Part shown: positions 1 to 64,000 of the stretch, piece by piece
How positions within the stretch are numbered: the stretch's first letter is position 1
Layout of the letters: each line of letters starts with the position of its first letter
DNA from: Chitinophagales bacterium
GTDB lineage: Bacteria > Bacteroidota > Bacteroidia > Chitinophagales > CAIOSU01
NCBI GenBank assembly: GCA_040877935.1
Contig: JBBDNB010000048.1
Span: 1 to 64,000 of the forward strand
Length of the DNA: 64,000 nucleotides
Direction of reading: 5' to 3'
The notes under the pieces: generated by a model
The model's input: the letters and a program-made list of their open reading frames with translations, nothing else
What the model was told of the DNA's origin: nothing
Database searches by the model: none
Made by a program: the position numbers and the translations under genes

Positions 1-136
1 CCTGCCAGTTGAGCAGTACCTTGTCCGGTGAAATGCCCGTAGCGGTCAGCCCGGGTTTGTAATTGCTTTGCGCCTGTGCCGGGATTCCAAAAAACATCAG
101 GAAAGAAAGCAGTGATAATAACGACAACATTTTCAT
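1..136 (-). CDS. Secreted protein, N-terminal fragment cut by the window edge
   Basis: Only the first 45 codons lie in the window. The reading frame starts at the ATG at 136 and gives a clear signal peptide: Met-Lys, a Leu/Ser/Phe-rich stretch, then an Ala-Gln-Ala-Gln cleavage region. The mature part begins with a segment ending in Val-Leu-Leu-Asn-Trp, which resembles the first strand of a fibronectin type III domain. It is more GC-rich than the next 7 kb and looks like chromosomal Bacteroidota coding sequence. Function cannot be assigned from so little. Confidence 0.6.
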   Translation of the reverse strand, partial: MKMLSLLSLLSFLMFFGIPAQAQSNYKPGLTATGISPDKVLLNWQ

Positions 137-654
137 AAGTACGGTTTTTGGTTGATGAATATTTATAAAATAAGTACCCTGGTTAAAGAGGGCGAAATCT
201 TCCTATTATCATTAATAGCCTTGCTTTTCACAGCAAGAACAGAATGTGCTCAAGCCTATATTTCAATACTCAAATTGAAAATATAGATATGTGACTAAGG
301 TAAGGGGAAAGAATCGTTATTTACAATTATTAACAAATAAGGACTGTTTATAAGTTGTAATACAATATAATTTTCATTTGCTATTCATCAAATAATTTAC
401 TGTATAACAAAAAGTTATAAGCAAAAATAAAATGTGGATAAATTGTTTGTAAGTTTATTTGATATTGTCCAAATAGATTGATTCTAAGAGTGCAAAAACA
501 TATGGGAAAATGCAATAGAATTTCTTGAAACGTTTAGGTATACAGGTATTTATTCACAGAAGCCTCAGAAGGTCTTATATCCTTTAATGGACTTTATGGA
601 GATACATTTATAAAATAAGCAGTCGTTATTCAACACGCTTTTGTTTTATGTTGG
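137..654. other. AT-rich intergenic stretch
   Basis: No convincing gene is seen on either strand. Base composition drops sharply relative to 1-136, so the change from chromosome-like to acquired DNA may lie here. I found no comM remnant that would mark a left attachment site. Confidence 0.4.
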
Positions 655-1119
655 ATGTGTGCTTTTATTTTCATGGTTGCGTACCCCATTTTAAAAAAGA
701 CATTAAAAGCACTAAAACCAAAGCCGGTCGCATATCCCACCAAAATTACAACAATTGGTGATCATATCCGAAAGAAACGATTAGACTTAGGATTGTATCA
801 AAAAGATGTAGCTCAATTCATTGGAGTTACCACTGACACGATCACCTTTTGGGAAAAAGGAAGATCAAAACCTACTATAAAACAAATGCCGAAAATCATA
901 ACATTCTTGGGGTATAATCCTTGTATAAAAGAAGCAAAGACCATCGGAGAAAAACTCTATCAATACCGGATTGAAAATGGGGTAACTGTAAAAGAATTAA
1001 TTAAGCTTATAAAGATAGACAGGCAGACGATATTGAAGATTGAGGGTGGTGAAACAGTTTCTGTAAAAGCTTTTAACAAAATGGCTGGATTCCTTAATGA
1101 TAATAAAAAAAATAAATGA
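655..1119 (+). CDS. Tandem XRE-type helix-turn-helix protein
   Basis: This 154-aa protein contains two consecutive Cro/CI-type helix-turn-helix units, at about residues 34-88 and 97-147. The first has the usual pattern of Ile-Arg-Lys-Lys-Arg, a Gln-Lys-Asp-Val-Ala recognition region and Trp-Glu-Lys-Gly-Arg. The second is more divergent (Ile-Glu-Gly-Gly-Glu near residue 130). The first 30 residues are hydrophobic then basic and may not be translated, because an in-frame ATG at 673 is an alternative start. It is flanked by long non-coding DNA, so it is a solitary gene, probably a DNA-binding regulator. The target is unknown. Confidence 0.75.
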   Translation: MCAFIFMVAYPILKKTLKALKPKPVAYPTKITTIGDHIRKKRLDLGLYQKDVAQFIGVTTDTITFWEKGRSKPTIKQMPKIITFLGYNPCIKEAKTIGEKLYQYRIENGVTVKELIKLIKIDRQTILKIEGGETVSVKAFNKMAGFLNDNKKNK

Positions 1120-1667
1120 GCAATTCAATAAAAAATCATTCTTTTACAATGCTCTATTGAAGGTGTACGATTGAGACTTTAATTTACTAGGATGTACTAT
1201 TTTATGAGTCAAATATGAATCCCTGTAATCAATATGACAACATTTGAAATCTGATAGTCAAGTGAATCCCGATTAGCGGAGTATATTGGGATTTAAATAG
1301 TCCGATGTTTGCTTCGGATAAAAAGATAGTACCTTATTGACATCTTCCTTGCTTTCTACAGGTTGTTCATTTGCTAACTTGATTGCAAGATTTAAAAATT
1401 TAGGTATCTCGGAACTAATTAAATGCTGTGTACATTAAGTTTGTATAATAAGGATTTAATGACGTTCTTATTTCATTTTTTCTAATTAAAATTTTGCCTA
1501 TGAAGCACCCGCTCTCAATTTTCTTATAAACAGAAAATGTTTCAATAATTTCAAGACAAAATGACTACATTATCAGTTGATACATAATTGATTAAACTCG
1601 TAAGAGCGTCTTTATTATACACGTGTTTCATTAATATTTACAGAGTTTAATCAATTAATTCAATCTT
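1120..1667. other. Non-coding stretch with one decayed coding fragment
   Basis: No intact gene is visible. On the minus strand 1273-1434 is an open stretch of 53 codons, closed by stops at both ends and lacking a start codon, with coding-like composition (Ile-Pro-Lys-Phe-Leu, Glu-Ser-Lys-Glu-Asp-Val). It is probably the end of a lost gene. I could not identify the family. Confidence 0.35.
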
Positions 1668-1847
1668 ATGGAAATCAGAAAAATTGAAATTATTGAAGAG
1701 AAATTCGAACGAATGTCTAATTCGTCTGAAAAAAGGGAAAAGACAAAAATAACAATCGAATCTCAAGAAAAAACCAATGAAAATTCGATGTTCTTTTATT
1801 TGAAAAAAATTGCATCATGGTTCATTGTTCTAATCTCACAGCAGTAG
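1668..1847 (+). CDS. Possible 59-aa peptide with hydrophobic C terminus
   Basis: The ATG at 1668 opens a 59-codon frame ending in TAG at 1845. The first 40 residues are very charged (many Glu, Lys, Ile). The last 19 are hydrophobic and aromatic (Met-Phe-Phe-Tyr-Leu, Trp-Phe-Ile-Val-Leu-Ile), as in a small membrane-associated peptide. There is no recognised family and no neighbour within several hundred bases, so it may be a chance frame. The amphipathic layout and the terminator-like hairpin about 200 bases downstream are the only support. Confidence 0.3.
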   Translation: MEIRKIEIIEEKFERMSNSSEKREKTKITIESQEKTNENSMFFYLKKIASWFIVLISQQ

Positions 1848-2055
1848 ATTAGTTTGTTAAGTGTACAATGTATAATATATACAGATACGGTATGAAACGC
1901 GGGCAAAGGCAAGATAAGATCTTAGAAGTTATTATAGCCTACCAAAGCCCAGATCAATAGATCAAATCAGTAGAAAAATAGCTAAGCTATAAACTTGATT
2001 TTTCTATTTACATTCATAACAAGAACCTAGTAAGGTTACATGTAACAATAACAAA

Positions 2056-2088
2056 GCCCGTGGGTAAGTAAAAGAACTACTCACGGGC
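2056..2088. terminator. Hairpin terminator
   Basis: An 11-bp stem (one G-U pair) starting GCCCGTG closes on an 11-nt loop. It is preceded by A residues and followed by a short T-rich run, so it could end transcripts on either strand. It lies between the small frame at 1668-1847 and the minus-strand gene ending at 2248. Confidence 0.6.
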
Positions 2089-2247
2089 ATCTTATTTATA
2101 TACAATTCTGATTTTAGTAATCTTAAAGAACAACGCTTATTAATAGATTAAAATAAATAAAGGTATTTATGCAGGGTTTAAATGGAGTAAGTTAAAAAGA
2201 CGTGTCATAAGAAGACTCTTGCAATAAAAAACTTAATATCCTAGAAA

Positions 2248-2862
2248 TCACCTCGTTGATATATAATATTTAACTGGTTCTTCCCAATATATATTACCAG
2301 AAAATCCGCCTACTTTTTTTAAGTAACCAGTTATTCTATCAAATGTATCTTCACACTCTTCTTTTGAGAGAAAATGTTGAGTTAAAGTGGTAAGTTTCCC
2401 TTTATTATCATCAGCTTTATAATTAAGAAACACCCAGTTATTCTTGATTAAGAAGTTTTTTATTTTTTCATTAAACACTCCATCAATGTGAATATCCCAG
2501 CCAAAACCTCCGATAAAGAAGTTTTGATCATAAGATATAGAAATAGGTAAATTTGGATAGTGCTTGCTTATATTATCTTCATTAATCGAATCTGAATTTA
2601 ATGAAACTAAATCCTTCATGTATTCTAGTTTAATGTGAAACTCTCCAGATTGTCCAGAACTCAATATGTTTTCAACCGTTTCATTAAAAAAATTAACAGC
2701 TTCAAGTTCAGTTTCAAAGTCATGAACAGAAGTTATTTCGTTTAAGCAAACTTGCGTATCTTCTATAATAAGTTTTTCATGCCTATATGGTATTAGCTTT
2801 AGGCATGTGTCATTATATGAAACTAAGTGTAATTCATACGAATACTTTTTATCATCATTCAT
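2248..2862 (-). CDS. Hypothetical protein, 204 aa
   Basis: An intact, AT-rich gene with no recognisable family. The protein is acidic and soluble, with no signal peptide or membrane segment. Aromatic and Gly residues cluster at about 113-125 (Phe-Phe-Ile-Gly-Gly-Phe-Gly-Trp) and near the C terminus (Gly-Gly-Phe-Ser-Gly). Two similar halves are possible, since both contain a stretch resembling Glu-Glu/Ala-x-x-Phe-x-x-x-x-x-Tyr/Val, but this is weak. It is transcribed divergently from the GAF/ABC operon that begins about 100 bases away, so the two could share a control region. Confidence 0.6.
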   Translation of the reverse strand: MNDDKKYSYELHLVSYNDTCLKLIPYRHEKLIIEDTQVCLNEITSVHDFETELEAVNFFNETVENILSSGQSGEFHIKLEYMKDLVSLNSDSINEDNISKHYPNLPISISYDQNFFIGGFGWDIHIDGVFNEKIKNFLIKNNWVFLNYKADDNKGKLTTLTQHFLSKEECEDTFDRITGYLKKVGGFSGNIYWEEPVKYYISTR

Positions 2863-2975
2863 TGGTCTGCGATTTTTTTATCAATATAGACATGCGCACA
2901 ATTTAAAACAAAAAATATTTAGTGAGATTCTTGCTAAAAAGCGTAGATTCACAACATGTCAAATAATTGTACTGT

Positions 2976-4058
2976 ATGGAGTTTGATAAGTTAGGGACTA
3001 AAACAACACAGGAATTAAAAAAAGTATTATCAAAAGTAAAAAGCCGATTAGATATTCAAGAGGAAGTTACTCCATATCAATTTTTATTCCCTATATTATC
3101 AAGTATTTATTACCAGATTCAAAACCAACACAATAAAGATGCTGAGATCAGTATTAAAGATAGTATAGAAAATTTTATCAATACTGAAGACCAGAATATA
3201 ATATTTAAGGCACTCCAAAAAGGTATTAAAAGAATAGATTCCAATAATAATGAAACAATTGCACTAGCTTATTTTTCTTGGTCTGGTTCGAACAGGCTTT
3301 TTCTTGCGAGGAGAGTTTTTCCTACATACTATGATTTCATCACTTATAGCCAATGCCCAGATAGTTGGGGTGTTTTAGGTGAATTAGCAAGGGAGATTAG
3401 GAATAGTAAATATAAATATTCAGCTATTCATGCTAAAAACTTTAATCAAGCTGCATTACCGTTTTTAGGCGAAGTTCACCGTATTAAATTTAAATCTATA
3501 CTAGCTTATCCAATATTAAAAGATATAGAAAATCCAAATATAGACAACCTACAAGGGGCATTGTTGTTTTTCCTGGGATCTAAAGAAGAACCAAAAAAAA
3601 TAGAGCTTCTTGATGCCTATATGAAGCATGTTAATAAATCTGTTTCAGATTTATTAAAGATTCAAGAAAAAAATATTATTGGTAATGATGACCTCACACT
3701 AGACAAAATTTGGAAAGAATCAGTAAACTTGGAAACTCTCGGAGTTGATGTTGAACAGCTAACTATATTTGAGATAAAATTATCAATCTCACATTGTGAC
3801 AAAAGTGAAAATGATGTAGAATTTATAAACCAGAAACTAAGAAGAGTAGCATCAGAAATAATTTCTAGTCTAAGCAACTTCGATTTTTTTGGACTAATAA
3901 GTTCAGATGAAATTCCAGAAAATGAGGTAAGTATTTACATTGCACCACGTTATCATAAAAAAAGTTCAACAGCAGAAATAATGAAAGAAATTGGAGCTGC
4001 TATTCATAAAGAGGATAGTATTAATCTAAACATTAGTTATTTATATAAGGCTTCCTGA
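2976..4058 (+). CDS. GAF-like sensor with degenerate GGDEF-like domain
   Basis: The predicted protein is 360 aa. An in-frame TTG exists at 2967, but the ATG at 2976 is preferred. The middle (about residues 80-230) has the alternating strands of a GAF domain, including a segment ending in a hydrophobic strand followed by Gly-Ser. The last 100 residues resemble a nucleotide-cyclase/GGDEF fold: a strand (Leu-Thr-Ile-Phe-Glu), a long helix, then Phe-Gly-Leu-Ile-Ser-Ser-Asp-Glu-Ile where an active enzyme would have Gly-Gly-Asp-Glu-Phe. The active-site Gly-Gly pair is absent, so catalysis is unlikely and a sensory or binding role is inferred. It lies 9 bases upstream of the ABC ATPase and is the first gene of an operon of five. 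Confidence 0.5.
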   Translation: MEFDKLGTKTTQELKKVLSKVKSRLDIQEEVTPYQFLFPILSSIYYQIQNQHNKDAEISIKDSIENFINTEDQNIIFKALQKGIKRIDSNNNETIALAYFSWSGSNRLFLARRVFPTYYDFITYSQCPDSWGVLGELAREIRNSKYKYSAIHAKNFNQAALPFLGEVHRIKFKSILAYPILKDIENPNIDNLQGALLFFLGSKEEPKKIELLDAYMKHVNKSVSDLLKIQEKNIIGNDDLTLDKIWKESVNLETLGVDVEQLTIFEIKLSISHCDKSENDVEFINQKLRRVASEIISSLSNFDFFGLISSDEIPENEVSIYIAPRYHKKSSTAEIMKEIGAAIHKEDSINLNISYLYKAS

Positions 4059-4067
4059 GGAAACAAT

Positions 4068-4772
4068 ATGCTAAAAGTAGAGAACATAAATAAAATATTT
4101 GGCAATTTAAATGTGATTGACAAACTGACTTTTGATGTGAATAAAGGTGAAATTGTTGTTATTATTGGACCGTCTGGTTGTGGTAAAACTACTATATTAA
4201 ATATTATAAGTGGTCTACAGGCTCCATCATCTGGGAAAATAATTTTTGATGATGATATCGTTATTAATATAGGTTATGCTTTCCAAAAGAGTGTATTGCT
4301 TCCATGGCTTACATTGAAAAAAAACATTTTTCTACCTTTTAAATTAAAAGATAAAGAGGTAGACAATAGTATTATCGAAAATTATAATTTCTTAATGAAA
4401 GAAGTGAATTTACTAGACTATGAGAATTATTATCCAAAAGAAGTTTCTGGTGGGATGAAAGCTAGATCAGTTTTAGTTAGAAATTTGTTATTTGCACCTC
4501 AACTTATATTGATGGATGAGCCCTTTTCAAGTCTAGATGAAATTAGTAGAGTAAAAACCCAAAATCTTTTTAAGAAGATGCTGGAAAAATTCGAAACGTC
4601 AGTTGTTTTTGTGACACATTCGATTGAAGAAGCTTTAAACATAGGAGATCGGTTAATTATTCTTTCAAATAAGCCTGCAAAGATTCTTTATGAAATTCAA
4701 CTTGATAGTAAATCAAAATCAGATTTAGTGAAAAGGCAATCAATTAAGGATAAGATTTTAGAATTATTATAA
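4068..4772 (+). CDS. ABC transporter ATP-binding protein, SsuB/TauB type
   Basis: This 234-aa protein has the standard ABC ATPase layout: Walker A Gly-Pro-Ser-Gly-Cys-Gly-Lys-Thr-Thr, a Q-loop near Tyr-Ala-Phe-Gln, signature Val-Ser-Gly-Gly-Met, Walker B Leu-Ile-Leu-Met-Asp-Glu-Pro and a switch His in Val-Thr-His. It matches the family serving nitrate, sulfonate, taurine and thiamine-precursor importers. It powers uptake with the permease that starts one base after its stop and the binding protein after that. The signature departs from the usual Leu-Ser-Gly-Gly-Met-Gln-Gln by reading Met-Lys-Ala. Substrate is not evident. Confidence 0.85.
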   Translation: MLKVENINKIFGNLNVIDKLTFDVNKGEIVVIIGPSGCGKTTILNIISGLQAPSSGKIIFDDDIVINIGYAFQKSVLLPWLTLKKNIFLPFKLKDKEVDNSIIENYNFLMKEVNLLDYENYYPKEVSGGMKARSVLVRNLLFAPQLILMDEPFSSLDEISRVKTQNLFKKMLEKFETSVVFVTHSIEEALNIGDRLIILSNKPAKILYEIQLDSKSKSDLVKRQSIKDKILELL

Positions 4773-4773
4773 T

Positions 4774-5538
4774 ATGAAGTATTTTAAAAGCAGTTTAATT
4801 TATCCCATTATTTTCTTCATAATTTTAGTAGTTGCATGGGAGATACTAGTAAACACATCAAACATTCCGGAATTTATATTGCCAGCTCCTTCTTCAATAA
4901 TAAATTCAATAAGCATAAATTATATTTCCCTTTTAAATGACATTAAGATAACAGCAATTGAAGCTCTTGGAGGATTTCTTATCGCTAACATATTTTCCTT
5001 AGTCATTGCATATTTATTCACATATTTTCCTTTTTTTGAAAAAATCCTTTATCCATTAATTATATCGTTAAAATCTACACCTGTAATTGCTCTTTCACCA
5101 TTAATGATAATATGGTTTGGTTATGGCATTGAAAGTAAGATTGTTATGGCTTCTATTGTTTCTTTCTTTCCTTTGGTTGTTAATGCAACTCTAGGATTTA
5201 AAAATGTGGATGAAAATGCTTTGAAATTATTCAGGACATTGACTAGATCTAAGATAAAAGAATTTTTTTATTTGAGGTTCCCAAGTGCATTGCCATCTAT
5301 TTTTTCGGCATTGAAAATATCATCCACAATGGCCGTTGTTGGTTCAATAGTAGCTGAAATGTTTGGGGCTCAAAATGGAATTGGTCAAACTATTAATTTA
5401 GCTTCTATGAATTTAGATACACCTTTATTATTTTCAGGTATAATCTTTGCTTCATTGTTGGGTATACTATTCTTCTCATCTATTGTATTATTAGAGTCAG
5501 TCTTAAAAATTAATCGATATTATAATGAAACAACGTAG
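4774..5538 (+). CDS. ABC transporter permease, SsuC/TauC type
   Basis: A 254-aa integral membrane protein with about six transmembrane segments. It carries the binding-protein-dependent permease signature: the Glu-Ala-Leu-Gly-Gly start of the fold, the Ser-Thr-Pro-Val-Ile-Ala-Leu-Ser-Pro-Leu loop, and an EAA-type coupling region around residues 150-180 (Phe-Arg-Thr-Leu-Thr then Leu-Arg-Phe-Pro-Ser-Ala-Leu-Pro). It forms the membrane channel with the preceding ATPase. The gene overlaps the next one by 14 bases, so translation is probably coupled. Confidence 0.85.
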   Translation: MKYFKSSLIYPIIFFIILVVAWEILVNTSNIPEFILPAPSSIINSISINYISLLNDIKITAIEALGGFLIANIFSLVIAYLFTYFPFFEKILYPLIISLKSTPVIALSPLMIIWFGYGIESKIVMASIVSFFPLVVNATLGFKNVDENALKLFRTLTRSKIKEFFYLRFPSALPSIFSALKISSTMAVVGSIVAEMFGAQNGIGQTINLASMNLDTPLLFSGIIFASLLGILFFSSIVLLESVLKINRYYNETT

Positions 5539-6553
5539 CATTCTTATAGCAAGTATATTGTTTATACTTTTAATAATTTCAATATCGCTGGGGGTATACT
5601 TTACCCAAAAACAATCCAAACATGAAAACCAATTAACGGAAATAAATTTCCGTTTAAAATGGATTAAATACAGTTCTTTTGCTCACCATTTCGTTGCTCA
5701 AAAAAAAGGATATTTTAATAATGAAAATCTAGAGGTAACTATTCATGAAGGAGGGGCAGGAATTGATCCAATTAAATCTGTTGTATCTGGAATAGACGAT
5801 ATAGGTCTTGCCAGTTATGCTCAAATTCTTATTGCAAGAGAAAAGGGTATTCCAGTTATCGCAATTGCAGAAGAATATATTAATTCGGGTGCAATAAGTA
5901 TGAGCCTAGCCTCTTCAGGTATAACATCTCCGAAAGATTTTATCGGTAAAACTATTGGAGTTATTCCAGGCTCAGACACATATACTGTTTATTCTGCATT
6001 GTTAAAAAAAGAAGGTGTAAGTAAAGATTCATTAACTGAAATAAATGTTGGTTTTGATTTGAAACCCCTTCTTTCCGGTACAGTTGATGTTATTACAGCA
6101 GCATTTATAACAAATCAACCTATTTTTGCCGAAAGCCAAGGGTATAATGTAAACATTATTGATCCACATGATTATGGTATTAAAACTGGAGGAAATGTAT
6201 TCTTTACTACTGAATACAACTTAAATAATAAAAGAGAAGAACTGATAAGGTTCCTTTCAGCAGCTTTTAGAGGCATAGAAGAGTCTCAGAAAATGCCAAA
6301 TGAAGATGTGGTCAATATAGTCTTAGAAGTAAACCCAAAACTTAAGAAGGGTGCAGAAATGAAAATTTGGCAAGCTACAAAAGATTACCTATTAGAAAAA
6401 AGACCAGATCATATTGGAGTTATGTCGAAAGATAAATGGGAAGAGACAGCACAATTATTTTATAATTTTGGTTTATTAAATTCAGAACCGAATATAAATA
6501 AAGCTTTTACAAATGAACTAGTAAACGAAATACATGGAAGTAGTTTTAAATAA
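5525..6553 (+). CDS. NMT1/THI5-type substrate-binding protein of the ABC importer
   Basis: This 342-aa protein begins with a hydrophobic segment (residues 5-27) and has no lipobox Cys, so it is probably held in the membrane by this anchor. The body matches the NMT1/THI5-like periplasmic binding family: Leu-Lys-Trp near residue 44, Lys-Lys-Gly-Tyr-Phe, Glu-Gly-Gly-Ala-Gly, a Gly-Ile-Asp-Asp-Ile-Gly-Leu-Ala segment and Ile-Ala-Arg-Glu-Lys-Gly-Ile-Pro-Val. Relatives bind thiamine pyrimidine precursors, sulfonates or taurine. The ligand cannot be read from the sequence. It overlaps the permease by 14 bases and the methyltransferase by 20. Confidence 0.8.
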   Translation: MKQRSILIASILFILLIISISLGVYFTQKQSKHENQLTEINFRLKWIKYSSFAHHFVAQKKGYFNNENLEVTIHEGGAGIDPIKSVVSGIDDIGLASYAQILIAREKGIPVIAIAEEYINSGAISMSLASSGITSPKDFIGKTIGVIPGSDTYTVYSALLKKEGVSKDSLTEINVGFDLKPLLSGTVDVITAAFITNQPIFAESQGYNVNIIDPHDYGIKTGGNVFFTTEYNLNNKREELIRFLSAAFRGIEESQKMPNEDVVNIVLEVNPKLKKGAEMKIWQATKDYLLEKRPDHIGVMSKDKWEETAQLFYNFGLLNSEPNINKAFTNELVNEIHGSSFK

Positions 6554-7268
6554 AAAGGATTTAAAAATCCTTAACAATATATACGATAAAGAAAGTTTCT
6601 TTAAAGCGTATCAGAAATATAGAAAAGATCCATTTTCTCTTAATAATATCGTTGAGCAACCTTTTATTAGAAAAAATTTGCCTATAGTCAAAAATCAAAA
6701 AATTCTAGATTTAGGTTCTGGATTTGGTGACTTTTGTGAATATTGTATAGGTAAAGATTGTAAAGACATTATTGGGGTAGATTCATCTAAAAGAATGATT
6801 ATTGCTTCAAAAAATTTAAATTCTAAAATCAAGTTTGTTCATGATCATATTGAATTAGTTGAGTTTGGTGAGAATTCTTTTGATATTGTCAGTAGTTCAC
6901 TAGCATTGCATTATATTGAGAATTTAGATTTAGTATTTAAAAAAATACAAGGATGGTTAAAAGAAAAAGGGGTATTTATATTTACGGTTAATCATCCATA
7001 TTATTCTGCTAAATTTGAAAATATTACCGATGATGTTAAAGAAAGACTTTCAAGTAGTAGTGAAAATTATGCGTTAAGAGGCTTTCGAAAACATAAGTGG
7101 CTAGATCATTATGTTTCAAAATACCATAGAACATTAGAAGATTATTTATTAATTATTAAAAAAAATGGTTTCTTTGTTGATAAGATAAATGAACTTTATT
7201 TGCCAAATAAAAAAGTTTCTGAAAATACTTTACCGAAACTAATAGCTTTTAGGCTAATAAAAGTTTGA
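6534..7268 (+). CDS. Class I SAM-dependent methyltransferase
   Basis: A 244-aa protein with the Rossmann methyltransferase motifs. Motif I is Ile-Leu-Asp-Leu-Gly-Ser-Gly-Phe-Gly-Asp, motif II is Ile-Gly-Val-Asp-Ser-Ser, and Phe-Asp-Ile-Val-Ser-Ser-Ser-Leu-Ala-Leu-His-Tyr resembles the UbiE/COQ5 group of small-molecule methyltransferases. It is the last gene of the operon and overlaps the binding-protein gene by 20 bases. A tailoring step on a substrate imported by the ABC transporter is an inference from position only. The gene is very AT-rich. Confidence 0.75.
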   Translation: MEVVLNKKDLKILNNIYDKESFFKAYQKYRKDPFSLNNIVEQPFIRKNLPIVKNQKILDLGSGFGDFCEYCIGKDCKDIIGVDSSKRMIIASKNLNSKIKFVHDHIELVEFGENSFDIVSSSLALHYIENLDLVFKKIQGWLKEKGVFIFTVNHPYYSAKFENITDDVKERLSSSSENYALRGFRKHKWLDHYVSKYHRTLEDYLLIIKKNGFFVDKINELYLPNKKVSENTLPKLIAFRLIKV

Positions 7269-7324
7269 AAGCAATAATGCTTCTTTATTTATCTTAAATA
7301 AAAATAATATATATTTATGAGACT

Positions 7325-10306
7325 TTAATCGTTCTTTTTCATCCTATTAATCTTCACCCTATACCCCCTAATCCTACTAATCTCTGGTTTCTGTTTTTTG
7401 ATTGTGGGTTTAAATATTTCGTAGAATCCTCTATAATTCAATAGTCTTATTTTCTTCCTTTCATCCTTTTGAAGTACAGTGCCATGCAACTTCTTAATTG
7501 CATCTAAATTTTTATCCGATTCAGAAATTAAAAACACCTTTTCATATCCTTCTTCTAAACATTTTTGGATATTCCTCACCTCATATTCAGCGGTATTCGT
7601 AACAGAAACCTCAACAGCAAACTTCTTTCCATCTTTTAATAAACTCACATCAACACGCCCACCATTGGGGAGCTGTTCTTCTATCGTAGCTTTATATCCA
7701 TGACTTTCAGCCAGTTTTTTAACTTTCTCCTGCAGTTGTCGGTGCAATGATTTTTCTTTTCGTTTTTCATGATCTGAAATGAATTGCTTTACGCTTTCAT
7801 CAAAATCCTTACTTTTCGGTTCTGGTATTTGAGGTTTTACAACATCAGCACTACTTGTTTTTTCTTCCGCTTCCTTTTCAGACTCTTTAGGTGGTTCAGG
7901 AGGTCTATGCCTGCTTTGACATTCAACCGGATGGGAGTAGTGTTTTCTAGAATGCTCAATAATTTTATCAACCACTTGCTTATCCTCATGGCTTTTGACT
8001 TCATACGTCACCAAGTTACAATCCCGGTCTCTTTGGCCTAATCTGCAGATTGCTTCTCCAACACTGAGGTTTTGCAAATCACCACTATCAAAAAAGGAAA
8101 AGCCACTTTCTAATTTCTTGGCATCAAAATCACCAACCCTAAAACATATGCGTGTAGCTGGATTAGAAAGCACCGAATTGGCAAGTTCTGCATCACGAGT
8201 GCCAAGCTGTGCAATGTCCTGATGGGCTAATACCAATCCCAATCCGTATTTCCTGGTACCGGAAAGAATTCCTTTCATGGATGGAGTCATAAAGTTTTGG
8301 AATTCATCCATATACAGGAAGTACGGGTTACGCCTATCTTTAGAAATATTCTGACGTGATAGGGCTGCCTGATAGAGCTTGGCGACAAAAAGCGTACCCA
8401 ACAAATAGCTATTGTCTTCACCAATTAACCCCTGGGGTAACTTTATCAAAAGAGTTTTTCCCGAATTGATAATATCAGCAATATTGAGGCCGTCCTTTTG
8501 AGCCACCATGTTTCTGATAATCTTTGGCCGCAAGAAAGTGTCTAGGCGGGTCAATAGTGGCATAAGGGAATATCTCTTCAGCATAGGGAAATCCTGTTTC
8601 CAATATAATAGGGTCATGTCATCCTCTACCGTTTCTAGAAATTCCTCTCTAAATTTCTGATTAGTGAGAAACTGCCTCAAATCCATGAGTGTACCTCCCT
8701 CTGAGCTTTCTAAAAAGGCATTGATGGCATGGGACAGCACAGCAGTCATTTGATCACCCCAACTGGTGGCATGTTCTTGAAACATAGAAACCAGGTCAGA
8801 AGAGAGGGTGATTTTTTCAACTTCACTTTGAGCAGATAACGGATTAAAGCCAATAGGGTATTCAGTATCTGATGGATCTACAAGAACAACATTCTCGGCC
8901 TGTGAATCGGGAATGCGGGAAAGTATGCTGTCGATAAGGTCTCCATGTGGATCAAGGACGGCACAACCCACACCAGCCTTGATATCTTGATCGATAAGGT
9001 TGAGGAGTAGGTTGGATTTTCCAGTGCCGGTTGCCCCAATGATGTGAAGGTGTCGCAATCGGGCCTGCAAATCTAAATAAACCTCACGCTCTTGACCGCC
9101 ATGTACATTGCTCCCAAGGAGAAATGTAGCGTCTTTTGGATTGGGCGGTGCTTCTTTTGTCTTTCGCACACCTCCAAATATGATGCGGTGGGCGATTGCG
9201 CTTTGTGGAATGTGAACCAATGATACAAGCTCATCCATGCTGAGGATCATACCAGCTCTACGGGTCTGACGGGTTATCACGTCATTGATGTGATCCTTTC
9301 TTGAAATATTGTCATTATCAAGCGGAATCAGGGAATTACCCTCCGGGTTATCAAATATCGCTAAGGATTGTGTAATCTGTCGAATGATGTCCAAACTCCG
9401 TATATTAGAATTGCCTTCACCGATAACACGGATTGATACCGATAATAGCGGAGAACGGAGCTTTTCTTCTGCCAGGTCTGTGATTTCAGGCGCATCGAGA
9501 AAAAACGGTTGCCCGGTATCATCACGCACAGCTTTTCGTATGTCGGTAGCCCAGGGAGCTGTCGTGGGAGAAACAAGAATTTGGACAGCACCAACTTCAC
9601 CCAACCTCACCATATGCAAAGCCCCCATAAGGCCATTTAATACTTCGGTATGATTGCCCTCGTGGATGTTAAGGGGGAGCATAAATTCATCTGATAAGGC
9701 AAAATCAATGACCTGGGCAGTTTTTGAATCGGCTAATAATACTTCCAGTATGTATTTTTCTTCTTTGATGATTACCCCGGGGAAATGCACATTGAGCTGT
9801 GCGTATACACGTTCATAATCATCGCGGTGTACCGAAATGTACAATGATCTTTTTCTCCCATCAGCCAGATATTCAAAAGAAATGGGGCTTCCTATATGGC
9901 GTAGGTTGCTGATAAAGTCCTTCATGGACTGAACACTACCCTGAAAGGGTTCGGTAAATCCAAGATGTAATTCCCTGTAGCATCCATATTCCTCTTCTCC
10001 TACCTCGTGAGGGGTAATTGGGAATCTTGCTTGAAGGTAGTCTTCAATATCATCCTGATGGATTGCTTCCACTTTCGAGGTGGTATCGATCAAACGGGCA
10101 ACACTTGATTGAATCGTGCTCAATAGCGTGTGTCGCTTTCCATCATCGGTAGTTTGGGTGTTAAGTGGGAGCAGATGCCGTTCAAAGGGAATATAGGGCG
10201 GCTCAAGGCGAATTGGGGTGGTGTGGGTATGCCAGCCACGTCCACGAATCTCCCATGCATAGAATTGAGCCGTGAGAAAGTCGGTATTTGAAATTTTAGG
10301 GTGCAT
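7325..10306 (-). CDS. TraG/VirD4-type ATPase fused to a nuclease-like domain
   Basis: A 993-aa protein. Residues 1-400 form an N-terminal region typical of this mobile-element ATPase group. A P-loop ATPase of the HerA/TraG/VirD4 class follows, with Walker A Gly-Ala-Thr-Gly-Thr-Gly-Lys-Ser at 424-431, Leu-Asp-Pro-His-Gly-Asp-Leu at 451-457, Walker B Tyr-Met-Asp-Glu-Phe at 665-669 and Leu-Ala-His-Gln at 693-696. After a Pro/Glu/Lys-rich linker (about 800-845), residues 850-950 look like a PD-(D/E)XK restriction-type fold, with Gly-Gly-Arg-Val-Asp-Val (Asp886) and Phe-Ala-Val-Glu-Val (Glu899); the usual Lys is replaced. The family moves DNA in conjugation. It overlaps the membrane-protein gene upstream by one base and is more GC-rich than the cargo. 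Confidence 0.75.
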   Translation of the reverse strand: MHPKISNTDFLTAQFYAWEIRGRGWHTHTTPIRLEPPYIPFERHLLPLNTQTTDDGKRHTLLSTIQSSVARLIDTTSKVEAIHQDDIEDYLQARFPITPHEVGEEEYGCYRELHLGFTEPFQGSVQSMKDFISNLRHIGSPISFEYLADGRKRSLYISVHRDDYERVYAQLNVHFPGVIIKEEKYILEVLLADSKTAQVIDFALSDEFMLPLNIHEGNHTEVLNGLMGALHMVRLGEVGAVQILVSPTTAPWATDIRKAVRDDTGQPFFLDAPEITDLAEEKLRSPLLSVSIRVIGEGNSNIRSLDIIRQITQSLAIFDNPEGNSLIPLDNDNISRKDHINDVITRQTRRAGMILSMDELVSLVHIPQSAIAHRIIFGGVRKTKEAPPNPKDATFLLGSNVHGGQEREVYLDLQARLRHLHIIGATGTGKSNLLLNLIDQDIKAGVGCAVLDPHGDLIDSILSRIPDSQAENVVLVDPSDTEYPIGFNPLSAQSEVEKITLSSDLVSMFQEHATSWGDQMTAVLSHAINAFLESSEGGTLMDLRQFLTNQKFREEFLETVEDDMTLLYWKQDFPMLKRYSLMPLLTRLDTFLRPKIIRNMVAQKDGLNIADIINSGKTLLIKLPQGLIGEDNSYLLGTLFVAKLYQAALSRQNISKDRRNPYFLYMDEFQNFMTPSMKGILSGTRKYGLGLVLAHQDIAQLGTRDAELANSVLSNPATRICFRVGDFDAKKLESGFSFFDSGDLQNLSVGEAICRLGQRDRDCNLVTYEVKSHEDKQVVDKIIEHSRKHYSHPVECQSRHRPPEPPKESEKEAEEKTSSADVVKPQIPEPKSKDFDESVKQFISDHEKRKEKSLHRQLQEKVKKLAESHGYKATIEEQLPNGGRVDVSLLKDGKKFAVEVSVTNTAEYEVRNIQKCLEEGYEKVFLISESDKNLDAIKKLHGTVLQKDERKKIRLLNYRGFYEIFKPTIKKQKPEISRIRGYRVKINRMKKND

Positions 10307-10881
10307 TATCCTTTCAAGAGATCAGTATGGGTAGGTTTTTTCTGCTCTTGGGTGAGCCCTTGTGAGTCATGATCCTTCAATATTGAATCTATCAATTCCA
10401 CGACCCTTGAATGTACCATAGACTGAAACATGCTGTTTGTATCTATTTTGTAGTAGGTATTGGGTACAATGAGGTTTAATAGTGGTTTTCCAATTACCGG
10501 AATCACCAGAAATACTTGATGCCACATAGGGCCTTTTTCAAAGAGCCACCAAGAGAAAAAATAACCATTGCCAAAAGGTGCGGCACAAACATCGATCACA
10601 CGCCTTTTCCAAGTGATGCGTAGATAGGAGCGTTTGGCTGAAAACATAAAGTTTCCTTCACTGAGATTTACTGTTTTGGTTTCAATGTCTTCAACACCAC
10701 TGTTGTGAATCTTTTCGGAAAGTTGATTGTAGAATTCGTGGGTTGAATAATTAAAATCATCGACTGATTGCCTCCATGAACCTAATGACTCAGAAGGTAT
10801 CCAGCCCCTTGTGAGGCGGTATATTGCAACAATGATGATAAAGCCAATGAAAATCTTGAAAAGGATAGAAACAACAGCCAT
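10306..10881 (-). CDS. Membrane-anchored partner of the TraG-like ATPase
   Basis: A 191-aa protein with one N-terminal transmembrane helix (about residues 5-24, Ile/Phe/Val-rich) and a soluble remainder. A second, shorter hydrophobic stretch lies around residues 120-140 (Gln-Val-Phe-Leu-Val-Ile-Pro-Val-Ile-Gly). I do not recognise a named family. Its stop overlaps the start of the 993-aa ATPase by one base (ATGA type), so the two are co-translated. A membrane tether or receptor for that ATPase is the natural inference. A hairpin sits just before its start codon. Confidence 0.6.
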   Translation of the reverse strand: MAVVSILFKIFIGFIIIVAIYRLTRGWIPSESLGSWRQSVDDFNYSTHEFYNQLSEKIHNSGVEDIETKTVNLSEGNFMFSAKRSYLRITWKRRVIDVCAAPFGNGYFFSWWLFEKGPMWHQVFLVIPVIGKPLLNLIVPNTYYKIDTNSMFQSMVHSRVVELIDSILKDHDSQGLTQEQKKPTHTDLLKG

Positions 10882-10886
10882 ACTTG

Positions 10887-10910
10887 AGGGATTTACATAT
10901 TAATATCCCT
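10887..10910 (-). promoter_or_regulatory. Hairpin just upstream of the 191-aa gene start
   Basis: Six-base arms AGGGAT and ATCCCT flank a 12-nt loop, and the hairpin ends five bases before the ATG at 10881. It is the weakest of five start-adjacent hairpins on backbone genes of this element and has no T tract. Confidence 0.4.
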
Positions 10911-10965
10911 AAAGTATGAAAAATAACTGAAAGTATTAACATGAATTCTCAAATTTACCAAAAAT

Positions 10966-10996
10966 AAAAAGCAATATGATAATCATATTGCTTTTT
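10966..10996 (-). terminator. Terminator of the 93-aa gene
   Basis: Near-perfect palindrome: arms GCAATATGA and TCATATTGC flanked by A5 on one side and T5 on the other. It lies 6 bases downstream of the minus-strand gene ending at 11003 and could act in both directions. Confidence 0.75.
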
Positions 10997-11002
10997 AACT
11001 TT

Positions 11003-11284
11003 TCAAGTATTTACATTTAACTCAATAATTCGTTCTAAGCGAGAATATTGATCTAAAATTTTAATTAGTAAATAACTTCTATTGCTGTTATTACGTGCAA
11101 TTTTTGTCATTTGAAAATGTATAACTTCATCTTCATCAATTGCATAAGGAATAGACTCCTTATCTAATTCGCGGAAGAATTGTTTTTTTGCTCCGCTTTT
11201 TAGATAATCTAGATCTAAACTTATCACCGTATCTTTTGGGAATAATAAATGAACTTTTGAATCATGCATATATTTTTTATTCAT
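11003..11284 (-). CDS. Hypothetical protein, 93 aa
   Basis: A small soluble protein of unknown family. It begins with several Lys/His residues, carries a Leu-Asp-Leu-Asp-Tyr-Leu segment near residue 25 and ends in Glu-Leu-Asn-Val-Asn-Thr. A good terminator directly follows it, which supports it as a real gene. It is transcribed divergently from the 1064-aa cyclase-like gene, with about 106 bases between them, so the two may share a regulatory region. A regulator or antidote of that protein is possible but only by position. Confidence 0.5.
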   Translation of the reverse strand: MNKKYMHDSKVHLLFPKDTVISLDLDYLKSGAKKQFFRELDKESIPYAIDEDEVIHFQMTKIARNNSNRSYLLIKILDQYSRLERIIELNVNT

Positions 11285-11390
11285 TATATAATAGCCAATC
11301 TCTGAAAGTCAAGTTAATAGTTGTTTGTTTTGTAAAAAAATAGCACTTTTGCAAATCAACTACTGATTAGAAATAAGGAAAGTATTTAAT

Positions 11391-14300
11391 TTGTTAAAGT
11401 CACAGGAAATAAGGATCTCAGAATTCTCACGTAAATATTCTAGTGATGCTAAGAAATGGGGGGAGAATATTGGTGCTAGTGGATCAAGTATTCTAGCAAT
11501 CTCGCGTAAAAGCCCTAGATTAATTGAACTTTTAGTTAGGGATAAGATTCTAGCTCCTCAAATCCTATCCTCGGTTTTTAGTGAACACTCAATACCTTAT
11601 ATAACTCCAAACATTAAAAAGATAAAAGTAGTTGACGATTCTGTTTTGTATGGGTCTACGATTACGAATGTTTTAAAGAAAATCAATGAAGTTGGAGATG
11701 GTTCTAAAAAACAGATTGAGGTAACACCATTCAAATATTCAATTAACACGCCTTCGAGGGTAAAAGAAATTATTGACAGGAATGTTGCAACTCCTATCTT
11801 GGAAAATGAAATACCAAATTATGTAGGAAGCTTAATTTCCTCCTTTAAGTTATTGGGAAAACCTTATGATGTAGAACATCCAATCCTGTATGTATATGGA
11901 GATTTTAGTGATCTTGAAATGGTAGATCTCAAGTTTCAAACAATTGCAAATGATTTTGAAACAATTAGTTACATTAAAAACTCTAATGGTTCTTATTTGG
12001 ATTCATATACTCTTTTGTTTAAAGAAGATGATTCTTGTGGAAATAAGTCAATATTAACTAAGTTTCGTTTCTTTATAAATGAAGAAAAGAATCGATTATC
12101 AATTGTTCCTATAGCACTTCGCAATCTTAGCGAATCAGATGTGAATAACATGGCGTCTGATAATGCGTATTTGAATTCTCTTTGGGAGAAGTTGTATGGT
12201 GCATTTATGAAGAATGAAAGTAAAAAATCAAGCTCGAGATCGTTAGTTGTATTTATAAACTACTTTTATTCCCTAAGCTTTTTCCAAGAACATAGATGCC
12301 TTTTAGAAAACTATTTTGATTTAACCAATTTACATGTCGACAAATTTGACTTGCAATTAATTGTAGGTTTGGAATTATCATCTGATTTCAGGAAAAATGT
12401 AACTAAAATAATCTCCTCCAGAAAGTTATTTAATTTAACCATAAAAGGTAATGGACAAAATAATTTAAAGTCTAATATAATTCCTAAAGAATACGAAGAT
12501 GATTATAACAAATATCTAGATGAACAACTTGAAAAAAGTTTCAGCGTTTATGACATAGTGAGTACTATTTTTTATTGTCAACATGCTAAACTTGAGATAC
12601 CAACAAGAAAAGATGAGAATTACAATCAAGAAAGTCGATTGAAGTTTGGAGTAACTTTTAAATCAATTGAGGAAATAGTAAGAAACCGAACTAAAGAAAA
12701 TGTCGAAGTAAATGAATTACATAGAGTTCTAGATAGTTTGATTGACTCAGGAAATGTAGTTCCAAAGTACATGAATATTTCTAATAGTGAATCTAAGGTT
12801 TGGGGTAGAGGCTTTAGGGTCGGAGAATGTTCATCAAAAGCAACTCAAAGATCTTTATTGATCATTAAGCTTTTAAAAAATTTGTCTGAATTCTTTGAAG
12901 ATAAACATATCCCTGCAATTTTACTTGAAAAATATCTTGTGTTAACATTGTCAGATAGTTTTGGTTTTGAGGATCTAGATCGTAAGCCTATTTCAGGATT
13001 GGGAATATTTATAAAGTACGATAAATATGGAGCTCGTTCTTGTTTTACAGAAGGCAATGAAAACAGTTATTTTCTTGAATGGGCTAAAGATAGAGGGTTG
13101 ATATTTCAAAATCCAAAAAGTAAAAAATATCATATAGCTAAAGATATTTCTGAAAATTATGATTTAAACGAACTAGACATTGTAAAAAGTCTTGATTATA
13201 ATTTTAAAGACTTAGCTGAGTTTTGCAAAGTGGTAGGTGATCAAGAATTGCTTGTTGCAATTACTAGTTTAGGATCTAGCTCTGAATATTGGAAAGCTTT
13301 ATCAGCAGAACTTAGACTCTGGCTTTATCATCGAAAACACAATATTTATAACTGCCTTAATGAGTTGTTATATCTTGAAAAAAATAACACTGCAAAACTT
13401 GAAAGTGTAAATGAAACACTTTATGAAAATGCTAATTTTACAGCTCAAGTTACTCTAAAAAAAGAATTGTACAATGATTTTGATAATGTAATATTGAATA
13501 TTGACAAACGCGTTAAAGAATACGATAAAAGAATTGTAGGTAGAATATGGGATACACTTAGAGAGAAAATCAAAATAAGAAAAATTTCTGATTCTAAAGA
13601 GTCTGATTTAAATGAATTAATTATCACTTTAAGAATTGCACATATTGTTTCGTCAGCATGTAGAACTTTTTTAACTAAGGCTGGATTCAAGACAGATGAA
13701 AAACATAAAGACAAGACTATATCATTTAGACTAGAGTCAATTCTTAATGTCATTGAAGCTTCTAATGATAGGAATGACGAGCACTACTCTCACTTGTTAT
13801 ACGGTGTGTTTCAGAAATCACAAGTAATTAAAAACATCAAAATATTATTGATTGATTTAAATAAACACGAAGACACTTTAAGTTATGATGAATTAATAAA
13901 AAGATGCTATAGAGTATTTGTACATGTAGCTGATACGTGTGACGAATGCTATTCGTTATTCGCTGATATAGAGCATAAATCAAAATCGTTAGAAAATAAT
14001 AGTTTTCAGACATTACCTCCTCCACAGTATCTTGTGATGTGGGATGTTATTGGGTCAACTTCAATTGAAGATAGAGTTGGCCTTGAACAAAATGTTTTGT
14101 TTCCTATTACTGAAAAGATAAACTTAATTCTGAAAGAAGAGGTCGTAACGTTATCAGCAGATGATGGTAATTTTGCTATCGTTGAAAACTTTATGGATGT
14201 GTTATCTATATTTTCAATAATAAAGTCATGCAGTACAGAAAACAACGTCAGGTTTAGGATTGGATGTGATGTGAATTTTCAAGGCGAGTTAAGGTATTAT

Positions 14301-14585
14301 CCTAACCGCAAGATACATGCTGGAAGAGAGTTTGAAGTTGTTTCAAGAACCACCAATTTTTATAAAGAGATTTCAAATGATGATTCAACTTGGACTTCTA
14401 AGAAACCAGTCATTGAACCAGACAGAACTTATCTTATAATTACTGAGTTTGTTAAACGAATTGCAGAATCCAACAATGATTGGGAAATTAGCAATGATTA
14501 TACTTTAGAAGAATTACCCGGAACGTACCAGCCTAGGCTTAGAAAAAATTCCGTTATCCCCTATAAAGTATTCACCATAACTTAG
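11391..14585 (+). CDS. Phosphoribosyltransferase-like / class III nucleotide cyclase-like fusion, 1064 aa
   Basis: The N-terminal 110 residues look like a type I phosphoribosyltransferase: an Ala-Ile-Ser-Arg-Lys strand end (about 35-40) and the PRPP-loop pattern Val-Val-Asp-Asp-Ser-Val-Leu-Tyr-Gly-Ser-Thr at 80-90. The middle 750 residues are helical; a winged-helix-like stretch is possible around 440-500. The last 185 residues resemble a class III nucleotide cyclase: Trp-Asp-Val-Ile-Gly-Ser-Thr at 884-890, Ala-Asp-Asp-Gly at 923-926 and an Arg at 986 where the transition-state Arg is expected. The partner Asn is not obvious. An in-frame stop lies at 11364 and no ATG occurs for more than 150 codons, so the TTG at 11391 is the likely start. 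It is a single AT-rich gene among backbone modules; a defence or signalling role is inferred. Confidence 0.55.
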   Translation: MLKSQEIRISEFSRKYSSDAKKWGENIGASGSSILAISRKSPRLIELLVRDKILAPQILSSVFSEHSIPYITPNIKKIKVVDDSVLYGSTITNVLKKINEVGDGSKKQIEVTPFKYSINTPSRVKEIIDRNVATPILENEIPNYVGSLISSFKLLGKPYDVEHPILYVYGDFSDLEMVDLKFQTIANDFETISYIKNSNGSYLDSYTLLFKEDDSCGNKSILTKFRFFINEEKNRLSIVPIALRNLSESDVNNMASDNAYLNSLWEKLYGAFMKNESKKSSSRSLVVFINYFYSLSFFQEHRCLLENYFDLTNLHVDKFDLQLIVGLELSSDFRKNVTKIISSRKLFNLTIKGNGQNNLKSNIIPKEYEDDYNKYLDEQLEKSFSVYDIVSTIFYCQHAKLEIPTRKDENYNQESRLKFGVTFKSIEEIVRNRTKENVEVNELHRVLDSLIDSGNVVPKYMNISNSESKVWGRGFRVGECSSKATQRSLLIIKLLKNLSEFFEDKHIPAILLEKYLVLTLSDSFGFEDLDRKPISGLGIFIKYDKYGARSCFTEGNENSYFLEWAKDRGLIFQNPKSKKYHIAKDISENYDLNELDIVKSLDYNFKDLAEFCKVVGDQELLVAITSLGSSSEYWKALSAELRLWLYHRKHNIYNCLNELLYLEKNNTAKLESVNETLYENANFTAQVTLKKELYNDFDNVILNIDKRVKEYDKRIVGRIWDTLREKIKIRKISDSKESDLNELIITLRIAHIVSSACRTFLTKAGFKTDEKHKDKTISFRLESILNVIEASNDRNDEHYSHLLYGVFQKSQVIKNIKILLIDLNKHEDTLSYDELIKRCYRVFVHVADTCDECYSLFADIEHKSKSLENNSFQTLPPPQYLVMWDVIGSTSIEDRVGLEQNVLFPITEKINLILKEEVVTLSADDGNFAIVENFMDVLSIFSIIKSCSTENNVRFRIGCDVNFQGELRYYPNRKIHAGREFEVVSRTTNFYKEISNDDSTWTSKKPVIEPDRTYLIITEFVKRIAESNNDWEISNDYTLEELPGTYQPRLRKNSVIPYKVFTIT

Positions 14586-14619
14586 TGAAGCCTCCTATTG
14601 ATGCTTGGCCACATTGCCC

Positions 14620-14946
14620 TTACTCTTTCTCCAAGAGCTCATAAAACTGCTTCCATTTTTCTATTGCCATTTGCCTTACTGAATCAGGATAAGTGAAAAA
14701 TGGTTTTCCCATATAATGGTTATAATCAAAATCAAAACCTTGATCTTGGTAGATTATAATGTTGTTCATCATCATACCGCTATTTATTGGAAGTTCAACG
14801 ATTTGCATACCCCTTGTACTGCCATCATCAAAGCTTTTTAATGGGTCGAAATGTACGGTGCTTGAATCTGTTTCCAGTATTATACCATCAGCCCCATAGC
14901 AATATGCGGTTAGGATTATGAGAATGAAAATGATTAGGTTTTTCAT
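14620..14946 (-). CDS. Small secreted protein, 108 aa
   Basis: It begins with a classic signal peptide (Met-Lys-Asn, then a Leu/Ile/Phe core, ending near Cys-Tyr-Gly-Ala). Mature residues include Asp/Ser-rich and Met-Met-Met-Asn-Asn segments and a charged C terminus. No family is recognised. It follows the FISUMP lipoprotein gene on the same strand with a 34-base gap, so the two are probably co-transcribed. Its tail converges with the cyclase-like gene 34 bases away. Confidence 0.55.
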   Translation of the reverse strand: MKNLIIFILIILTAYCYGADGIILETDSSTVHFDPLKSFDDGSTRGMQIVELPINSGMMMNNIIIYQDQGFDFDYNHYMGKPFFTYPDSVRQMAIEKWKQFYELLEKE

Positions 14947-14980
14947 AATTAAGCGGTTTTAAATCTTTCCAAGTAAGGGC

Positions 14981-15724
14981 TTATTTATCTTTAATACATC
15001 TACAGTATGCACCGTCAAATACACTTACATCACCTAATGTCACATCATCATCAGTTAAACGTAGTGTGGTGATTTGAGTGGAAGCTGAGCCTGAAATATA
15101 CGATGTCATAAATTGAACTAATTCACCAACATACACAAATTTAGAAATTGAACCTCCATCCCTATATCCGCCTGGATAGGCATTGAAACCAGTACTATTA
15201 TTTCCCTGGGTTCCATCCCAGTCAGATGTTGATTTCACTTCGTTTGCTTTCTCCTCTTTAGAAGGACCTTCTAAATCATTCTTCACAAAACTTTGTAATT
15301 CGGTCCATGTAGGTAACCTCCATCCTTCGGGACAAATATTCAAGGAATTATCATTTGCTAATTGGATAGTGTGTCCTTTATACATTTTTCCATACTTTTC
15401 TTCAGTATTCGGATCATTATTAAGGTAGCACCATGCTGCACCATCTGCATCATACCAATCTTGGCTAGTTGGTTTATGAGGTATAGGAGTGCCATTGTTG
15501 AATTTTGTAACTCGCAGATTTTCTGCCATCCAACAGAAATTTCCAGTAGAGATAACTTTGTAGGTATTCCCATCAATATCCGTTACCGTTGTAGTTGTCC
15601 CACAGGCGTTACTTTGCTGGTTGTTATTATTATTATTATTGTTTTTGTTGTCTTCTGCTGAATCATCTTTCTCACATGAACTCAATGCTAACATCGAGAT
15701 GAATAATAAGGTGAAGAATTTCAT
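14981..15724 (-). CDS. FISUMP-domain lipoprotein
   Basis: A 247-aa protein when started at the ATG at 15724. This start gives a lipoprotein signal with lipobox Ala-Leu-Ser-Ser-Cys; an in-frame ATG at 15748 adds eight residues unlike a signal. A low-complexity Asn run (about 9 Asn) links the lipid anchor to the domain. The body matches the Fibrobacter succinogenes major paralogous domain: Asp-Gly-Asn-Thr-Tyr, Cys-Trp-Met-Ala-Glu-Asn-Leu-Arg, Ile-Cys-Pro-Glu-Gly-Trp-Arg-Leu-Pro, then a Gly-Gly-Tyr-Arg-Asp segment and a Cys-Arg-Cys end. These are cell-surface proteins of unknown function common in Bacteroidota. Confidence 0.8.
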   Translation of the reverse strand: MKFFTLLFISMLALSSCEKDDSAEDNKNNNNNNNNQQSNACGTTTTVTDIDGNTYKVISTGNFCWMAENLRVTKFNNGTPIPHKPTSQDWYDADGAAWCYLNNDPNTEEKYGKMYKGHTIQLANDNSLNICPEGWRLPTWTELQSFVKNDLEGPSKEEKANEVKSTSDWDGTQGNNSTGFNAYPGGYRDGGSISKFVYVGELVQFMTSYISGSASTQITTLRLTDDDVTLGDVSVFDGAYCRCIKDK

Positions 15725-15904
15725 TTGGTGTACAATACAGTAATTCATGATTTGCTTTATTTTTCGTTTAAAAATTTGATTTAGATATGCATATTGTGAT
15801 TAGCATTGCTATACGAATATAGAAAAAATAATTTAAAATTCTACTTAAAAGATGGTGATTTATAAGAGGGTGTTTAAAATGTGTCTAATATAGAGTTTTG
15901 GACT

Positions 15905-16168
15905 ATGTCAAAACATAGTTCAATAGTTGAATCTCAGATAGCAAATCTGGGTAAGCGCATAAAGGAGTTAAGGACTTCCCAAGGATATACAAGCCAAGAG
16001 AAATTTGCGTACCAGCATGGGTTTAATAGGACTCAATATGCTCGATACGAAACAGGGCAGGATATTACATTTTCAAACCTTGTTCGGTTGTCAATTGCTT
16101 TTGGTATTACCCTGGAAGAATTCTTCAGCGAAGGCTTTGAAGGCGAATCAAATCCCGATACAAAATAG
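15905..16168 (+). CDS. XRE-family regulator, 87 aa
   Basis: A small helix-turn-helix protein. The domain covers about residues 14-75: Leu-Gly-Lys-Arg-Ile-Lys-Glu-Leu-Arg, Gln-Glu-Lys-Phe-Ala (with an unusual Tyr-Gln-His-Gly insertion before helix 3), Tyr-Glu-Thr-Gly and Leu-Glu-Glu-Phe-Phe. A GTG at 15881 is in frame, but the ATG at 15905 gives the usual length. The gene converges on the TraG-like ATPase gene and their 3' ends overlap by 44 bases. It is probably a regulator of the element. Confidence 0.75.
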   Translation: MSKHSSIVESQIANLGKRIKELRTSQGYTSQEKFAYQHGFNRTQYARYETGQDITFSNLVRLSIAFGITLEEFFSEGFEGESNPDTK

Positions 16169-17303
16169 TCTTGGCACTGAACGGTCTTGAAGTTTTTCCG
16201 TGAATAGCTAATTTGATATAGCAAAAGTAATTTGGGAGATTAATAAGGTCTTCCATTTCAATTTCAGGGTACATTTCAAGAGCTATAAACTGTGCATCTT
16301 CTGCACCTATACGAAAGGAAATAAGCGTACCGATATTTCCGATAATGGCGTGCTTGATATCATCTTCTAGCTGTTTGAGATATTGATGTGCCAATATCAT
16401 CCCAACCTTGAATTTTCTCAGCTCAGAAAGCATATTGATCAGGGTAAGGGTTGTGTAATTGTGAAATTCATCGATATAGACCATGCACGGCACCCGTTTA
16501 TCTTCATCGGTATCTACACGGCTGAAAGCCGCTGAGCTGATGGTTGAAATGAACAGTGCGCCAAGAATATGGGCTGCATCTTCTCCAAGATGCCCCTTTG
16601 ATAGATTGACCAGAATGATCTTCTTTTCATCGATGGCTTTTCGCAATGAAACTTCTTCTGGATTGTCAACCAATGCCCGCTGTATTACCGGATACGAAAG
16701 CATCCCGCCAACCTTGTTTAAGGCCGGCAGGAAATCATATTTATTATATTGCGGAAACTCCTTCTTCCAAAAAAGCCGAAGGTTTTTGTTTTGTACATAC
16801 CTCACTGCATTATTCCTAAAATCCTTGTCCAATAGCATCTTGGGAATATCATCGATTCGAGCCTTTGGCTGGTCGAGAAGTGTGAGAATGGTATTTCTCA
16901 AAAGGTGTTCAAGTTTCACGCCCCAGGCATCAGACCAAAGCTTTTTCATGGATTCCAAAATACTCGAAGCGATCAAGGCTCTTTTTTCATAGGAAACTTT
17001 TCTAAAGGGGTTGTAGCGTAATTTCAACTCGGTATCGGGAAAATTGAAGTACAGGACATCACCTTTCCTGTGTTTTGGAATTTCCCGATGCACGGTTTTA
17101 ACCAGGTCTCCATGCGGATCAATGAGGCATACTCCTTTTTGAGCATGGATATCCTGCAATATCATACTGTGAATCAATGAGGATTTGCCCGTTCCGGTCT
17201 TTCCCAAAATATAGCTATGGGCAAACTTATCACACTGAAGAACCCCAAAGAGTTGAGGGTTATCGCGAAAATATGTAGTTCCTAAATAAGTGGTATCTGA
17301 CAT
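16125..17303 (-). CDS. Second TraG/VirD4-type ATPase, 392 aa
   Basis: A compact P-loop ATPase related to the C-terminal ATPase core of the 993-aa protein. Walker A is Gly-Lys-Thr-Gly-Thr-Gly-Lys-Ser (34-41), followed by Leu-Ile-Asp-Pro-His-Gly-Asp-Leu, Walker B Val-Tyr-Ile-Asp-Glu-Phe-His and Ile-Leu-Ala-His-Gln. The frame extends to 17363, but the ATG at 17303 lies just after a hairpin and gives a Met-Ser-Asp-Thr start, so it is preferred. It lacks the large N-terminal region and the nuclease tail, and is cytosolic by sequence. It is the last gene of a leftward cluster with the 162-aa and DUF2958 genes. The role is probably DNA transfer or packaging of the element. Confidence 0.7.
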   Translation of the reverse strand: MSDTTYLGTTYFRDNPQLFGVLQCDKFAHSYILGKTGTGKSSLIHSMILQDIHAQKGVCLIDPHGDLVKTVHREIPKHRKGDVLYFNFPDTELKLRYNPFRKVSYEKRALIASSILESMKKLWSDAWGVKLEHLLRNTILTLLDQPKARIDDIPKMLLDKDFRNNAVRYVQNKNLRLFWKKEFPQYNKYDFLPALNKVGGMLSYPVIQRALVDNPEEVSLRKAIDEKKIILVNLSKGHLGEDAAHILGALFISTISSAAFSRVDTDEDKRVPCMVYIDEFHNYTTLTLINMLSELRKFKVGMILAHQYLKQLEDDIKHAIIGNIGTLISFRIGAEDAQFIALEMYPEIEMEDLINLPNYFCYIKLAIHGKTSRPFSAKTILYRDLIRLQSLR

Positions 17304-17311
17304 AGGGGTAT

Positions 17312-17343
17312 AAAAAAGGCCATCCCCACGTTTGAGGATGACC
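17312..17343 (-). promoter_or_regulatory. Terminator-like hairpin directly before the ATPase start
   Basis: On the minus strand, arms GGTCATCC and GGATGGCC (one G-U pair) are followed by six T residues, and the ATG of the 392-aa ATPase follows 8 bases later. It also lies just after the stop of the upstream gene at 17350, so it could terminate that message or attenuate entry into the ATPase gene. Confidence 0.6.
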
Positions 17344-17349
17344 CGAAGG

Positions 17350-17838
17350 CTAAACGGTTTCAAGTTTGGTAGCCAGATGATCTTTCAATCTCTCCAATCG
17401 AATATCCGAGATATGAAGGAGCAATTTTGCAATGTGCTCCTTATCCCAACGATTGTGGTATGTAACACCTTGCCACTTGGCAAATTCAATACACTTTTCC
17501 AGTTCATACGGCATCAATGGAACATCGCTTACCTTGTTATAGGTGGCGATGGTGTCCCAATTGAAATGAGAACAGAACAAATGAAAAAGGTAGATTACGG
17601 GAGCGACACAAGAGCCGTCAATTTCCTGACCAAGTTGAAATGGTCTTTTGCTCCTGATGTTAAGATGCTTCGTTCTCTGCAAGATGTTATAGGTAGATGG
17701 CCATGAGGGAAGGTTCATGGTCGCATATCTTACAAACGTCTTGTTTCGAATGAAGCATACTGCACTGTATATCCCTCCTCTTTGGTTGTACGTGACCTCT
17801 ATGGAGAATTTCTCGTTTCTCAATTTCTGCACTTTCAT
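17350..17838 (-). CDS. Hypothetical element protein, 162 aa
   Basis: The start at 17838 is chosen because its ATG overlaps the stop of the DUF2958 gene as ATGA; an in-frame ATG exists at 17871. The protein is basic, with no membrane segment. It contains a Tyr-Asn-Gln-Arg-Gly-Gly segment near the N terminus and a Cys-His/aromatic-rich middle (Leu-Phe-His-Leu-Phe-Cys-Ser-His-Phe-Asn-Trp-Asp). The family is unknown to me. Coupling with DUF2958 and the ATPase suggests a function in maintenance or transfer of the element. Confidence 0.6.
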   Translation of the reverse strand: MKVQKLRNEKFSIEVTYNQRGGIYSAVCFIRNKTFVRYATMNLPSWPSTYNILQRTKHLNIRSKRPFQLGQEIDGSCVAPVIYLFHLFCSHFNWDTIATYNKVSDVPLMPYELEKCIEFAKWQGVTYHNRWDKEHIAKLLLHISDIRLERLKDHLATKLETV

Positions 17839-18149
17839 AGCTCCTGATTTTGAAGTTCTGAAAACTTGCATTCATCGAAATAGAGATCCCGCTCAATGGG
17901 AAGATTAAGCGGAGGGCATTTCACCTGCTCCAATTCGCTGATGGAGAAATACCCCCATTCATCGCCTCCCGGCACAAGGCCTTTGACATACCCAAAGCAA
18001 ATGTTTTCGTCTGGGATGTATTCTGTCGCATACCATGTAGCACTGCCACTTGGGGTAAAGAACTTGGCGATGACGATTGGATCATCGATACCATCCTGGC
18101 AACCAATTTCCTTAAACCGTTTTTCTAATGATTTTGTAATGAGTTTCAT
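17835..18149 (-). CDS. DUF2958 protein
   Basis: A 104-aa protein with the DUF2958 pattern: Ile-Ala-Lys-Phe-Phe, Gly-Ser-Ala-Thr-Trp-Tyr-Ala-Thr-Glu-Tyr, Phe-Gly-Tyr-Val, Glu-Trp-Gly-Tyr-Phe-Ser-Ile-Ser-Glu-Leu and Ile-Glu-Arg-Asp-Leu-Tyr-Phe. The family is small, of unknown function, and found mostly on conjugative elements and plasmids. It heads a three-gene leftward cluster ending with the 392-aa ATPase. A palindromic operator-like site lies 65-105 bases upstream of its start. Confidence 0.8.
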   Translation of the reverse strand: MKLITKSLEKRFKEIGCQDGIDDPIVIAKFFTPSGSATWYATEYIPDENICFGYVKGLVPGGDEWGYFSISELEQVKCPPLNLPIERDLYFDECKFSELQNQEL

Positions 18150-18213
18150 ACGCTCTTTGGTTTTTAATGATTAATAATTCACAGAGAGTATGACAGGAGG
18201 GGTTTTCAAAATA

Positions 18214-18254
18214 TAGCAGTGTAAATTTGCTTGATGGGCAAATTTGCAGTGCTA
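18214..18254. promoter_or_regulatory. Operator-like palindrome, copy 1
   Basis: Core AAATTTGC, 7-nt spacer, GCAAATTT is a perfect inverted repeat. It extends to 17-bp arms (TAGCA.TG.AAATTTGC) with two mismatches. It sits between the divergent DUF2958 gene and the 59-aa gene. One full 17-base arm is repeated exactly at 29717-29733, in the same orientation relative to the downstream XRE gene. It is probably bound by an element-encoded regulator. Confidence 0.6.
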
Positions 18255-18286
18255 TCTATTTTCCTATATAGAGCTATCCTTATCAC

Positions 18287-18466
18287 ATGCGATTCCAAGT
18301 CCCAACAAAACTTCCCAAACACCTTGTGCTGTCATTCAAAGAGATCTATGAAGAAAGGATTGGAGATAAATTGAGCTATGAAGAAGCTCATGAAAAAGCA
18401 TTGGATTTTCTGGAGCTCAATATTGAGTTAATGAATATTAAGTATAAAAATGTGAATAAATTCTAA
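18287..18466 (+). CDS. Small acidic/basic protein, 59 aa
   Basis: The ATG at 18287 opens a 59-codon frame. The peptide starts with Met-Arg-Phe-Gln-Val-Pro and continues as a predicted helix rich in Glu, Lys and Leu. It begins 32 bases after the operator-like palindrome and is followed by a strong hairpin with a T tract, as expected for a real short gene. The family is unknown. Its position just ahead of the serine recombinase suggests a regulatory or accessory role in the element. Confidence 0.5.
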   Translation: MRFQVPTKLPKHLVLSFKEIYEERIGDKLSYEEAHEKALDFLELNIELMNIKYKNVNKF

Positions 18467-18517
18467 ACTTATGATATGATCAGAATAGCACTCTAAATTA
18501 ATATGAGATTTAATCCC

Positions 18518-18574
18518 AAAGAGGGGCAACGGTGATTTAGGGTGCTACTTAAATCTCAGCCGTTGTCCCTCTTT
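18518..18574 (+). terminator. Long hairpin with T tract abutting the recombinase start
   Basis: Fifteen-base arms (18518-18532 and 18560-18574, one G-U pair) are followed by TTTG and T5. The recombinase ATG at 18586 is 11 bases further on. It can serve as terminator of the 59-aa gene and also as an attenuator that keeps read-through transcription out of the recombinase. Confidence 0.7.
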
Positions 18575-18585
18575 GTTTTTATAAT

Positions 18586-20292
18586 ATGAAATACTTCATC
18601 TATGCACGTAAATCAAGTGAATCTGAGGACAGACAGAAAGCCTCTATTGAGGACCAGGTTTTTGAAGCTCAGAGAATTTCAGAGGAAAAAAATCTTGAGG
18701 TTTCTGATGTCATAACAGAGTCTATGTCAGCAAAATCCCCAGGAAGGAACGGGTTTAATAAAATGATAGAGAGAATTGAAAAGGGTGAAGCACATGGAAT
18801 CATTTGTTGGAAATTAGACAGGCTTGCTCGAAATCCAGTTGATGGAGGAAAGATAAGCTGGATGCTCCAAAATGAGCTTATTAAGGAAATTCAGACCATT
18901 GGGAGAGTATATCTACCGAATGATAATGTGCTTATGATGCAGGTCGAATTTGGGGTAGCAAATCAATATGTTAACGATCTGAGTGTAAATGTTCAGAGAG
19001 GCATGAGAAGAAAGGCAGAAAGGGGTTGGTTCCCTTTAGTTAATCTGCCTTTGGGCTACCTACATGCAAAACAGAATTCATCAGACAAAAATGAAATTAT
19101 ACCTGATCTTAAAAAATTTTCATTGGTCAAAAAAGTATGGAAAAAAATGGCAAAAGGAAATTCCTCAATTATACAACTCCGGGATTATTGCAAAGAGATC
19201 GGATTGAGAAGTAAGAATGGGAATATTCCTTCAAGAAACAGCCTTTACAGGATGTTTAAAAATGAGTTTTATCGAGGGTATTTCTATTGGAAAAACAGAG
19301 ATGGTGAGATCATAAAGTATAAAGGAAAACACAAAAGGATGGTATCGGATAAAGATTTCTTTCAAGTTCAGGAAATAATCCAAGGAAAGCGTAACCCAAG
19401 TCGTGTAAGCTCATATTTCTATCCATACCGAGGGCTTATCTCATGTGGAGAGTGTGGCGGTCATATTACTGCAGAACATAAACTCCAAGCAATTTGTACG
19501 AAATGCAAACATAAATTTTCGATCAAAAAGAACACTGTATGTCCTCTGTGTAAAACCGATCTATCTGATATGAAAAACCCAAGTGTGATAGATAAAACAT
19601 ACTACCATTGCACAAAAAACAAAGGGTCTTGTTCCCAAGGATCAATTACAATTGAAGCTATTGAAGAAAGTCTCGTCAATGAAATTGAAAAATACTATAT
19701 CCACCAAGATTTTTCTGATTGGCTCACCGAAACTCTGTTTGTAACATTTAGCAAGGATCAACAGAAAGATGAGATTAAGAAATTAAAGAAAAGAAAAACC
19801 GAACTAGGCAATAAAATAAAAGGACTTGTAGAGTTGAGGCTCAATAAGGAATTGACACAGGAAAGATACAAGGAGATGAGCCTTGAAAAAGAAAATGAAC
19901 TTTCAGAAGTCAAAGAAAAGATTTCTCACCTATGTAAATCTAATAAAAACATTTCCAGAGAAAAGCTAAAATCCTGCATCAATACCATTTTAGATTTTCA
20001 TATTGAGTTCAGGAATGGTCAGAAAAAGGATCGTCATTCAATGGTGAATAAAGTTGCTTCGAACCTGGTTCTAAAGGATAAAAAACTAATAATTTCAATG
20101 GATAAGTTGTTTATAAGCATTAAGAATTGTCAAACTACATACTATTCCCAAAATAGATGCTTCGAACCTAGATCGAGCATTGGTAATAAACACTCTCATG
20201 GCAAAAGAAGCTCTTTGTGTACCTTACTGCGGGCACAACTCAACAATATTAGAACTTTGCTTAATGAGAAAATTAATCGGGATGGTGTGTAG
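18586..20292 (+). CDS. Large serine recombinase
   Basis: A 568-aa site-specific recombinase. The N-terminal resolvase domain begins Tyr-Ala-Arg-Lys-Ser-Ser, with the catalytic Ser at about residue 10, and contains Trp-Lys-Leu-Asp-Arg-Leu-Ala-Arg-Asn. The recombinase domain follows (about 165-270). Next comes a zinc-ribbon region with Cys-Gly-Glu-Cys and two extra pairs (Cys-Thr-Lys-Cys, Cys-Pro-Leu-Cys), then a Lys/Glu-rich coiled coil (about 395-460). Such enzymes integrate and excise mobile elements. The last 50 residues lack family features and may be extended read-through. It lies far from the apparent element end at 41.2 kb, so it may belong to an element nested in the larger one. Confidence 0.85.
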   Translation: MKYFIYARKSSESEDRQKASIEDQVFEAQRISEEKNLEVSDVITESMSAKSPGRNGFNKMIERIEKGEAHGIICWKLDRLARNPVDGGKISWMLQNELIKEIQTIGRVYLPNDNVLMMQVEFGVANQYVNDLSVNVQRGMRRKAERGWFPLVNLPLGYLHAKQNSSDKNEIIPDLKKFSLVKKVWKKMAKGNSSIIQLRDYCKEIGLRSKNGNIPSRNSLYRMFKNEFYRGYFYWKNRDGEIIKYKGKHKRMVSDKDFFQVQEIIQGKRNPSRVSSYFYPYRGLISCGECGGHITAEHKLQAICTKCKHKFSIKKNTVCPLCKTDLSDMKNPSVIDKTYYHCTKNKGSCSQGSITIEAIEESLVNEIEKYYIHQDFSDWLTETLFVTFSKDQQKDEIKKLKKRKTELGNKIKGLVELRLNKELTQERYKEMSLEKENELSEVKEKISHLCKSNKNISREKLKSCINTILDFHIEFRNGQKKDRHSMVNKVASNLVLKDKKLIISMDKLFISIKNCQTTYYSQNRCFEPRSSIGNKHSHGKRSSLCTLLRAQLNNIRTLLNEKINRDGV

Positions 20293-20303
20293 CTTAAAAT
20301 ATT

Positions 20304-20636
20304 ATGAACTACAAATGCACCACGTTTATACCCAATATCCTCTTTGATGAATATCTCTCTCATCTGTCAGAATCTGAATTAAAGGTCATTCTAGTCATCA
20401 TCAGGCAAACCATAGGTTGGTATAACAAGGTTACCAGGAAGAGAAAGTACCGGGATAGGATATCTCATTCACAATTTCGGGAGAAAACAGGTCTTTCTTC
20501 TCGGTCTATCACTAAAGCGATTGATCGATTAGTTATCAGAAAACTTATTGAAGTGACTGATTACAGAGGTCAGGTGCTTTTGTTGTCTGGTGATCGGAAA
20601 GGAAAAGTAAGTCTGTATTACAGGGTAAAATTGTAA
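20304..20636 (+). CDS. Replication-protein-like winged-helix protein, 110 aa
   Basis: The protein resembles the N-terminal winged-helix domain of phage/plasmid replication organisers: a start with Phe-Ile-Pro-Asn-Ile-Leu-Phe-Asp-Glu-Tyr, then Ser-Glu-Leu-Lys-Val-Ile-Leu, Thr-Ile-Gly-Trp, Thr-Gly-Leu-Ser-Ser-Arg-Ser-Ile, and a C-terminal wing with Lys-Val-Ser-Leu-Tyr-Tyr. It starts 11 bases after the recombinase stop, so the two are an operon. It probably binds DNA at an origin or controls recombination. It is shorter than full replication initiators. Confidence 0.6.
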   Translation: MNYKCTTFIPNILFDEYLSHLSESELKVILVIIRQTIGWYNKVTRKRKYRDRISHSQFREKTGLSSRSITKAIDRLVIRKLIEVTDYRGQVLLLSGDRKGKVSLYYRVKL

Positions 20637-21062
20637 CTGGACATAGGAAAAATATTCCATGAACCTCCGCAGAATCTGCGGATAACAAAACTAAAAACTA
20701 AATATATATAACTAATCAAAGTCTAATATTTGTTCAGTACGACAGAATTCAGAATCTTTTGCTCTCAAGATATACTGACCAGCAGAAGGTATTTTAAATT
20801 CTTCAGAACTTTGCCATCCAGTATGGTTTACCAGTTTGTATTATGGATATACAAAATTTATAGGGAATATAACAAATAAATAGCAAAAAGGGGTTCGCAT
20901 AACTCAGGCACTAATTTAAATGCTTTTGATATAGCGCATTTGCCTAGCTTTCAGAAAAATGAAGAATCTGTTTGCTAAACAAAAAAGTAAATGAATAAGA
21001 TCAAAATAAATAAAGCGGAAAACGGAGGGATTATAGAGTGAATAATAAAATAAAAATATTAT
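20637..21062. other. Intergenic DNA with a 43-codon gene relic
   Basis: No intact gene. On the minus strand 20712-20840 reads in frame to a TAG stop and begins after a TAA. It contains Gly-Trp-Gln-Ser-Ser-Glu-Glu-Phe and Pro-Ser-Ala-Gly-Gln-Tyr-Ile-Leu, like the last strands of an immunoglobulin-like domain of a Bacteroidota surface protein. It is probably a relic of a deleted gene. Confidence 0.4.
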
Positions 21063-22859
21063 CTAAATAATATCATATTTATGTGTATTTCTTATCAGAT
21101 GTGGTGTAGGAGTTAATCCAAATGGGTTATACCTAGAGATTTTTCTACCCTTTTCTGATATTAAGTGTAAATGCTTTTTTGCACGTGAGGTTAAAACATA
21201 AAGCATTTTTTGTGCATTTTGATCCCCATTAGCATCAGTAAAGTGTGGAATCCAGCTATCAAGTAAGCCGAAACCTATAACGACGTCAAATTCTGTGCCT
21301 TTGACTCCATGTATTGTTGATATAGTAATTCCTTGCTTTTGTTTGAATACTTTTCGAAACGTATCTATGTGTCCAATATATTCTAGCCCCTCTTTTTGAA
21401 GTCTTTTTATTCGAGATTCAGAACTGCTAAAAAAAGCTTCGTAATGTTCAGAAAGGAATTTATTTCTACCTATTTCTACTCCTAAATAATTACTCACATT
21501 TTGAAATGCTTCATCTAAATATTCTAGTCCGCCAGTTTTCTTTATGTCTATTCCATTAGTAAATCTAAGGAAAGACTTCTTACTGATTGAGGAAGTATCG
21601 ATTTGATTATTAGATAATTCGTTTAATACTTCCCCAGACCATCTAAGACGTTTCAAATATAAATTCGGAGAAGGTTCAGTTAGAATAATGCGAGATATTT
21701 TATACCAGAAATTTTCTATGTCTTTAGAAAACGGTGTCATTCCTGGTCCATTAAAATTTTGATCAGGCATTCGAGCAATAAGATTTCTAGTTATCATTGC
21801 CAAGTGCACCCATTGAGGTGCGGCTATACATATTTCATTAGGCGATATTTGATGTTCTTTTATGCTTATATTAAGCAAACGCTCAATTTCAATTTCAAGA
21901 TCTTTGTGGCTAATCAGTTGGTTATAAGTAACGATACTATTAAAGTCCTTATTTATACCTTTCGCGTTAATAGAGTTATTGTATGTTTTGTAATTTTCAA
22001 AATATTCAATTATTTTTTTTGATGATCTGTAGTTATTTTTCAAGCTGTAAGAATCATTTAAACTAAAACCAATCAATTCATCTAAATCATATTTTTTCAT
22101 AGGAAATCCGCCCATTGTCTGATAAATTGATTGGTTAGGGTCACCGACAATAAATGTTTTAGTGCTCCCTCTTCCTGCACGTAGAATATTGCAAATAATA
22201 TGATACTGAATTTCTTTCGTGTCTTGGTATTCATCTAATAGAATGAATGGAAATAAATTAGATAAAATAGAACTGATTTTCCTTTCTTTAATAAGAATTT
22301 GATATGCGTAATAAAGTATTAATTCAAAATCTATCTCTCCATTCTCCTTCAATATGTATAAATATTCATTAACTATATCTCTTACGCCTTCATTTTTTCT
22401 TGTATCTGAACAAGAAATTTCAAAACCCTGAGTTGTAGCACGATAATTTATATCCCAGATTGTTATGTTAGAATAGGATTCGCATAGTTCTTTTAAAATC
22501 TTTTCAGATTTATGGATGCTTGTAACAGTGTAGCCATCCTTTAGATCGTCATGGTAAAGGGAGTAGGGTTTTAAAATCCATTCTAGGCAAAATGAGTGTA
22601 TAGTCCCTATCCATAATTGAGAAGTGTCTACCCCGAGTAGTTCCACTCTTTCTTTTATTTCATCAGCTGCTAAATTTGTGTAGGTGATTGCTATTACAAA
22701 CTTTCTTTGGTTTTTCAATTTCGAAAGCTCCAGAGCAATTTTATAAGTGAGTGTTCTAGTTTTACCACTTCCAGGGCACGAATTAAGTAGTATACTGTCG
22801 TTCTCTAGTATTGCAGCAGACTGCTCTTCATTTAGTTCTGTATTGCTCCAGGTGAACAT
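21063..22859 (-). CDS. gajB: UvrD/PcrA-type helicase, GajB-like
   Basis: A 598-aa superfamily 1 helicase with all key motifs: Walker A Cys-Pro-Gly-Ser-Gly-Lys-Thr, motif II Leu-Leu-Asp-Glu-Tyr-Gln-Asp, motif III Val-Gly-Asp-Pro-Asn-Gln-Ser-Ile-Tyr, motif IV Asn-Tyr-Arg-Ser, motif V Ser-Thr-Ile-His-Gly-Val-Lys-Gly-Thr-Glu-Phe and motif VI Thr-Ser-Arg-Ala-Lys. It is encoded 9 bases after an OLD-family nuclease, the arrangement of the Gabija anti-phage system, in which GajB activates or assists the GajA nuclease. It is somewhat longer than well-known GajB proteins (about 500 aa), so it may be a diverged class 2 OLD-UvrD pair. The symbol rests on this gene order. Confidence 0.7.
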   Translation of the reverse strand: MFTWSNTELNEEQSAAILENDSILLNSCPGSGKTRTLTYKIALELSKLKNQRKFVIAITYTNLAADEIKERVELLGVDTSQLWIGTIHSFCLEWILKPYSLYHDDLKDGYTVTSIHKSEKILKELCESYSNITIWDINYRATTQGFEISCSDTRKNEGVRDIVNEYLYILKENGEIDFELILYYAYQILIKERKISSILSNLFPFILLDEYQDTKEIQYHIICNILRAGRGSTKTFIVGDPNQSIYQTMGGFPMKKYDLDELIGFSLNDSYSLKNNYRSSKKIIEYFENYKTYNNSINAKGINKDFNSIVTYNQLISHKDLEIEIERLLNISIKEHQISPNEICIAAPQWVHLAMITRNLIARMPDQNFNGPGMTPFSKDIENFWYKISRIILTEPSPNLYLKRLRWSGEVLNELSNNQIDTSSISKKSFLRFTNGIDIKKTGGLEYLDEAFQNVSNYLGVEIGRNKFLSEHYEAFFSSSESRIKRLQKEGLEYIGHIDTFRKVFKQKQGITISTIHGVKGTEFDVVIGFGLLDSWIPHFTDANGDQNAQKMLYVLTSRAKKHLHLISEKGRKISRYNPFGLTPTPHLIRNTHKYDII

Positions 22860-22868
22860 CTGATTGGA

Positions 22869-25010
22869 TTATAAAAGATCTAGTAAAACATTTAATTGCT
22901 TGTCTTCAACAACTGTATTTATTTCCTTATTTAGCTCCCCCAACTCACAATTATTATTTAAAAAATTCGATAATTTTAGATATACATCTGAAAAATCTAG
23001 ATAAGGATCAGAATTTTCGTGCTTTTTCAATCTGTAGCCTATTATATTGCAGATTAAGTCAACGCTAAATTCACCTTTTGCAAAAATTATTGCTTTGAGG
23101 ATATACTCTGGAATTATGGTATGGTAATTTACGCGACCACCTATAAGAACTGCTAACCATCCTTTTCCTTTTTTATTAGCCATTGCAAGTATTCTTTTCC
23201 CATATATGCTTACATCTTTACTTGCAAGTTCATTTTTCGAATCTCTTAACTTTGAAGGTTTAGTGTAAACCTCGGATAGTATTTCTTGAGCTGTTGAGGC
23301 ATTTCCACATGCAATAAAATCAACTTCGAAGGTATGAGTTGCGTAAAATGGTTTAATCCAATCGTTAGCTTTACAATACTCATCAAGAACTTTTTTTCTT
23401 CTCAAACCAACTATGCTTGAGTTTTCTATTTTCTCTTTATATTTTTCTGTTTTCTTAGTATCTGATTCATTGATTGTGGTATCGCAAATCTGTGAATCTA
23501 AATCAGTGATTATACTGCATTTTCTCTGAAGTCTCTTTTCATCAAATATTTGTGCAATATTGATGAATCCTGTACTCCGAATATTTATTAAACTTAACCC
23601 AAGTTCATCAAGGCTAACACCTAAAACTTCTTTAACGATGATCGGTATTAAAATCTCCTCCGCATCACCTTCAACCAATATAACTCCCTTGGCAAATAAA
23701 AGGTTACTTCTTACAGCATCCAAATATCTCTCAAGCTTAGCTATATCTTCAGGCTTCAGACCTATTGATGGTTGATATACTTCCGAACAGTTTATTTTTT
23801 TAGATAAAATATTTATGTGCGAAATTTTATTTACTTCTGAAATATGTGTGGAATGCGTAGAGTAAATAATTTGTGTTTCACCATATTCGAGCTTATCAAA
23901 CAATGTTTTTTGAATATGGGTGTGTATATGAGCTTCAGGCTCCTCAATTACAAGAAAATTTGCAACCTTTTCTTTTGATTTGTATTGATATTCTAAAAGT
24001 TTTAGTGCAAGAAAAATAAGATTAGCTCCTCCTAAGCTTAGTTCGTGTATTGCCCCTTCATGAGTCTCTCCAGGTTCACTTATGTATAATCTTAAAGCTT
24101 GTAATAATTTGTTTGCTTCATCAGATAAATTTGACTGGATAGAAAGTGATGCAGGGGAGTAGGTTTCACCGACAGCATCTTTTATCGTTTTTCTAATGTT
24201 TTGTCTTATCTCTTGTACGTCTGGCAGTTCTTCTATGCCTTTATTTAATTCATTTACCATTTGCGAGATGGGTTCATAATCATCTTCTTTTATTTCGACA
24301 CTCTGTTCCTTTAAAAGTGAGAGTAAAGGATTGGTTCTATTATTGTGAAAGTCACTTACAACATCTCTTAAAGCCTTAATAAAAGTAAATGATATTTCTT
24401 TTGATATTGAAAGCTGATGAGGCACTTTAATTCCAAATTTAGAAGAATCAATATCATACTCGAATTTAACATTGTCAAAATCACCAACTAGCTCCTTATA
24501 TGCTTCTGGATCGTTGAAATTAGCTGTACTTTTTCCTGTAAACCATGTTTCATATTTATCATTTAAATTATTTGGATTTATCTCGTCTAAAATTTCCTGT
24601 AAACCTTCCTGATCTCCCTCTTCTAATTCAGATAGTCGATATCTAATGTCGGCCTTAGGTCTAAAAAATAAGGTATAACTTGCTTTATTTACTTTGTCTT
24701 CGTCTTCTAAATTTCCTAAACTATGTACAAATAATGCTTGCACTGCTTCATCATCCGGGATATCGCTAAATTCTATGCTAATTATTATCCAATGCCCTTT
24801 CCAGTCATCAATTGATCTGTTAAAATCATCATGTCCTAGTTTATAGGCGTACTGATATGATGAATCATCGAGTAATAGCCTAAGTGCTCTAAATATATTT
24901 GTCTTACCAGCACCATTTTCTCCAATGATTGTATTAATCCCTTTCTGAAAATGAAATTGAGCGTTCTTAAAGTTTCTATAGTTGACAATTGATAGTTTTG
25001 ATATATGCAT
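22869..25010 (-). CDS. gajA: OLD-family ATPase/TOPRIM nuclease, GajA-like
   Basis: A 713-aa protein with an ABC/SMC-type ATPase followed by a TOPRIM nuclease. The ATPase has Walker A Gly-Glu-Asn-Gly-Ala-Gly-Lys-Thr at about 33-40, signature Leu-Ser-Leu-Gly-Gly-Ala-Asn at about 328, and Walker B Leu-Val-Ile-Glu-Glu-Pro-Glu-Ala. The TOPRIM part has Val-Glu-Gly-Asp-Ala-Glu-Glu-Ile near residue 450 and Thr-Asp-Leu-Asp-Ser near 505. This is the architecture of overcoming-lysogenization-defect nucleases and of GajA, which cuts DNA when nucleotides are depleted in phage infection. It is co-directional with the helicase. At 713 aa it is longer than typical GajA, mostly at the C terminus. Confidence 0.75.
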   Translation of the reverse strand: MHISKLSIVNYRNFKNAQFHFQKGINTIIGENGAGKTNIFRALRLLLDDSSYQYAYKLGHDDFNRSIDDWKGHWIIISIEFSDIPDDEAVQALFVHSLGNLEDEDKVNKASYTLFFRPKADIRYRLSELEEGDQEGLQEILDEINPNNLNDKYETWFTGKSTANFNDPEAYKELVGDFDNVKFEYDIDSSKFGIKVPHQLSISKEISFTFIKALRDVVSDFHNNRTNPLLSLLKEQSVEIKEDDYEPISQMVNELNKGIEELPDVQEIRQNIRKTIKDAVGETYSPASLSIQSNLSDEANKLLQALRLYISEPGETHEGAIHELSLGGANLIFLALKLLEYQYKSKEKVANFLVIEEPEAHIHTHIQKTLFDKLEYGETQIIYSTHSTHISEVNKISHINILSKKINCSEVYQPSIGLKPEDIAKLERYLDAVRSNLLFAKGVILVEGDAEEILIPIIVKEVLGVSLDELGLSLINIRSTGFINIAQIFDEKRLQRKCSIITDLDSQICDTTINESDTKKTEKYKEKIENSSIVGLRRKKVLDEYCKANDWIKPFYATHTFEVDFIACGNASTAQEILSEVYTKPSKLRDSKNELASKDVSIYGKRILAMANKKGKGWLAVLIGGRVNYHTIIPEYILKAIIFAKGEFSVDLICNIIGYRLKKHENSDPYLDFSDVYLKLSNFLNNNCELGELNKEINTVVEDKQLNVLLDLL

Positions 25011-25438
25011 ATGTTATATTTAATATATTATCATCAGTATAGCATCTATTTTATAGAATAACATTATGAAAATAAAGCTACTCTCTGTCTATTCCAAGAA
25101 TAATATTATGCTATAGTCATCTTCTAAATAGTTCAGAATACTCTGATGGTCTTTGTGGATATACCCTCAAAGGTGCTATCTATCTACATAATTTAACAAT
25201 TGTAAGATTTTATATATCTAGTAGCAAATTGAAGGAAATAAACTCATGATCCTAAACAGAGAAGACCCCAGGAACCAGAATTATTGTCAACATACATTTC
25301 AAAAGTCATCAAACGCTTGATGATTTGAAAATTGATAAAAAAATTCAACCACAAGAATCGTGGGCTTACCTTCTCAAGGATAAAATACTCTTGCCCTATA
25401 GTAGAAAGCTAAAATAGTTTATATTCGGATGTGGTAAA
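25011..25438. other. Intergenic DNA between the Gabija-like pair and xseA
   Basis: It holds promoters for the divergent gene sets but no certain gene. On the plus strand 25253-25414 is an open stretch without a start codon, ending in TAG, with plausible coding content (Ile-Val-Asn-Ile-His-Phe, Trp-Ala-Tyr-Leu-Leu-Lys). It may be the tail of a lost gene. Confidence 0.35.
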
Positions 25439-25459
25439 ATGGCAGTATGGCAATTAAAA

Positions 25460-26815
25460 ATGTTTATGATTAAAGATTCTGCAAAAGTATTAGATGTCTC
25501 GGAGTTCATTGAAGTATTGAACAGTCAATTGCGCACACTCCAAGCTAAAGTCCACGGTGAAGTCACTCAGGTAAAAGTGTGGAGTTCAGGTCATGTATAT
25601 TTCACTATAAAAGACATGAATAATGGGGATGTGTTGAATTGTGTCATGTGGAAATCGAGATACAATTTAGCAAGCATCGAAATTGAAAATGGACTTGAAC
25701 TTATACTACAGGGGCGCCCAAATGTTTATGGACCAAATGGCAGTCTTTCTTTTATTGCAGACAAGATTGAACTTGTTGGTGAAGGTGCCTTGATGAAAGC
25801 TTATCTGAAACTCAAAGAAAAACTTACTAAAGAAGGTCTTTTTGATAATATCAACAAACGAGCTTTACCAGAATTTCCGGTTAAAATTGGTGTTATAACA
25901 TCTTCACAAGGAGCAGTTATCCATGACTTTACTAATAACTTGAAGCAAATTGGATTTCAGGTCAAACTACTACACTCTCCTGTAGAAGGGCAAGAATCTG
26001 GTCCTGATTTATGCTTAGCAGTTCGGCAGATGCGGAATGTTGATATTGATGTGTTAGTCCTTATTCGAGGTGGTGGCTCGGTTCAGTCTCTTGCAGGTTT
26101 TGATAACGAGGCTTTGGTTCGTGAAATTGCTCGTTTTCCTGTTCCAGTTATTGCAGGTGTTGGCCACCATGAAGATATACCACTAGCCGCATTAGCAGCT
26201 GACTTAGAAACTTCGACACCTTCTTTAGCTGCTAAAACCCTCAATGAAACTTGGGATCGTGCAGAGTTGGATTTTTTCAATTTCAAACAGCGTATATTGA
26301 ATGGTTTTGAAAGAGCTGTTAGTATTCATGAGCGAGAAATGCAATCCAGGTCGAGTAGCATCCTTTCAAGTTTTCGTGGGATTCTTCGTCACTTCGAAGA
26401 TATACAGGAGTCAATTCCCAAATTAATCAACAAGTTTTCTCAGCACCTCTTTGTAATCAATTCTCAAATAAAACTCTCGAGAAAAAACATCATTAAAAAT
26501 TTCGAAAATCTTCTAACATTGTATCAGGATAAACTGACTTCACTTCCCAACAAAAGAATAATACCAAACTTTAATGGTCAAATTCAATTTGCTGAGAGTC
26601 GGTTAAGATCTACAAAACGAATAATTCAATCGAACAACCCTGAGCGACTACTCAAGCTCGGGTATGGCATTGCATATCATAAAGATGCAATAGTTAAATC
26701 AGTTTCCCAGGTGGAAAAAGACGAAAAAGTAACATTAAAACTTTTTGACGGTAACATAGACACCATTATTAAAAACATAACCAACAAACATCATGACAAA
26801 GAAAAAAACAACTAA
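25460..26815 (+). CDS. xseA: Divergent exonuclease VII large subunit
   Basis: About 451 aa. The N-terminal OB fold shows Val-His-Gly-Glu-Val-Thr, Gly-His-Val-Tyr-Phe-Thr-Ile-Lys-Asp and Leu-Ile-Leu-Gln-Gly-Arg-Pro. The catalytic domain shows Ile-Gly-Val-Ile-Thr-Ser-Ser-Gln-Gly-Ala, Leu-Ile-Arg-Gly-Gly-Gly-Ser and Phe-Asn-type Asp-Asn-Glu, then a long coiled coil and the C-terminal Leu-Gly-Tyr-Gly-Ile segment. In housekeeping XseA the motif is Gly-His-Glu-x-Asp ... Ala-Asp-x-Arg-Ala-x-Thr-Pro. Here it reads Gly-His-His-Glu-Asp ... Ala-Asp-Leu-Glu-Thr-Ser-Thr-Pro, so the conserved Arg is Glu. The enzyme degrades single-stranded DNA. ATGs at 25439, 25460 and 25466 are possible starts. It sits between two defence modules. 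Confidence 0.8.
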   Translation: MFMIKDSAKVLDVSEFIEVLNSQLRTLQAKVHGEVTQVKVWSSGHVYFTIKDMNNGDVLNCVMWKSRYNLASIEIENGLELILQGRPNVYGPNGSLSFIADKIELVGEGALMKAYLKLKEKLTKEGLFDNINKRALPEFPVKIGVITSSQGAVIHDFTNNLKQIGFQVKLLHSPVEGQESGPDLCLAVRQMRNVDIDVLVLIRGGGSVQSLAGFDNEALVREIARFPVPVIAGVGHHEDIPLAALAADLETSTPSLAAKTLNETWDRAELDFFNFKQRILNGFERAVSIHEREMQSRSSSILSSFRGILRHFEDIQESIPKLINKFSQHLFVINSQIKLSRKNIIKNFENLLTLYQDKLTSLPNKRIIPNFNGQIQFAESRLRSTKRIIQSNNPERLLKLGYGIAYHKDAIVKSVSQVEKDEKVTLKLFDGNIDTIIKNITNKHHDKEKNN

Positions 26816-27065
26816 TATCAACTTAACCGAAAACCTCAAGAAGCTAGAAGAAATTGCTGATTGGTTTGATGAGCAAGAGGATGTTGATGTCGAAGAAGGC
26901 CTCATAAAAGTCAAAGAGGCATCAGGACTAATGAAAGAAAGCCAAGACCGCCTCACACAGGTAAAGAATGAATTCAATGAGATAAAAAAAGAAATTACAG
27001 GATCAATAGATGAAGTATCCGAAGAAGAAAGCCCATCAAAAGAAAGTGACAACCTTCCTTTTTAA
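26793..27065 (+). CDS. xseB: Exonuclease VII small subunit-like protein
   Basis: A 90-aa acidic protein overlapping the 3' end of xseA by 23 bases. It has the XseB pattern of a helical hairpin: Asn-Leu-Lys-Lys-Leu-Glu-Glu-Ile-Ala-Asp-Trp-Phe, a Val-Glu-Glu-Gly-Leu segment and a second Lys/Glu-rich helix. XseB subunits wrap the XseA coiled coil. The overlap and pairing give the assignment, since such short helices alone are weak evidence. The Asp-Val-Asp-Val-Glu-Glu-Gly spacing matches the usual Leu-Glu-Glu-x-Leu-x-x-Phe-Glu-x-Gly region only loosely. Confidence 0.65.
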   Translation: MTKKKTTNINLTENLKKLEEIADWFDEQEDVDVEEGLIKVKEASGLMKESQDRLTQVKNEFNEIKKEITGSIDEVSEEESPSKESDNLPF

Positions 27066-27207
27066 CTCCTCTTTATAAAATTATTACTTTCTTTAAGATA
27101 TGGGATGAAATTATAGCGGATAGTTTTCGATAACAACTAATAACCACCAAGATATCGACAAAGTGAAACAGTCCTTTAACTTCGAATTTAATTAGATACC
27201 TGAAAAA

Positions 27208-28347
27208 TTAAGCTAAGCTCTCTTTTTCCTTTAAATATTCAAGGAAATCCGTAAACGTCTTTTCTTTTTGCTTGTTGAATAAATCTAAAAGGGTTCTTTT
27301 CAGCTTATTCTTTTCATTTGCTGAGTAAGTTGAACTATCATTTAGTCGAAAACTTGATATGTTTATCTCAAACTCAGCATCATCACCTTTCTTAGGGAAG
27401 TCTTTAAAGGAAAAAGTTACATTACATTTACCTTTATAATTTAGGTAACTATACTTGAATGCAGATTCAACTTCCCAAAACTTTAGATGTTTTTGAAATT
27501 TCCTTTCTTTTACAAAAAAAGTTTGATGTATTTCCTTGCCTTTAAGTTTGAGTTCGGTTTTCTTTTTCATCCAATCAATTTCTTCAGGTAATTCTGTGTT
27601 ATGATCGGGACTTATTTCGATGTTTTCAATGTCTACAAAGTCAAAAACATCGCTATTCATTTGGGATGATAATCTGTAGAAAAACAATAATCTGTTTTCA
27701 TTACTAAAGTTTCCAAATAACACCTTAACTAAATCCTTATCTGCTTTAATCTTATTTTTATCCTTTAAATAAAGTATGGCTTTTTTTTGAATTGCATTAG
27801 CAACATTATCACTCTCAGAAGAAGTGTAAGATTTTATTATAAGAAGTTGATTTTCTTCAGTTTTTTCTAAGTCAATTTGTCCGGAAAATTTATTGCTTGA
27901 TTCATACCAACTTTTGTTTAAATCAAATCTTTCTATCTCAAATGAGATAGACACTTTGTTGGGCTTGTTATTATCAAAACTTATTTTAGGAGGTGTAATT
28001 AACGAATAATTAAGTTGTTCTTCGGAGATTAAGTCATCAAGATTAAGGTCTCTGATCTCTTGAAATAATTCTAAATCAGGCTCACAATCTATTCTACTTG
28101 TTGACTTCTTTATATTGTCTTCTTTTGTGTGTTGATATTGTCTCAATTCATCAAACTCAGAGGCGCTGATTAAAACTGTACATAAAGTTGGTACAAGATT
28201 TTCCTTGTCATATAATCTGGAAAATACACCTCTAGATTTAAGAAATTTATTTAAGTCAGATTTAGAAACATAGCTTTGATTAGCAAAACCCCTTATAAAC
28301 TCTCCAAATGGTAATATTTTATCAATGTTTTCTGGCTTACTCTTCAT
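27208..28347 (-). CDS. GAPS4b-like defence partner protein
   Basis: About 379 aa from the ATG at 28347, which overlaps the end of the upstream gene by 11 bases; an in-frame ATG at 28377 would overlap by 41. It is a Lys/Glu/Phe-rich soluble protein with no obvious enzymatic motif. It begins with a conserved-looking Ile-Leu-Pro-Phe-Gly-Glu-Phe-Ile-Arg-Gly-Phe and a Leu-Lys-Ser-Arg-Gly-Val-Phe segment, and ends in a long charged helix. Gene order and tight coupling to the GAPS4a-like nuclease indicate the second component of the GAPS4 anti-phage system. The match is from recalled family features, not a search. Confidence 0.5.
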   Translation of the reverse strand: MKSKPENIDKILPFGEFIRGFANQSYVSKSDLNKFLKSRGVFSRLYDKENLVPTLCTVLISASEFDELRQYQHTKEDNIKKSTSRIDCEPDLELFQEIRDLNLDDLISEEQLNYSLITPPKISFDNNKPNKVSISFEIERFDLNKSWYESSNKFSGQIDLEKTEENQLLIIKSYTSSESDNVANAIQKKAILYLKDKNKIKADKDLVKVLFGNFSNENRLLFFYRLSSQMNSDVFDFVDIENIEISPDHNTELPEEIDWMKKKTELKLKGKEIHQTFFVKERKFQKHLKFWEVESAFKYSYLNYKGKCNVTFSFKDFPKKGDDAEFEINISSFRLNDSSTYSANEKNKLKRTLLDLFNKQKEKTFTDFLEYLKEKESLA

Positions 28348-29272
28348 AGGGATTTTCTTGGAGGTTTCTATAATCATTACAATAGTTTACTACCTTAATC
28401 TTAGCTGTAATTCCCTCATTAGTAAAAGAACTTTTTGCAATGTCAACATTTTGAATATGTCTAGTTTCATTGTAATCAGGAAATCCAATAATAATTTCAG
28501 AAGCCCATGATTTAGATAATGTTTGAGACAGGTTGATTAATCTTTTAAGATCTTCTTCCTCAAAATTGTCAATACATGTAAGAATTAGCTTGGTTTTATT
28601 CTCAGATTTACTTTCCAACCTAATAGGGATAATGCTAGAATTAATATACTCAACAGGAAGAATTTTTCCATGATCAAGCTTAAGTGAGGGGTTAATGTTT
28701 TTGCCAGTTTCAGGATAAAAAAAAGAATAATTATAACTTTCCGAAAATTTTTTGGCAAAACTAATTGATTTATAAATGAAATCAGCTCTATTGTTATCTA
28801 CCAGATAAATCTGATCGTAATTGAAATTACTTGGCGTTAATACATCACTAACTTTTTCAATCAAGTCGTCATATGTATCCTCATCATTAGATAACCAAAA
28901 TAGAACACCAATATTTTCAGATTTGATATGAGGTTCAGCATTTTTAATCCAGTTTTTATGTATATGACTATACCTGAAGCAATCTATTGACTTAGCTAAA
29001 TCCTCAAAATATTCTTTAAATTTTGTTTTTGGAGAATTGGGGTAAGGCTTAGCAGTGAATTTGACAGAAATTAGAACTTTTTTAAAAACTAAATCAACCA
29101 GAGGAGACTGATAATTAAAGGCAACATCAATACCATGGGTTCGTTTATCATGCTCCTGGTTATTGCAATCAAATTCAATAGCTTTTAAAGTTTCTGTCCA
29201 TCCGATTAATGCAAGAAAATTAGAAACAAATCTCTCACCATATTCACCTATAAGTTTAGATTTTTCTCCCAC
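28337..29272 (-). CDS. GAPS4a-like nuclease
   Basis: A 311-aa protein that looks like a PD-(D/E)XK-fold nuclease: a first helix with Gly-Glu-Tyr-Gly-Glu-Arg-Phe-Val, then Thr-His-Gly-Ile-Asp-Val-Ala-Phe-Asn-Tyr-Gln-Ser-Pro-Leu and Val-Leu-Ile-Ser-Val-Lys-Phe. In this layout the Asp of Gly-Ile-Asp and the Lys of Ser-Val-Lys are the likely active-site residues. Val-Leu-Phe-Trp-Leu-Ser, a Val-Asp-Asn-Asn-Arg-Ala motif and Phe-Phe-Tyr-Pro-Glu-Thr-Gly-Lys further resemble what I know of GAPS4a proteins. It is the first gene of a leftward pair and lies in a block of defence genes. Confidence 0.55.
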   Translation of the reverse strand: MGEKSKLIGEYGERFVSNFLALIGWTETLKAIEFDCNNQEHDKRTHGIDVAFNYQSPLVDLVFKKVLISVKFTAKPYPNSPKTKFKEYFEDLAKSIDCFRYSHIHKNWIKNAEPHIKSENIGVLFWLSNDEDTYDDLIEKVSDVLTPSNFNYDQIYLVDNNRADFIYKSISFAKKFSESYNYSFFYPETGKNINPSLKLDHGKILPVEYINSSIIPIRLESKSENKTKLILTCIDNFEEEDLKRLINLSQTLSKSWASEIIIGFPDYNETRHIQNVDIAKSSFTNEGITAKIKVVNYCNDYRNLQENPYEE

Positions 29273-29701
29273 GTAACTTTATTTCATAAGACTTAATGAC
29301 TAGCGCCCTATTATCAAAGATTAAACTGAAATAAGGCTTGCCGATATTTAACAATAGTGGATGAAAATAAGACATAATATCTATAATTTTAAAAAACAAG
29401 TGCAGAAGATAGAATTTATGCAGAAAACTTTTTTCATTATATCAACGCAAAAACTTCACATAACAAAATAAAAAACAAAATAAATAAACGCCCCTTACCT
29501 TATGGTATAATCCCAACAATAATTCATTTCACTTTCATAGCTGATAGGATGCTAATCTGTGAATTTTTAATTCACAGAATTGAGCCTTCTGATCAGGTGT
29601 GAAAGCATACATGAGTTGTATTACCAATAACCATTAAGAGCTTGGCTCTTGAGTATCCGCTAAAGGATAGGTTTGGAATAATACGCTGATACACCACAAA
29701 A
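29273..29701. other. Long leader region with hairpins upstream of the XRE/RuvC-like operon
   Basis: No gene is seen in about 430 bases. It contains a perfect inverted repeat (29556-29578) and a shorter hairpin around 29637-29652 (AAGAGC/CTCTT). The density of dyads suggests a structured leader, a small RNA, or an origin of transfer or replication. None can be assigned from sequence alone. Confidence 0.35.
29556..29578. repeat. Perfect 10-bp inverted repeat
   Basis: Arms TCTGTGAATT and AATTCACAGA are separated by three T residues. There is no T tract after it and no coding sequence on either side for more than 200 bases, so it is more like a structural or protein-binding element than a terminator. 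Confidence 0.55.
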
Positions 29702-29733
29702 AAATTTGCTCATTAAGCAAATTTACACTGCTA
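29702..29733 (+). promoter_or_regulatory. Operator-like palindrome, copy 2
   Basis: AAATTTGC, 7-nt spacer, GCAAATTT, then ACACTGCTA. The last 17 bases are identical to the reverse complement of the left arm of the site at 18214-18254. It lies 70 bases upstream of the XRE gene start at 29804; copy 1 lies 64 bases upstream of DUF2958 in the same relative orientation. Confidence 0.6.
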
Positions 29734-29764
29734 CGATAAGCCTGGATTTTCATCTATGCTTTGA

Positions 29765-29800
29765 GGGTATTACAGATTAAGTTCTTAATACCCTTTTTTT
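29765..29800 (+). promoter_or_regulatory. Terminator-like hairpin directly before the XRE start
   Basis: Arms GGGTATTA and TAATACCC are followed by seven T residues, with the ATG at 29804 three bases later. There is no upstream gene on this strand that needs a terminator nearby, so attenuation or protection from read-through is more likely. Confidence 0.65.
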
Positions 29801-29803
29801 GTT

Positions 29804-30151
29804 ATGAGAAAACTCCACAACCATCTTAAAGTGCATAGGAAGAAATCATCTTTGAGTCAAAAAGATATTTCATTTCTTTTAGGATCGAGATTTGATCATT
29901 CCCATGTTTCCAAATGTGAAAGTGGCTTGCAGGACATACACACCAACACACTCATTACCTATCACCTTCTTCTTGATGTCCCCATAGAACAACTTATCCC
30001 ACATCAACGTGAAAGAATAGCCAAAAAAATCCTGCCCCAGATTAACAAGAGAATCCAAAGACTCCAGGAAGAAAAGCCGGTACCCTCAACCCAAAACCGC
30101 ATTCAATTTTTGAAGGAATCACTTAAAAGATTAACCAACTCATTCTCATGA
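29804..30151 (+). CDS. XRE-family regulator, 115 aa
   Basis: A Cro/CI-type helix-turn-helix occupies residues 1-65: Leu-Lys-Val-His-Arg-Lys-Lys, Leu-Ser-Gln-Lys-Asp-Ile-Ser-Phe-Leu-Leu-Gly, His-Val-Ser-Lys-Cys-Glu-Ser-Gly and Val-Pro-Ile-Glu-Gln-Leu. A basic helical tail follows. The stop overlaps the start of the RuvC-like gene (ATGA), so the two are co-translated. Upstream are the operator-like palindrome and a start-adjacent hairpin, so this protein could bind the palindrome that also precedes DUF2958. Confidence 0.75.
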   Translation: MRKLHNHLKVHRKKSSLSQKDISFLLGSRFDHSHVSKCESGLQDIHTNTLITYHLLLDVPIEQLIPHQRERIAKKILPQINKRIQRLQEEKPVPSTQNRIQFLKESLKRLTNSFS

Positions 30152-30639
30152 ATACCAATGGCGAAATAACATTAGCAATATACGCAAGTACATCAGGCTT
30201 TGGATATGCATGCATGGATGGTACTAAGCTCCTTGATTATGGCGTAAAATCCTTGCGCCCAAGGGATGTAAAAAAAGCCTTAAAACAGATTGAGATGCTC
30301 CTTGATTACTTTATCCCAACCATCATTCTTGTTCAAACCCCATATGGAAAGTACAGCAGAGGCGGGAAACGAACCAAGAAGCTCATAGAAGACATTTTGA
30401 GACAGTGTGAAGAAAACGGGATAGAGGTACGGCAATATTCACGTGATCAAATCCGCTATATTTTTAAGCAATTCAAGGCTACATCTAAATATGAGATTGC
30501 CAAGAAGATAGCGGAATGGTTTCCCGAACTCAAGCAAAAAATGCCAACCAAAAGAAAACTGTGGCAACCTGAAAGCTATTATATGGGGATATTCGATGCC
30601 CTCTCCCTTATCTGCACCCATTACTACATTACACAATAA
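30148..30639 (+). CDS. RuvC-like RNase H-fold protein lacking canonical acidic residues
   Basis: A 163-aa protein of the RuvC-like family found on mobile elements. The first strand pair reads Leu-Ala-Ile-Tyr-Ala-Ser-Thr-Ser-Gly-Phe-Gly-Tyr-Ala, followed by Leu-Asp-Tyr-Gly-Val-Lys, Ile-Ile-Leu-Val-Gln-Thr-Pro, Thr-Ser-Lys-Tyr-Glu-Ile-Ala and a final Ile-Phe-Asp-Ala-Leu-Ser-Leu helix. In active RuvC the first strand carries Asp and the later strand Glu. Here those positions are Tyr and Gln, while the C-terminal Asp is kept. It may bind branched DNA without cutting, or use other residues. It is coupled to the XRE gene by a 4-base overlap. Confidence 0.65.
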   Translation: MNTNGEITLAIYASTSGFGYACMDGTKLLDYGVKSLRPRDVKKALKQIEMLLDYFIPTIILVQTPYGKYSRGGKRTKKLIEDILRQCEENGIEVRQYSRDQIRYIFKQFKATSKYEIAKKIAEWFPELKQKMPTKRKLWQPESYYMGIFDALSLICTHYYITQ

Positions 30640-31025
30640 CAGTACTCATAGCTTCTGCTTTTCTCGGTGTAAGCGACCAACAATTCTTTTTGGGAATGTC
30701 TCACAAGTAGGAATCCGACAAAGGAGGAGCATTGCTTGGGAGCATTCTTCAAAAAGGAGTAATCTTGCCTCAAACCGAGAACATTACAATTTTTATTGCA
30801 CGCGCAAGAACCTAATTCGAATTGACCATACCTAATCAAAGAGTTTTCTCCTTTCATTTAATGACTCGTACCCTCCACATAATGAAGTATTTTCAAAGAC
30901 AATTCGATTCCTTATTATTATTATCCATACTTTTTGCTGTAAATAATAAATTAACCCGTTTAGCGATTTAAATTTAAGCAGCGAGCGCATGTTTAATGTG
31001 GTTTAAAGGTTTTCCGTTTTGGTAA
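30640..31025. other. Intergenic DNA, no gene recognised
   Basis: Frames of 70-80 codons exist on both strands, but none has a recognisable motif or supporting context. The stretch joins the RuvC-like gene to an insertion-sequence relic and may itself be insertion-sequence debris. Confidence 0.4.
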
Positions 31026-31325
31026 TTGATTAACTGTAATGCCCTGATTGCATATTTATTGCTGGAATTGTTGCGCAGGGTTAAAGCAAAAGGAAAAACG
31101 GCATTTTCAAACTTTGTAGAGAAAATACGCATCTGCCTCTGCTTCTATCTAACCCTCGACTATGTGATATGTCGTATTCAGCCGCAGGCAAGAAGACTCA
31201 GAAGTAGGCAAGCCCGGCTGAAATTTGATGGGGCGGAACACTATTTTAAACAAAACAGCAACGAAGTGTCTAATTTTGAAGTGATTTCATGCAGCAATAG
31301 ATTTCCTAATGCATATTCCGAGTGA
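31026..31325 (+). pseudogene. Relic of an IS4-type transposase
   Basis: The frame contains Asn-Ala-Leu-Ile-Ala-Tyr-Leu-Leu-Leu-Glu-Leu-Leu followed by Ser-Asn-Phe-Val-Glu-Lys-Ile-Arg, which matches the C-terminal end of IS4-superfamily DDE transposases. The catalytic core is absent upstream, and I could not identify terminal inverted repeats. It marks an old insertion at this cargo junction. The 209 bases after it (31326-31534) hold no recognisable gene. Confidence 0.55.
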
Positions 31326-31534
31326 AAAGGATACAGAATCAATGTGAAGTTTGGCGATTAATTTTTTGCAGACGTTGAGGGACCTTTAGCGAGCAAGTTC
31401 AGCACAAGCAGGGATCACATTACGAGCCATACGGAGTGTAGAAGAGTCAATGGCACAATAATGATGCGATATGCGGTGTGCTGATGTAGGGTAGGAGGCA
31501 TGATCATCAATCGCTTGTTAGCTATAGTGCTTCT

Positions 31535-31867
31535 CTATAGTTCTGTGTATTTTAAATTCTTTCCATAGCATTTTGTTATTGGATATTTTTTCTTGTTTAT
31601 TTCTAATTTATCCAATAGTGCTTCTTCAAGATCAATGTTCATCTTATTACAAAGCAATAACAATGAGTAGTAGGTGTCACCAATTTCTTGCTTCAAATGA
31701 TCGATGTCAATTTCAGATTCTTCTTTCCATAGAAAGACTTCTAATACTTCACTTGACTCTACGTTTAGACTCATTGCAATATTTTTTGCGGAATGATATT
31801 TAGACCAGTTTCTCTCTTTAATGAATTCAACAATTTTTTTAGTTAATATTCTTTGATTTGATTTCAT
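31535..31867 (-). CDS. MazG-like nucleotide pyrophosphohydrolase
   Basis: A 110-aa protein started at the ATG at 31867, which overlaps the stop of the adenylate kinase-like gene as ATGA. It has the MazG/dCTPase helical motif: Asn-Ile-Ala-Met-Ser-Leu-Asn-Val-Glu-Ser-Ser-Glu-Val-Leu-Glu, then Glu-Ile-Gly-Asp-Thr-Tyr-Tyr-Ser-Leu-Leu-Leu-Leu. The paired Glu residues and Glu/Asp of the second helix would bind Mg2+. Such enzymes hydrolyse (d)NTPs to monophosphates. It is the last gene of the five-gene operon. Confidence 0.75.
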   Translation of the reverse strand: MKSNQRILTKKIVEFIKERNWSKYHSAKNIAMSLNVESSEVLEVFLWKEESEIDIDHLKQEIGDTYYSLLLLCNKMNIDLEEALLDKLEINKKKYPITKCYGKNLKYTEL

Positions 31868-32430
31868 AATTCCATACATTTTACTATTTGATTAGAAACT
31901 TGACTAATAGTTCCTTCTGCTAAAATTTCACAAAATTCAATTCTACTTTTTAGTTTTTCTATAGCAGGTATAGTATCTCTATTATATACTATTTCTCTGT
32001 ATTTCTGTATTTCTTCTTTATCATCTGTACGATTTGATTCAATTCTCCTCTTTTCTTTTCGTCTGCTTAGCTCTTTTTCTGAAACAGATAGAATTATCAT
32101 CTTCTCGATATTTAGATTTTTTTTATTCAGGAAATTTAAAAAATTGTCTACTTGACCTACTGTTCTTGGAAATCCGTCAATTATAATTGAATCCTCAATG
32201 GAGGAATTTATAATTATATTTTCAAGAAGTATTTGAATCAAATTATCCGGGATTAATTCTCTTTTATCAACATATTTTTTTAGCAGTATACCATATTTAT
32301 TTTCCTTCTTAATTTCTTCCCTGATTAAAGTACCAGTTGATATGTGTTTGACACCGTATCTATTTTTAATATTTTTTGCTTGCGTTCCTTTACCGCATGA
32401 CGGTGGACCTATAAAACAAAATATTCTCAT
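31864..32430 (-). CDS. Adenylate kinase-like nucleoside monophosphate kinase
   Basis: A 188-aa short-lid adenylate kinase family protein. The P-loop is Gly-Pro-Pro-Ser-Cys-Gly-Lys-Gly-Thr (usual Gly-Ala replaced by Ser-Cys). Other features are His-Ile-Ser-Thr-Gly, Ile-Asp-Gly-Phe-Pro-Arg-Thr, and lid Arg residues in Arg-Arg-Ile-Glu-Ser-Asn-Arg-Thr-Asp-Asp. No zinc-finger lid is present. It interconverts nucleotides; the preferred base is not predictable. It is probably not the housekeeping adk, since it is AT-rich and sits in an element operon overlapping both neighbours by 4 bases. Confidence 0.8.
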   Translation of the reverse strand: MRIFCFIGPPSCGKGTQAKNIKNRYGVKHISTGTLIREEIKKENKYGILLKKYVDKRELIPDNLIQILLENIIINSSIEDSIIIDGFPRTVGQVDNFLNFLNKKNLNIEKMIILSVSEKELSRRKEKRRIESNRTDDKEEIQKYREIVYNRDTIPAIEKLKSRIEFCEILAEGTISQVSNQIVKCMEL

Positions 32431-33296
32431 TGGTCAAACAGGTTCAACTGTGGACCTTTTACTATTTTTCTTAAATCGCTAAAAGAGTCTACTTCGTATT
32501 GTGGTACTACAGTTTGTTTCTTGTATTCTTTTTTAATTTTTTTATCAGTCCAATATGTCATTTTTAATAGAGTTTCAAAATTTTTTTCTTCATAAATAGC
32601 ACCATACTTGGCCCATATTGAATGTGCTCCAATTTCATTCGCAGGAAGTATATCTTTAGCAAGGCTATCTCCAATTACGTAAGTTTCCTTGTGAGAAACA
32701 AACAAACTTGAAATTACTTTTAAATAACCAATTGGATTCGGCTTTATGTTTTCTTTAGGCTCTGGCCATCTGTGTTTAATATGTTTAGATTGATAATGAT
32801 TTGTTTCAGCTTTTTTTCTTATCTCCTCACTAAATGGACTGTCAGGAATTGAAATGCCTTCCCATCCAAGAATTCCATGAAAGTATTTGTCTAAGTTTAG
32901 TTGTTTTATTCTTTGCTCTCCAAAAAAAATAGGAGCATTAGTAACTGCAACTATTATTACCCCGGAAGACTTAAGGAACTCAAATGTTTCTTTAACTCCA
33001 GGATATGGTCTAAGATTTTTTGTTCTGACAATTGAAAATACTTTTTTTGCAAGTGAAATGAATTTTTGAATCTCATCTGAAGTGTAACGTGATATAAAGG
33101 GAAGTTCTTGAATTAAAAAACTATATTCAAGTGTTCCAACTTTTGAAAAGACTTCCTTGGCACCATCATTAAACTCTTCTTCACTTATTTTCATTTCTTT
33201 TGCAACAGCATGAACCATACCTCTATAGCTCATGCCAAAGTAGTCCACCCAATTGTAGAGGGTATTGTCAAGATCTGTTATTAATAGAGTTCTCAT
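32427..33296 (-). CDS. HAD-superfamily phosphatase
   Basis: A 289-aa hydrolase with the HAD motifs: motif I Ile-Thr-Asp-Leu-Asp-Asn-Thr-Leu near the N terminus (nucleophile Asp), motif II Val-Thr-Asn-Ala-Pro, and motif IV Val-Ile-Gly-Asp-Ser-Leu-Ala-Lys-Asp. A helical cap lies between I and II. The C-terminal 80 residues extend beyond a standard HAD core. Phosphoglycolate phosphatase or 5'-nucleotidase activity is plausible, the latter favoured by the nucleotide-handling neighbours. It overlaps the kinase by 4 bases and shares one base with the gene upstream. Confidence 0.75.
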   Translation of the reverse strand: MRTLLITDLDNTLYNWVDYFGMSYRGMVHAVAKEMKISEEEFNDGAKEVFSKVGTLEYSFLIQELPFISRYTSDEIQKFISLAKKVFSIVRTKNLRPYPGVKETFEFLKSSGVIIVAVTNAPIFFGEQRIKQLNLDKYFHGILGWEGISIPDSPFSEEIRKKAETNHYQSKHIKHRWPEPKENIKPNPIGYLKVISSLFVSHKETYVIGDSLAKDILPANEIGAHSIWAKYGAIYEEKNFETLLKMTYWTDKKIKKEYKKQTVVPQYEVDSFSDLRKIVKGPQLNLFDQ

Positions 33297-33811
33297 TATA
33301 TTTCAACTAACCACATTGTTACGTCAGTTTGCCTTAACCCTTCTAAATTAGTAACTTTTTTATCCAATATATTTTTAAATCTGGCTTCATTTTTCTTTTT
33401 CGTTGACACAGTTGGAAAATCTTTGATTAAAATATTCTTCTCTTCAACTTTCACTTCATCAATCCTGCTTAATAGGAACCATGCTGGATAAGACCCTCTG
33501 TGATAATAATTTGGAGATTTTTCTGGATAAGGTGTTCCTATAGTGGTAGGTATTGGCGCAACTTTAATATCTATAATATTTGTTCGAAATATTTTTAGTG
33601 AACCACTGTTGAACAGATATGCTTTGAAATATTCTTTCTCGTCACAGATTGTTTTAATAAACTTGAATTGTTCAATTGGAGGTGTCTCATACTGCTTCAT
33701 CCACCAGCCCCACCATACTTCGCCATGATTGTTAATCAAATCTTGATGATCTAATATAGTTCCTCCTTCTTCCGTAATTAAATCTCTGAATCTTAATATT
33801 ATTGAATCCAT
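33296..33811 (-). CDS. Unknown protein with a His-Gly-Glu-Val-Trp-Trp-Gly-Trp-Trp motif
   Basis: A 171-aa soluble protein. Residues 29-37 form a striking Trp-rich motif, followed about 70 residues later by Ile-Pro-Thr-Thr-Ile-Gly-Thr-Pro-Tyr-Pro and an Ala-Trp-Phe-Leu-Leu strand. I do not recognise a named family. A small-molecule-binding or signal-sensing domain is possible. It starts right after the stop of the methyltransferase fragment (TAAATG) and overlaps the HAD gene by one base, so it belongs firmly to the operon. Confidence 0.6.
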   Translation of the reverse strand: MDSIILRFRDLITEEGGTILDHQDLINNHGEVWWGWWMKQYETPPIEQFKFIKTICDEKEYFKAYLFNSGSLKIFRTNIIDIKVAPIPTTIGTPYPEKSPNYYHRGSYPAWFLLSRIDEVKVEEKNILIKDFPTVSTKKKNEARFKNILDKKVTNLEGLRQTDVTMWLVEI

Positions 33812-34087
33812 TTATTTTCTTTTTATTATTAGTGGTATAATCTTATGGTAATGAATATCATTTCGAGTAATAATACCAAAATTTTCTTTTAAGAATTTAA
33901 ACCATCTAGGTTTGCTAAAAACTGCTTCTACATCAAATAGTACTTCATGACCATCCTTAAGCAGTTCCTTGATTTTATATTGCTTTGGTAATTTTTCTTT
34001 TACATGTTTGTAAGTAATGTGACTTATAAGTAGGAATAATTCACCTTTTTCATTTATAATTTCATCTAAATTGTCAAATATTGTATC
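33812..34087 (-). pseudogene. 3' part of the IS-interrupted methyltransferase
   Basis: The frame runs from the target duplication at 34083-34087 to a TAA at 33812-33814 and encodes 91 residues including Gly-Glu-Leu-Phe-Leu-Leu-Ile-Ser, the late strand of a class I methyltransferase. Joining it across the IS30 element to 35168-36171, with one copy of the 5-bp duplication removed, gives an uninterrupted protein of about 424 aa. It has no start codon of its own. Confidence 0.8.
34083..34087. repeat. Target-site duplication, left copy
   Basis: GTATC here is repeated at 35168-35172, exactly flanking the IS30 element. Removing the element plus one copy restores the methyltransferase frame, which confirms the duplication. 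Confidence 0.8.
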
Positions 34088-35167
34088 TTGAATCCCAGTC
34101 TGAAATGCAACAAAAAAACATAACCCCTTTGATATAGTTAAGGTGCATTACTCACTTAACCAACCAAAGAGGCTATGTCTACACACATTAGCAAAGAAGA
34201 GCGAAAAGTAATAGCATACTGTCTGTCTTGTAACTGGAAGTATACACAGATAGCACAGCTGTTAAATCGAAACCGCAGTGTCATTTCTCGAGAATTGAAA
34301 CGCAATACTGGTGACGATGGGCAGTATCGATATGGATACGCACATCAACAGTATCTGAAACGAAGAGAAAAAGCGAAACAAGGGTATCAGAAGATACTCC
34401 ATCATTCGACCCTGCAGAACCATATTGAAGTACAGCTCAACGAAGGTCACTCACCCCAGCAGATTGCAGGGAGATTAGCTCACATCCCAACCCTGCCAAC
34501 TGTCTGTACGGAAACCATTTATCAGTTCATCTACACCCACCGACCTGCTTGGTGTCCTCTGTTGTGCTTCAAGAAGACTCAGTACCGAAGAAAGAGAGGA
34601 ACAAAGAAACGTGAAAAGAACAGGAGAATACAACAGTTTCGCTGTATTGAGACACGACCAGTATCGGTTGACACCAAGCAGTACCTCGGTGACTTCGAAG
34701 GTGATACCGTCATCGGAAAGGGAAAGAAACAACGACTCCTCACTCACGTTGATCGAAAGAGTGGCTATGGACTCGTCGATGTACTGCATCAGGTGAGCAG
34801 TGACATTGTGCAGCAACATACCATCAAACGCTTCAGTACGTTGCCTGACAGCAAACGAAGAAGTATCACCTACGACCGAGGTACCGAGTTTGGTGGAGAC
34901 GATTCTCTTGTTGAACGTTACACTGGTATGATGGTCTACCGAGCCCATGCCTATCACAGCTGGGAACGAGGGTGCAACGAAAACTTCAACGGGTTACTTC
35001 GTCGCTACTTCCCAAAAGGTACTGACTTCAGTACACTGACACAAGCAGACGTTGATGGAGTGGTTCACCAACTCAATCACCGTCCTCGCAAGAGACTTAA
35101 CTATTTAACGCCCTATGAGGTGTTTGTTGAGGGGTTAGATCCTGTTGCGTTTCAGACTAGAACCTAA
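34088..35167 (+). mobile_element. IS30-family insertion sequence, 1080 bp
   Basis: The ends are imperfect inverted repeats. Both begin TT and share AGTCTGAAA.GCAACA about 10 bases in, then TAACCCC; the outermost 9 bases match poorly. One transposase gene fills the element and its stop codon lies in the right repeat. The 5-bp flanking duplication and the intact transposase point to a recent insertion. It interrupts the first gene of the nucleotide-handling operon and probably affects expression of the genes downstream. Confidence 0.85.
34175..35167 (+). CDS. IS30-family transposase
   Basis: A 330-aa DDE transposase. The N-terminal helix-turn-helix covers about residues 8-45 (Glu-Arg-Lys-Val-Ile-Ala, Arg-Ser-Val-Ile-Ser-Arg-Glu-Leu-Lys-Arg-Asn). 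The catalytic core has Gly-Asp-Phe-Glu-Gly-Asp-Thr-Val-Ile-Gly (first Asp), Thr-Tyr-Asp-Arg-Gly-Thr-Glu-Phe (second Asp) and Glu-Arg-Gly-Cys-Asn-Glu-Asn-Phe-Asn-Gly-Leu (Glu). Length is normal for the family and no frameshift is seen, so it may be active. It is read opposite to the gene it interrupts. Confidence 0.9.
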   Translation: MSTHISKEERKVIAYCLSCNWKYTQIAQLLNRNRSVISRELKRNTGDDGQYRYGYAHQQYLKRREKAKQGYQKILHHSTLQNHIEVQLNEGHSPQQIAGRLAHIPTLPTVCTETIYQFIYTHRPAWCPLLCFKKTQYRRKRGTKKREKNRRIQQFRCIETRPVSVDTKQYLGDFEGDTVIGKGKKQRLLTHVDRKSGYGLVDVLHQVSSDIVQQHTIKRFSTLPDSKRRSITYDRGTEFGGDDSLVERYTGMMVYRAHAYHSWERGCNENFNGLLRRYFPKGTDFSTLTQADVDGVVHQLNHRPRKRLNYLTPYEVFVEGLDPVAFQTRT

Positions 35168-35172
35168 GTATC
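35168..35172. repeat. Target-site duplication, right copy
   Basis: Second copy of GTATC, immediately after the IS30 right end at 35167; partner of 34083-34087. Confidence 0.8.
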
Positions 35173-36171
35173 AATGACTTCTAATCCCCCAACCGCAGTA
35201 TAGTAATCTTGAGAAACATCTGTTTTTCTATTTGATTTTGGAAGTGGAATATATGGAGGATTGCAGATTGCGAGATCATATTTGCATTTCAATACTTGAG
35301 TACTGAACTTTCCGCAGATAAATGAAATTGTCTTATTGTCAATTTGGTGTTTGGTCAAATTTGAATACAGGTTTTTGTGAGTGCAATAGATAGCATTAAA
35401 GTTCACATCTACTATATCAAGCTGATCTAAACCATTCTGATTCTTCACAGTTGAAATTGATAATAACCCATTCCCACATCCAATTTCTGTTGCCTTACTA
35501 TTAGTTTTTTCTTCTTCGAAATAGTATTGACATAAAACTTCGTTCATCAATATTGTATCAATGGATGGTCCGAAAACTTGTACATCCTTTCTTTTATCCA
35601 CATGAATTAAAATTCCTCTATGATATATAAGTTTATGTCCAGTACTAAGGATTTCTTTCAACATATTTCGACTACTCATTCCTGCTTGATTTATTGAACC
35701 CCAGAAATCAAAAACAGATTGGGGTTCGTCAATTGCATCAATGACCTCAAGACCAGTTTTATATCTGTGAAATCTTGAAATGATACAGAAATGCATTCCA
35801 GCCACGTATATTAATAGTCCACCTGATGCTGGAATATTCATTATATTCCTTGAATTTGAAATATGATGTGTTATGTTTTTTGATAAAGCCTCCCATGCAT
35901 AATACAATACCATGCCAATTTTATCCATCTCATGATTTGGGTTGGTTGAGGTTTTTTTAAAATTGTCAATATCTAAAAAGAAATCTTTCAGATTTCCATA
36001 ACCAACAGAATTTAAAGCTTTTAGGCCATACTTTGATGCAAAAATATTCAAGAATCCATCATGTAATGAATCATTTACATAGGAAATCCAGTCTTCAAAA
36101 CTATTTTCTTCAACAGCAATTCTTAACGCCTCGTTTCCTTCTTTATGTCTTTTCGAATTAATATTTATCAT
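35168..36171 (-). pseudogene. 5' part of the IS-interrupted methyltransferase (HemK-like)
   Basis: Starts at the ATG at 36171 and encodes 334 residues before running into the IS. The N-terminal half (about 1-205) is of unknown function. The second half is a class I methyltransferase with Ala-Thr-Glu-Ile-Gly-Cys-Gly-Asn-Gly-Leu-Leu (SAM site), Ile-Val-Asp-Val-Asn, and the Asn-Pro-Pro-Tyr motif typical of N-methyltransferases acting on amide or amino groups (Gln, adenine). The restored product would be about 424 aa. It heads the operon that continues with 33811-31535. In this genome it is likely non-functional. Confidence 0.8.
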
Positions 36172-36705
36172 ACTATTTTATTTTTTTGCATTATATCTAA
36201 CTACTGGATATAAGGTGTATTTCTTCTATCCTTCTGATAAAGTATGCATATAATATTTTTAGAGCAAAATTAGCAAAATAATGAATGTTATTGTAGTTCT
36301 CGATTTTGTGAAAATAAAAGATGTTATTAAGAGGCATAAATTAGAATTCGATTGAAGGTTATATTTCTATTGTGAAAATTGTATAGCAATATTTTAAGAA
36401 TGACCTTTTCTGATTAAAAGAGCTTAATTTTTGGATATGTTAGAACTTATAACCTCCTCTTGAATTGATGGACATATTTTCCAAATCACCTTGATACTGA
36501 TAATAAAAAGTAAATGTAATTACATGCGATGTAAAAATCAATGGATTATGATCCAGTAATTCATACATCGCTTAACATAAGTGTAAACATAACAAAATCA
36601 AAATTTAACTCCTATAAATTAGTGAAATCTGTATTGATATTATATTTATTTCATTACCTTCGAGTTTATCTTTAAATTTAATGTCTCCTGACAAAAACAC
36701 TTGAA
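36172..36705. other. AT-rich intergenic region
   Basis: No gene is recognised. It separates the leftward nucleotide operon from the rightward endonuclease-like pair and should contain the promoters for both. No strong dyad was noted. Confidence 0.4.
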
Positions 36706-37647
36706 ATGAAAAACATCTTCTTTATTAGCCTGACAATAATCACGTTCAATTCTTTTTCTCAAAGTATTGATATCGTATCCTGGAACCTCAAAGAAATTTT
36801 CTCCGAGGAAGATATTTCTAATAGAAGTACTGATTTCCAAAGCTTTGGTGATGATCTTTCACCTGATATACTGTTACTCCAAGAATACACCGATGGATCA
36901 TTAATGGAAGGGATTGGTAATGCTATGGGGCTTACTGACTATTTTCATGCATCATCCAATTTTGTGACAGGAGGAACTGGCAGACATGGCTCCTTTGAAA
37001 CAGGCGTACTGTCAAAATATCCCATTTCAAGAGTCATCGAATTTGATATTTCAACAAATGGAGGGTTGGGAGATGCCGAAGAAATTGAAATGGTCGAAAC
37101 CATCAAGGGATATACGTCAAATTCTGGAACAGGTAGAGGCTTTCTATGGGTTGAAATCGAATGTTTAAATTTAGTCGTAATCCCTGTTCATTTAAAATCA
37201 TCGGTCGGAAGAACTGGGAATGATGATAAGGAGAATGCCTTTAAACGTGAACGTGTTGCTATAGCCATCGCTAACTTTGTCTCACAAGCTAAAATATTAT
37301 ACCCCCACTACACTTTTATCGTTGCCGGAGACTTTAATGTTGGACATGCTGATAGCAAGAAAAATGGTACAAAACTCGATGAAGATTGCTATGAGGATTG
37401 TTCTGATTCTGATGATGGATATGATGACACACACGCAATTTTTGAAGCCGGGATTGTAAATGGTTTAACAATGAAAAACCTTTTAAAATGGACTGATGCA
37501 ACAACCTATGAAAGAGATTTTGGTTCAGGCCCGATTGATAATATTTTTGTTGATGGGGATGATAAAGAGAATTTTTCTCAAGGAGTGATCAGTGACAAAT
37601 TATACAACTCGGATCATTTTCCTATCTATACTACTCTAAAATATTAA
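36706..37647 (+). CDS. Secreted endonuclease/exonuclease/phosphatase-family protein
   Basis: A 313-aa protein with a signal peptide (about residues 1-19, ending Phe-Ser-Gln). The mature part has the EEP fold motifs: Ile-Val-Ser-Trp-Asn-Leu-Lys-Glu (metal site), Leu-Leu-Gln-Glu, Val-Ile-Pro-Val-His-Leu-Lys-Ser, Val-Ala-Gly-Asp-Phe-Asn-Val and Ser-Asp-His-Phe-Pro near the C terminus. These give the His/Asp/Glu metal-dependent phosphodiesterase site. It could be an extracellular nuclease or lipid phosphatase. An insertion rich in Asp (about 225-245) is unusual. It is probably co-transcribed with the membrane protein 11 bases downstream. Confidence 0.75.
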   Translation: MKNIFFISLTIITFNSFSQSIDIVSWNLKEIFSEEDISNRSTDFQSFGDDLSPDILLLQEYTDGSLMEGIGNAMGLTDYFHASSNFVTGGTGRHGSFETGVLSKYPISRVIEFDISTNGGLGDAEEIEMVETIKGYTSNSGTGRGFLWVEIECLNLVVIPVHLKSSVGRTGNDDKENAFKRERVAIAIANFVSQAKILYPHYTFIVAGDFNVGHADSKKNGTKLDEDCYEDCSDSDDGYDDTHAIFEAGIVNGLTMKNLLKWTDATTYERDFGSGPIDNIFVDGDDKENFSQGVISDKLYNSDHFPIYTTLKY

Positions 37648-37658
37648 AAATATAAATA

Positions 37659-38456
37659 ATGATAAAGTCTATTTCATGCCTTGTAATAATTTGTTTTGTC
37701 CAAATAGTAAATGCTCAAGATGCATATAAAAAGAGATACTTTGTAAAAGATACTATAAAGTACACTGAAAAGTATTATGACGAACGAAAACAAAGAACAA
37801 AAAACAAAGAAGTTTTCTTAACACTAAAGACTGAACATGCAGATAAAGAAGTTAACGACACAATTATCAAAATAGCTGGAAGCAGAGGCCTAAAATCAAA
37901 TATTATTTTTGGAGAAAAAAATGAATCACATAAACTATTCATTAATCCTTGGCTAGTAAATTCTGAAGGGGGGTATATTGACAGAGATTCAGTTTATTAT
38001 TATGAGCTGAAAAATAGGAGGTCTGTTAAAATTCGTTTTAAGCAGTGGTCTTTCAATGCTTTATCAGTTCCTTTAAAAGTGAGGTTTGGAGAAGATAAAA
38101 CTGAGTTTTCTACTGGAATAAACTTAGGGGCTTTATTGGGCCATACTTGGGGTAAGACAAATTTTCTTCACAGAAAAAAAATAGGAAATAAACAATATGA
38201 TTCCCAACATACACTTGGTGGTTTCGTGGGAGCAAACAAATTAGATTTCTCATTTGAAGATGAAGATGGCAGTGAAGAAGATGTTACTACAGCATCTATA
38301 TCGCTAGGTTTAGGATATATGTATGCATATCAAAAATTTACATTTGGTTTAACTGGAGGGTTTGATTTTGGTCTTGGAGAAAATAGTACTGAATGGGATT
38401 ATCAATCAAAACCATGGTTAGGAATTGCAGTAGGTTATTCTTTATTCTCATTTTAA
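37659..38456 (+). CDS. Predicted outer-membrane beta-barrel protein, 265 aa
   Basis: It starts with a signal peptide (cleavage near Asn-Ala-Gln). The second half has alternating aromatic/Gly strands such as Gly-Leu-Gly-Tyr-Met-Tyr-Ala-Tyr, Phe-Gly-Leu-Thr-Gly-Gly-Phe-Asp-Phe-Gly and a C-terminal Gly-Tyr-Ser-Leu-Phe-Ser-Phe ending in Phe, as in small Bacteroidota barrels. The N-terminal third is Lys/Asp-rich and soluble. No named family is recognised. It follows the EEP-family gene closely and may help its export or anchor it. Confidence 0.55.
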   Translation: MIKSISCLVIICFVQIVNAQDAYKKRYFVKDTIKYTEKYYDERKQRTKNKEVFLTLKTEHADKEVNDTIIKIAGSRGLKSNIIFGEKNESHKLFINPWLVNSEGGYIDRDSVYYYELKNRRSVKIRFKQWSFNALSVPLKVRFGEDKTEFSTGINLGALLGHTWGKTNFLHRKKIGNKQYDSQHTLGGFVGANKLDFSFEDEDGSEEDVTTASISLGLGYMYAYQKFTFGLTGGFDFGLGENSTEWDYQSKPWLGIAVGYSLFSF

Positions 38457-38634
38457 AGTAAAAATATAATTTAAATTTATATTCTGTATAGTATTTGCTA
38501 TCTGAAAAATCGATTGTTCCATTATGTGATACAACTCAATCTACTTTTTCGATTCTAGTCATAAAATCAGAGATTTTGATTAATGCTTTATTAGTTACAT
38601 AAACTATTTTTTCAACTATATCTTACCTAAATCA

Positions 38635-38663
38635 AAAACCCCGCGGCAGAGCCGAGGGGTTTT
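38635..38663. terminator. Bidirectional terminator
   Basis: AAAACCCC and GGGGTTTT arms, with an inner CGGC/GCCG stem, make a strong hairpin with A tract before and T tract after. It ends the 36.7-38.5 kb pair, about 180 bases after the last stop. Confidence 0.75.
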
Positions 38664-38758
38664 CTAGGATTAAAAAATAATGTTCTTTCAGAGATAAAGT
38701 GAGAAGATTTTTTAGTAGATAAAAACCTAAAAACACTTGTTTTGCATATCTTTAAACC

Positions 38759-38986
38759 ATGTCTCAAGAAGTCATTCGAGTTAAACCAGAACACATTGAA
38801 AAAGGAATACAGAAATATCATGCTGAGCGTGATGTTGAACTCAATGCAATAATTAATAGACACGGCTTTGACTATACCGTATATCGATTTCAAGATGGTC
38901 GAGTTCTTTTAGTTCTCCCGCACAACATCTCAGCTTTTCTCTATAAAAATGAAGATCACCTCTTTGATTCACTTGATTTGACCTAA
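38759..38986 (+). CDS. Small hypothetical protein, 75 aa
   Basis: A short soluble protein with Glu/His/Lys-rich N terminus and a Phe-Asp-Tyr-Thr-Val-Tyr-Arg-Phe strand followed by Val-Leu-Leu-Val-Leu-Pro. No family is recognised. It is preceded by a terminator and followed by the LRAT-like gene in the same direction, near the integrase end of the element. Confidence 0.5.
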   Translation: MSQEVIRVKPEHIEKGIQKYHAERDVELNAIINRHGFDYTVYRFQDGRVLLVLPHNISAFLYKNEDHLFDSLDLT

Positions 38987-39108
38987 CATAAAGAACGGAA
39001 AACCACTGTTTCTTCCAGATAACACCCAAATCATCCCAATAACTCCCTTTAAGGGAAAACTATAATTTCTAATTTGCTATTTTCATATTTCATCAACCAA
39101 CATAAAAA

Positions 39109-39660
39109 ATGAGAAAATTAAGAAGAAGATCCTCTCCTATGAATCGTCCAAGTTTGAGAAGAAGATCAGCCCTCGTGATTCATCCAGGTGATGCAATCGT
39201 TGTTAGATCTAGAAAATTCGCTTTAGTAAATCACTATGCAGTTTTTCTTGGTAAGAAGCGTGGGCAAAGTTTTTATATGATATACATGCAAGAGGGGGTT
39301 AAAATTCTAACCAAAGAAGAAGCGCAGGAAAAATATTTCATTAAATACAAGGTGGAAAGGATTAGAAGGTTTCCTGGGTCGGAGAAAGAAAGAAGAATTG
39401 CAGTCCAAAGAGCCTTATTAAGAGCTAATGAAAACAGTTATAATTTCTTTTTCAATAACTGCGAACATTTTGCAAATGATATCCAGTATAGTAGATCATA
39501 CAGCGATCAAACGAGAACCTTCGGTGCCAGCATTGCTTTAGCAAGTGTAGCAATTGCCGGAACTTCTAAAAACGAAAACACCCAAGCACTTGGAGTATTA
39601 GGCATGGGCTTGGGACTTCTCACTTTGATGTATGATCGTTTAAACGAATCGTACTCATAA
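39109..39660 (+). CDS. LRAT/NlpC-P60-like protein
   Basis: A 183-aa protein. After a very basic N terminus (Arg-rich, about residues 1-20) comes His-Pro-Gly-Asp-Ala-Ile-Val-Val and Asn-His-Tyr-Ala-Val-Phe-Leu-Gly (catalytic His region), then Phe-Asn-Asn-Cys-Glu-His-Phe-Ala. The Asn-Cys-Glu-His-Phe motif is the signature of the lecithin:retinol acyltransferase-like branch of the NlpC/P60 thiol enzymes, with Cys as nucleophile. The C-terminal end has two hydrophobic Gly/Ala-rich segments that may touch membrane. Bacterial members are thought to be acyltransferases or hydrolases; the substrate is unknown. It lies about 107 bases before the integrase. Confidence 0.65.
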   Translation: MRKLRRRSSPMNRPSLRRRSALVIHPGDAIVVRSRKFALVNHYAVFLGKKRGQSFYMIYMQEGVKILTKEEAQEKYFIKYKVERIRRFPGSEKERRIAVQRALLRANENSYNFFFNNCEHFANDIQYSRSYSDQTRTFGASIALASVAIAGTSKNENTQALGVLGMGLGLLTLMYDRLNESYS

Positions 39661-39738
39661 GTCGCTCTATATCTTTGGAATAGCTATAGATGAATAATAT
39701 GAGAATAATCAATACACACCCTCCATGTGTATCATATA

Positions 39739-39767
39739 TTTCATACCTTTAGGGAAAAGGCATGAAA
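39739..39767 (+). promoter_or_regulatory. Hairpin overlapping the recombinase start codon
   Basis: Twelve-base arms TTTCATACCTTT and AAAGGCATGAAA (one mismatch) flank a 5-nt loop. The 3' arm ends at the A of the recombinase ATG (39767), so the folded RNA would hide the ribosome-binding region. This resembles the hairpins that protect transposase and integrase genes from read-through expression. Confidence 0.6.
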
Positions 39768-41254
39768 TGAAAAAAGTAGGAATTTGGCTGAGAGTCAGCA
39801 CCGATGATCAAGCAAAGGGAGATAGCCCAGAACACCATCAGAAAAAGGCGGAAATGTATGCCGAGGTTAAAAGCTGGGAGGTTGTAGAAATCTATCACTT
39901 GGAGGGAGTGAGTGGGAAATCAGTAATGAAACACCCGGAAGCGCAAAGGATGCTTGCAGATGTAAAGCGGGGGCACATTACTGGTTTAATTTTCTCAAAA
40001 CTCGCACGTCTTGCAAGAAACACCAAAGAGCTTTTAGATTTTGCTGAATATTTTCATACCTACAAAGCGGACTTGGTAAGTCTGTATGAATCAATAGATA
40101 CATCGTCACCAGCAGGACGATTCTTCTATACCCTCATATCAGCAATGGCTCAATGGGAACGTGAAGAGATTTCGACTCGTGTTGCTGCTTCCGTGCCCAT
40201 ACGAGCAAAGCTTGGAAAACCTTTAGGAGGAGCGGCACCATATGGCTACAAATGGAATGATAAAAAGCTGGAAATCGATGACAAGGAAGCTCCGATCAGA
40301 AAGATGATGTACGAGCTTTTTCTCAAGCTCAAAAGAAAAACAACGGTGATTAATACCCTTAATGAACAAGGGTATCGAACCAGAAAAGGAGCAAAATTCA
40401 CAAAAAACACCCTAACCCGTCTCCTTCGTGATCCCATCGCAAAAGGCATGAGACGTATGAACTACACTCAAAGCACCGGAGAAGGAAAAAAATGGATTGA
40501 AAAACCACAAGATGAATGGGTTTTCCAAAAAGCCCCGGCCATTATATCAGAAGAAGTATGGGATGAAACCCAAAAGCTCTTAGACGAGCAAATGAGCACT
40601 TTTAAGAGAAGGACTAACGGAAAGGTGAAACCATTCACAAAAGTCACACATTGCGCCTGTGGTGGCAAATTCCACTACCAAACACCAACTTCAAAATATG
40701 TTTGCAAAAAGTGCAACAACAAAATCAAGGATGAGGATCTCGATGTAATTTTCCATGAACAACTGACAGAATATGTTATCTCAGAAGATAGTTTGAAAGA
40801 ACATCTCTCTGACAGCAATCAGAAAATCTATGAAAAAAAGAAAGCACTTTCAGCAATTCAATCAAAAATAAAAGAACTAGAAATTGAAATAAATAATCTC
40901 GTCCAACTTCACAAAGAAGGTGAAATTCCAACCAAAGGTTTTGGAGAACTCTATAATCCAATATACGAACAGCTCAATCAACAACGAGATACCATCCCAA
41001 AACTCGAAGGAGAAATACAAGCCTTAGAACAATTACAAACATCAAGTGAATATATGTTTGATGAAGCCAGGAGTGTTTACAAAAAATGGACAACCTATTC
41101 AATAGATGAAAAAAGAGAGATTGTAAATACAATTACAGAATCAATTATTGTTGGTGAAGAAGATATCACCATCAATCTTTTATACCTCACGCCACCAAAC
41201 GCCCTTCTTCATGAAACCCATTCAAATGGGGTCCACAACCACAAGGATTCATAG
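39767..41254 (+). CDS. Large serine recombinase at the comM junction (putative element integrase)
   Basis: A 495-aa recombinase from the ATG at 39767; upstream in-frame codons to 39725 are not family-like. Domains: resolvase ([10 protein letters not shown] with the catalytic Ser, Lys-Leu-Ala-Arg-Leu-Ala-Arg-Asn), recombinase domain (Gly-Gly-Ala-Ala-Pro-Tyr-Gly-Tyr), a zinc ribbon (Cys-Ala-Cys-Gly-Gly, Cys-Lys-Lys-Cys) and a coiled coil (about 345-430). Its last 68 bases overlap the end of the truncated comM gene on the other strand, placing it at an element boundary. This is the typical position of a serine integrase next to its attachment site. Confidence 0.85.
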
Positions 41255-42296
41255 AAGAAACCAACATAAAGCTTGCAGGGTAATCCACGGTGAATTTTGC
41301 GCGGGAAATGGTAATATGCCGATCTTCAATAGGTTGCCTGAGTACTTCGAGTACGCTGCGCTTGAATTCGGGCAATTCGTCCAAAAATAAAACCCCATTG
41401 TGCGCCAGGGAAATCTCACCGGGTTGCGGATAATTGCCGCCACCCACCAGTGCCACATCGCTCACGGTGTGATGTGGAGCGCGAAAGGGTCTTTGGTGTA
41501 TCAGGCTTGAGTGGTCTTGCAACTGTCCGGCAACCGAATGAATTTTGGTGGTTTCCAGTGCCTCTCGAAGATTGAGTGGAGGTAAAATGCCCGGCATCCG
41601 CTTCGCCAGCATGGTTTTTCCCGCTCCGGGCGGACCTATTAAGATTACGTTGTGGCCACCGGCTGCAGCAATTTCCAATGATCTTTTGATATTTTCCTGT
41701 CCCTTTACATCTGAAAAATCAAGCTCAATATGATCCAGGCTTTCAAAAAACTCATTGCGTGTATCTACAAATTCGGGCTGTAAATCCGATTCCCCGTTCA
41801 GTAAATCTACCACCTGACGGATATTTTCCACCCCGTAAACATCCACATCATTTACTATGGCAGCCTCACGGGCATTGGCTTTTGGAAGGATCAGGCCTTT
41901 GAAATTTTCCTGCCGTGCTTTTATGGCTATCGGCAATGCCCCTTTAATGGGCTGTACATTTCCATCGAGCGATAATTCGCCCATAATGATAAAGTCTTTT
42001 AGCAACTCATCGCTCATCTGTTCTGAGGCAGCAAGGATTCCGGCAGCGATGCTCAGGTCATAGGCCGATCCTTCTTTTTTGATATCGGCAGGCGCCATGT
42101 TCACCACTATTTTGGTGCGCGGCATCTTGAAACCATTGGTTTTCAGAGCAGCCTCAATGCGCTGCTGACCTTCCTTTACAGCATTATCGGGCAATCCTAC
42201 CAGGTAGTAGTTCATGCCCCCTGTAACCATGGTTTCAATGGTAATGGTATGTGCATCCACCCCATATACCGCGCTGCCAAAAGTCTTTACTAACAT
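41187..42296 (-). pseudogene. comM: comM/yifB truncated by element insertion
   Basis: The product is 369 aa, while ComM/YifB proteins are about 510. The N-terminal part is intact: a ribosomal-S5-like domain, then a Mg-chelatase/AAA+ domain with Walker A Gly-Pro-Pro-Gly-Ala-Gly-Lys-Thr, Walker B Leu-Phe-Leu-Asp-Glu-Leu-Pro-Glu-Phe, and Met-Leu-Val-Ser-Ser-Met-Asn-Pro-Cys. The family then has a Cys-rich segment and the sensor/lid domain. Here the frame continues with 17 unrelated residues encoded by element DNA. ComM helps natural transformation by driving DNA branch migration, so this cell probably lacks it. Confidence 0.8.
41233..41252. other. Probable attachment-site junction (attR) in comM
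   Basis: Similarity to ComM stops at the Asn-Pro-Cys codons (about 41241-41249 on the plus strand as ACAAGGATT). A serine-integrase crossover would lie within a few bases of this. No second copy with the rest of comM was found in the window, so the core cannot be fixed. Confidence 0.35.
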
Positions 42297-42367
42297 AAAT
42301 TCATTTTAGAATATGCCAAACTAATAAAAGATTGGGATATCCAAGAATTCTATTTGCTTATTCTGAT

Positions 42368-43852
42368 TTATAACAATATGAAAAACACTATCCAGGTAAG
42401 AAGTAGCACAGGAATTAAAAAAGGAACTGAGTAACGTACAATGTACCCCACGAAAGAAGGCATTTGAATACCTGCCTGTTCGGCTATTGCTTTTACCATA
42501 AAGTTGGGTGCATTTCCTATATAAGTGAAAGCTCCAAAAAATACCGATGATACGGAAACTGATATCAGGAAATCAACCTGCTCAGCAGCAAATTGGGCAA
42601 CATGCGCTTTGTTTTCAATATTTAGCCCAACTTTACCCATGGCGGCAGACAGAAAATTCAGGTAAGTAGGTGCATTGTCCAAAACTCCTGACAGCATTCC
42701 GGTAGCCCAATAAAGCGAATTTTTGGTTATAAGCACAGCACCGGCTTCAGATCCAGCAAATGTACTGATCAATTGCAGAGCGGGCATCATTGTAGCAAAA
42801 ATCCCAATAAATAAAAATGCCACTTCTTTTATGGGTTCAAAATCAAATTCATTGCCTTTCAAACAATCTTTATCTGCTGTTTTAAAGGCAAGAAATGCTG
42901 TCCCCAGCATAATAAATTCTCTCAGGAAACTGAATTTATCTCCACCGATTTCCAATGCAGGCACCCAGCCAATCACATTGGGGTCGAGGAATACAGCTCC
43001 AATTGTTATGGCCAGCCAGATTGTGTTTTTTAGTCCTTTCACTTCAATTTTTCCGCTAAAATTCTTTTGCTCAGCTTTATTTTGAGCAAGATTTCTGGCA
43101 TCAAGGTAATAGAATATTGCCGCGAGCAAACCAATTCCGAAAAACCATTTCTGCCAGATATATTCTACTGTCCAGAAAAAGGGAACCCCTTTTAAAAATC
43201 CCAGGAACAGAGGTGGGTCACCAATAGGAGTAAGGCATCCACCTACATTACTTACCATGAAAATGAAAAACACAATATGATAAGGCTGGATTCTGTGGTG
43301 GTTCAATCTTATAAAAGGGCGAATGAGCAGCATAGACGCCCCGGTTGTACCAATAATATTGGCAAGTGCAGCACCAAAGATCAGCAATAGGATATTGACC
43401 ATTGGCGTACCTTTCTTATCAACTTTTATAAGGATACCTCCTGATGCAACGAAAAGTGCTGTAAGTAAGGCTATAAATGAAAAATATTCAGCGGCAGAAT
43501 GTATAGGATGGTGCAGGTCGTGTAAATGAAGCACATAATAAAGCACAGTAATTAAACCTAGAACGATGGCAATTACAGGGTAATATTTATGCCAAAAATG
43601 GGCATAAAATAATGGGCCTGTAGCAATCATCAAGAGCAATAACACAAATGGGGCAACAGACCAGGGGGCAGGGTCTGCATGGTGAACAGGGCTGGCACCA
43701 ACATCTGAAACAGCCCCACTCAATGCACTTGTGTCAGTACCAAAAGCTGCAATGGGTATAATGAAAAGCAGTAATAAAATACCGGGAATTAAATAATTAA
43801 AAGTGTATGATTTCTCGGAGAATTTCTGCAGGAGGCTAATACTGCGTTTCAT
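42368..43852 (-). CDS. nhaD: NhaD-type sodium/proton antiporter
   Basis: A 494-aa protein with 11-13 hydrophobic segments. It matches the NhaD/arsenite-permease-like ion transporter superfamily: a His-rich loop after the first membrane segments, Gly-Thr-Thr-Gly-Ala-Ser-Met-Leu-Leu-Ile-Arg-Pro, Asn-Val-Gly-Gly-Cys-Leu-Thr-Pro-Ile-Gly-Asp-Pro-Pro-Leu, and a later Val-Leu-Asp-Asn-Ala-Pro-Thr-Tyr. It would export Na+ in exchange for protons, as in marine or alkaline habitats. It ends up two bases downstream of the glutamate dehydrogenase gene, so they are probably one operon. Confidence 0.8.
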   Translation of the reverse strand: MKRSISLLQKFSEKSYTFNYLIPGILLLLFIIPIAAFGTDTSALSGAVSDVGASPVHHADPAPWSVAPFVLLLLMIATGPLFYAHFWHKYYPVIAIVLGLITVLYYVLHLHDLHHPIHSAAEYFSFIALLTALFVASGGILIKVDKKGTPMVNILLLIFGAALANIIGTTGASMLLIRPFIRLNHHRIQPYHIVFFIFMVSNVGGCLTPIGDPPLFLGFLKGVPFFWTVEYIWQKWFFGIGLLAAIFYYLDARNLAQNKAEQKNFSGKIEVKGLKNTIWLAITIGAVFLDPNVIGWVPALEIGGDKFSFLREFIMLGTAFLAFKTADKDCLKGNEFDFEPIKEVAFLFIGIFATMMPALQLISTFAGSEAGAVLITKNSLYWATGMLSGVLDNAPTYLNFLSAAMGKVGLNIENKAHVAQFAAEQVDFLISVSVSSVFFGAFTYIGNAPNFMVKAIAEQAGIQMPSFVGYIVRYSVPFLIPVLLLTWIVFFILL

Positions 43853-43854
43853 AG

Positions 43855-45093
43855 TTATTTATTTAATAATTTATCTAAAGCAAGGTTTAGAGCTGTTCGG
43901 GTAAGGTTGGTTTCTGAGCTGTTCACAGAATGACTTTCTTCCAGTGCTTTTAATATGATATCTGAAACATCATTAAAAATAGCCTCATCGGTTACGGATA
44001 TTTCACTTTCTTTCATCAGGTAGGCAAATACACGTGCCATACCGCAATTGGCAATAAAATCTGGGATCAGGCTCGTTTTTTTGTCGATGTACTGAGTAGT
44101 GGGGCCAAAAAAGTTTTCATCTTCAATAAATGGCACATTGGCTCCGCATGAAATCACTTCCAGTCCTCCTTTTATCAGGCTGTCTATGTTTTCTTTGCTC
44201 ACAAGCCTGGAGGCAGCTCCAGGAATAAAAATATCTGTTTTCTGTTGCCATATGTGAGCATTTACCTCATCAAATGGTAGCATTTCAGTAGAAGTTAGCG
44301 CATTGTTCTTTCTGTTAATAAAAAGTTCTCTTACTTCCATGAAATCTAATCCTTCCTCTTTGATCAATCCTCCGTTTCGATCAATTATCCCGATAATTTT
44401 AGCCCCATCTTGCGCAAGGTAATAAGCTGCTGCACCGGCTACATTTCCCCAGCCTTGCATAATGACTTTTTTGTCTTTTATACTTCCGTTTTTATAGACA
44501 TTATAGTAATGTTTTACCGATTGGGCAACACCAAAACCGGTGATCATATCGGCCACCAGGTATTTTTTAGAAATATCAGGTGAATAGCGTGGATCTTCCA
44601 GTTTTTTGGAAACTCCCTGGCGCAATTGCCCTATAATATGGATCTTGCTTTTTTGATTGGCCTTAAAGTGTCCGTTTACTACACCTTCTTGCGGATGCCA
44701 CAGGCCGTAGTCTTCTGTGATTGGAATCACTTCTTTTACTTCATCCACATTCAGATCGCCACCGGTTCCGTAGTAATTTTTCAAAAGAGGAATTACAGCC
44801 TTAAACCATCTGTCGAGTACTCCAGGTTTTCTTGGGTCATTGGGATCAAAGTTGATGCCTGATTTAGCTCCGCCAATTGGTGGTCCTGAAATGGTAAATT
44901 TAATTTCCATTGTTTTAGCCAGTGATTCTACTTCTTTCTTGTCGAGTCCTTTGCGCATTCGGGTTCCTCCACCGGCAGCACCACCTCTTAATGAATTGAT
45001 TACTACCCATCCTTCTGCTTCAGTTTCAGTGTCTTTCCATTCAAAAACAATCTCAGACCTTTTTTCTTTAAACTGCTTCAATAGCTCACTCAT
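43855..45093 (-). CDS. Glu/Leu/Phe/Val dehydrogenase
   Basis: A 412-aa cytosolic enzyme of the glutamate dehydrogenase family. The N-terminal domain shows Gly-Gly-Thr-Arg-Met-Arg and the catalytic region Gly-Gly-Ala-Lys-Ser-Gly-Ile. Asp-Val-Asn-type Asp-Leu-Asn-Val-Asp-Glu follows, then a nucleotide-binding domain with Gly-Trp-Gly-Asn-Val-Ala-Gly-Ala-Ala. It converts an amino acid and NAD(P)+ to a 2-oxoacid, NAD(P)H and ammonia. Glutamate is the usual substrate, but branched-chain or aromatic amino acids cannot be excluded. It is the first gene of a pair with the antiporter. Confidence 0.8.
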   Translation of the reverse strand: MSELLKQFKEKRSEIVFEWKDTETEAEGWVVINSLRGGAAGGGTRMRKGLDKKEVESLAKTMEIKFTISGPPIGGAKSGINFDPNDPRKPGVLDRWFKAVIPLLKNYYGTGGDLNVDEVKEVIPITEDYGLWHPQEGVVNGHFKANQKSKIHIIGQLRQGVSKKLEDPRYSPDISKKYLVADMITGFGVAQSVKHYYNVYKNGSIKDKKVIMQGWGNVAGAAAYYLAQDGAKIIGIIDRNGGLIKEEGLDFMEVRELFINRKNNALTSTEMLPFDEVNAHIWQQKTDIFIPGAASRLVSKENIDSLIKGGLEVISCGANVPFIEDENFFGPTTQYIDKKTSLIPDFIANCGMARVFAYLMKESEISVTDEAIFNDVSDIILKALEESHSVNSSETNLTRTALNLALDKLLNK

Positions 45094-45248
45094 TCATTCT
45101 ATATTTTAGCTCAGTGCAAGAAGGGATGATTTTAGCCCTAACCTGATCCTGTTTATTTTTTAGCTTTTTGATATAATTTTGCAAAGCTAATAAAACTAAG
45201 GCTATACAATCGCAGAAAAGCACTGTTGAAATGTGTAAATATACAGGC

Positions 45249-45277
45249 TTGGCTCAAACTATATTTTTTTAGCTTTA
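45249..45277 (+). promoter_or_regulatory. Probable Bacteroidota-type promoter for the ureohydrolase gene
   Basis: TTG at 45249-45251 and TAGCTTTA at 45270-45277 are 18 bases apart, close to the phylum consensus TTG and TAnnTTTG. The start codon is 18 bases after the second box. Confidence 0.4.
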
Positions 45278-45294
45278 CTACATAAGTAAAGCTT

Positions 45295-46452
45295 ATGATA
45301 CAGGACTTTTTAACACCCGTTGAACATGAAGTTCAGGACTATTTCCGCACACTAATGAAAAGATCAGTTGGAGAGCAGGTGCTTTTTTACAATGGGGATT
45401 TGCCAGAACTGAAAAAAGGCATTGCAATTGTACATGTACCTGAATATCGAGGTTCGGGTTTTTTAGAAAAAAGTTCTGATGCATTGCTCATTAGAAGGTC
45501 ATTGTATCAGCTTTCGGAAATACCCGGAGCACTTCAGTTGATTGATATGGGCGACCTTAAACCCGGAGCTGAATTGAATGACAGCCGAGCTGCACTGAAA
45601 TTGGTTTGCGAAGAATTGTTAGCAGCAAATATCTTCCCTTTGATTATTGGGGGCAGTCATGATTTGACCTATGCACAGCTCGAGGCTTTTCCAAAGCAGA
45701 AAACCGGCTTGAATTTACTTATTGCCGATCAGAAAATTGATTTTTTTGATTCGAAAAATGAAGCAATGAGCGATAAGAATTTTTTGATGGAAGTTTTGAC
45801 TTCAGGGAAGGTAAATTTGTTTGATTTTAATGTTATTGGATATCAAATGCATTTTACTTCGGGTGAAGCACTTCATACACTTGACAAACTCAATTATGAG
45901 GCTTATCGGCTTTCACTTTTGCAGGATAATATAGAAGAAATAGAACCAATAGCCCGCGATACGGATGTGTTGAGTTTTGATATGGGAGCTATTCGATATC
46001 CTGATGCCAAAGGTGTTTTAGATCCTACTCCAAATGGTTTTTATGGCCAACAGGCTTGTCAGATTATGCGCTATGCGGGGCTTAGTGGCAGGCTAAAATC
46101 ACTGGGGATTTATGGTGTGGATACCGATGCAGATGAGCAGGGGCAAACGGCACAGTTGATGGCGCAAATGATATGGTATTTTTTGGAAGCCAGGAGCCTT
46201 TCTAAAGCTGATTTCCCTGATTTTAAAAGAAGAAATTTTATTAAATATTCTGTGAGTGTAGATGGGACAGAAGGTGAAATGGTTTTTTTAAAAAGTAAAC
46301 TCAGTGAAAAATGGTGGATGGAAATTCCTGATTTAAATGAAGAACAGTCGGGCAACAGGTATGTGATTCCTTGTTCTTATACTGATTATCAGTTGGCTTC
46401 TAAAAACGAGATTCCTGAACGCTGGATGAAAGCAGTACAAAAATTCAATTGA
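45295..46452 (+). CDS. Formimidoylglutamase-like ureohydrolase
   Basis: A 385-aa protein of the arginase/agmatinase/formimidoylglutamase superfamily. Metal-site motifs are partly visible: Ile-Gly-Gly-Ser-His-Asp-Leu-Thr (first His) and Leu-Ser-Phe-Asp-Met-Gly-Ala-Ile (Asp). The usual Asp-Ala-His-x-Asp is replaced by Ala-Asp-Gln-Lys-Ile-Asp at about residue 142, so metal binding may be altered. Bacteroidota have such divergent paralogues annotated as formimidoylglutamase, for histidine breakdown. The neighbouring genes give no other histidine-pathway member. Its 3' end overlaps murF by 8 bases in convergent orientation. Confidence 0.65.
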   Translation: MIQDFLTPVEHEVQDYFRTLMKRSVGEQVLFYNGDLPELKKGIAIVHVPEYRGSGFLEKSSDALLIRRSLYQLSEIPGALQLIDMGDLKPGAELNDSRAALKLVCEELLAANIFPLIIGGSHDLTYAQLEAFPKQKTGLNLLIADQKIDFFDSKNEAMSDKNFLMEVLTSGKVNLFDFNVIGYQMHFTSGEALHTLDKLNYEAYRLSLLQDNIEEIEPIARDTDVLSFDMGAIRYPDAKGVLDPTPNGFYGQQACQIMRYAGLSGRLKSLGIYGVDTDADEQGQTAQLMAQMIWYFLEARSLSKADFPDFKRRNFIKYSVSVDGTEGEMVFLKSKLSEKWWMEIPDLNEEQSGNRYVIPCSYTDYQLASKNEIPERWMKAVQKFN

Positions 46453-47734
46453 GAAATACCTTTTCAAGACTGATACCTCTTGAGCCTTTTACTAAAATCA
46501 GGTAGTCCTGCGGTAAATTCAAATTGAACCAATCTTTCAATTCTTTATAATCATTAAAATGCAGACAATCTACTTTGTGTTTTAATTTTCCGAATTCTTC
46601 GCCAACCAGAATAATTTTATCAACCTGCATTTGTTTGATCTGAAGAATTGTAAGTAAATGTTCTTCTTCACTTGTGTCACCAAGTTCCAACATATCACCC
46701 AGTACTAGCATTTTTTTTGGATGCTCTATTTCATCAAAGCTTTTTAGTGCAAGTTCCATTGAGGATGGATTTGCATTATAGGCGTCAAGTATTACTGTGT
46801 TGCTGTCGAATTGAATGAGTTGTGAACGATTGTTTTTAGCTTGGTATGCTTTTATTGCCTCGCATATTTTTTTTGAGGGCACCTTAAAATAATGACCTAC
46901 AGCTACTGCTGCCATTAAGTTCTCTAAATTATAAGTGCCTACCAATTGAGTTTCACAATTCATCCATTCATCATCTATCAAAAATGCAAAATGCACATAA
47001 GGATGTCCCGATTCAATTCGTCCGGGATACTCTACGCCCGGAGTTTCCCCATATCGAATGATCGTTTGGGCTTCTTTTGCCGCTTCAATAAGTGCTTTAT
47101 GTTCAGGGTTTACAAAGACAACTCCTGCATTGGCTTTCAGGTAGTCAAATAGTTCTGCATTGGCTTTCAGCGTATTTTCTACACTGCCAAAAAACTCTAT
47201 GTGATCCTTGCCAATATTGGTGATTAATCCATGGGTGGGAGTGGCAATTTCGCAAAGGAAAGCAATATCGCCCCTTTTTCTTGCGCCCATTTCCAGGATT
47301 ATAAGTTCAGCATCCTGTTTTATATTGAGCAAAGTAAGAGGAAGACCAATTTCATTGTTGTAATTGCCTTGGGTGAAAGAAGTCTTATAACTTGTATTTA
47401 AAACAGCAGCCATCAATTCTTTGGTAGTTGTTTTTCCATTGCTTCCGGCTATGGCTATCACAGGAACTGCAAGTTGTTTCCTGTGATAAGCGGCTAAGTC
47501 CTGTAGTGTTTCCAATACATTTTCCACTACTAAAAACCTTTCGTCCAAAGCAAAATCAGGATCGTCAACAATTACTTTTGAAGCACCGTTTTCCAATGCT
47601 TTTAGGGCAAATTTATTCCCATTGAAATTTTCTCCTTTTAAGGCAAAAAACAAATCACCTGTTTTGATATTTCTGCTGTCGGTAGAAATATCATTTGCTT
47701 CAAGGTAAATGTTGTAGAGTGTTTTTATATCCAT
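46445..47734 (-). CDS. murF: UDP-N-acetylmuramoyl-tripeptide--D-alanyl-D-alanine ligase
   Basis: A 429-aa Mur ligase from the ATG at 47734; a longer frame to 47845 adds 37 residues that include a terminator-like hairpin and are not family-like. The sequence has Ser-Thr-Asp-Ser-Arg (substrate site), the ATP site Ile-Ala-Gly-Ser-Asn-Gly-Lys-Thr-Thr-Thr-Lys-Glu, Ile-Leu-Glu-Met-Gly-Ala, Thr-Asn-Ile-Gly-Lys-Asp-His and Asp-Ala-Tyr-Asn-Ala-Asn-Pro. It adds D-Ala-D-Ala to the UDP-MurNAc-tripeptide in peptidoglycan synthesis in the cytosol. In gliding Bacteroidota murF commonly sits beside gldJ, as it would here without the decayed genes in between. Confidence 0.9.
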   Translation of the reverse strand: MDIKTLYNIYLEANDISTDSRNIKTGDLFFALKGENFNGNKFALKALENGASKVIVDDPDFALDERFLVVENVLETLQDLAAYHRKQLAVPVIAIAGSNGKTTTKELMAAVLNTSYKTSFTQGNYNNEIGLPLTLLNIKQDAELIILEMGARKRGDIAFLCEIATPTHGLITNIGKDHIEFFGSVENTLKANAELFDYLKANAGVVFVNPEHKALIEAAKEAQTIIRYGETPGVEYPGRIESGHPYVHFAFLIDDEWMNCETQLVGTYNLENLMAAVAVGHYFKVPSKKICEAIKAYQAKNNRSQLIQFDSNTVILDAYNANPSSMELALKSFDEIEHPKKMLVLGDMLELGDTSEEEHLLTILQIKQMQVDKIILVGEEFGKLKHKVDCLHFNDYKELKDWFNLNLPQDYLILVKGSRGISLEKVFLN

Positions 47735-47750
47735 TTCTGCCAAATTAAAA

Positions 47751-47778
47751 AAGCCTTCCCGTATTAAAGAGAAGGCTT
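47751..47778. terminator. Hairpin upstream of murF
   Basis: Arms AAGCCTTC and GAAGGCTT flank a 12-nt loop, with an A-rich side at 47741-47750 that reads as a T tract on the minus strand. It probably ends the leftward transcript of the genes at 47.9-48.5 kb before murF. Confidence 0.6.
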
Positions 47779-47897
47779 GAAAATATTTATCGGTTTGAAT
47801 AAAAATAGGCAATGATTGACTTGCCTTATTTTTATAATTTACCACAATATTTAAACAAGATAAAAAGTAGGGAAGCGATACTCACAGTTACCTGCGT

Positions 47898-48065
47898 TCA
47901 TTTTTCCTTGTGGACTTTTCCTCTTTTCTTTTTTAACTCTTCAATTTGGTTTTTTATGTGTTTTTTTCTTTCATCTAAAGTCATGTCTAAAATCTCTAAA
48001 CTGAATTTGTCTCGAATCTCGCGCATTAACTTCACCAAATTTGGTTTAACCGTTATTGTCTCCAT
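47898..48065 (-). CDS. Small charged protein, possible antitoxin of the PIN gene
   Basis: A 55-aa frame from the ATG at 48065 to a TGA at 47898. It overlaps the 3' end of the PIN-domain frame by 20 bases. The protein is short and helical (Val-Lys-Leu-Met-Arg-Glu-Ile-Arg-Asp, then Lys-Lys-rich), the kind of peptide often paired with PIN toxins. Overlap and size are the evidence, and the family is not recognised. Confidence 0.5.
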   Translation of the reverse strand: METITVKPNLVKLMREIRDKFSLEILDMTLDERKKHIKNQIEELKKKRGKVHKEK

Positions 48066-48509
48066 AATCAAATATTTCTTTTGGTGTTCTAATTTCTAAA
48101 GTATTGTAATCTTCTCTTAAATTTATTGAGTTATAACCTCTTATTTTTTGAAGGTTTACAATATGTTTAAAGTTCCAACTTACCAAAACGTCAACATTAT
48201 TTATAGTAGCAATGGCAATATGCTGGCAGTCTGCTAAACTTGTTTTGCCAACGACTTTTTCTTCAATGTACTTTTGAGCTAAAATTTCTGCTTCCTCCGT
48301 TAGTTCTGCTTTTGAAACATTTTCTAATGATTCAAACAAGTCAATTATAAAATCTGGAGCACGATAAATTTCAAGTTCTAGCGATTCCGAAATAATAATT
48401 TCAATTTTTTGCTTTGCCAATTCTTTAAAAAAAGGAATTGTATCATCACTAAATTCTTTGTCGTAATAACCACCGAAAACAGAAGTGTCTATAAACAGTT
48501 TTTTATCAT
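48046..48509 (-). pseudogene. PIN-domain toxin with a frameshift at its start
   Basis: The frame for residues 6 onward reads Leu-Phe-Ile-Asp-Thr-Ser-Val-Phe-Gly-Gly-Tyr-Tyr-Asp, the N-terminal metal site of a PIN nuclease. It continues to Asp-Cys-Gln-His-Ile-Ala-Ile-Ala and Val-Ser-Trp-Asn-Phe-Lys-His, also PIN motifs. The natural ATG at 48507-48509 is out of frame by one base, because the A run after it has six instead of seven A residues. In-frame alternative starts such as TTG at 48420 would lose the first catalytic Asp. The gene is therefore probably inactive, unless slippage on the A run restores it. Confidence 0.65.
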
Positions 48510-48646
48510 TCTAATTTAGATATTAATCTAAGGTTAATGTTTCTGATTTTATAGTTACCACTCATAGAGTAATTGGCAGAAAAATGGATGGCTTCTTGAG
48601 GGCTTAGAAAAATTAGCTTTTAATATTGTTTGCGAACTTATTAAAG

Positions 48647-49172
48647 TTAAGAAGTTTTGTCAGTAATTGTAATTTTGTATTTAGAGCGTATTTTATCACT
48701 CGCTTCTAAACATGATTTTCCAGCTTCATCCAGTTCCTTTAAAAGAGGTAACAGCAACTCACTGCTTCTCTCAAATCTATTGCTTCTTTTACTGTCTAGT
48801 ATTTTAATATACTCTTTAAACTGATTGTTGTATAAAGTGTCAAGAAGAGACACATATTTAATCACCTTTGTTTTGTATTTAATACCCCCATCGATTTCCT
48901 GTGCACCATTTATTAGCGGCAATCTCGATTGATTAGCCATTTTAGCACTATCTAATAAATTGGTCAATTCTTTTGTGTCAATAATAGCGTCTTCTTTGTA
49001 TTTTACTGAATTAAGAGCTTTAGCCGCCTTGTCAATAAAATTTTTTCTAACTTATTACGAAAGAAGTATGAATTAGCATATACGACTCTGCTACCTTCCC
49101 TGCATCTTTATCTTTCTCGTTACAGGAATTAAAGATTACCATTATAGCTAATAGTATCAAAAGGTGCTTCAT
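48647..49172 (-). pseudogene. Frameshifted small lipoprotein
   Basis: The ATG at 49172 starts a lipoprotein signal (Leu-Leu-Ala-Ile-Met-Val-Ile-Phe-Asn-Ser-Cys) that ends in a stop after 41 codons. A second frame then carries on with a plausible continuation (Lys-Ala-Ala-Lys-Ala-Leu-Asn-Ser-Val) through 106 further residues to 48647. A single-base shift around 49050 would join them to one protein of about 170 aa. Family unknown; it may be a DUF3829-type lipoprotein by its helical, Lys/Leu-rich tail, but this is weak. Confidence 0.55.
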
Positions 49173-49200
49173 GAAAATCGCTTACAACAATTACCTAAGC

Positions 49201-50670
49201 TTATCTTTTTCTAAACTTGTTGCCACCTTTTTCTGAATTTCCAGAAGGACTGCCAACGCGATCCATAGCGCAGCGGAATCCTATTTCAGACGAGGCAACG
49301 TCTTCATCTAAATATCTTCTGGCACCAGGTGAAAGCCAATAGGCTCTATCATTCCATGAACCACCTTTGTAAACTCTTGCATTGTCACTGATCAAAGTTG
49401 ACACGCCATAATTGTATTCAGCTTCAGAATCCTCGTCACCATCAAGATAATCTAAGTTGTCTGATTTTTTGTAATTCCTGCGGTTTACATTGTCTTCCTC
49501 TTTTACTGGTTCATAAACCAGACGGCCTAAACTATCTTTAGGCTCCAAAACTCCATCGGAATCACGTTTTTTCTGCATGAATTCGTTACCTCTGAATGAA
49601 TTAAGGTCTTCCATATCTTCATAAGAAAGTGGTCGGTAAACATCGGCAACCCACTCGCTCACATTTCCTGCCATATTGTATAGACCGTAGTCATTGGGAA
49701 AGAACATATCAACTGGTGCAGTGATTGAGGCATTGTCATTCAAATTTCCTGCAAGTCCCATGTAATCTCCACGACCTCTTTGGAAATTTGCCAGCATATC
49801 ACCCTGCCATGCACCACCTTTTGGATATCTTAGGCTGTTACCGTCCCATGGATAAATCCTTCTGTCTGTAATTCTTTCTTCGCTACCATAAGGTTGGTTT
49901 CCAATAAGTGCCAGTGCAGCATATTCCCACTCCGCTTCTGTTGGAAGTCTATAATCAGGAAGTAAAATTCCATCTTCAAATTTCACAGGACGTTCTCCGC
50001 TTCCATTAGGATCTAAATCAGGAAGGTTTTTAGCGACAACACCTTCGTATTGTTGAGCGAGATAAGCTTCTGTATTAAAATTGTCTTCATTCACCTGACT
50101 TGGGTTCAATTCAAGAATTCCCTCCTGAACCAACATTAGTTCATTTACACGATCAGTTCTCCATTTGCAGTATTCATTGGCCTGCAACCAATCTACCCCT
50201 ACTACAGGATAGTTATTATATGCAGGATGTCTGAAATAGTATTCTACAAAAGGTTCGTTGTAGGCCAATTCTTCTCTCCACACTAAAGTGTCAGGAAGTG
50301 CTTTACGAACTACTTCAGGGTAATCAGCGCCAAAAACTCGCTCTAACCAGTAAAGATATTCGCGGTAGTGAATATTTGCTACTTCTGTTTCATCCATGTA
50401 AAAGGACTGAACTGTAATTCTTCTTGGAATTGCATCCCATTCGTACATGACATCTTGTTCTACTTGTCCCATCACGAAAGTGCCTCCTTCAATAAGCACC
50501 AATCCAGGACCTGTTTCCTGTCCCGGATAATCAACATATTCGAAACCACCCCAGTCGGGATCATTGTATTTCCACCCTGTTGTGGATGAATCTTCTTTTG
50601 CACATGAGGTCAAAAGTACGATTAGCAATACTGAAAAAGTTGCTAAGCAAAGTTGTTTTAATGTGAACAT
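49201..50670 (-). CDS. gldJ: Gliding motility/T9SS lipoprotein GldJ
   Basis: A 489-aa lipoprotein with lipobox Val-Leu-Leu-Thr-Ser-Cys at residue 18-23. A formylglycine-generating-enzyme-like (FGE-sulfatase) fold follows: Gly-Leu-Val-Leu-Ile-Glu-Gly-Gly-Thr-Phe-Val-Met-Gly, Asp-Glu-Thr-Glu-Val-Ala-Asn, Arg-Leu-Pro-Thr-Glu-Ala-Glu-Trp-Glu-Tyr-Ala, Gly-Asn-Val-Ser-Glu-Trp and Gly-Gly-Ser-Trp-Asn-Asp. GldJ is periplasmic-side, and in Flavobacterium it stabilises GldK and is needed for gliding and type IX secretion. The neighbours murF, porU and porV agree with the known gldJ locus. Confidence 0.85.
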   Translation of the reverse strand: MFTLKQLCLATFSVLLIVLLTSCAKEDSSTTGWKYNDPDWGGFEYVDYPGQETGPGLVLIEGGTFVMGQVEQDVMYEWDAIPRRITVQSFYMDETEVANIHYREYLYWLERVFGADYPEVVRKALPDTLVWREELAYNEPFVEYYFRHPAYNNYPVVGVDWLQANEYCKWRTDRVNELMLVQEGILELNPSQVNEDNFNTEAYLAQQYEGVVAKNLPDLDPNGSGERPVKFEDGILLPDYRLPTEAEWEYAALALIGNQPYGSEERITDRRIYPWDGNSLRYPKGGAWQGDMLANFQRGRGDYMGLAGNLNDNASITAPVDMFFPNDYGLYNMAGNVSEWVADVYRPLSYEDMEDLNSFRGNEFMQKKRDSDGVLEPKDSLGRLVYEPVKEEDNVNRRNYKKSDNLDYLDGDEDSEAEYNYGVSTLISDNARVYKGGSWNDRAYWLSPGARRYLDEDVASSEIGFRCAMDRVGSPSGNSEKGGNKFRKR

Positions 50671-50721
50671 GATTACAATTGGTTTTTAGGAAAACGCTAA
50701 AATAGCTTAATTATTTTAAAA

Positions 50722-51744
50722 TCAAAAATTCAAAAACTTCGGACAATCCAATGGTGTCTTGCGTCTTGATGGATTCAGTGGATTATCGGCTCCGTAAAAA
50801 TTAATTATCAGCGATGCTTCATGCGCTCCACCTGAAGCAAGAGCAAGATCGGAAACCGTAAAATCATAACTGTAAGCCACCTTAAAATACTCAAATTTAA
50901 CACCTATAACGCCAATAATTGCGTCATAATTGTTGAACACGTAGCGAAAAAATGCCCCACCAAAAACTTTTTGCACAGTAAGATAAGAGCCAAGCATAAG
51001 CTGAGAAGCACTTCCCTGTAAAAAAATGGCACTGTTTGGAGACACATAAACATCAAAATTTCTCTTTCTTGGCGCCAAATCTATATCCGCTCCAATAAAT
51101 GCATTTATTGCGGTGGGACGTGTTTCATCTTCTCCGTAAAAAGACATTTTTGGCCGGTGAAAATGTTTTACAGTAAAACCACCGTATATAGCTTTAGAAA
51201 AAGCCACAAAGCCAATAGCAAAATCCGGGTGACCGGCATTCATTTGTTCTGGCAAGTTCTCATTGCTGAGATTGGGAATGTTTTGCTGGTCTACAAATCC
51301 ATAGATTGGGTCAATTTGATCATTAAATGTAAGCCTTGACCAATTGACACTTTTATGCGTATATCCGGCTGAAAGCCCAACCCTAATGCCAAATTTTCGA
51401 TTGAAGCTGACCTGATAATTATAAGATGCATTGATATTATAAGTGTTCAACAGTCCATTGGCAATTCTATCATTATATATGGAAAGCCCAATTCCGGAAT
51501 TTATTTTAGAAATATGCATGTCGTATGCTGCGCCATAGGAAACAAAGCCCTTGTCAATTTTCGGCCATTCATTGCGATAGATCATACTTACCCTTGGGCC
51601 ATAAGATATCCCTGCCAGTGCAGGGTTGAGGTGCAATGGTGCAGATATATACTGGCTGAATTGCAAATCCTGGGCATTTGCTGAACAAAAAAGCAACACA
51701 CAAGCTAAGCATGCAATAAGATTAAAAATGTATTTTTGAACCAT
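50722..51744 (-). CDS. PorP/SprF-family type IX secretion membrane protein
   Basis: A 340-aa outer-membrane barrel from the ATG at 51744 (an in-frame ATG at 51759 adds five residues). The signal peptide ends near Ala-Asn-Ala-Gln. The mature start Asp-Leu-Gln-Phe-Ser-Gln-Tyr, then Leu-Asn-Pro-Ala-Leu-Ala-Gly, is the PorP/SprF signature. Repeated aromatic strands follow. Such proteins anchor surface filaments or cooperate with T9SS cargo. It is transcribed divergently from porU with 38 bases between start codons, and lies 51 bases upstream of gldJ. Confidence 0.85.
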   Translation of the reverse strand: MVQKYIFNLIACLACVLLFCSANAQDLQFSQYISAPLHLNPALAGISYGPRVSMIYRNEWPKIDKGFVSYGAAYDMHISKINSGIGLSIYNDRIANGLLNTYNINASYNYQVSFNRKFGIRVGLSAGYTHKSVNWSRLTFNDQIDPIYGFVDQQNIPNLSNENLPEQMNAGHPDFAIGFVAFSKAIYGGFTVKHFHRPKMSFYGEDETRPTAINAFIGADIDLAPRKRNFDVYVSPNSAIFLQGSASQLMLGSYLTVQKVFGGAFFRYVFNNYDAIIGVIGVKFEYFKVAYSYDFTVSDLALASGGAHEASLIINFYGADNPLNPSRRKTPLDCPKFLNF

Positions 51745-51782
51745 TATAAGGGGAATCAATTTTTATAATAAGGATATCGATA

Positions 51783-54700
51783 TTGCGTTTCAAAGTTATC
51801 AAAAAATTAAATTCTCTATTCAATTCCAACTCAGTGATTGTGATTTTTCGTAGCTGCTTAATCTTACTTTGTTTATTTTCTTTTTCCCTAACGGCACAAC
51901 AGCGTTTTTCTTTTACTATAGATTGGAACAATACTATTGAAACTGTCAAGTCAGATAACGGAACCTACAAAAAAGTAAAAAGTTTTAGAGGCGCTTATAT
52001 TGATCGGGAAAATGGTTATTTGCCCAAATGGAGTGGCCTTTATAAAATCCAGCGTCAAGGGAAGCTTCTTGTTACACTTGTAAATGCTGATTGGGAAGAA
52101 CTTGAAAGCAGAAATTTAGAACAGGATTTTTCTTTGCTTACCGGAAGTCCAGAAGTCAGGGGGAATTTAGCGTTGATAAAAGGACAGCCTGTTGTTGATA
52201 TTCATATGGTGCCAATGCGAATGCAAAATGGCAGGGTTTATATTTTAAAAAGTGGTGTATTTGAAGTGGAAGTAATTCCACAGGCTGCTAAAAGAAGTGG
52301 GGCACCGTCAAATTATGCAAACAATTCAGTACTGGCGAATGGCGATTGGTATAAATTTAGAATACAGGAAGATGGGGTGCATAAAATAACATATGCAGAT
52401 TTGGATGAACTCGGATTAGATCCTGACAATATCAATCCTGCCAATTTGAGAATTTATGGAAATGGTGGAGGAATGTTACCAGAAGAGAATGCCGATGTGC
52501 GCCCTGATGATCTATTGGAAAACGCTATTTATATAGAAGGTCAGTCAGATGGAAGTTTTGATCCAGGGGATTATATTTTGTTCAATGCACAATCACCCCA
52601 TCGTTGGGTGTACAATCCGAACGAAGGACGCTACAATCATATTTTGCATGTCTATTCTGATTATACCTATTACTTTATTACCACCTCACTTGGCCCTGGT
52701 AAAAGAGTGGGAACTCAGGCTTCTTCTGGAAGCGCAACTATAATCATCCAAGATTTTGAAGATTATGCTTTTCATGAAAAAGAGGAAAACAACCTGATAA
52801 AATCCGGAAGAAAGTTTTATGGTGACTATTTCAATTTTGCAACCACTAGCCGGAGTTTTGATTTTTCCTTCCCCAATTTAATTGCTTCTCAACCAGTTTT
52901 GGTGAAATCTTCCATTGCCGGACGATTTACTTCAAGCAGTTTCTCGGTATCTGTACGTACAGGTGGCCAAAATTTATTGACGCATAGCATCTCAAGTGTG
53001 CAAAGCTCATACACTGCTACCTATGCAAATGTTCAAACAGATTTCGGGCAGTTTACAAGTAACTCACCAAATATCACGCTTGATTATACACTTCAGGTTC
53101 CTTCTGCTGAAGCCTGGTTGGATTATATTGAAGTGCAGGTAAAAAGACAATTGAATTACCCGGGCAGTGGGCAGTTGATTTTTAGAAACCGCAATTCCAT
53201 AGGGCAAACTGCAAACTATCGCATATCTGGAATGAACAGTAATCTTTGGGTGTGGGATATTTCAGACCCTGTAAATGTGAGAAGGCAAAATGGCCAATTG
53301 GGTGGCAATACTTTCTCTTTTACTATAAGTGCCAATAATCTGAGAGAATTTGTGACATTTAATCCACAGGACAATCTCTTGAGTATTGAAACAGTAGGGA
53401 AAATAGACAATCAAAACCTACATGCACTTAGCAACAGGGATATGATTATAGTGACAATACCTGAATTTTACACGCAGGCTGAAAGGTTGGCCTCTTATCA
53501 TAGAAATGACAGAAGCCTATTGGTAAATACTGTATTTGTGGAACAGATTTATAATGAATTTTCAAGCGGAACACCGGACATAACGGCCATAAGAGATTTT
53601 ATGAAAATGCTCTATGACAAAGCGGGTAATGACCCCGGAAAAATGCCGCAGTATCTTTTACTTTTTGGAGATGCTTCTTATGATTACAAAGATATTATAC
53701 CTGATAACACGAATTTTGTACCCACTTATCAAAGTTTCAATTCGCTTTCTCCCATTGGGTCTTTTTGTTCTGATGATTATTTTGGGTTTTACGATGATAT
53801 CGAAGGGGGAAGCATTACTGATAGAAATGATTATCTCGATATTGCTATTGGCAGAATTCCCTGCTCAGATAATGAAGAAGCCAAAAACAGTGTAGATAAA
53901 ATAATGCATTACAAATCCACAGCTAGCCTTGGCAACTGGCGCAACAACATTACTTTTGTGGGAGATGACGAGGACAATAATATTCATATTAGAGATGCTG
54001 ATTTACTTGCTGACTATATAGATGACAATTACCCTGTTTATAATCTGGATAAAATCTATCTTGATGCCTATCAACAAGTGTCAACCCCGGGCGGTAGCAG
54101 GTATCCTGAAGTGAGGAATGCCATTAAAAACAAAGTGAAATCCGGAACACTGATTATGAATTATACCGGACATGGAGGAGTCAATGGTTGGGCACATGAG
54201 CGCATACTCCAATTGCAGGATATTTCTGAATTCGACAATTATGACAAAATGCCGTTATTCATAACTGCAACTTGTGAATTCAGCAAATTTGATGATCCGG
54301 CAGTTAATTCTGCCGGGGAGCAATTGTTTTTTAATCCCAATGGTGGAGCTATTAGTATGGTAACGACTACACGGCTTGTCACATCATATGCCAATTATCA
54401 GATCAACAGTGCTTTTTTAGAACAGGTGTTTGAGCCATACAATACCCGTACTCCTACACTTGGAGAAACTGTTAAATTGACAAAAAACTCTTTGGTAAAC
54501 AGTGGAAATGAAGTGAATAACAGAAAATTTGTACTGCTGGGTGATCCTGCGATGAGCCTGAATTTCCCAAAATACAATGTAGTTACAAATACCGTGAATG
54601 AAACAGACATCAATTTGAATATTGATACAATGAAGGCACTTTCTAAAATTACAATAACGGGCGAAGTTCAAGATCTCAATGGCAATAAAATGACCAACTT

Positions 54701-55652
54701 TAATGGGATTGTTTATCCCTCTGTTTTTGATAAACCAGTTACTTTTACGACTTTAGTCAATGATGGAGGCAGCCAGGAAAAAGAATTTGAAATTCAAAAA
54801 AGCGTAATATTCAGAGGGCGCTCCACAGTTAGTCAGGGAGAATTTGAATATGCATTTATTGTACCCAAAGATATTTCCTATAATTTTGGTCCCGGAAAAT
54901 TGAGCTATTATGCAGACAATGGACAGGAGGATGCCAATGGTTATTCATTCGATGTAATAGTTGGAGGAACGGCTGATAGTGCGGCTATTGACGAAACACC
55001 ACCACAAGTGGAAGTTTTTATGAATGATGAAAATTTTGTTTTTGGAGGGGTAACGAATGAAAGTCCGCTATTATTAGTTAACCTATTGGACGAAAGTGGA
55101 ATAAATACAGTGAGTACAGGTATTGGTCACGATATTACGGCAATTCTAGATGAAAATACAGCAGACGCTATTGTGCTGAATGAATACTATGAAGCTGAAC
55201 TCAATAGCTACAGCAGAGGAAAAGTATCTTACCCTATGTCTGAACTTGAAGATGGCCGACACGCTCTTAGCGTTAAAGCCTGGGATGTTTACAATAACCC
55301 AGGTGAGGGATATACGGAATTTGTAGTAGCAAGCTCTGCTGAACTGGCATTAAAACATGTGCTGAACTATCCAAATCCATTTACAACAAGTACAAATTTT
55401 CACTTTGAACACAATAGACCCGGAGAAATGTTGTTAGTAGTGCTCAATATATTTACTGTGTCAGGTAAATTAGTAAAAACAATCAGACAGGATATTCTCA
55501 CTGATGGCTTTAGGGTGGACGATATCCATTGGGACGGATTAGATGATTTTGGCGATAAAATAGGGCGTGGAGCTTATGTCTATAAATTAAGTGTACGAAC
55601 TCCTGATGGTGATAGTGCCCATAAGTTTGAAAAATTGGTTATTTTAAGATAA
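51783..55652 (+). CDS. porU: Type IX secretion sortase PorU
   Basis: Up to 1289 aa; the start is TTG at 51783 or, giving a tighter signal peptide, GTG at 51834. The gingipain-like peptidase C25 domain spans roughly 565-940: Tyr-Leu-Leu-Leu-Phe-Gly-Asp-Ala-Ser-Tyr-Asp-Tyr, catalytic His in Tyr-Thr-Gly-His-Gly-Gly and catalytic Cys in Thr-Ala-Thr-Cys-Glu-Phe-Ser-Lys-Phe-Asp-Asp-Pro. The C-terminal 85 residues form a T9SS sorting domain (Tyr-Pro-Asn-Pro-Phe, Gly-Lys-Leu-Val). PorU removes the C-terminal signal from secreted cargo and attaches it to surface glycolipid. It pairs with PorV, encoded next. Confidence 0.9.
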   Translation: MRFKVIKKLNSLFNSNSVIVIFRSCLILLCLFSFSLTAQQRFSFTIDWNNTIETVKSDNGTYKKVKSFRGAYIDRENGYLPKWSGLYKIQRQGKLLVTLVNADWEELESRNLEQDFSLLTGSPEVRGNLALIKGQPVVDIHMVPMRMQNGRVYILKSGVFEVEVIPQAAKRSGAPSNYANNSVLANGDWYKFRIQEDGVHKITYADLDELGLDPDNINPANLRIYGNGGGMLPEENADVRPDDLLENAIYIEGQSDGSFDPGDYILFNAQSPHRWVYNPNEGRYNHILHVYSDYTYYFITTSLGPGKRVGTQASSGSATIIIQDFEDYAFHEKEENNLIKSGRKFYGDYFNFATTSRSFDFSFPNLIASQPVLVKSSIAGRFTSSSFSVSVRTGGQNLLTHSISSVQSSYTATYANVQTDFGQFTSNSPNITLDYTLQVPSAEAWLDYIEVQVKRQLNYPGSGQLIFRNRNSIGQTANYRISGMNSNLWVWDISDPVNVRRQNGQLGGNTFSFTISANNLREFVTFNPQDNLLSIETVGKIDNQNLHALSNRDMIIVTIPEFYTQAERLASYHRNDRSLLVNTVFVEQIYNEFSSGTPDITAIRDFMKMLYDKAGNDPGKMPQYLLLFGDASYDYKDIIPDNTNFVPTYQSFNSLSPIGSFCSDDYFGFYDDIEGGSITDRNDYLDIAIGRIPCSDNEEAKNSVDKIMHYKSTASLGNWRNNITFVGDDEDNNIHIRDADLLADYIDDNYPVYNLDKIYLDAYQQVSTPGGSRYPEVRNAIKNKVKSGTLIMNYTGHGGVNGWAHERILQLQDISEFDNYDKMPLFITATCEFSKFDDPAVNSAGEQLFFNPNGGAISMVTTTRLVTSYANYQINSAFLEQVFEPYNTRTPTLGETVKLTKNSLVNSGNEVNNRKFVLLGDPAMSLNFPKYNVVTNTVNETDINLNIDTMKALSKITITGEVQDLNGNKMTNFNGIVYPSVFDKPVTFTTLVNDGGSQEKEFEIQKSVIFRGRSTVSQGEFEYAFIVPKDISYNFGPGKLSYYADNGQEDANGYSFDVIVGGTADSAAIDETPPQVEVFMNDENFVFGGVTNESPLLLVNLLDESGINTVSTGIGHDITAILDENTADAIVLNEYYEAELNSYSRGKVSYPMSELEDGRHALSVKAWDVYNNPGEGYTEFVVASSAELALKHVLNYPNPFTTSTNFHFEHNRPGEMLLVVLNIFTVSGKLVKTIRQDILTDGFRVDDIHWDGLDDFGDKIGRGAYVYKLSVRTPDGDSAHKFEKLVILR

Positions 55653-55674
55653 TTTTGAAATGTTAAGTTAAAAG

Positions 55675-56868
55675 ATGAAAAAATTTACCCTTGCAATATT
55701 GTTGTTTATTTTAGGTTTTTGCATTATTACGAAAGCTCAAAATAATCTGCCCGGCCTTTCCAAAAATGGACAGGCAATTCCAATCACAACAGCAGTTCCA
55801 TTTCTTTCTATAGTACCAGATGCACGTTCTGGAGCTATGGGTGATGCCGGAATAGCTACAACACCCGATGTAAATGCCTCTTATCACAACCTTGCAAAAC
55901 TGGCTTTAGTTGATAAGCCAATAGGTGTGTCTATAAATTATGTGCCCTGGCTTCGTAGTTTGGTGAAAGATATCCATATGGCGCATGTCACTGGCTATTA
56001 TAAATTTAAAGAAGACCAGGCTATTTCCGCTTCATTAAAGTATTTTTCGCTTGGTCAAATTCAATTTACTGATATTAATGGCAATGAAACCGGTCAGTTC
56101 AAGCCCAATGAATTTGCCTTCGATCTGGGTTATTCCCGTTTGTTGGGAAAAGGTTTTAGTACAGGTCTGGCTCTACGATTCATATACTCCAATCTTGCTG
56201 CGGGGCAAGTTACAAGCGGTGTTACCGCACAACCTGCGCTGGGTGCTGCTGCCGATATCACTTTTTATTATGAAAAAGATATAAAAGTTGGCGATTTAAA
56301 TTCAAAACTATCACTTGGCTTGGTTTTCAATGATATTGGTAGCAAAATCACATACACACAATCTACTGTACGTGATTTTATCCCTATGAGAATGGGGCTT
56401 GGCGGTGGCTATCATATAGATGTAGATGATTACAACCGCATAAGCATTGTCGCAGATGCAAAAAAATTATTAGTGCCCACACCATCTGATATTGATGAAG
56501 ATGGCAATGGTATTTATGACTATCGTGAAAAATCTGTTCCGGCAGGTTTGTTTGGATCTTTTGCTGATGCACCAGGAGGAGGTCAGGAGGAACTTCAGGA
56601 GATATATTATTCCCTTGGTCTTGAATATTGGTACGACAAACAATTTGCTGTGAGAGCCGGCTATTTTCATGAAAATCGCTTTAAAGGAAACCGCAAATTT
56701 GTTACAGTAGGTGTTGGCTTACGCTACAGCGTGTTTGGTATTGATTTCTCTTACCTAGTGCCTACCAATGCAGTTAGAAATCCCCTGGACAATACTTTCC
56801 GCTTCTCTTTAATATTTGATTTTGAATCCTTTGGTGCTGAAACCCAGCAAGCTACCCCGGTAGATTAA
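55675..56868 (+). CDS. porV: Type IX secretion outer-membrane protein PorV
   Basis: A 397-aa beta-barrel with an N-terminal signal peptide ending near Thr-Lys-Ala-Gln. Family motifs: Pro-Phe-Leu-Ser-Ile-Val-Pro-Asp-Ala-Arg-Ser-Gly-Ala-Met-Gly-Asp-Ala-Gly, and the Tyr-Val-Pro-Trp-Leu-Arg segment. PorV (LptO) carries cargo from the translocon to the PorU sortase. It begins 22 bases after porU, as in other Bacteroidota, and is probably co-transcribed. Confidence 0.9.
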   Translation: MKKFTLAILLFILGFCIITKAQNNLPGLSKNGQAIPITTAVPFLSIVPDARSGAMGDAGIATTPDVNASYHNLAKLALVDKPIGVSINYVPWLRSLVKDIHMAHVTGYYKFKEDQAISASLKYFSLGQIQFTDINGNETGQFKPNEFAFDLGYSRLLGKGFSTGLALRFIYSNLAAGQVTSGVTAQPALGAAADITFYYEKDIKVGDLNSKLSLGLVFNDIGSKITYTQSTVRDFIPMRMGLGGGYHIDVDDYNRISIVADAKKLLVPTPSDIDEDGNGIYDYREKSVPAGLFGSFADAPGGGQEELQEIYYSLGLEYWYDKQFAVRAGYFHENRFKGNRKFVTVGVGLRYSVFGIDFSYLVPTNAVRNPLDNTFRFSLIFDFESFGAETQQATPVD

Positions 56869-56961
56869 ACAAAGCATTTTCACGGTATTATTTTTCTGAT
56901 TTTCTCCATTATCTGCTTTCTTTAAGCTTATTTTGCGCTGAACTTTTTAAAACCATTAATA

Positions 56962-58113
56962 ATGAGTTTTTCTGATCAACGCTATACCTACACCTTTCCT
57001 ACAACCATTCGCTTTGGCAATGGAGTAATAGATGAACTGCCAGCTTATATCAAATCAAATAAGCTGACAAAACCTTTGCTGGTAACTGATGCTACTATTG
57101 CAGAATTGCCTTTTTTCAAAGAGATTCTTAAAGACCTTAGCGGTGAAAATTTGGATGTAGAGGTTTTTTCTGAAATGCATAAAAACCCTGTAAAATCTGA
57201 TGTGCTGAAAGGAGGTGATTTTTATCACCAAACCAATCGGGATTGTATTATCGGCATTGGTGGTGGAGTGGCTCTTGATGTAGCACGTGCTATAGTTTTG
57301 CGTGTAAATCATCACCGTGATCTTTTTGATTATGACGATCTAATAGGAGGAGATAAATATGTGACAGAATCTGTGCCCCATTTTGTAGCAGTGCCTACCA
57401 CGTCAGGTACTGGAAGTGAGGTAGGAAGAAGTGCTATTATTTCAGAAGATGAAAGTAAAAAGAAACGCATACTCTTTTCTCCAAAATTATTGGCAAAACA
57501 AGTGTTTGCTGATCCATTGCTCACAAAAAACCTTCCTCCATTTATTACAGCAGCTACGGGAATGGATGCACTCACACATAATATGGAAGCTTACCTTGCT
57601 AAAAATTACCACCCAATGTGTGATGGAATTGCGCTACAAGGCATGAAACTGATTGCCGAATCTATAGTGCCAGCCACCCAACAGTCAGACCTGGAATCGA
57701 GAGCAAAAATGCTATTGGCTTCCATGATGGGGGCAATTGCCTTTCAAAAAGGCCTGGGCGTGGTACATAGTTTGGCACATCCATTATCCGGCCTTTTAGA
57801 TACGCATCATGGTTTGGCCAATGCAGTTAACTTACCGTATGGAATGGCGTTTAATTACAATGGATTTGAAGATCGGTTTGATGATATGGCCATAGCTCTT
57901 GGGCTTGGTTATGGAAAAGGTGCTGAAATTCCAGAGTACCTATTTAAATTGAACGATGAATTGGGATTGCCGAAGAAGCTTGGTGAAATAGATGTAAAAG
58001 AAGCACATATTCCAGAATTGACAAGATTAGCAGTAGCAGACTTTTGTCATCCTAACAATCCAAAGCCTGTGAGCAGAGGTGATTTTGAAAAATTATACAG
58101 GGAAGCACTTTAG
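56962..58113 (+). CDS. Iron-containing alcohol dehydrogenase
   Basis: A 383-aa cytosolic oxidoreductase of the group III (iron) alcohol dehydrogenase family. NAD(P) binding: Gly-Ile-Gly-Gly-Gly-Val-Ala-Leu-Asp and Pro-Thr-Thr-Ser-Gly-Thr-Gly-Ser-Glu. Metal site: Gly-Met-Asp-Ala-Leu-Thr-His, then Val-His-Ser-Leu-Ala-His-Pro-Leu and Asp-Thr-His-His-Gly-Leu-Ala-Asn. Length is normal. The substrate is not clear; such enzymes reduce aldehydes or oxidise short alcohols, lactaldehyde or 1,3-diols. It is preceded by about 90 bases without a terminator after porV. Confidence 0.85.
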   Translation: MSFSDQRYTYTFPTTIRFGNGVIDELPAYIKSNKLTKPLLVTDATIAELPFFKEILKDLSGENLDVEVFSEMHKNPVKSDVLKGGDFYHQTNRDCIIGIGGGVALDVARAIVLRVNHHRDLFDYDDLIGGDKYVTESVPHFVAVPTTSGTGSEVGRSAIISEDESKKKRILFSPKLLAKQVFADPLLTKNLPPFITAATGMDALTHNMEAYLAKNYHPMCDGIALQGMKLIAESIVPATQQSDLESRAKMLLASMMGAIAFQKGLGVVHSLAHPLSGLLDTHHGLANAVNLPYGMAFNYNGFEDRFDDMAIALGLGYGKGAEIPEYLFKLNDELGLPKKLGEIDVKEAHIPELTRLAVADFCHPNNPKPVSRGDFEKLYREAL

Positions 58114-58146
58114 TTTTGTAGCCAACTTATTTATAGGAGAAATAGA

Positions 58147-58503
58147 TTATGATTGCTGCTTTTTTAGCCTGATTTTATCTCTCTGAATTACTGTGAATGC
58201 ACCAGTAAGTTCATTTCCGAGATTAAGAATTACTTTTAAAATCAACTGAGCTTTTTCAAAAGAATTTAGTTTAAATAGCCTTGAGAGGATGATGCCGTTA
58301 TGTAATTTTTTTGTCCTGAAAACTATCTCTCCAAAATCTTTATCCCTAGTAATCAGAATTCTATTTTCCTTATTTGCAATTTTTAGAATTTCGGTATCTT
58401 CAATACCTGAGTTTTCTTCAGCAATATATTTTACGTCAAATTTATTTTCCCTTAAGAGAATCACGATTTGCTTATCAACTCCTTCATCAGCTAAAAATTT
58501 CAT
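58147..58503 (-). CDS. DUF5615 PIN-like toxin
   Basis: A 118-aa protein of the DUF5615 (Mut7-C/PIN-like) family: Met-Lys-Phe-Leu-Ala-Asp-Glu-Gly-Val-Asp at the start (metal-binding Asp), Asp-Thr-Glu-Ile-Leu, and Ile-Leu-Ile-Thr-Arg-Asp-Lys-Asp-Phe-Gly. It would act as an RNase toxin. It overlaps the DUF433 gene by four bases, the usual toxin-antitoxin arrangement. No frameshift is present, in contrast to other toxins nearby. Confidence 0.8.
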   Translation of the reverse strand: MKFLADEGVDKQIVILLRENKFDVKYIAEENSGIEDTEILKIANKENRILITRDKDFGEIVFRTKKLHNGIILSRLFKLNSFEKAQLILKVILNLGNELTGAFTVIQRDKIRLKKQQS

Positions 58504-58787
58504 GCTGATAGATTGTAGTCTTTTTCTCCTCCTAAATTATCTAAGTCTTGAATTAAGTTAAAGGGAATATAAGTTTTCTCTCCTTTCAATGATTTAGATG
58601 CAAATGCTAAAGCTGCAAGAATTCCTTCATTGCTTAAATTGGGATATGCCTCAAGCAATTCTTTGTGAGTTTTTCCAGCAGATAATTCTTCTAAAATGAG
58701 TTCAACAGTTATTCTTGTCCCTTTAATAACAGGTTTTCCCAACATGATGTTGGGGTTGATTTCAATTATATCGGAATTTTCTTTCAT
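58500..58787 (-). CDS. DUF433 antitoxin
   Basis: A 95-aa protein with the DUF433 winged-helix signature: Ile-Glu-Ile-Asn-Pro-Asn-Ile-Met-Leu-Gly-Lys-Pro-Val-Ile-Lys-Gly-Thr-Arg and Tyr-Pro-Asn-Leu. DUF433 proteins are antitoxins of DUF5615 toxins and bind the operon promoter. It is the first gene of the pair. Confidence 0.85.
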   Translation of the reverse strand: MKENSDIIEINPNIMLGKPVIKGTRITVELILEELSAGKTHKELLEAYPNLSNEGILAALAFASKSLKGEKTYIPFNLIQDLDNLGGEKDYNLSA

Positions 58788-58843
58788 GATATTTATTTTC
58801 TTGTAATCTAAATTACCTTTCAGGTTTATTAGTTCAATCTATA

Positions 58844-60100
58844 TCAAGTCTTTTGCTTCTGCTTTTTAGCAGCGGGGAAAAGTATGTTGTTTAAGATCAA
58901 CCGATATCCCGGAGAATTGGGGTGCAAGCTTAAATCTGTTTTTGGGTCACCTACAAAATGCCGGTAATCCTCAGGATCATGCCCACCATAAAAAGTCCAG
59001 GTGCCATAACCGTATTCACCGTGTATATACCGAGCTTCTCCCGCGGATTTGTTTTCTCCCATGACCACAACATCAGATTTCACTAAACTTTTTCTAAAAG
59101 CTGTAGCTTGCCCCATAAATCCCTTCACTGTTCTGGTGTGATTTTGCGTGAGCATAGTTGGGATGGGATCCCATTTTGCGGAAAACTCAAAAATGCTAAA
59201 GTAATCCAGTTTATCAGGAACATTTCTTCCAAAATTGGCATCTATATTTGAATGCTCATACTCATATGGGTTGGTACGCAATTGAAAATCTTTAAACGCA
59301 AAGGTTTTACTGAAATCCAATTTGCCTTGAGCATTGGGGTCTGCCGGGTCTCCATCAAACATGCTTTCACAAATATCCTCCCCTTCAGCAGCAAGTGCAA
59401 TGTCATAAGTATCTGCACCTGAACACATGGCAAACATAAAGCCGCCACCGGCAACAAAATCTCTTATTTTATGGGCAACACCTAATTTCAAATGTGAAAC
59501 TTTTTGATAGCCGTGTTTTGCTGCCAATTCTTCCATCTCTCTAACTTGCTCATGGTACCAGGGCTGATTTCTGTATGCAGCATAAAACTTACCATATTGC
59601 CCTGTAAAATCTTCATGGTGCAAGTGCAACCAATCGTATTTGGGCAGATCACCCCTTAACACTTCATCGTCATAAACAACATCATAGGGTATCTCTGCAT
59701 AGGTCAATACTAAAGTAACCGCATCGTCCCAGGGCTGAGCTGATTTTGGTGAATAAACTGCTATTTTGGGTGCTTTCTCCAGTTTCACCGCATCCATATT
59801 GGCTTCTGGATGTGCTATTTCCTGCAAAATATTATTGTATTGTGCATTTGCTAAAATATTGTAATCCACACCACGGATCAAACACTCTTTTTCAAATTCA
59901 GGAGTCATTTTCATAGCAAAACTCCCACCGCGATAGTTGAGTAGCCAGTCAACTTCTACTCCGTGCTCCAACACCCAATAGGCAATGCCATAGGCTTTAA
60001 GGTGTTCGTTTTGCTTTTCATCCATAGGGATGAGCAAATAAGCCGCATGTAAGGAGTGGGTAGTCAATAGTGAAAAAAGAAGAATCAATAAGTAGCGCAT
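58844..60100 (-). CDS. Secreted amidotransferase-like protein (often labelled asparagine synthetase B)
   Basis: A 418-aa protein from the ATG at 60100, which gives a signal peptide (Leu-Leu-Ile-Leu-Leu-Phe-Ser-Leu-Leu, cleavage near Leu-His-Ala-Ala); the frame extends upstream to 60142. The mature part is a conserved Bacteroidota family with a DJ-1/glutamine-amidotransferase-like core: Gly-Gly-Gly-Phe-Met-Phe-Ala-Met-Cys-Ser-Gly-Ala (nucleophile-elbow-like Cys) and Gly-Thr-Trp-Thr-Phe-Tyr-Gly-Gly-His-Asp. It lacks the ATP-binding domain of a true asparagine synthetase, and its export argues against that label. The substrate is unknown. Confidence 0.6.
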   Translation of the reverse strand: MRYLLILLFSLLTTHSLHAAYLLIPMDEKQNEHLKAYGIAYWVLEHGVEVDWLLNYRGGSFAMKMTPEFEKECLIRGVDYNILANAQYNNILQEIAHPEANMDAVKLEKAPKIAVYSPKSAQPWDDAVTLVLTYAEIPYDVVYDDEVLRGDLPKYDWLHLHHEDFTGQYGKFYAAYRNQPWYHEQVREMEELAAKHGYQKVSHLKLGVAHKIRDFVAGGGFMFAMCSGADTYDIALAAEGEDICESMFDGDPADPNAQGKLDFSKTFAFKDFQLRTNPYEYEHSNIDANFGRNVPDKLDYFSIFEFSAKWDPIPTMLTQNHTRTVKGFMGQATAFRKSLVKSDVVVMGENKSAGEARYIHGEYGYGTWTFYGGHDPEDYRHFVGDPKTDLSLHPNSPGYRLILNNILFPAAKKQKQKT

Positions 60101-60142
60101 AAAACCTTTTGCTTTTTTTTTGCTAAGATAAATGTTTTCCAA

Positions 60143-60446
60143 ACTCTTTTATTTAACGCAAATAATCGGATTTAGTGCGTTAAGGGATGTTAGGAATTAG
60201 AATGTCTAATTGCGCTAAAATTTTGGAGTGCCTAAAATTATAATCAGGCAATTATAAGTAACAGCCAAAAGCTATAATATTGTCGCAAATATTTACTCGA
60301 TAATCGAGATTTAAACCTGCCCGACTAAAAGCAGGCGGGTGCTCCGAGGCTTGCCTCGTAATCAAAAGTATTTTTTCCAAATAAATGCCTCGTGGGCTTG
60401 CCCCGAGGTTGTTTACTGTATTTGCGACAAATTACGTGTAAGCATT
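60143..60446. other. Intergenic region with palindromic hairpins
   Basis: Two related hairpins stand out: CGAGGC-TT-GCCTCG at 60345-60358 and a CCTCG...CGAGG stem at 60388-60408, plus CCTGC/GCAGG at about 60317-60335. Their shared CGAGG/GCTTG wording suggests a dispersed palindromic repeat. They lie just before the AbiEi-like gene; no gene is seen. Confidence 0.5.
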
Positions 60447-61051
60447 ATGGCCGATTCCGTTGAAAAACAAGTGCTCAATAAGATAAAAGCTGAGAAGAGA
60501 GGTACCATCTTCTTTGTAGAGAGCTTTTTGTTCGCTGGCAACGCAAAAACCGTAAACAAGTCATTAGAGCGGCTTACAGACAAAAGAGAAATAACACGGG
60601 TAGCTACCGGGATCTACGTACGCCCACAAAAAAGTAAGCTGTTAGGTTATATCACAGCCCTGTGGAAGAAATAGCAGCAGCCATTGCAAAACGTGATAAA
60701 GCGCGCATTGTACCCACTGGTAGCTTTGCGCTCAATGCTCTGGGACTTTCAACTCAGGTACCGCTAAAAGCGGTTTACCTTACAGATGGTGCCGCACGGA
60801 TAATAAAAATTGGCAAGCGAACCATACAATTCAAGAAAACAACACCCAAGAGCCTATCGGCAAAAGGGCCTGTCAGCAAATTGGTAATTCAGGGCTTAAA
60901 GGCTATCGGCAAGGACAAAATAAGTCCTGATGAGGAAAGAAAAGTACTAAAATTGCTTCGAAAAGAGAAACCTGAATATTTGGAGCATGATATCTTGCTT
61001 GCTCCCGAATGGATTCGAAAAATAACGCGTAAAGTACGAACAAATGAATAG
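60447..61051 (+). pseudogene. AbiEi-like antitoxin (DUF6088), frameshifted
   Basis: Two frames together match one DUF6088 protein. The first starts at the ATG at 60447 (Ala-Asp-Ser-Val-Glu-Lys, Thr-Ile-Phe-Phe-Val) and stops at 60674 after Leu-Leu-Gly-Tyr-Ile-Thr. The second picks up with Pro-Val-Glu-Glu-Ile-Ala-Ala-Ala-Ile and runs to 61051 through Thr-Gly-Ser-Phe-Ala-Leu-Asn-Ala-Leu-Gly-Leu-Ser-Thr-Gln. A single-base shift around 60655-60662 explains the break. The family is the antitoxin of type IV AbiE modules. Confidence 0.7.
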
Positions 61052-61436
61052 TCATCTAATAGAAATATGGAGCAAGCTCAGCAAGGATGACAAACTTGCA
61101 ATTTTTAGGGAAGCCTGAGAAAGAGCCGGACTACCAGCTACAGCCGTAGAAAAGGATTGGTACGTAACCTTAGCTTTAAGCATCGTTTTTTCTGCCAAAT
61201 TTGCAGAACATCTTGTTTTTAAGGGAGGAACTTCGCTAAGCAAAGGCTGGAACCTGATTGAAAGGTTCTCGGAAGATATTGATCTCGCCATAGACCGTAA
61301 ATTTCTTGGATTTGAAGGTGAGATGAGCAAAAGCCAGATAGAAAAGCTGCGAAAAACTTCCTGTGCATTTATCAGCAGAGATTTTGCAAACGCTATTTCC
61401 GATAAGATTGAAAAAATAGAAATTGAGTGGACTTAA
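61044..61436 (+). pseudogene. AbiEii-type nucleotidyltransferase toxin, broken
   Basis: The ATG at 61044 overlaps the antitoxin end (ATGAATAG). The frame contains an internal TGA at 61116, then Gly-Gly-Thr-Ser-Leu-Ser-Lys-Gly and Arg-Phe-Ser-Glu-Asp-Ile-Asp-Leu-Ala, which are the nucleotidyltransferase motifs of AbiEii toxins. It ends at a TAA at 61434, well short of the normal C terminus (about 300 aa). So the toxin is stopped early and also truncated. Decay of both partners makes the module dead. Confidence 0.75.
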
Positions 61437-61817
61437 CTCTGATATGGATTATGAAGTGTCAATTCTTCAATTCCTTTAAAATCATTGGTGTTATGTGTTA
61501 TTAATTCAAGGTTATGGTCTATTGCTGTAGCGGCTATTATTGCATCAGGTGTTTTCTATACTATGCTTTTTTCGAATTTCAATCGTTTTAAGTATCATAG
61601 CTTCTTCAAGGTTATAAATATGAGCAACTGCAATAAATTCCTTTAAAATTTTAAACTCATTGGATTTTATTCCTTGAAAACCAAGTAATTCAATCCTTGT
61701 AATAACTGAAATAACAGGTTTTAGACTATCGAGAAATATTTCACCACTTTGAGGTAATTTACTTCCAAAATAATCAATGATAACATTTGTATCAATTAAG
61801 AATTTCTTCCCATTCAT
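61433..61817 (-). pseudogene. VapC-type PIN toxin, frameshifted
   Basis: The ATG at 61817 starts a PIN domain (Lys-Phe-Leu-Ile-Asp-Thr-Asn-Val-Ile-Ile-Asp) that meets a stop at 61545 after Lys-His-Ser-Ile-Glu-Asn-Thr. In another frame the expected last third continues: [10 protein letters not shown], Leu-Ile-Thr-His-Asn-Thr-Asn-Asp-Phe. It ends at a TAA at 61433. One inserted base near 61550 accounts for the break. The last metal-binding Asp residues are lost from the short frame, so the toxin is probably inactive. The antitoxin gene is intact. Confidence 0.7.
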
Positions 61818-62010
61818 CCCTTGATTTAGAAAGTTGCTTTTGGAGTGCATCAGCCTTTTTAGAACTAATAATTCCCCTGTACTTTGACATTTTAGCATCT
61901 TTCTTAGAAGAATTAATATCAATTGAAATGTTTATCCCCAAACGTCTCGCAAGTGCTAATAACAATTTGTAATCACTATTTTTTTCAATGTTTAATGTTA
62001 TTGTTTTCAT
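61792..62010 (-). CDS. VapB-like antitoxin
   Basis: A 72-aa protein from the ATG at 62010. Its frame overlaps the VapC start by 26 bases. It begins with a strand (Lys-Thr-Ile-Thr-Leu-Asn-Ile), continues with a Leu-Leu-Leu-Ala-Leu-Ala-Arg-Arg-Leu-Gly helix and ends in a charged toxin-binding tail (Asp-Glu-Trp-Glu-Glu-Ile-Leu). This is the usual layout for antitoxins next to PIN toxins. Confidence 0.65.
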   Translation of the reverse strand: MKTITLNIEKNSDYKLLLALARRLGINISIDINSSKKDAKMSKYRGIISSKKADALQKQLSKSRDEWEEILN

Positions 62011-62067
62011 CACCGATTATTCAATTTAACATTAGAAAACTTAATTTACTAAAAAAGTTTCTTGTCC

Positions 62068-62814
62068 CTACTCCACCCTCTTCCTTTTCTTCTTTAGTTC
62101 AAAATTCTCACCCAGATAAACTTTGCGTACTTGTGGATCGGCAGCCAATTCCTCGGCATTGCCCGATTTCAGTATTTGCCCTTCAAAAAGCAGATAGGCG
62201 CGATCGGTAATGGACAGGGTTTCCTGCACATTGTGGTCGGTAATGAGAATGCCGATGTTCTTGAATTTCAGCTTTTCAACAATGTTCTGAATGTCTTCCA
62301 CGGCAATTGGGTCAATTCCGGCAAAGGGTTCATCCAATAGTATAAACTTAGGGTCAACAGCCAGTGCACGGGCAATTTCTGTTCTTCTGCGCTCCCCACC
62401 TGAAAGTATATTGCCTTCACTTTTGCGCACATGATCAAGCCCAAATTCATCAATCAACCTTTCCAGCTTTTCTTTTTGCTCGGTTTTGCTCAAATCGGTC
62501 ATTTCCAAAATAGCTGCAATATTGTCTTCTATGGATAACTTCCTGAATACCGATGCTTCCTGAGGCAAATAGCCAATACCAAGTTGTGCCCTTTTGTACA
62601 TAGGCAGTTTTGTAATTTCCTCACCATCGAGAAATACCTGGCCTCCATCGGGTTTGATCAGACCAACAGTCATGTAAAAAGTGGTGGTTTTCCCGGCTCC
62701 ATTTGGCCCGAGCAGTCCCACTACTTCTCCCTGTTCTACTTCTACGGTAACTTTATCGACCACTCTGCGGCCTTTGTAGCTTTTAATCAGGTTTTCAGCT
62801 CTTAGCTTCATCAT
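62068..62814 (-). CDS. lptB: LPS export ABC ATPase LptB
   Basis: A 248-aa ABC ATPase from the ATG at 62814 (a TTG at 62820 is also in frame). Walker A Gly-Pro-Asn-Gly-Ala-Gly-Lys-Thr-Thr, signature [10 protein letters not shown], Walker B [13 protein letters not shown] and switch Ile-Thr-Asp-His-Asn-Val-Gln-Glu are the LptB hallmarks. It drives lipopolysaccharide transport from the inner membrane with LptFG. Overlap of 20 bases with recJ suggests co-translation. The Lys/Arg-rich tail after the last helix is a local extension. Confidence 0.9.
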
Positions 62815-64000
62815 CTTCAAATTTAAGGTCTTTGACCATTAATTGTATATTGCTGTTTCCGTTCCACTCGTTTAAATCCAATGAATAGACCAGTGAAAAA
62901 CGCGTTCCTTTTGAAATTCTCTTGAAATGTTTCGACTGCTGAAATGCGATTCCGCTTGCCCGGTAAGTATCATTCTGCATGACATCCAGTTTTAGATGTT
63001 CTTCTTTTACAATTTTGGAATACCGCGCATCCTTTAAGTGCCTACTGATAAACACTGGCCGCATATTGCCCGGCCCAAAAGGGGCAAATTGTTCTATCAA
63101 AGTGTAGAATTTTTGATCAGTAGCCAGGTCTAAACCCAATTCTGCATCAATTTCGATTTCGGGACTAAGGCATTTTTCAGGAATTGTTTCAGAAACAACC
63201 ATTTCAAATTTTTCGCTGAATGCAGTCAGGTTTTCTTTTTTAACGCTCAAACCTGCGGCATATTTATGTCCGCCAAACTGCTCAAGCAAATCGCTGCAGG
63301 CTTCTATGGCTTCATAAATGCTAAAGCCTTTTACCGAGCGTGCCGACCCTGTGGCCATGCCATTGCTTTCAGTAAATACTATTGTTGGCCTGTGGTAATT
63401 TTCAATTAGGCGGGAAGCAACGATGCCGATCACACCTTTGTGCCAGGTTTCGTGCCACAGCACAGTCGTTTTTTTATTGATCAACCCGGGTGATTCCCGG
63501 ATCATTTCCAGCGCTTGTTGTGTGATTTGCTTATCTGTTGTTTTGCGTTCGGTATTCTTCTCTTCCAGCAAAAAAGAGAGTTGATCTATTTCTTTTGGAC
63601 TTTCTGCAACCAACAGCCTTACGGCATTTTTACCGGAAGACATTCTGCCCGCTGCATTAATGCGGGGTGCAATGACAAAAACCAGGTTGGTAATATTCAG
63701 GTCTTTTTTCAACACAGCTTGTTCGATCATGGCCAATAATCCGGGGCGCGGATTTTTATTAATGCGCTTTAGTCCAAAATAGGCCAATACACGGTTTTCC
63801 CCGGTTATGGGCACAATATCGGCAGCAATACTCACCGCAACCAGGTCCAGTTGTTTTTCCAGCAGTTCAAAAGGAATATTCAATCGTTCGGCAAATGCCT
63901 GCATCAATTTAAAGCCCAGGCCGCAACCACTCAATTCCTTATAGGGATAATTGCAATCCGCCTGTTTGGGGTCAAGCAGGGCAAAGGCTTTTGGCAGTTC
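62795..64000 (-). CDS. recJ: Single-stranded-DNA-specific exonuclease RecJ, N terminus beyond the window
   Basis: The frame stays open from its stop at 62795 to the window edge, 401 residues. It includes [10 protein letters not shown], Ala-Ala-Asp-Ile-Val-Pro-Ile (DHH domain end), Arg-Ile-Asn-Ala-Ala-Gly-Arg-Met and Phe-Gly-Gly-His-Lys-Tyr-Ala-Ala-Gly (DHHA1 motif). The DHH motifs I-IV should lie further upstream of the window. RecJ degrades 5' single-stranded ends in recombination and repair. It is the gene upstream of lptB in the operon. Confidence 0.9.

Follow-up and report, generated by a model that had tools for sequence, protein, structure and literature searches.

Pycsar cyclases possess class III catalytic motifs, in which two metal-binding aspartates are required, and they act together with a cyclic-pyrimidine receptor that is separate from the cyclase (PMC11224242). 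In type III retrons, phosphoribosyltransferase (PRTase) and winged-helix proteins typically serve as the effectors (PMC12548924). The conflict-system PRTases of the PRTase-CE family (PF24390) and the mCpol protein of Panoptes should also be compared with the locus described here. It lies in a window of 64,000 nucleotides, the whole stretch of DNA that was analysed (positions 1 to 64,000 of contig JBBDNB010000048.1 of a Chitinophagales bacterium), and comprises a large gene situated between two VirD4-like genes. The preferred explanation, held tentatively and at somewhat less than an even chance, is that this gene could serve a mobile element of Bacteroidota as self-contained, single-gene defence cargo; its product may join a PRTase-like domain, acting as sensor or effector, to a domain derived from a cyclase.

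The gene occupies positions 11391–14585 of the plus strand and encodes 1064 aa; it starts with TTG and ends with TAG (14583–14585). An in-frame stop codon precedes the TTG, and no in-frame ATG is located nearby. With the known genes of the window as a reference, codon usage is coding-like in frame 1 only, and this is true for every sixth of the gene's length. Open frames in composition-matched shuffled DNA never exceeded 120 codons (200 shuffles), against 1064 aa here. The position and size given by the sequence-only reading are thus confirmed. The G+C content of the gene (about 0.29–0.30) is similar to that of the Gabija genes, versus 0.44 in the 993-aa VirD4-like gene at the boundary of the locus; such a low value is expected for acquired cargo. 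The close neighbour on the 5′ side is, as had been stated, a divergent 93-aa gene with coding-like codon usage and no assigned function (11003–11284, minus strand), which is separated from the start of the large gene by 106 bp.

The cargo slot is bounded on one side by the 993-aa VirD4/HerA-like gene (7325–10306, minus strand) and a 191-aa gene conserved beside it (10306–10881, minus strand), and on the opposite side by a 412-aa VirD4-like gene (16125–17363, minus strand). Both VirD4-like genes are conserved in sister elements, and the same boundary genes flank variable cargo in other Bacteroidota genomes. In one of them (G088; L090, 7267–8852) the slot is occupied by a complete Pycsar pair oriented like the 1064-aa gene (PADLOC: PycTM, 1.1e-31; PycC, 3.7e-120). 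One slot of G076 contains a type II restriction-modification pair together with a TIR-like protein, the slot of G029 contains two DNA methyltransferases, and a second slot of G076 has only a weak Lamassu-type (LmuA) match. Among the six slots compared, clear anti-phage, restriction-modification or methyltransferase genes occur in three, the weak Lamassu-type match in a fourth, and two look non-defence. These contents indicate a cargo site with a clear, though not exclusive, leaning to defence. The 1064-aa gene is a real gene located in this conserved slot. The slot context is the strongest new evidence on the gene, and the link to defence is better supported than could be known from the sequence of the window alone.

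Alternatively, the gene could be cargo of another kind, for instance a regulator or a metabolic enzyme. In the two remaining slots (G061 and G084) the cargo looks, from sequence only, lipoprotein-like and metal-efflux-like, and a Fib_succ_major lipoprotein occupies the same slot as the 1064-aa gene itself. This explanation is nevertheless unlikely, given the defence-type contents of the other slots described above, and a large orphan protein is a better fit to fast-evolving defence genes.

The absence of an adjacent partner effector, pointed out earlier, was borne out: Pfam and PADLOC scans of the neighbours across 7325–17363 revealed no PycTM or PycTIR effector genes, and the gene stands as an isolated large gene in a defence-leaning slot. 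The statement that defence genes otherwise fill the element holds in part. Gabija is located about 6.5 kb away, but the near neighbours are represented by mobile-element genes, a lipoprotein and unknown genes.

Gabija belongs to a second cargo slot of the window (20304–30151), which lies between a Phage_rep_O-like gene (20304–20636) and an HTH gene (29804–30151). This slot comprises GajB/GajA (21063–25010), an exonuclease VII large-subunit-like gene (25439–26815) and two unknown ORFs (27208–29272). In G076 (L092) homologues of its boundary genes are about 225 bp apart, which corresponds to an empty slot. A 32-nt inverted pair (94% matched) is present upstream of the serine recombinase (18214–18245) and upstream of the HTH gene (29702–29733). 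Since each copy is dyad-like (AAATTTGC...GCAAATTT), the copies are likelier to be shared operators than ends of the element; no clear copies were found in sister elements. Several other features of the window can be mentioned. The 993-aa VirD4/HerA-like protein (7325–10306) has a PADLOC mad8 match over its ATPase part (6.9e-19), and its C-terminal stretch GGRVDVSLLKDGKKFAVEVS resembles, by eye, a PD-(D/E)XK nuclease core. A 1289-aa protein of peptidase family C25 (gingipain-type; E 1.2e-116) is encoded at 51783–55652.

The residues on which the sequence-only reading was based are all present at the places quoted: VVDDSVLYGST at residues 80–90 (D82, D83), D885, D924/D925/G926 and R986. The first of these motifs (11628–11660, plus strand) has the form of the PRPP loop of type I phosphoribosyltransferases, an acidic pair followed by G-[ST]-T. 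The pattern was written after the sequence had been seen, and it recurs in 5 of 20,000 shuffles of the protein. The putative PRTase-like region comprises residues 1–180 (11391–11930, plus strand; its end is approximate). On a profile built from PRTases of related genomes, the 1064-aa protein itself being left out, residues 1–180 score 8.9 bits, with the aligned part confined to residues 75–133; one of 1000 shuffles reaches this score, and the reversed sequence gives −0.6. The N-terminus is the best location of this profile within the protein, by 9 bits. Accepted divergent conflict-system PRTases (members of PRTase-CE) reach 5.1–9.5 bits with this profile, which makes a PRTase-like PRPP loop reasonable here. 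The family model PF00156 gave no Pfam match. Taken together, these data moderately support a PRTase-like N-terminus, and the loop proposed earlier stands at the level of divergent conflict-system PRTases.

The likeness to PRTase-CE consists of a diverged PRTase-like domain and of comparable scores when the general profile for PRTases is applied. Membership of this family was rejected, because neither the PF24390 model, which has no match in the protein and none in its own genome, nor a profile of eight local PRTase-CE members (some of them truncated) recognises the 1064-aa protein. Elsewhere, a 1039-codon open frame (L015; G118:C16, minus strand, 121–2139) encodes what appears by eye to be an AAA+/STAND-type ATPase with a C-terminal PRTase-CE match, and is another candidate for a fused PRTase conflict protein.

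The tentative class III cyclase-like region is represented by residues 880–1064 (14028–14582, plus strand). Two of its landmarks, D885 (14043–14045, plus strand) and D925 (14163–14165, plus strand), align with the first and the second metal-binding aspartates of class III cyclases; R956-I957-G958 is a further landmark. In most unsupervised alignments both aspartates are paired with the metal aspartates and RIG with RIG, whereas one small subset alignment differs. The landmarks in this order do not occur in any of 20,000 shuffles of the protein, for a pattern written after the sequence was seen. The register of the catalytic Asn-x3-Arg pair shifts with the alignment (E982/R986 in one, N989/E993 in another), so that the catalytic Arg or Asn could be either R986 or N989 (residues 986–989 lie at 14346–14357, plus strand).

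The cyclase profiles, like the PRTase profile, were built without the 1064-aa protein. On the profile of divergent bacterial class III cyclases the C-terminus scores 3.1 bits (reached by 1 of 1000 shuffles), and on a broader class III profile 0.6 bits (17 of 1000); the C-terminus is the best location within the protein. A genuine Pycsar cyclase, which comes from an element of the same kind, scores 44.8 bits on the same profile, and two other cyclases score 90 and 119. The Pfam model PF00211 (Guanylate_cyc) is unmatched in the protein at E up to 10. Pairwise alignment with PycC of the sister slot starts at the right motif and is not significant, as 71 of 500 shuffles score as high. A class III cyclase-like C-terminus is therefore weakly supported. 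The cyclase does not stand as it had been stated, its profile score being at the edge of noise (3 versus 45 bits) and its catalytic Asn/Arg moving with the alignment.

Structure prediction adds to this picture conditionally. AlphaFold without an alignment gave a pLDDT of 29 for the C-terminus. For residues 880–995, with ten viral class III cyclases supplied as the alignment, pLDDT was 66, and most of the strand-helix core reached 81–87. The resulting model is closest to the mycobacterial cyclases Rv1900c and Ma1120 (Foldseek E 0.0034; VIA Z 9.0–9.1), a partly circular result, and a designed ferredoxin fold reaches VIA Z 8.6 against it. These matches are not independent evidence, since the alignment given to AlphaFold itself consisted of class III cyclases. 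The predicted model is compatible with a cyclase fold and is no proof of it.

With class III nucleotidyl cyclases (PF00211) the protein shares the positions of the metal aspartates, and its partly circular model is closest to Rv1900c and Ma1120; it differs in the lack of a Pfam match, the ambiguous catalytic Asn/Arg and a score of 3 bits versus 45–119 in real members. The resemblance to Pycsar consists of the sister element whose slot holds a Pycsar pair oriented in the same way, and of the D..GST, DG and RIG.D landmarks, which align with the PycC of that pair. In contrast to the separate short cyclase of Pycsar, the protein is a multidomain one of 1064 aa with no adjacent PycTM or PycTIR. The gene is not filed as Pycsar, as it lacks both a match to the PADLOC PycC models at E up to 1 and a receptor gene next to it. 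In an IMG/VR viral contig (L146, 2977–4308), a gene for a 280-aa class III cyclase is directly followed by one for a 162-aa protein with membrane-like segments, as seen by eye; this could be a cyclase-effector pair.

Searches with the protein or its pieces gave no significant match in Pfam, PADLOC, PHROGs or PDB sequences, and no NCBIfam model was significant. Two sub-threshold NCBIfam matches coincide with the suspected domains: residues 75–103 match an orotate-PRTase-like family (E 0.098) and residues 907–964 match mCpol (E 0.035). The latter is the point of likeness to Panoptes; its 14.7 bits are far below the cut-off of 40 and no partner gene was recognised, and the gene is not filed as Panoptes because of this low score. 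By tblastn at E up to 10, plasmids gave nothing and phages chance-level matches only. Samples of Bacteroidota relatives and of the order, class and phylum (about 1,650 genome searches, the samples overlapping) returned the gene itself only. Inspected matches at E 0.001–0.1 in these samples were attributed to chance; they comprised DNA gyrase, a 5′-nucleotidase-like protein, a TonB-type receptor and others whose frame was not recoverable as a long ORF. Frames of 1020–1072 aa with class III domains in G015, which appeared to be relatives, were rejected, as their cyclase is N-terminal and is followed by a STAND-type ATPase. Scans of 85,000 genomes and IMG/VR, some of them performed with artificial motif-shaped alignments, revealed no relative; such scans detect short peptide patterns only and miss distant relatives, so the family could be rare or fast-evolving and is not necessarily unique.

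These results bear on the possibility that both folds are absent and that an orphan protein with some other fold carries the motifs by chance. No family model is significant, one shuffle in 1000 does reach either profile score, and the fold model was supplied with a cyclase alignment, which all speak for it. Yet the two suspected places, and no other part of the protein, each give a weak signal independent of the other, and the PRTase score is on a par with those of accepted divergent PRTases. Chance matching is considered quite unlikely.

Another explanation assigns the activity to the N-terminus. The PRTase-like domain could be a toxic effector acting on nucleotides or NAD-like substrates, with the C-terminus as a degenerate nucleotide-binding switch of the cyclase fold, an arrangement resembling the PRTase effectors of type III retrons minus the reverse transcriptase. 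The N-terminal signal is the stronger of the two, and the catalytic Asn/Arg pair of a cyclase is not intact in any register. Because PRTase and winged-helix proteins are the effectors typical of type III retrons (PMC12548924), this explanation fits nearly as well as the preferred one, and the protein shares with them a PRTase-like domain in a defence-type context. However, the protein retains the metal aspartates of the cyclase, both of which a domain that is purely degenerate could have lost, and the genome is without a reverse transcriptase (no RVT_1 match, whereas the positive controls worked). The size of the 1064-aa protein is also very different from that of the retron effectors. An identity as a type III retron was itself rejected, since the genome lacks a reverse transcriptase; in addition, Rfam detected no RNA, retron RNA included, in 9000–17000. 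A toxic PRTase effector of this type is regarded as fairly unlikely.

The preferred explanation, self-contained defence cargo, is based on the Pycsar, restriction-modification/TIR-like and methyltransferase contents of the sister slots (G088, G076 and G029) and on the low G+C. It also relies on a PRTase-like score equal to that of accepted divergent PRTases, on the ordered cyclase landmarks with both aspartates aligned, and on the compatible, partly circular model. Counted against it are the cyclase score (3 versus 45 bits), the unmatched PF00211 model, the ambiguous catalytic Asn/Arg, the lack of an adjacent effector and of homologues, and the two of six slots that look non-defence. Of the self-contained sensor-cyclase or toxin proposed originally, the isolated gene, its defence-leaning slot and the PRTase-like loop stand, and the cyclase as then stated does not.

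In the proposed mechanism, which builds on two weakly supported folds, the PRTase-like domain would read, or act on, a nucleotide or PRPP state altered during infection, and the long middle part would relay the signal. The C-terminal cyclase-derived domain could then bind or cyclise an NTP. Its output may reach an unlinked receptor for cyclic nucleotides or act inside the same protein, and would arrest the cell. An unlinked receptor is possible in view of the three CRP-sized cNMP-binding proteins in the genome, where nothing matches PF00211, the model of class III cyclases. In the most specific form, a one-protein cyclic-nucleotide defence, the PRTase-fold domain would sense a disturbance of PRPP or nucleotides and activate the cyclase of the same chain, whose product would reach host receptors or the protein itself. 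Only a small chance is given to this form, and to our knowledge no cyclic-mononucleotide defence of the one-protein PRTase-cyclase type has been described.

If both domains are real and active, metabolite sensing and second-messenger synthesis would be united in one defence gene, unlike the two-gene Pycsar. Whichever explanation holds, the slot between the two VirD4-like genes is a place where further uncharacterised defence genes of Bacteroidota can be sought.

What the first reader, a model, noticed from the sequence alone, without database searches (positions are those of the whole stretch)
31535..36171. Five-gene nucleotide-handling operon of unknown purpose
Seen: methyltransferase with Asn-Pro-Pro-Tyr motif, Trp-rich unknown protein, HAD phosphatase, adenylate kinase-like protein and MazG-like pyrophosphohydrolase, with overlaps of 1-4 bases or TAAATG. 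Known: kinase, HAD and MazG families all act on nucleotides. Together they suggest making, modifying or removing a nucleotide, for instance a modified nucleotide signal or an altered dNTP pool in defence. I know of no named system with this set.
Basis: partly seen in the sequence, partly recalled or inferred. Interest (0 to 1): 0.65.

Follow-up and report, generated by a model that had tools for sequence, protein, structure and literature searches.

The report
DS-9-related operon, methylase split by transposon
Five neighbouring bacterial genes, one of them cut in two by a jumping gene, look like a rare variant of a recently found anti-virus system in which a protein resembling readers of methylated bases sits beside a methylase and nucleotide-processing enzymes.

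Summary
The Trp-rich protein is Pfam 'Pua-like' and matches only the N-terminal 162 of 486 positions of NCBIfam DS9_1 'anti-phage phosphoesterase'. The HAD gene belongs to the clade of DS-9B (30% identity). DS-9 (phosphoesterase + HAD) is an experimentally validated E. coli defence system of unknown mechanism (PMC13092281, section 7 read). Here the phosphoesterase is absent, and a methyltransferase, an adenylate-kinase-like protein and a DCTPP1-type MazG are present. The core methyltransferase-Pua-HAD recurs in one other genome (L023), sister to the window in both trees; ADK recurs in no related locus, MazG in one. The Pua model (pLDDT 90) resembles YTH-type m6A readers at middling Z. In 24 of 35 related genome loci the Pua-phosphoesterase lies next to a DPPW methyltransferase, suggesting a writer-reader module. 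Best reading: a DS-9-related defence operon using modified-base recognition and nucleotide hydrolysis, probably disabled here by IS30.

The parts
35168..36171 (-). N-terminal part of the methyltransferase gene (about 335 codons; EIGCGNG and CNPPY motifs), interrupted by IS30
   Evidence: PF05175 MTS E 1.3e-10; homologues L023:1132-2442 (436 aa) and L030:6586-7971 (461 aa)
34088..35167 (+). IS30-family insertion sequence, transposase ORF 34175-35167; 5-bp target duplication GTATC on both sides
   Evidence: NF033563 E 2.9e-72; boundaries and duplication; single copy in the genome
33814..34087 (-). C-terminal part of the split methyltransferase gene (about 90 codons, no start of its own), followed directly by the Pua gene (TAAATG)
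   Evidence: L023 methyltransferase matches both parts
33296..33811 (-). Pua-like protein, 171 aa, no phosphoesterase domain; predicted YTH/EVE/PUA-like fold; invariant W34 G35 W36 W37 K39 E42 H22
   Evidence: PF24405 E 6.3e-31; NF053862 DS9_1 positions 1-162 of 486, E 9e-36, 123.7 bits versus cut-off 420; model pLDDT 90.4; invariants over 32 sequences
32427..33296 (-). HAD-family phosphatase, 289 aa, motifs DLDNT, VTNA, KPNP, GDSLAKD present; DS-9B-type C-terminal tail
   Evidence: PF13419/PF00702; PADLOC PDLC03008 'Hydrolase' E 1.4e-39; 30% identity over 284 columns to the plasmid DS-9B-type HAD; motifs
31864..32430 (-). Adenylate-kinase-family protein, 188 aa; GPPSCGKGT, STG, DGFPRT present; second copy beside the housekeeping-like adk elsewhere (37% identity)
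   Evidence: PF00406 E 1.4e-35
31535..31879 (-). MazG-like all-alpha NTP pyrophosphohydrolase of DCTPP1/RS21-C6 type; E..E..E, EIGD and two Trp aligned to DCTPP1 present; start 31867 gives ATGA overlap
   Evidence: PF12643 E 3.5e-9; DCTPP1 6sqw E 5.9e-13; motifs

Best explanation
The operon is a rare, MPE-less relative of the anti-phage system DS-9, carried on an integrated mobile element and probably inactivated in this strain by IS30. Shown: the Pua-like protein and the HAD are homologues of the DS-9A N-terminal domain and of DS-9B; the methyltransferase-Pua-HAD core exists once more elsewhere; the catalytic motifs of HAD, kinase and MazG are present; the methyltransferase is split by a clean insertion. 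Inferred, in falling order of certainty: (a) the intact operon is a defence system (about 0.65); (b) the Pua protein is the sensor, a YTH/EVE-type pocket that binds a modified base or nucleotide, because it is the one constant part while its partners change (phosphoesterase, SEFIR, stand-alone) (about 0.5); (c) the methyltransferase sets or makes the mark that Pua reads (about 0.35); (d) the output here is hydrolysis of nucleotides, MazG turning dNTPs into dNMPs and HAD removing the last phosphate, with the kinase feeding back adenine nucleotides, so that phage replication is starved (about 0.3).
For: Pua: 32 of 32 aligned members match PF24405 and the family includes the validated DS-9A relatives (L009 Pua-MPE scores 571.6 against the DS9_1 cut-off of 420). 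HAD: same PADLOC family as the plasmid, prophage and L023 HADs, with adjacency to Pua in 7 of 35 genome loci and 10 of 12 viral loci. Window and L023 are sisters in the Pua tree (96/89) and the HAD tree (100/99). Domain swaps: Pua fused to phosphoesterase, to a bSEFIR-like domain (L051, PADLOC E 8.6e-6), or alone (window, L023, L030). Fold: YTH domains fill nearly all of the first 50 VIA rows (Z 7.2 to 6.4), with Thermococcus McrB N-domain at 6.5; Foldseek ranks 1-4 are YTHDC1. Defence setting: Gabija at 21063-25010, transfer and serine-recombinase genes, comM split between contigs; related loci beside Hachiman. MazG and HAD are the only nucleotide hydrolases of the operon, and a MazG of the same family also follows Pua-MPE in L047.
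Against: The domain essential for DS-9 defence, the metallophosphatase, is missing here, so loss of defence is possible even in the uninterrupted form. YTH resemblance rests on structure alone: best Z 7.2 is under the tool's caution level of 8, Foldseek E is 0.015 or worse, and sequence profiles find no YTH or EVE family (0 of 32 members; 0 chains). ADK has no counterpart in any related locus and MazG only one. NPPY also occurs in glutamine and guanine N2 methyltransferases; the window's closest curated models are PrmC/HemK-type. No activity has been shown for any of these genes here.
Confidence: 0.5

Rival explanations
1. Modified-nucleotide signal system: the methyltransferase and kinase make a methylated adenine nucleotide, Pua binds it as receptor, HAD and MazG clear it, in the manner of other nucleotide-signal defences. 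No nucleic-acid mark is read.
For: Four of five genes act on nucleotides; YTH pockets also bind the free base (PDB 7ywb, YTHDF2 with N6-methyladenine, in the list); ADK residues for adenine binding are kept.
Against: No nucleotide cyclase or polymerase is in the operon; no effector with an obvious killing domain (TM, TIR, nuclease) lies in the window operon; nothing shows small-molecule binding.
Confidence: 0.2
2. House-cleaning or repair operon: MazG and HAD remove damaged or modified dNTPs, ADK salvages, and the methyltransferase and Pua act in RNA or DNA maintenance; no defence role.
For: MazG is closest to dCTP pyrophosphatase 1; HAD scores best with phosphoglycolate-phosphatase and nucleotidase models; kinase + MazG + phosphoesterase + HAD sets occur in phage RNA-repair neighbourhoods (PMC9503650, passage read).
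Against: The Pua family is absent from 395 of 396 genomes of the order, including six of the same family, and from all but the own genome among 395 of the phylum, which is unlike a house-keeping operon; its relatives lie in prophages, plasmids and beside defence genes.
Confidence: 0.15
3. The five genes are a core of three (methyltransferase-Pua-HAD) joined by chance to an unrelated kinase-MazG pair.
For: L023 has the three without ADK or MazG; ADK recurs in 0 and MazG in 1 of the other loci examined; ADK and MazG have lower GC (0.28) than HAD and Pua (0.32).
Against: ATGA overlaps couple HAD, ADK and MazG translation; a MazG of the same Pfam family also overlaps the Pua-MPE gene in L047.
Confidence: 0.2
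4. In this strain the operon is a dead relic: IS30 cut the first gene and its transcription into the other four.
For: Clean insertion inside the first gene, transposase on the opposite strand.
Against: The other four frames are intact and overlap; the insertion shows no following decay, and a promoter downstream of the IS was not looked for. This rival is compatible with the best explanation for the intact form.
Confidence: 0.45

Closest known systems
DS-9 (DefensePredictor, PMC13092281; NCBIfam NF053862 DS9_1 for gene A)
   Same: Pua-like domain of gene A; adjacent HAD of the same family (30% identity full length); tight coupling of the two genes
   Different: No metallophosphatase domain; extra methyltransferase, kinase and MazG genes; 123.7 bits against the model's cut-off of 420. 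The paper's main text has no occurrence of YTH, PUA or modified base.
HAD + transmembrane protein system of P4-like satellites (PMC9122126; PADLOC PDLC03008 taken to be its HAD, by recall)
   Same: HAD of one family (E 1.4e-39); L065 HAD-TM fusion is sister to window + L023 in the HAD tree (97/94)
   Different: No TM partner recognised in the window operon (L023 has one, PDC-M50A)
YTH/EVE-type modification-dependent restriction (McrB-YTH, CoCoNuTs; PMC7641849, PMC11090510, PMC11037411, passages read)
   Same: A YTH-like reader domain with exchangeable effectors, in defence
   Different: No GTPase or nuclease; reader lies with a methyltransferase and phosphatases; resemblance is by predicted fold only
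DCTPP1/RS21-C6 (dCTP pyrophosphatase 1)
   Same: MazG-like protein with the same acidic motifs and two aligned Trp
   Different: Shorter; substrate untested
Adenylate kinase
   Same: P-loop, STG, DGFPRT
   Different: Second copy, 37% identical to the genome's other adk; STGT instead of STGD

Membership tests
DS-9 | Gene A carries the N-terminal Pua-like domain | tested here: met
   PF24405 E 6.3e-31; DS9_1 positions 1-162, E 9e-36
DS-9 | Gene A carries a metallophosphatase domain (catalytic residues essential, PMC13092281) | tested here: not met
   Protein is 171 aa; no calcineurin-like domain in any of the operon's frames in Pfam
DS-9 | Gene A passes the NCBIfam DS9_1 cut-off (420 bits) | tested here: not met
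   123.7 bits; plasmid relative L009 571.6
DS-9 | Gene B is a HAD phosphatase of the same clade directly downstream | tested here: met
   BLASTP 9e-37 over nearly full length; TAATG junction; PDLC03008 for both
DS-9 | Protects against phage | not testable with these tools
   -
HAD-TM defence system (Rousset 2022) | HAD of PADLOC family PDLC03008 | tested here: met
   E 1.4e-39, 2-279 of 288
HAD-TM defence system (Rousset 2022) | Adjacent transmembrane protein | tested here: inconclusive
   None of the operon proteins scanned matches a PADLOC TM partner; no TM predictor was run
YTH/EVE reader domains | YTH or EVE fold | tested here: inconclusive
   VIA Z 7.2, rmsd 3.4-3.6, 109-118 aligned, below the caution level of 8; Foldseek E 0.015, prob 0.57-0.66
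YTH/EVE reader domains | Sequence match to the YTH or EVE family models | tested here: not met
   0 of 32 members listed with either at E up to 5; 0 PDB chains at E up to 10
YTH/EVE reader domains | Binds N6-methyladenine | not testable with these tools
   -
N6-adenine-type methyltransferase | SAM motif and (D/N)PP(Y/W) | tested here: met
   EIGCGNG and CNPPY, conserved in L023 and L030; gene is interrupted
N6-adenine-type methyltransferase | Methylates adenine N6 | not testable with these tools
   NPPY is shared with glutamine and guanine N2 enzymes
DCTPP1-type MazG | E..E..E and E..D metal motifs | tested here: met

The most novel reading that the evidence does not exclude
The family is a prokaryotic writer-reader immune module: an adenine-N6-type methyltransferase (DPPW or NPPY) writes, a compact YTH-like protein or domain (WWGWWxK) reads, and an exchangeable nucleotide or signalling effector (metallophosphoesterase, SEFIR, or in this window HAD + MazG + adenylate kinase) acts.
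Probability: 0.2. Interest if true: 0.85.

Novelty: new variant of a known kind. Interest (0 to 1): 0.6.

Why it matters
DS-9 protects E. coli but its ligand is unknown. The comparison made here gives a concrete, testable idea about it: its N-terminal domain resembles readers of methylated adenine, and most of its relatives are paired with a methyltransferase. If true, it would link nucleic-acid or nucleotide methylation to a phosphatase-based immunity in bacteria, and it would explain a set of unnamed two-gene loci in Pseudomonadota, Bacillota, Actinomycetota, Spirochaetota and Bacteroidota.

Tried and rejected
Single-sequence searches found little: the Pua protein gave 2 of 395 phylum genomes, of which one (G279, L002) is a tetratricopeptide cyclase-like protein and was dropped as spurious; the PF24405 profile gave only the own genome of 395; viral scans with the single Pua and HAD proteins gave nothing. 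The HAD hit in G045 (L005) has no recognisable operon partner and was set aside. The methyltransferase profile gave one weak viral match (L061, 28% over part) with no related neighbours, dropped. The methyltransferase structure model (L023, three sequences) had pLDDT 57.7 and was not used. Polynucleotide kinase-phosphatase-like RNA repair was considered for kinase + HAD: rejected because the kinase is a plain adenylate kinase by profile. In one search the methyltransferase C part was translated in a wrong frame; the hits were recomputed with the right frame. The phosphoesterase labels come from short motif patterns; loci marked 'mpe?' were accepted as phosphoesterase-bearing from their BLAST alignment with the plasmid protein. 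In fold results no family absent from the list is taken as excluded. Literature: searches for the gene set gave nothing on it, and (YTH, phosphoesterase, anti-phage, PUA; any three) gave three papers, none holding all four; the library holds open-licence PMC papers only, so 'not in print' is limited to that.
Full report
What is in the window. Between the methyltransferase and the Trp-rich gene sits an IS30-family element, 34088-35167, with its transposase on the plus strand (34175-35167, NF033563 E 2.9e-72), imperfect terminal inverted repeats and a 5-bp target duplication GTATC. The remaining end of the methyltransferase gene (33814-34087) runs into the Trp-rich gene with TAAATG. Joining the flanks gives one open frame of 424 codons. 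The transposase has a single copy in the genome. GC: operon 0.30, IS 0.46, window 0.357, chromosomal-looking genes at 42-45 kb 0.40.

What the genes are. Methyltransferase: PF05175, closest curated models of the PrmC/HemK type, with EIGCGNG and CNPPY; two full-length homologues share its ~190-residue N-terminal part. Trp-rich protein: PF24405 Pua-like, and the first third of the DS9_1 model. HAD: PADLOC PDLC03008 'Hydrolase' E 1.4e-39, with all four HAD motif regions. Kinase: adenylate kinase family with P-loop, STG and DGFPRT, a second copy next to another adk in the genome at 37% identity. MazG: PF12643, DCTPP1/RS21-C6 type, E 5.9e-13 to human DCTPP1, metal motifs kept.

Link to DS-9. In Klebsiella and E. 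coli plasmids the Pua-like domain is the N-terminus of a 549-residue metallophosphoesterase followed with a 4-base overlap by a HAD and then by Hachiman. The plasmid protein scores 571.6 against the DS9_1 cut-off of 420. DefensePredictor (PMC13092281, section 7 read) reports DS-9 as two genes, a metallophosphatase and a HAD, that protect E. coli; mutation of the metallophosphatase abolished defence, and both targets are unknown. The window HAD aligns with the plasmid HAD over nearly full length (30%, 9e-37). The HAD family is also, as I recall it, the PADLOC model for the HAD + transmembrane system that inhibits T7 in P4-like satellites (PMC9122126, passages read); a natural HAD-TM fusion (L065) is sister to window + L023 in the HAD tree.

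Survey of relatives. A scan of one genome for each of 84,980 species with a Pua alignment returned 35 loci (72 stretches matched the patterns, 37 were not confirmed). Of the 35: 24 have a DPPW methyltransferase beside a Pua-phosphoesterase (in L039 on the other strand); 7 have the HAD (L023, L024-L027, L032, L051); 2 have the window's methyltransferase family (L023, L030; L023 is in both of the last counts); 3 (L031, L035, L056) are cut at contig ends. No locus with a phosphoesterase had both methyltransferase and HAD. The three loci with neither phosphoesterase nor other fusion (window, L023, L030) are the ones with the NPPY methyltransferase. In L051 a bSEFIR-like domain (PADLOC E 8.6e-6) is fused to Pua, with HAD next to it. 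Of 12 viral loci, 10 have the HAD, 1 the DPPW methyltransferase, 1 is cut at its end. ADK: none in the related loci; MazG: one, L047, directly after Pua-phosphoesterase (a weak P-loop match of a kinase-PurA fusion in L044 is not counted). Flanks were at most 8 kb and many contigs are short, so these are lower bounds. The Pua family is absent from the other 395 of 396 genomes of the order and 394 of 395 of the phylum.

Trees. Window and L023 are sisters for Pua (ultrafast bootstrap 96 / SH-aLRT 89) and for HAD (100/99). One row (L035, 70 residues) was dropped before the Pua tree. The MPE-free proteins L030 and L051 do not join them with support.

Fold of the Pua protein. The model has mean pLDDT 90.4 and pTM 0.86. 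Foldseek against the PDB gives YTHDC1 at ranks 1-4 (E 0.015-0.030, prob 0.57-0.66) and the EVE/DUF55 protein THYN1 at rank 5. VIA gives nearly only YTH domains in the 50 rows, Z 7.2-6.4, 9szp with 118 aligned at 3.6 A, and the Thermococcus McrB N-domain at Z 6.5. The tool warns that Z under 8 may mean only a common arrangement. Sequence profiles do not reach YTH or EVE. PUA-superfamily membership is also Pfam's own name for the family. From reviews seen as passages (PMC7641849, PMC11037411), YTH domains read m6A in RNA, and in DNA when fused to archaeal McrB.

The DPPW partner. 13 of 19 of these proteins match PF10237 'probable N6-adenine methyltransferase' at E up to 1, best 9.4e-8; DPPW is, by recall, the signature of METTL3-type m6A writers. 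This supports, without proving, that writer and reader of one mark sit side by side. The window's methyltransferase is of another family and its target is not deducible.

Mechanism proposed. Pua senses a modified base or nucleotide; the methyltransferase sets that mark; MazG and HAD destroy nucleotides and the kinase modulates adenylate pools. Only the gene content, homology, motifs and the IS insertion are shown; every functional step is inferred. In DS-9 the phosphoesterase is needed, and it is lacking here, so this operon must either use another output or be non-defensive.

Setting. Gabija genes at 21063-25010; serine recombinases at 18586-20292 and 39725-41254; coupling-protein-like ATPases at 7325-10306 and 16125-17363; comM N part at 41187-42296 with its C part on another contig (C36:6726-7016). 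I read this as a mobile element inserted in comM next to the recombinase, carrying a defence cargo; the other end was not located in the window.

Verdict. Real, tightly packed operon; broken first gene; a new variant related to DS-9, not a member of it (metallophosphatase and score cut-off not met). The broader writer-reader pattern in its relatives is the more interesting outcome.

Noticed in passing
L028, L029, L033, L034, L036-L050, L052-L055, L057 (24 loci): Unnamed two-gene unit: DPPW methyltransferase overlapping or abutting a Pua-metallophosphoesterase, across at least five phyla; 13 of 19 methyltransferases match PF10237.
   Followed up: partly
L041:4639-6965, L044:9515-11938, L048:11335-13625, L049:11007-13293: A P-loop kinase fused to adenylosuccinate synthetase, paired with DUF7002 and (L041, L049) near a YfbR-like HD protein, within a few kb of the methyltransferase/Pua-phosphoesterase pair.
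   Followed up: no
window 21063-25010: Complete-looking Gabija pair, GajB (21063-22859) and GajA (22869-25010).
   Followed up: no
window 39725-42296: Serine recombinase next to a truncated comM; the comM C part is on contig C36 (6726-7016), consistent with an element integrated in comM.
   Followed up: partly
window 27208-29272: Two overlapping minus-strand genes of unknown family; the 311-aa one has a weak PADLOC 'Hp1' match (E 0.0012).
   Followed up: no
L023:686-1135: Four-base-overlapping membrane protein before the methyltransferase, PADLOC candidate PDC-M50A E 8.5e-27.
   Followed up: partly
L065:5989-7581: HAD of the same clade fused to a membrane segment in a viral contig, likely a one-gene form of the HAD-TM system.
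   Followed up: no
L051:886-1959: bSEFIR-like domain fused to the Pua-like domain, followed by the HAD.
   Followed up: partly
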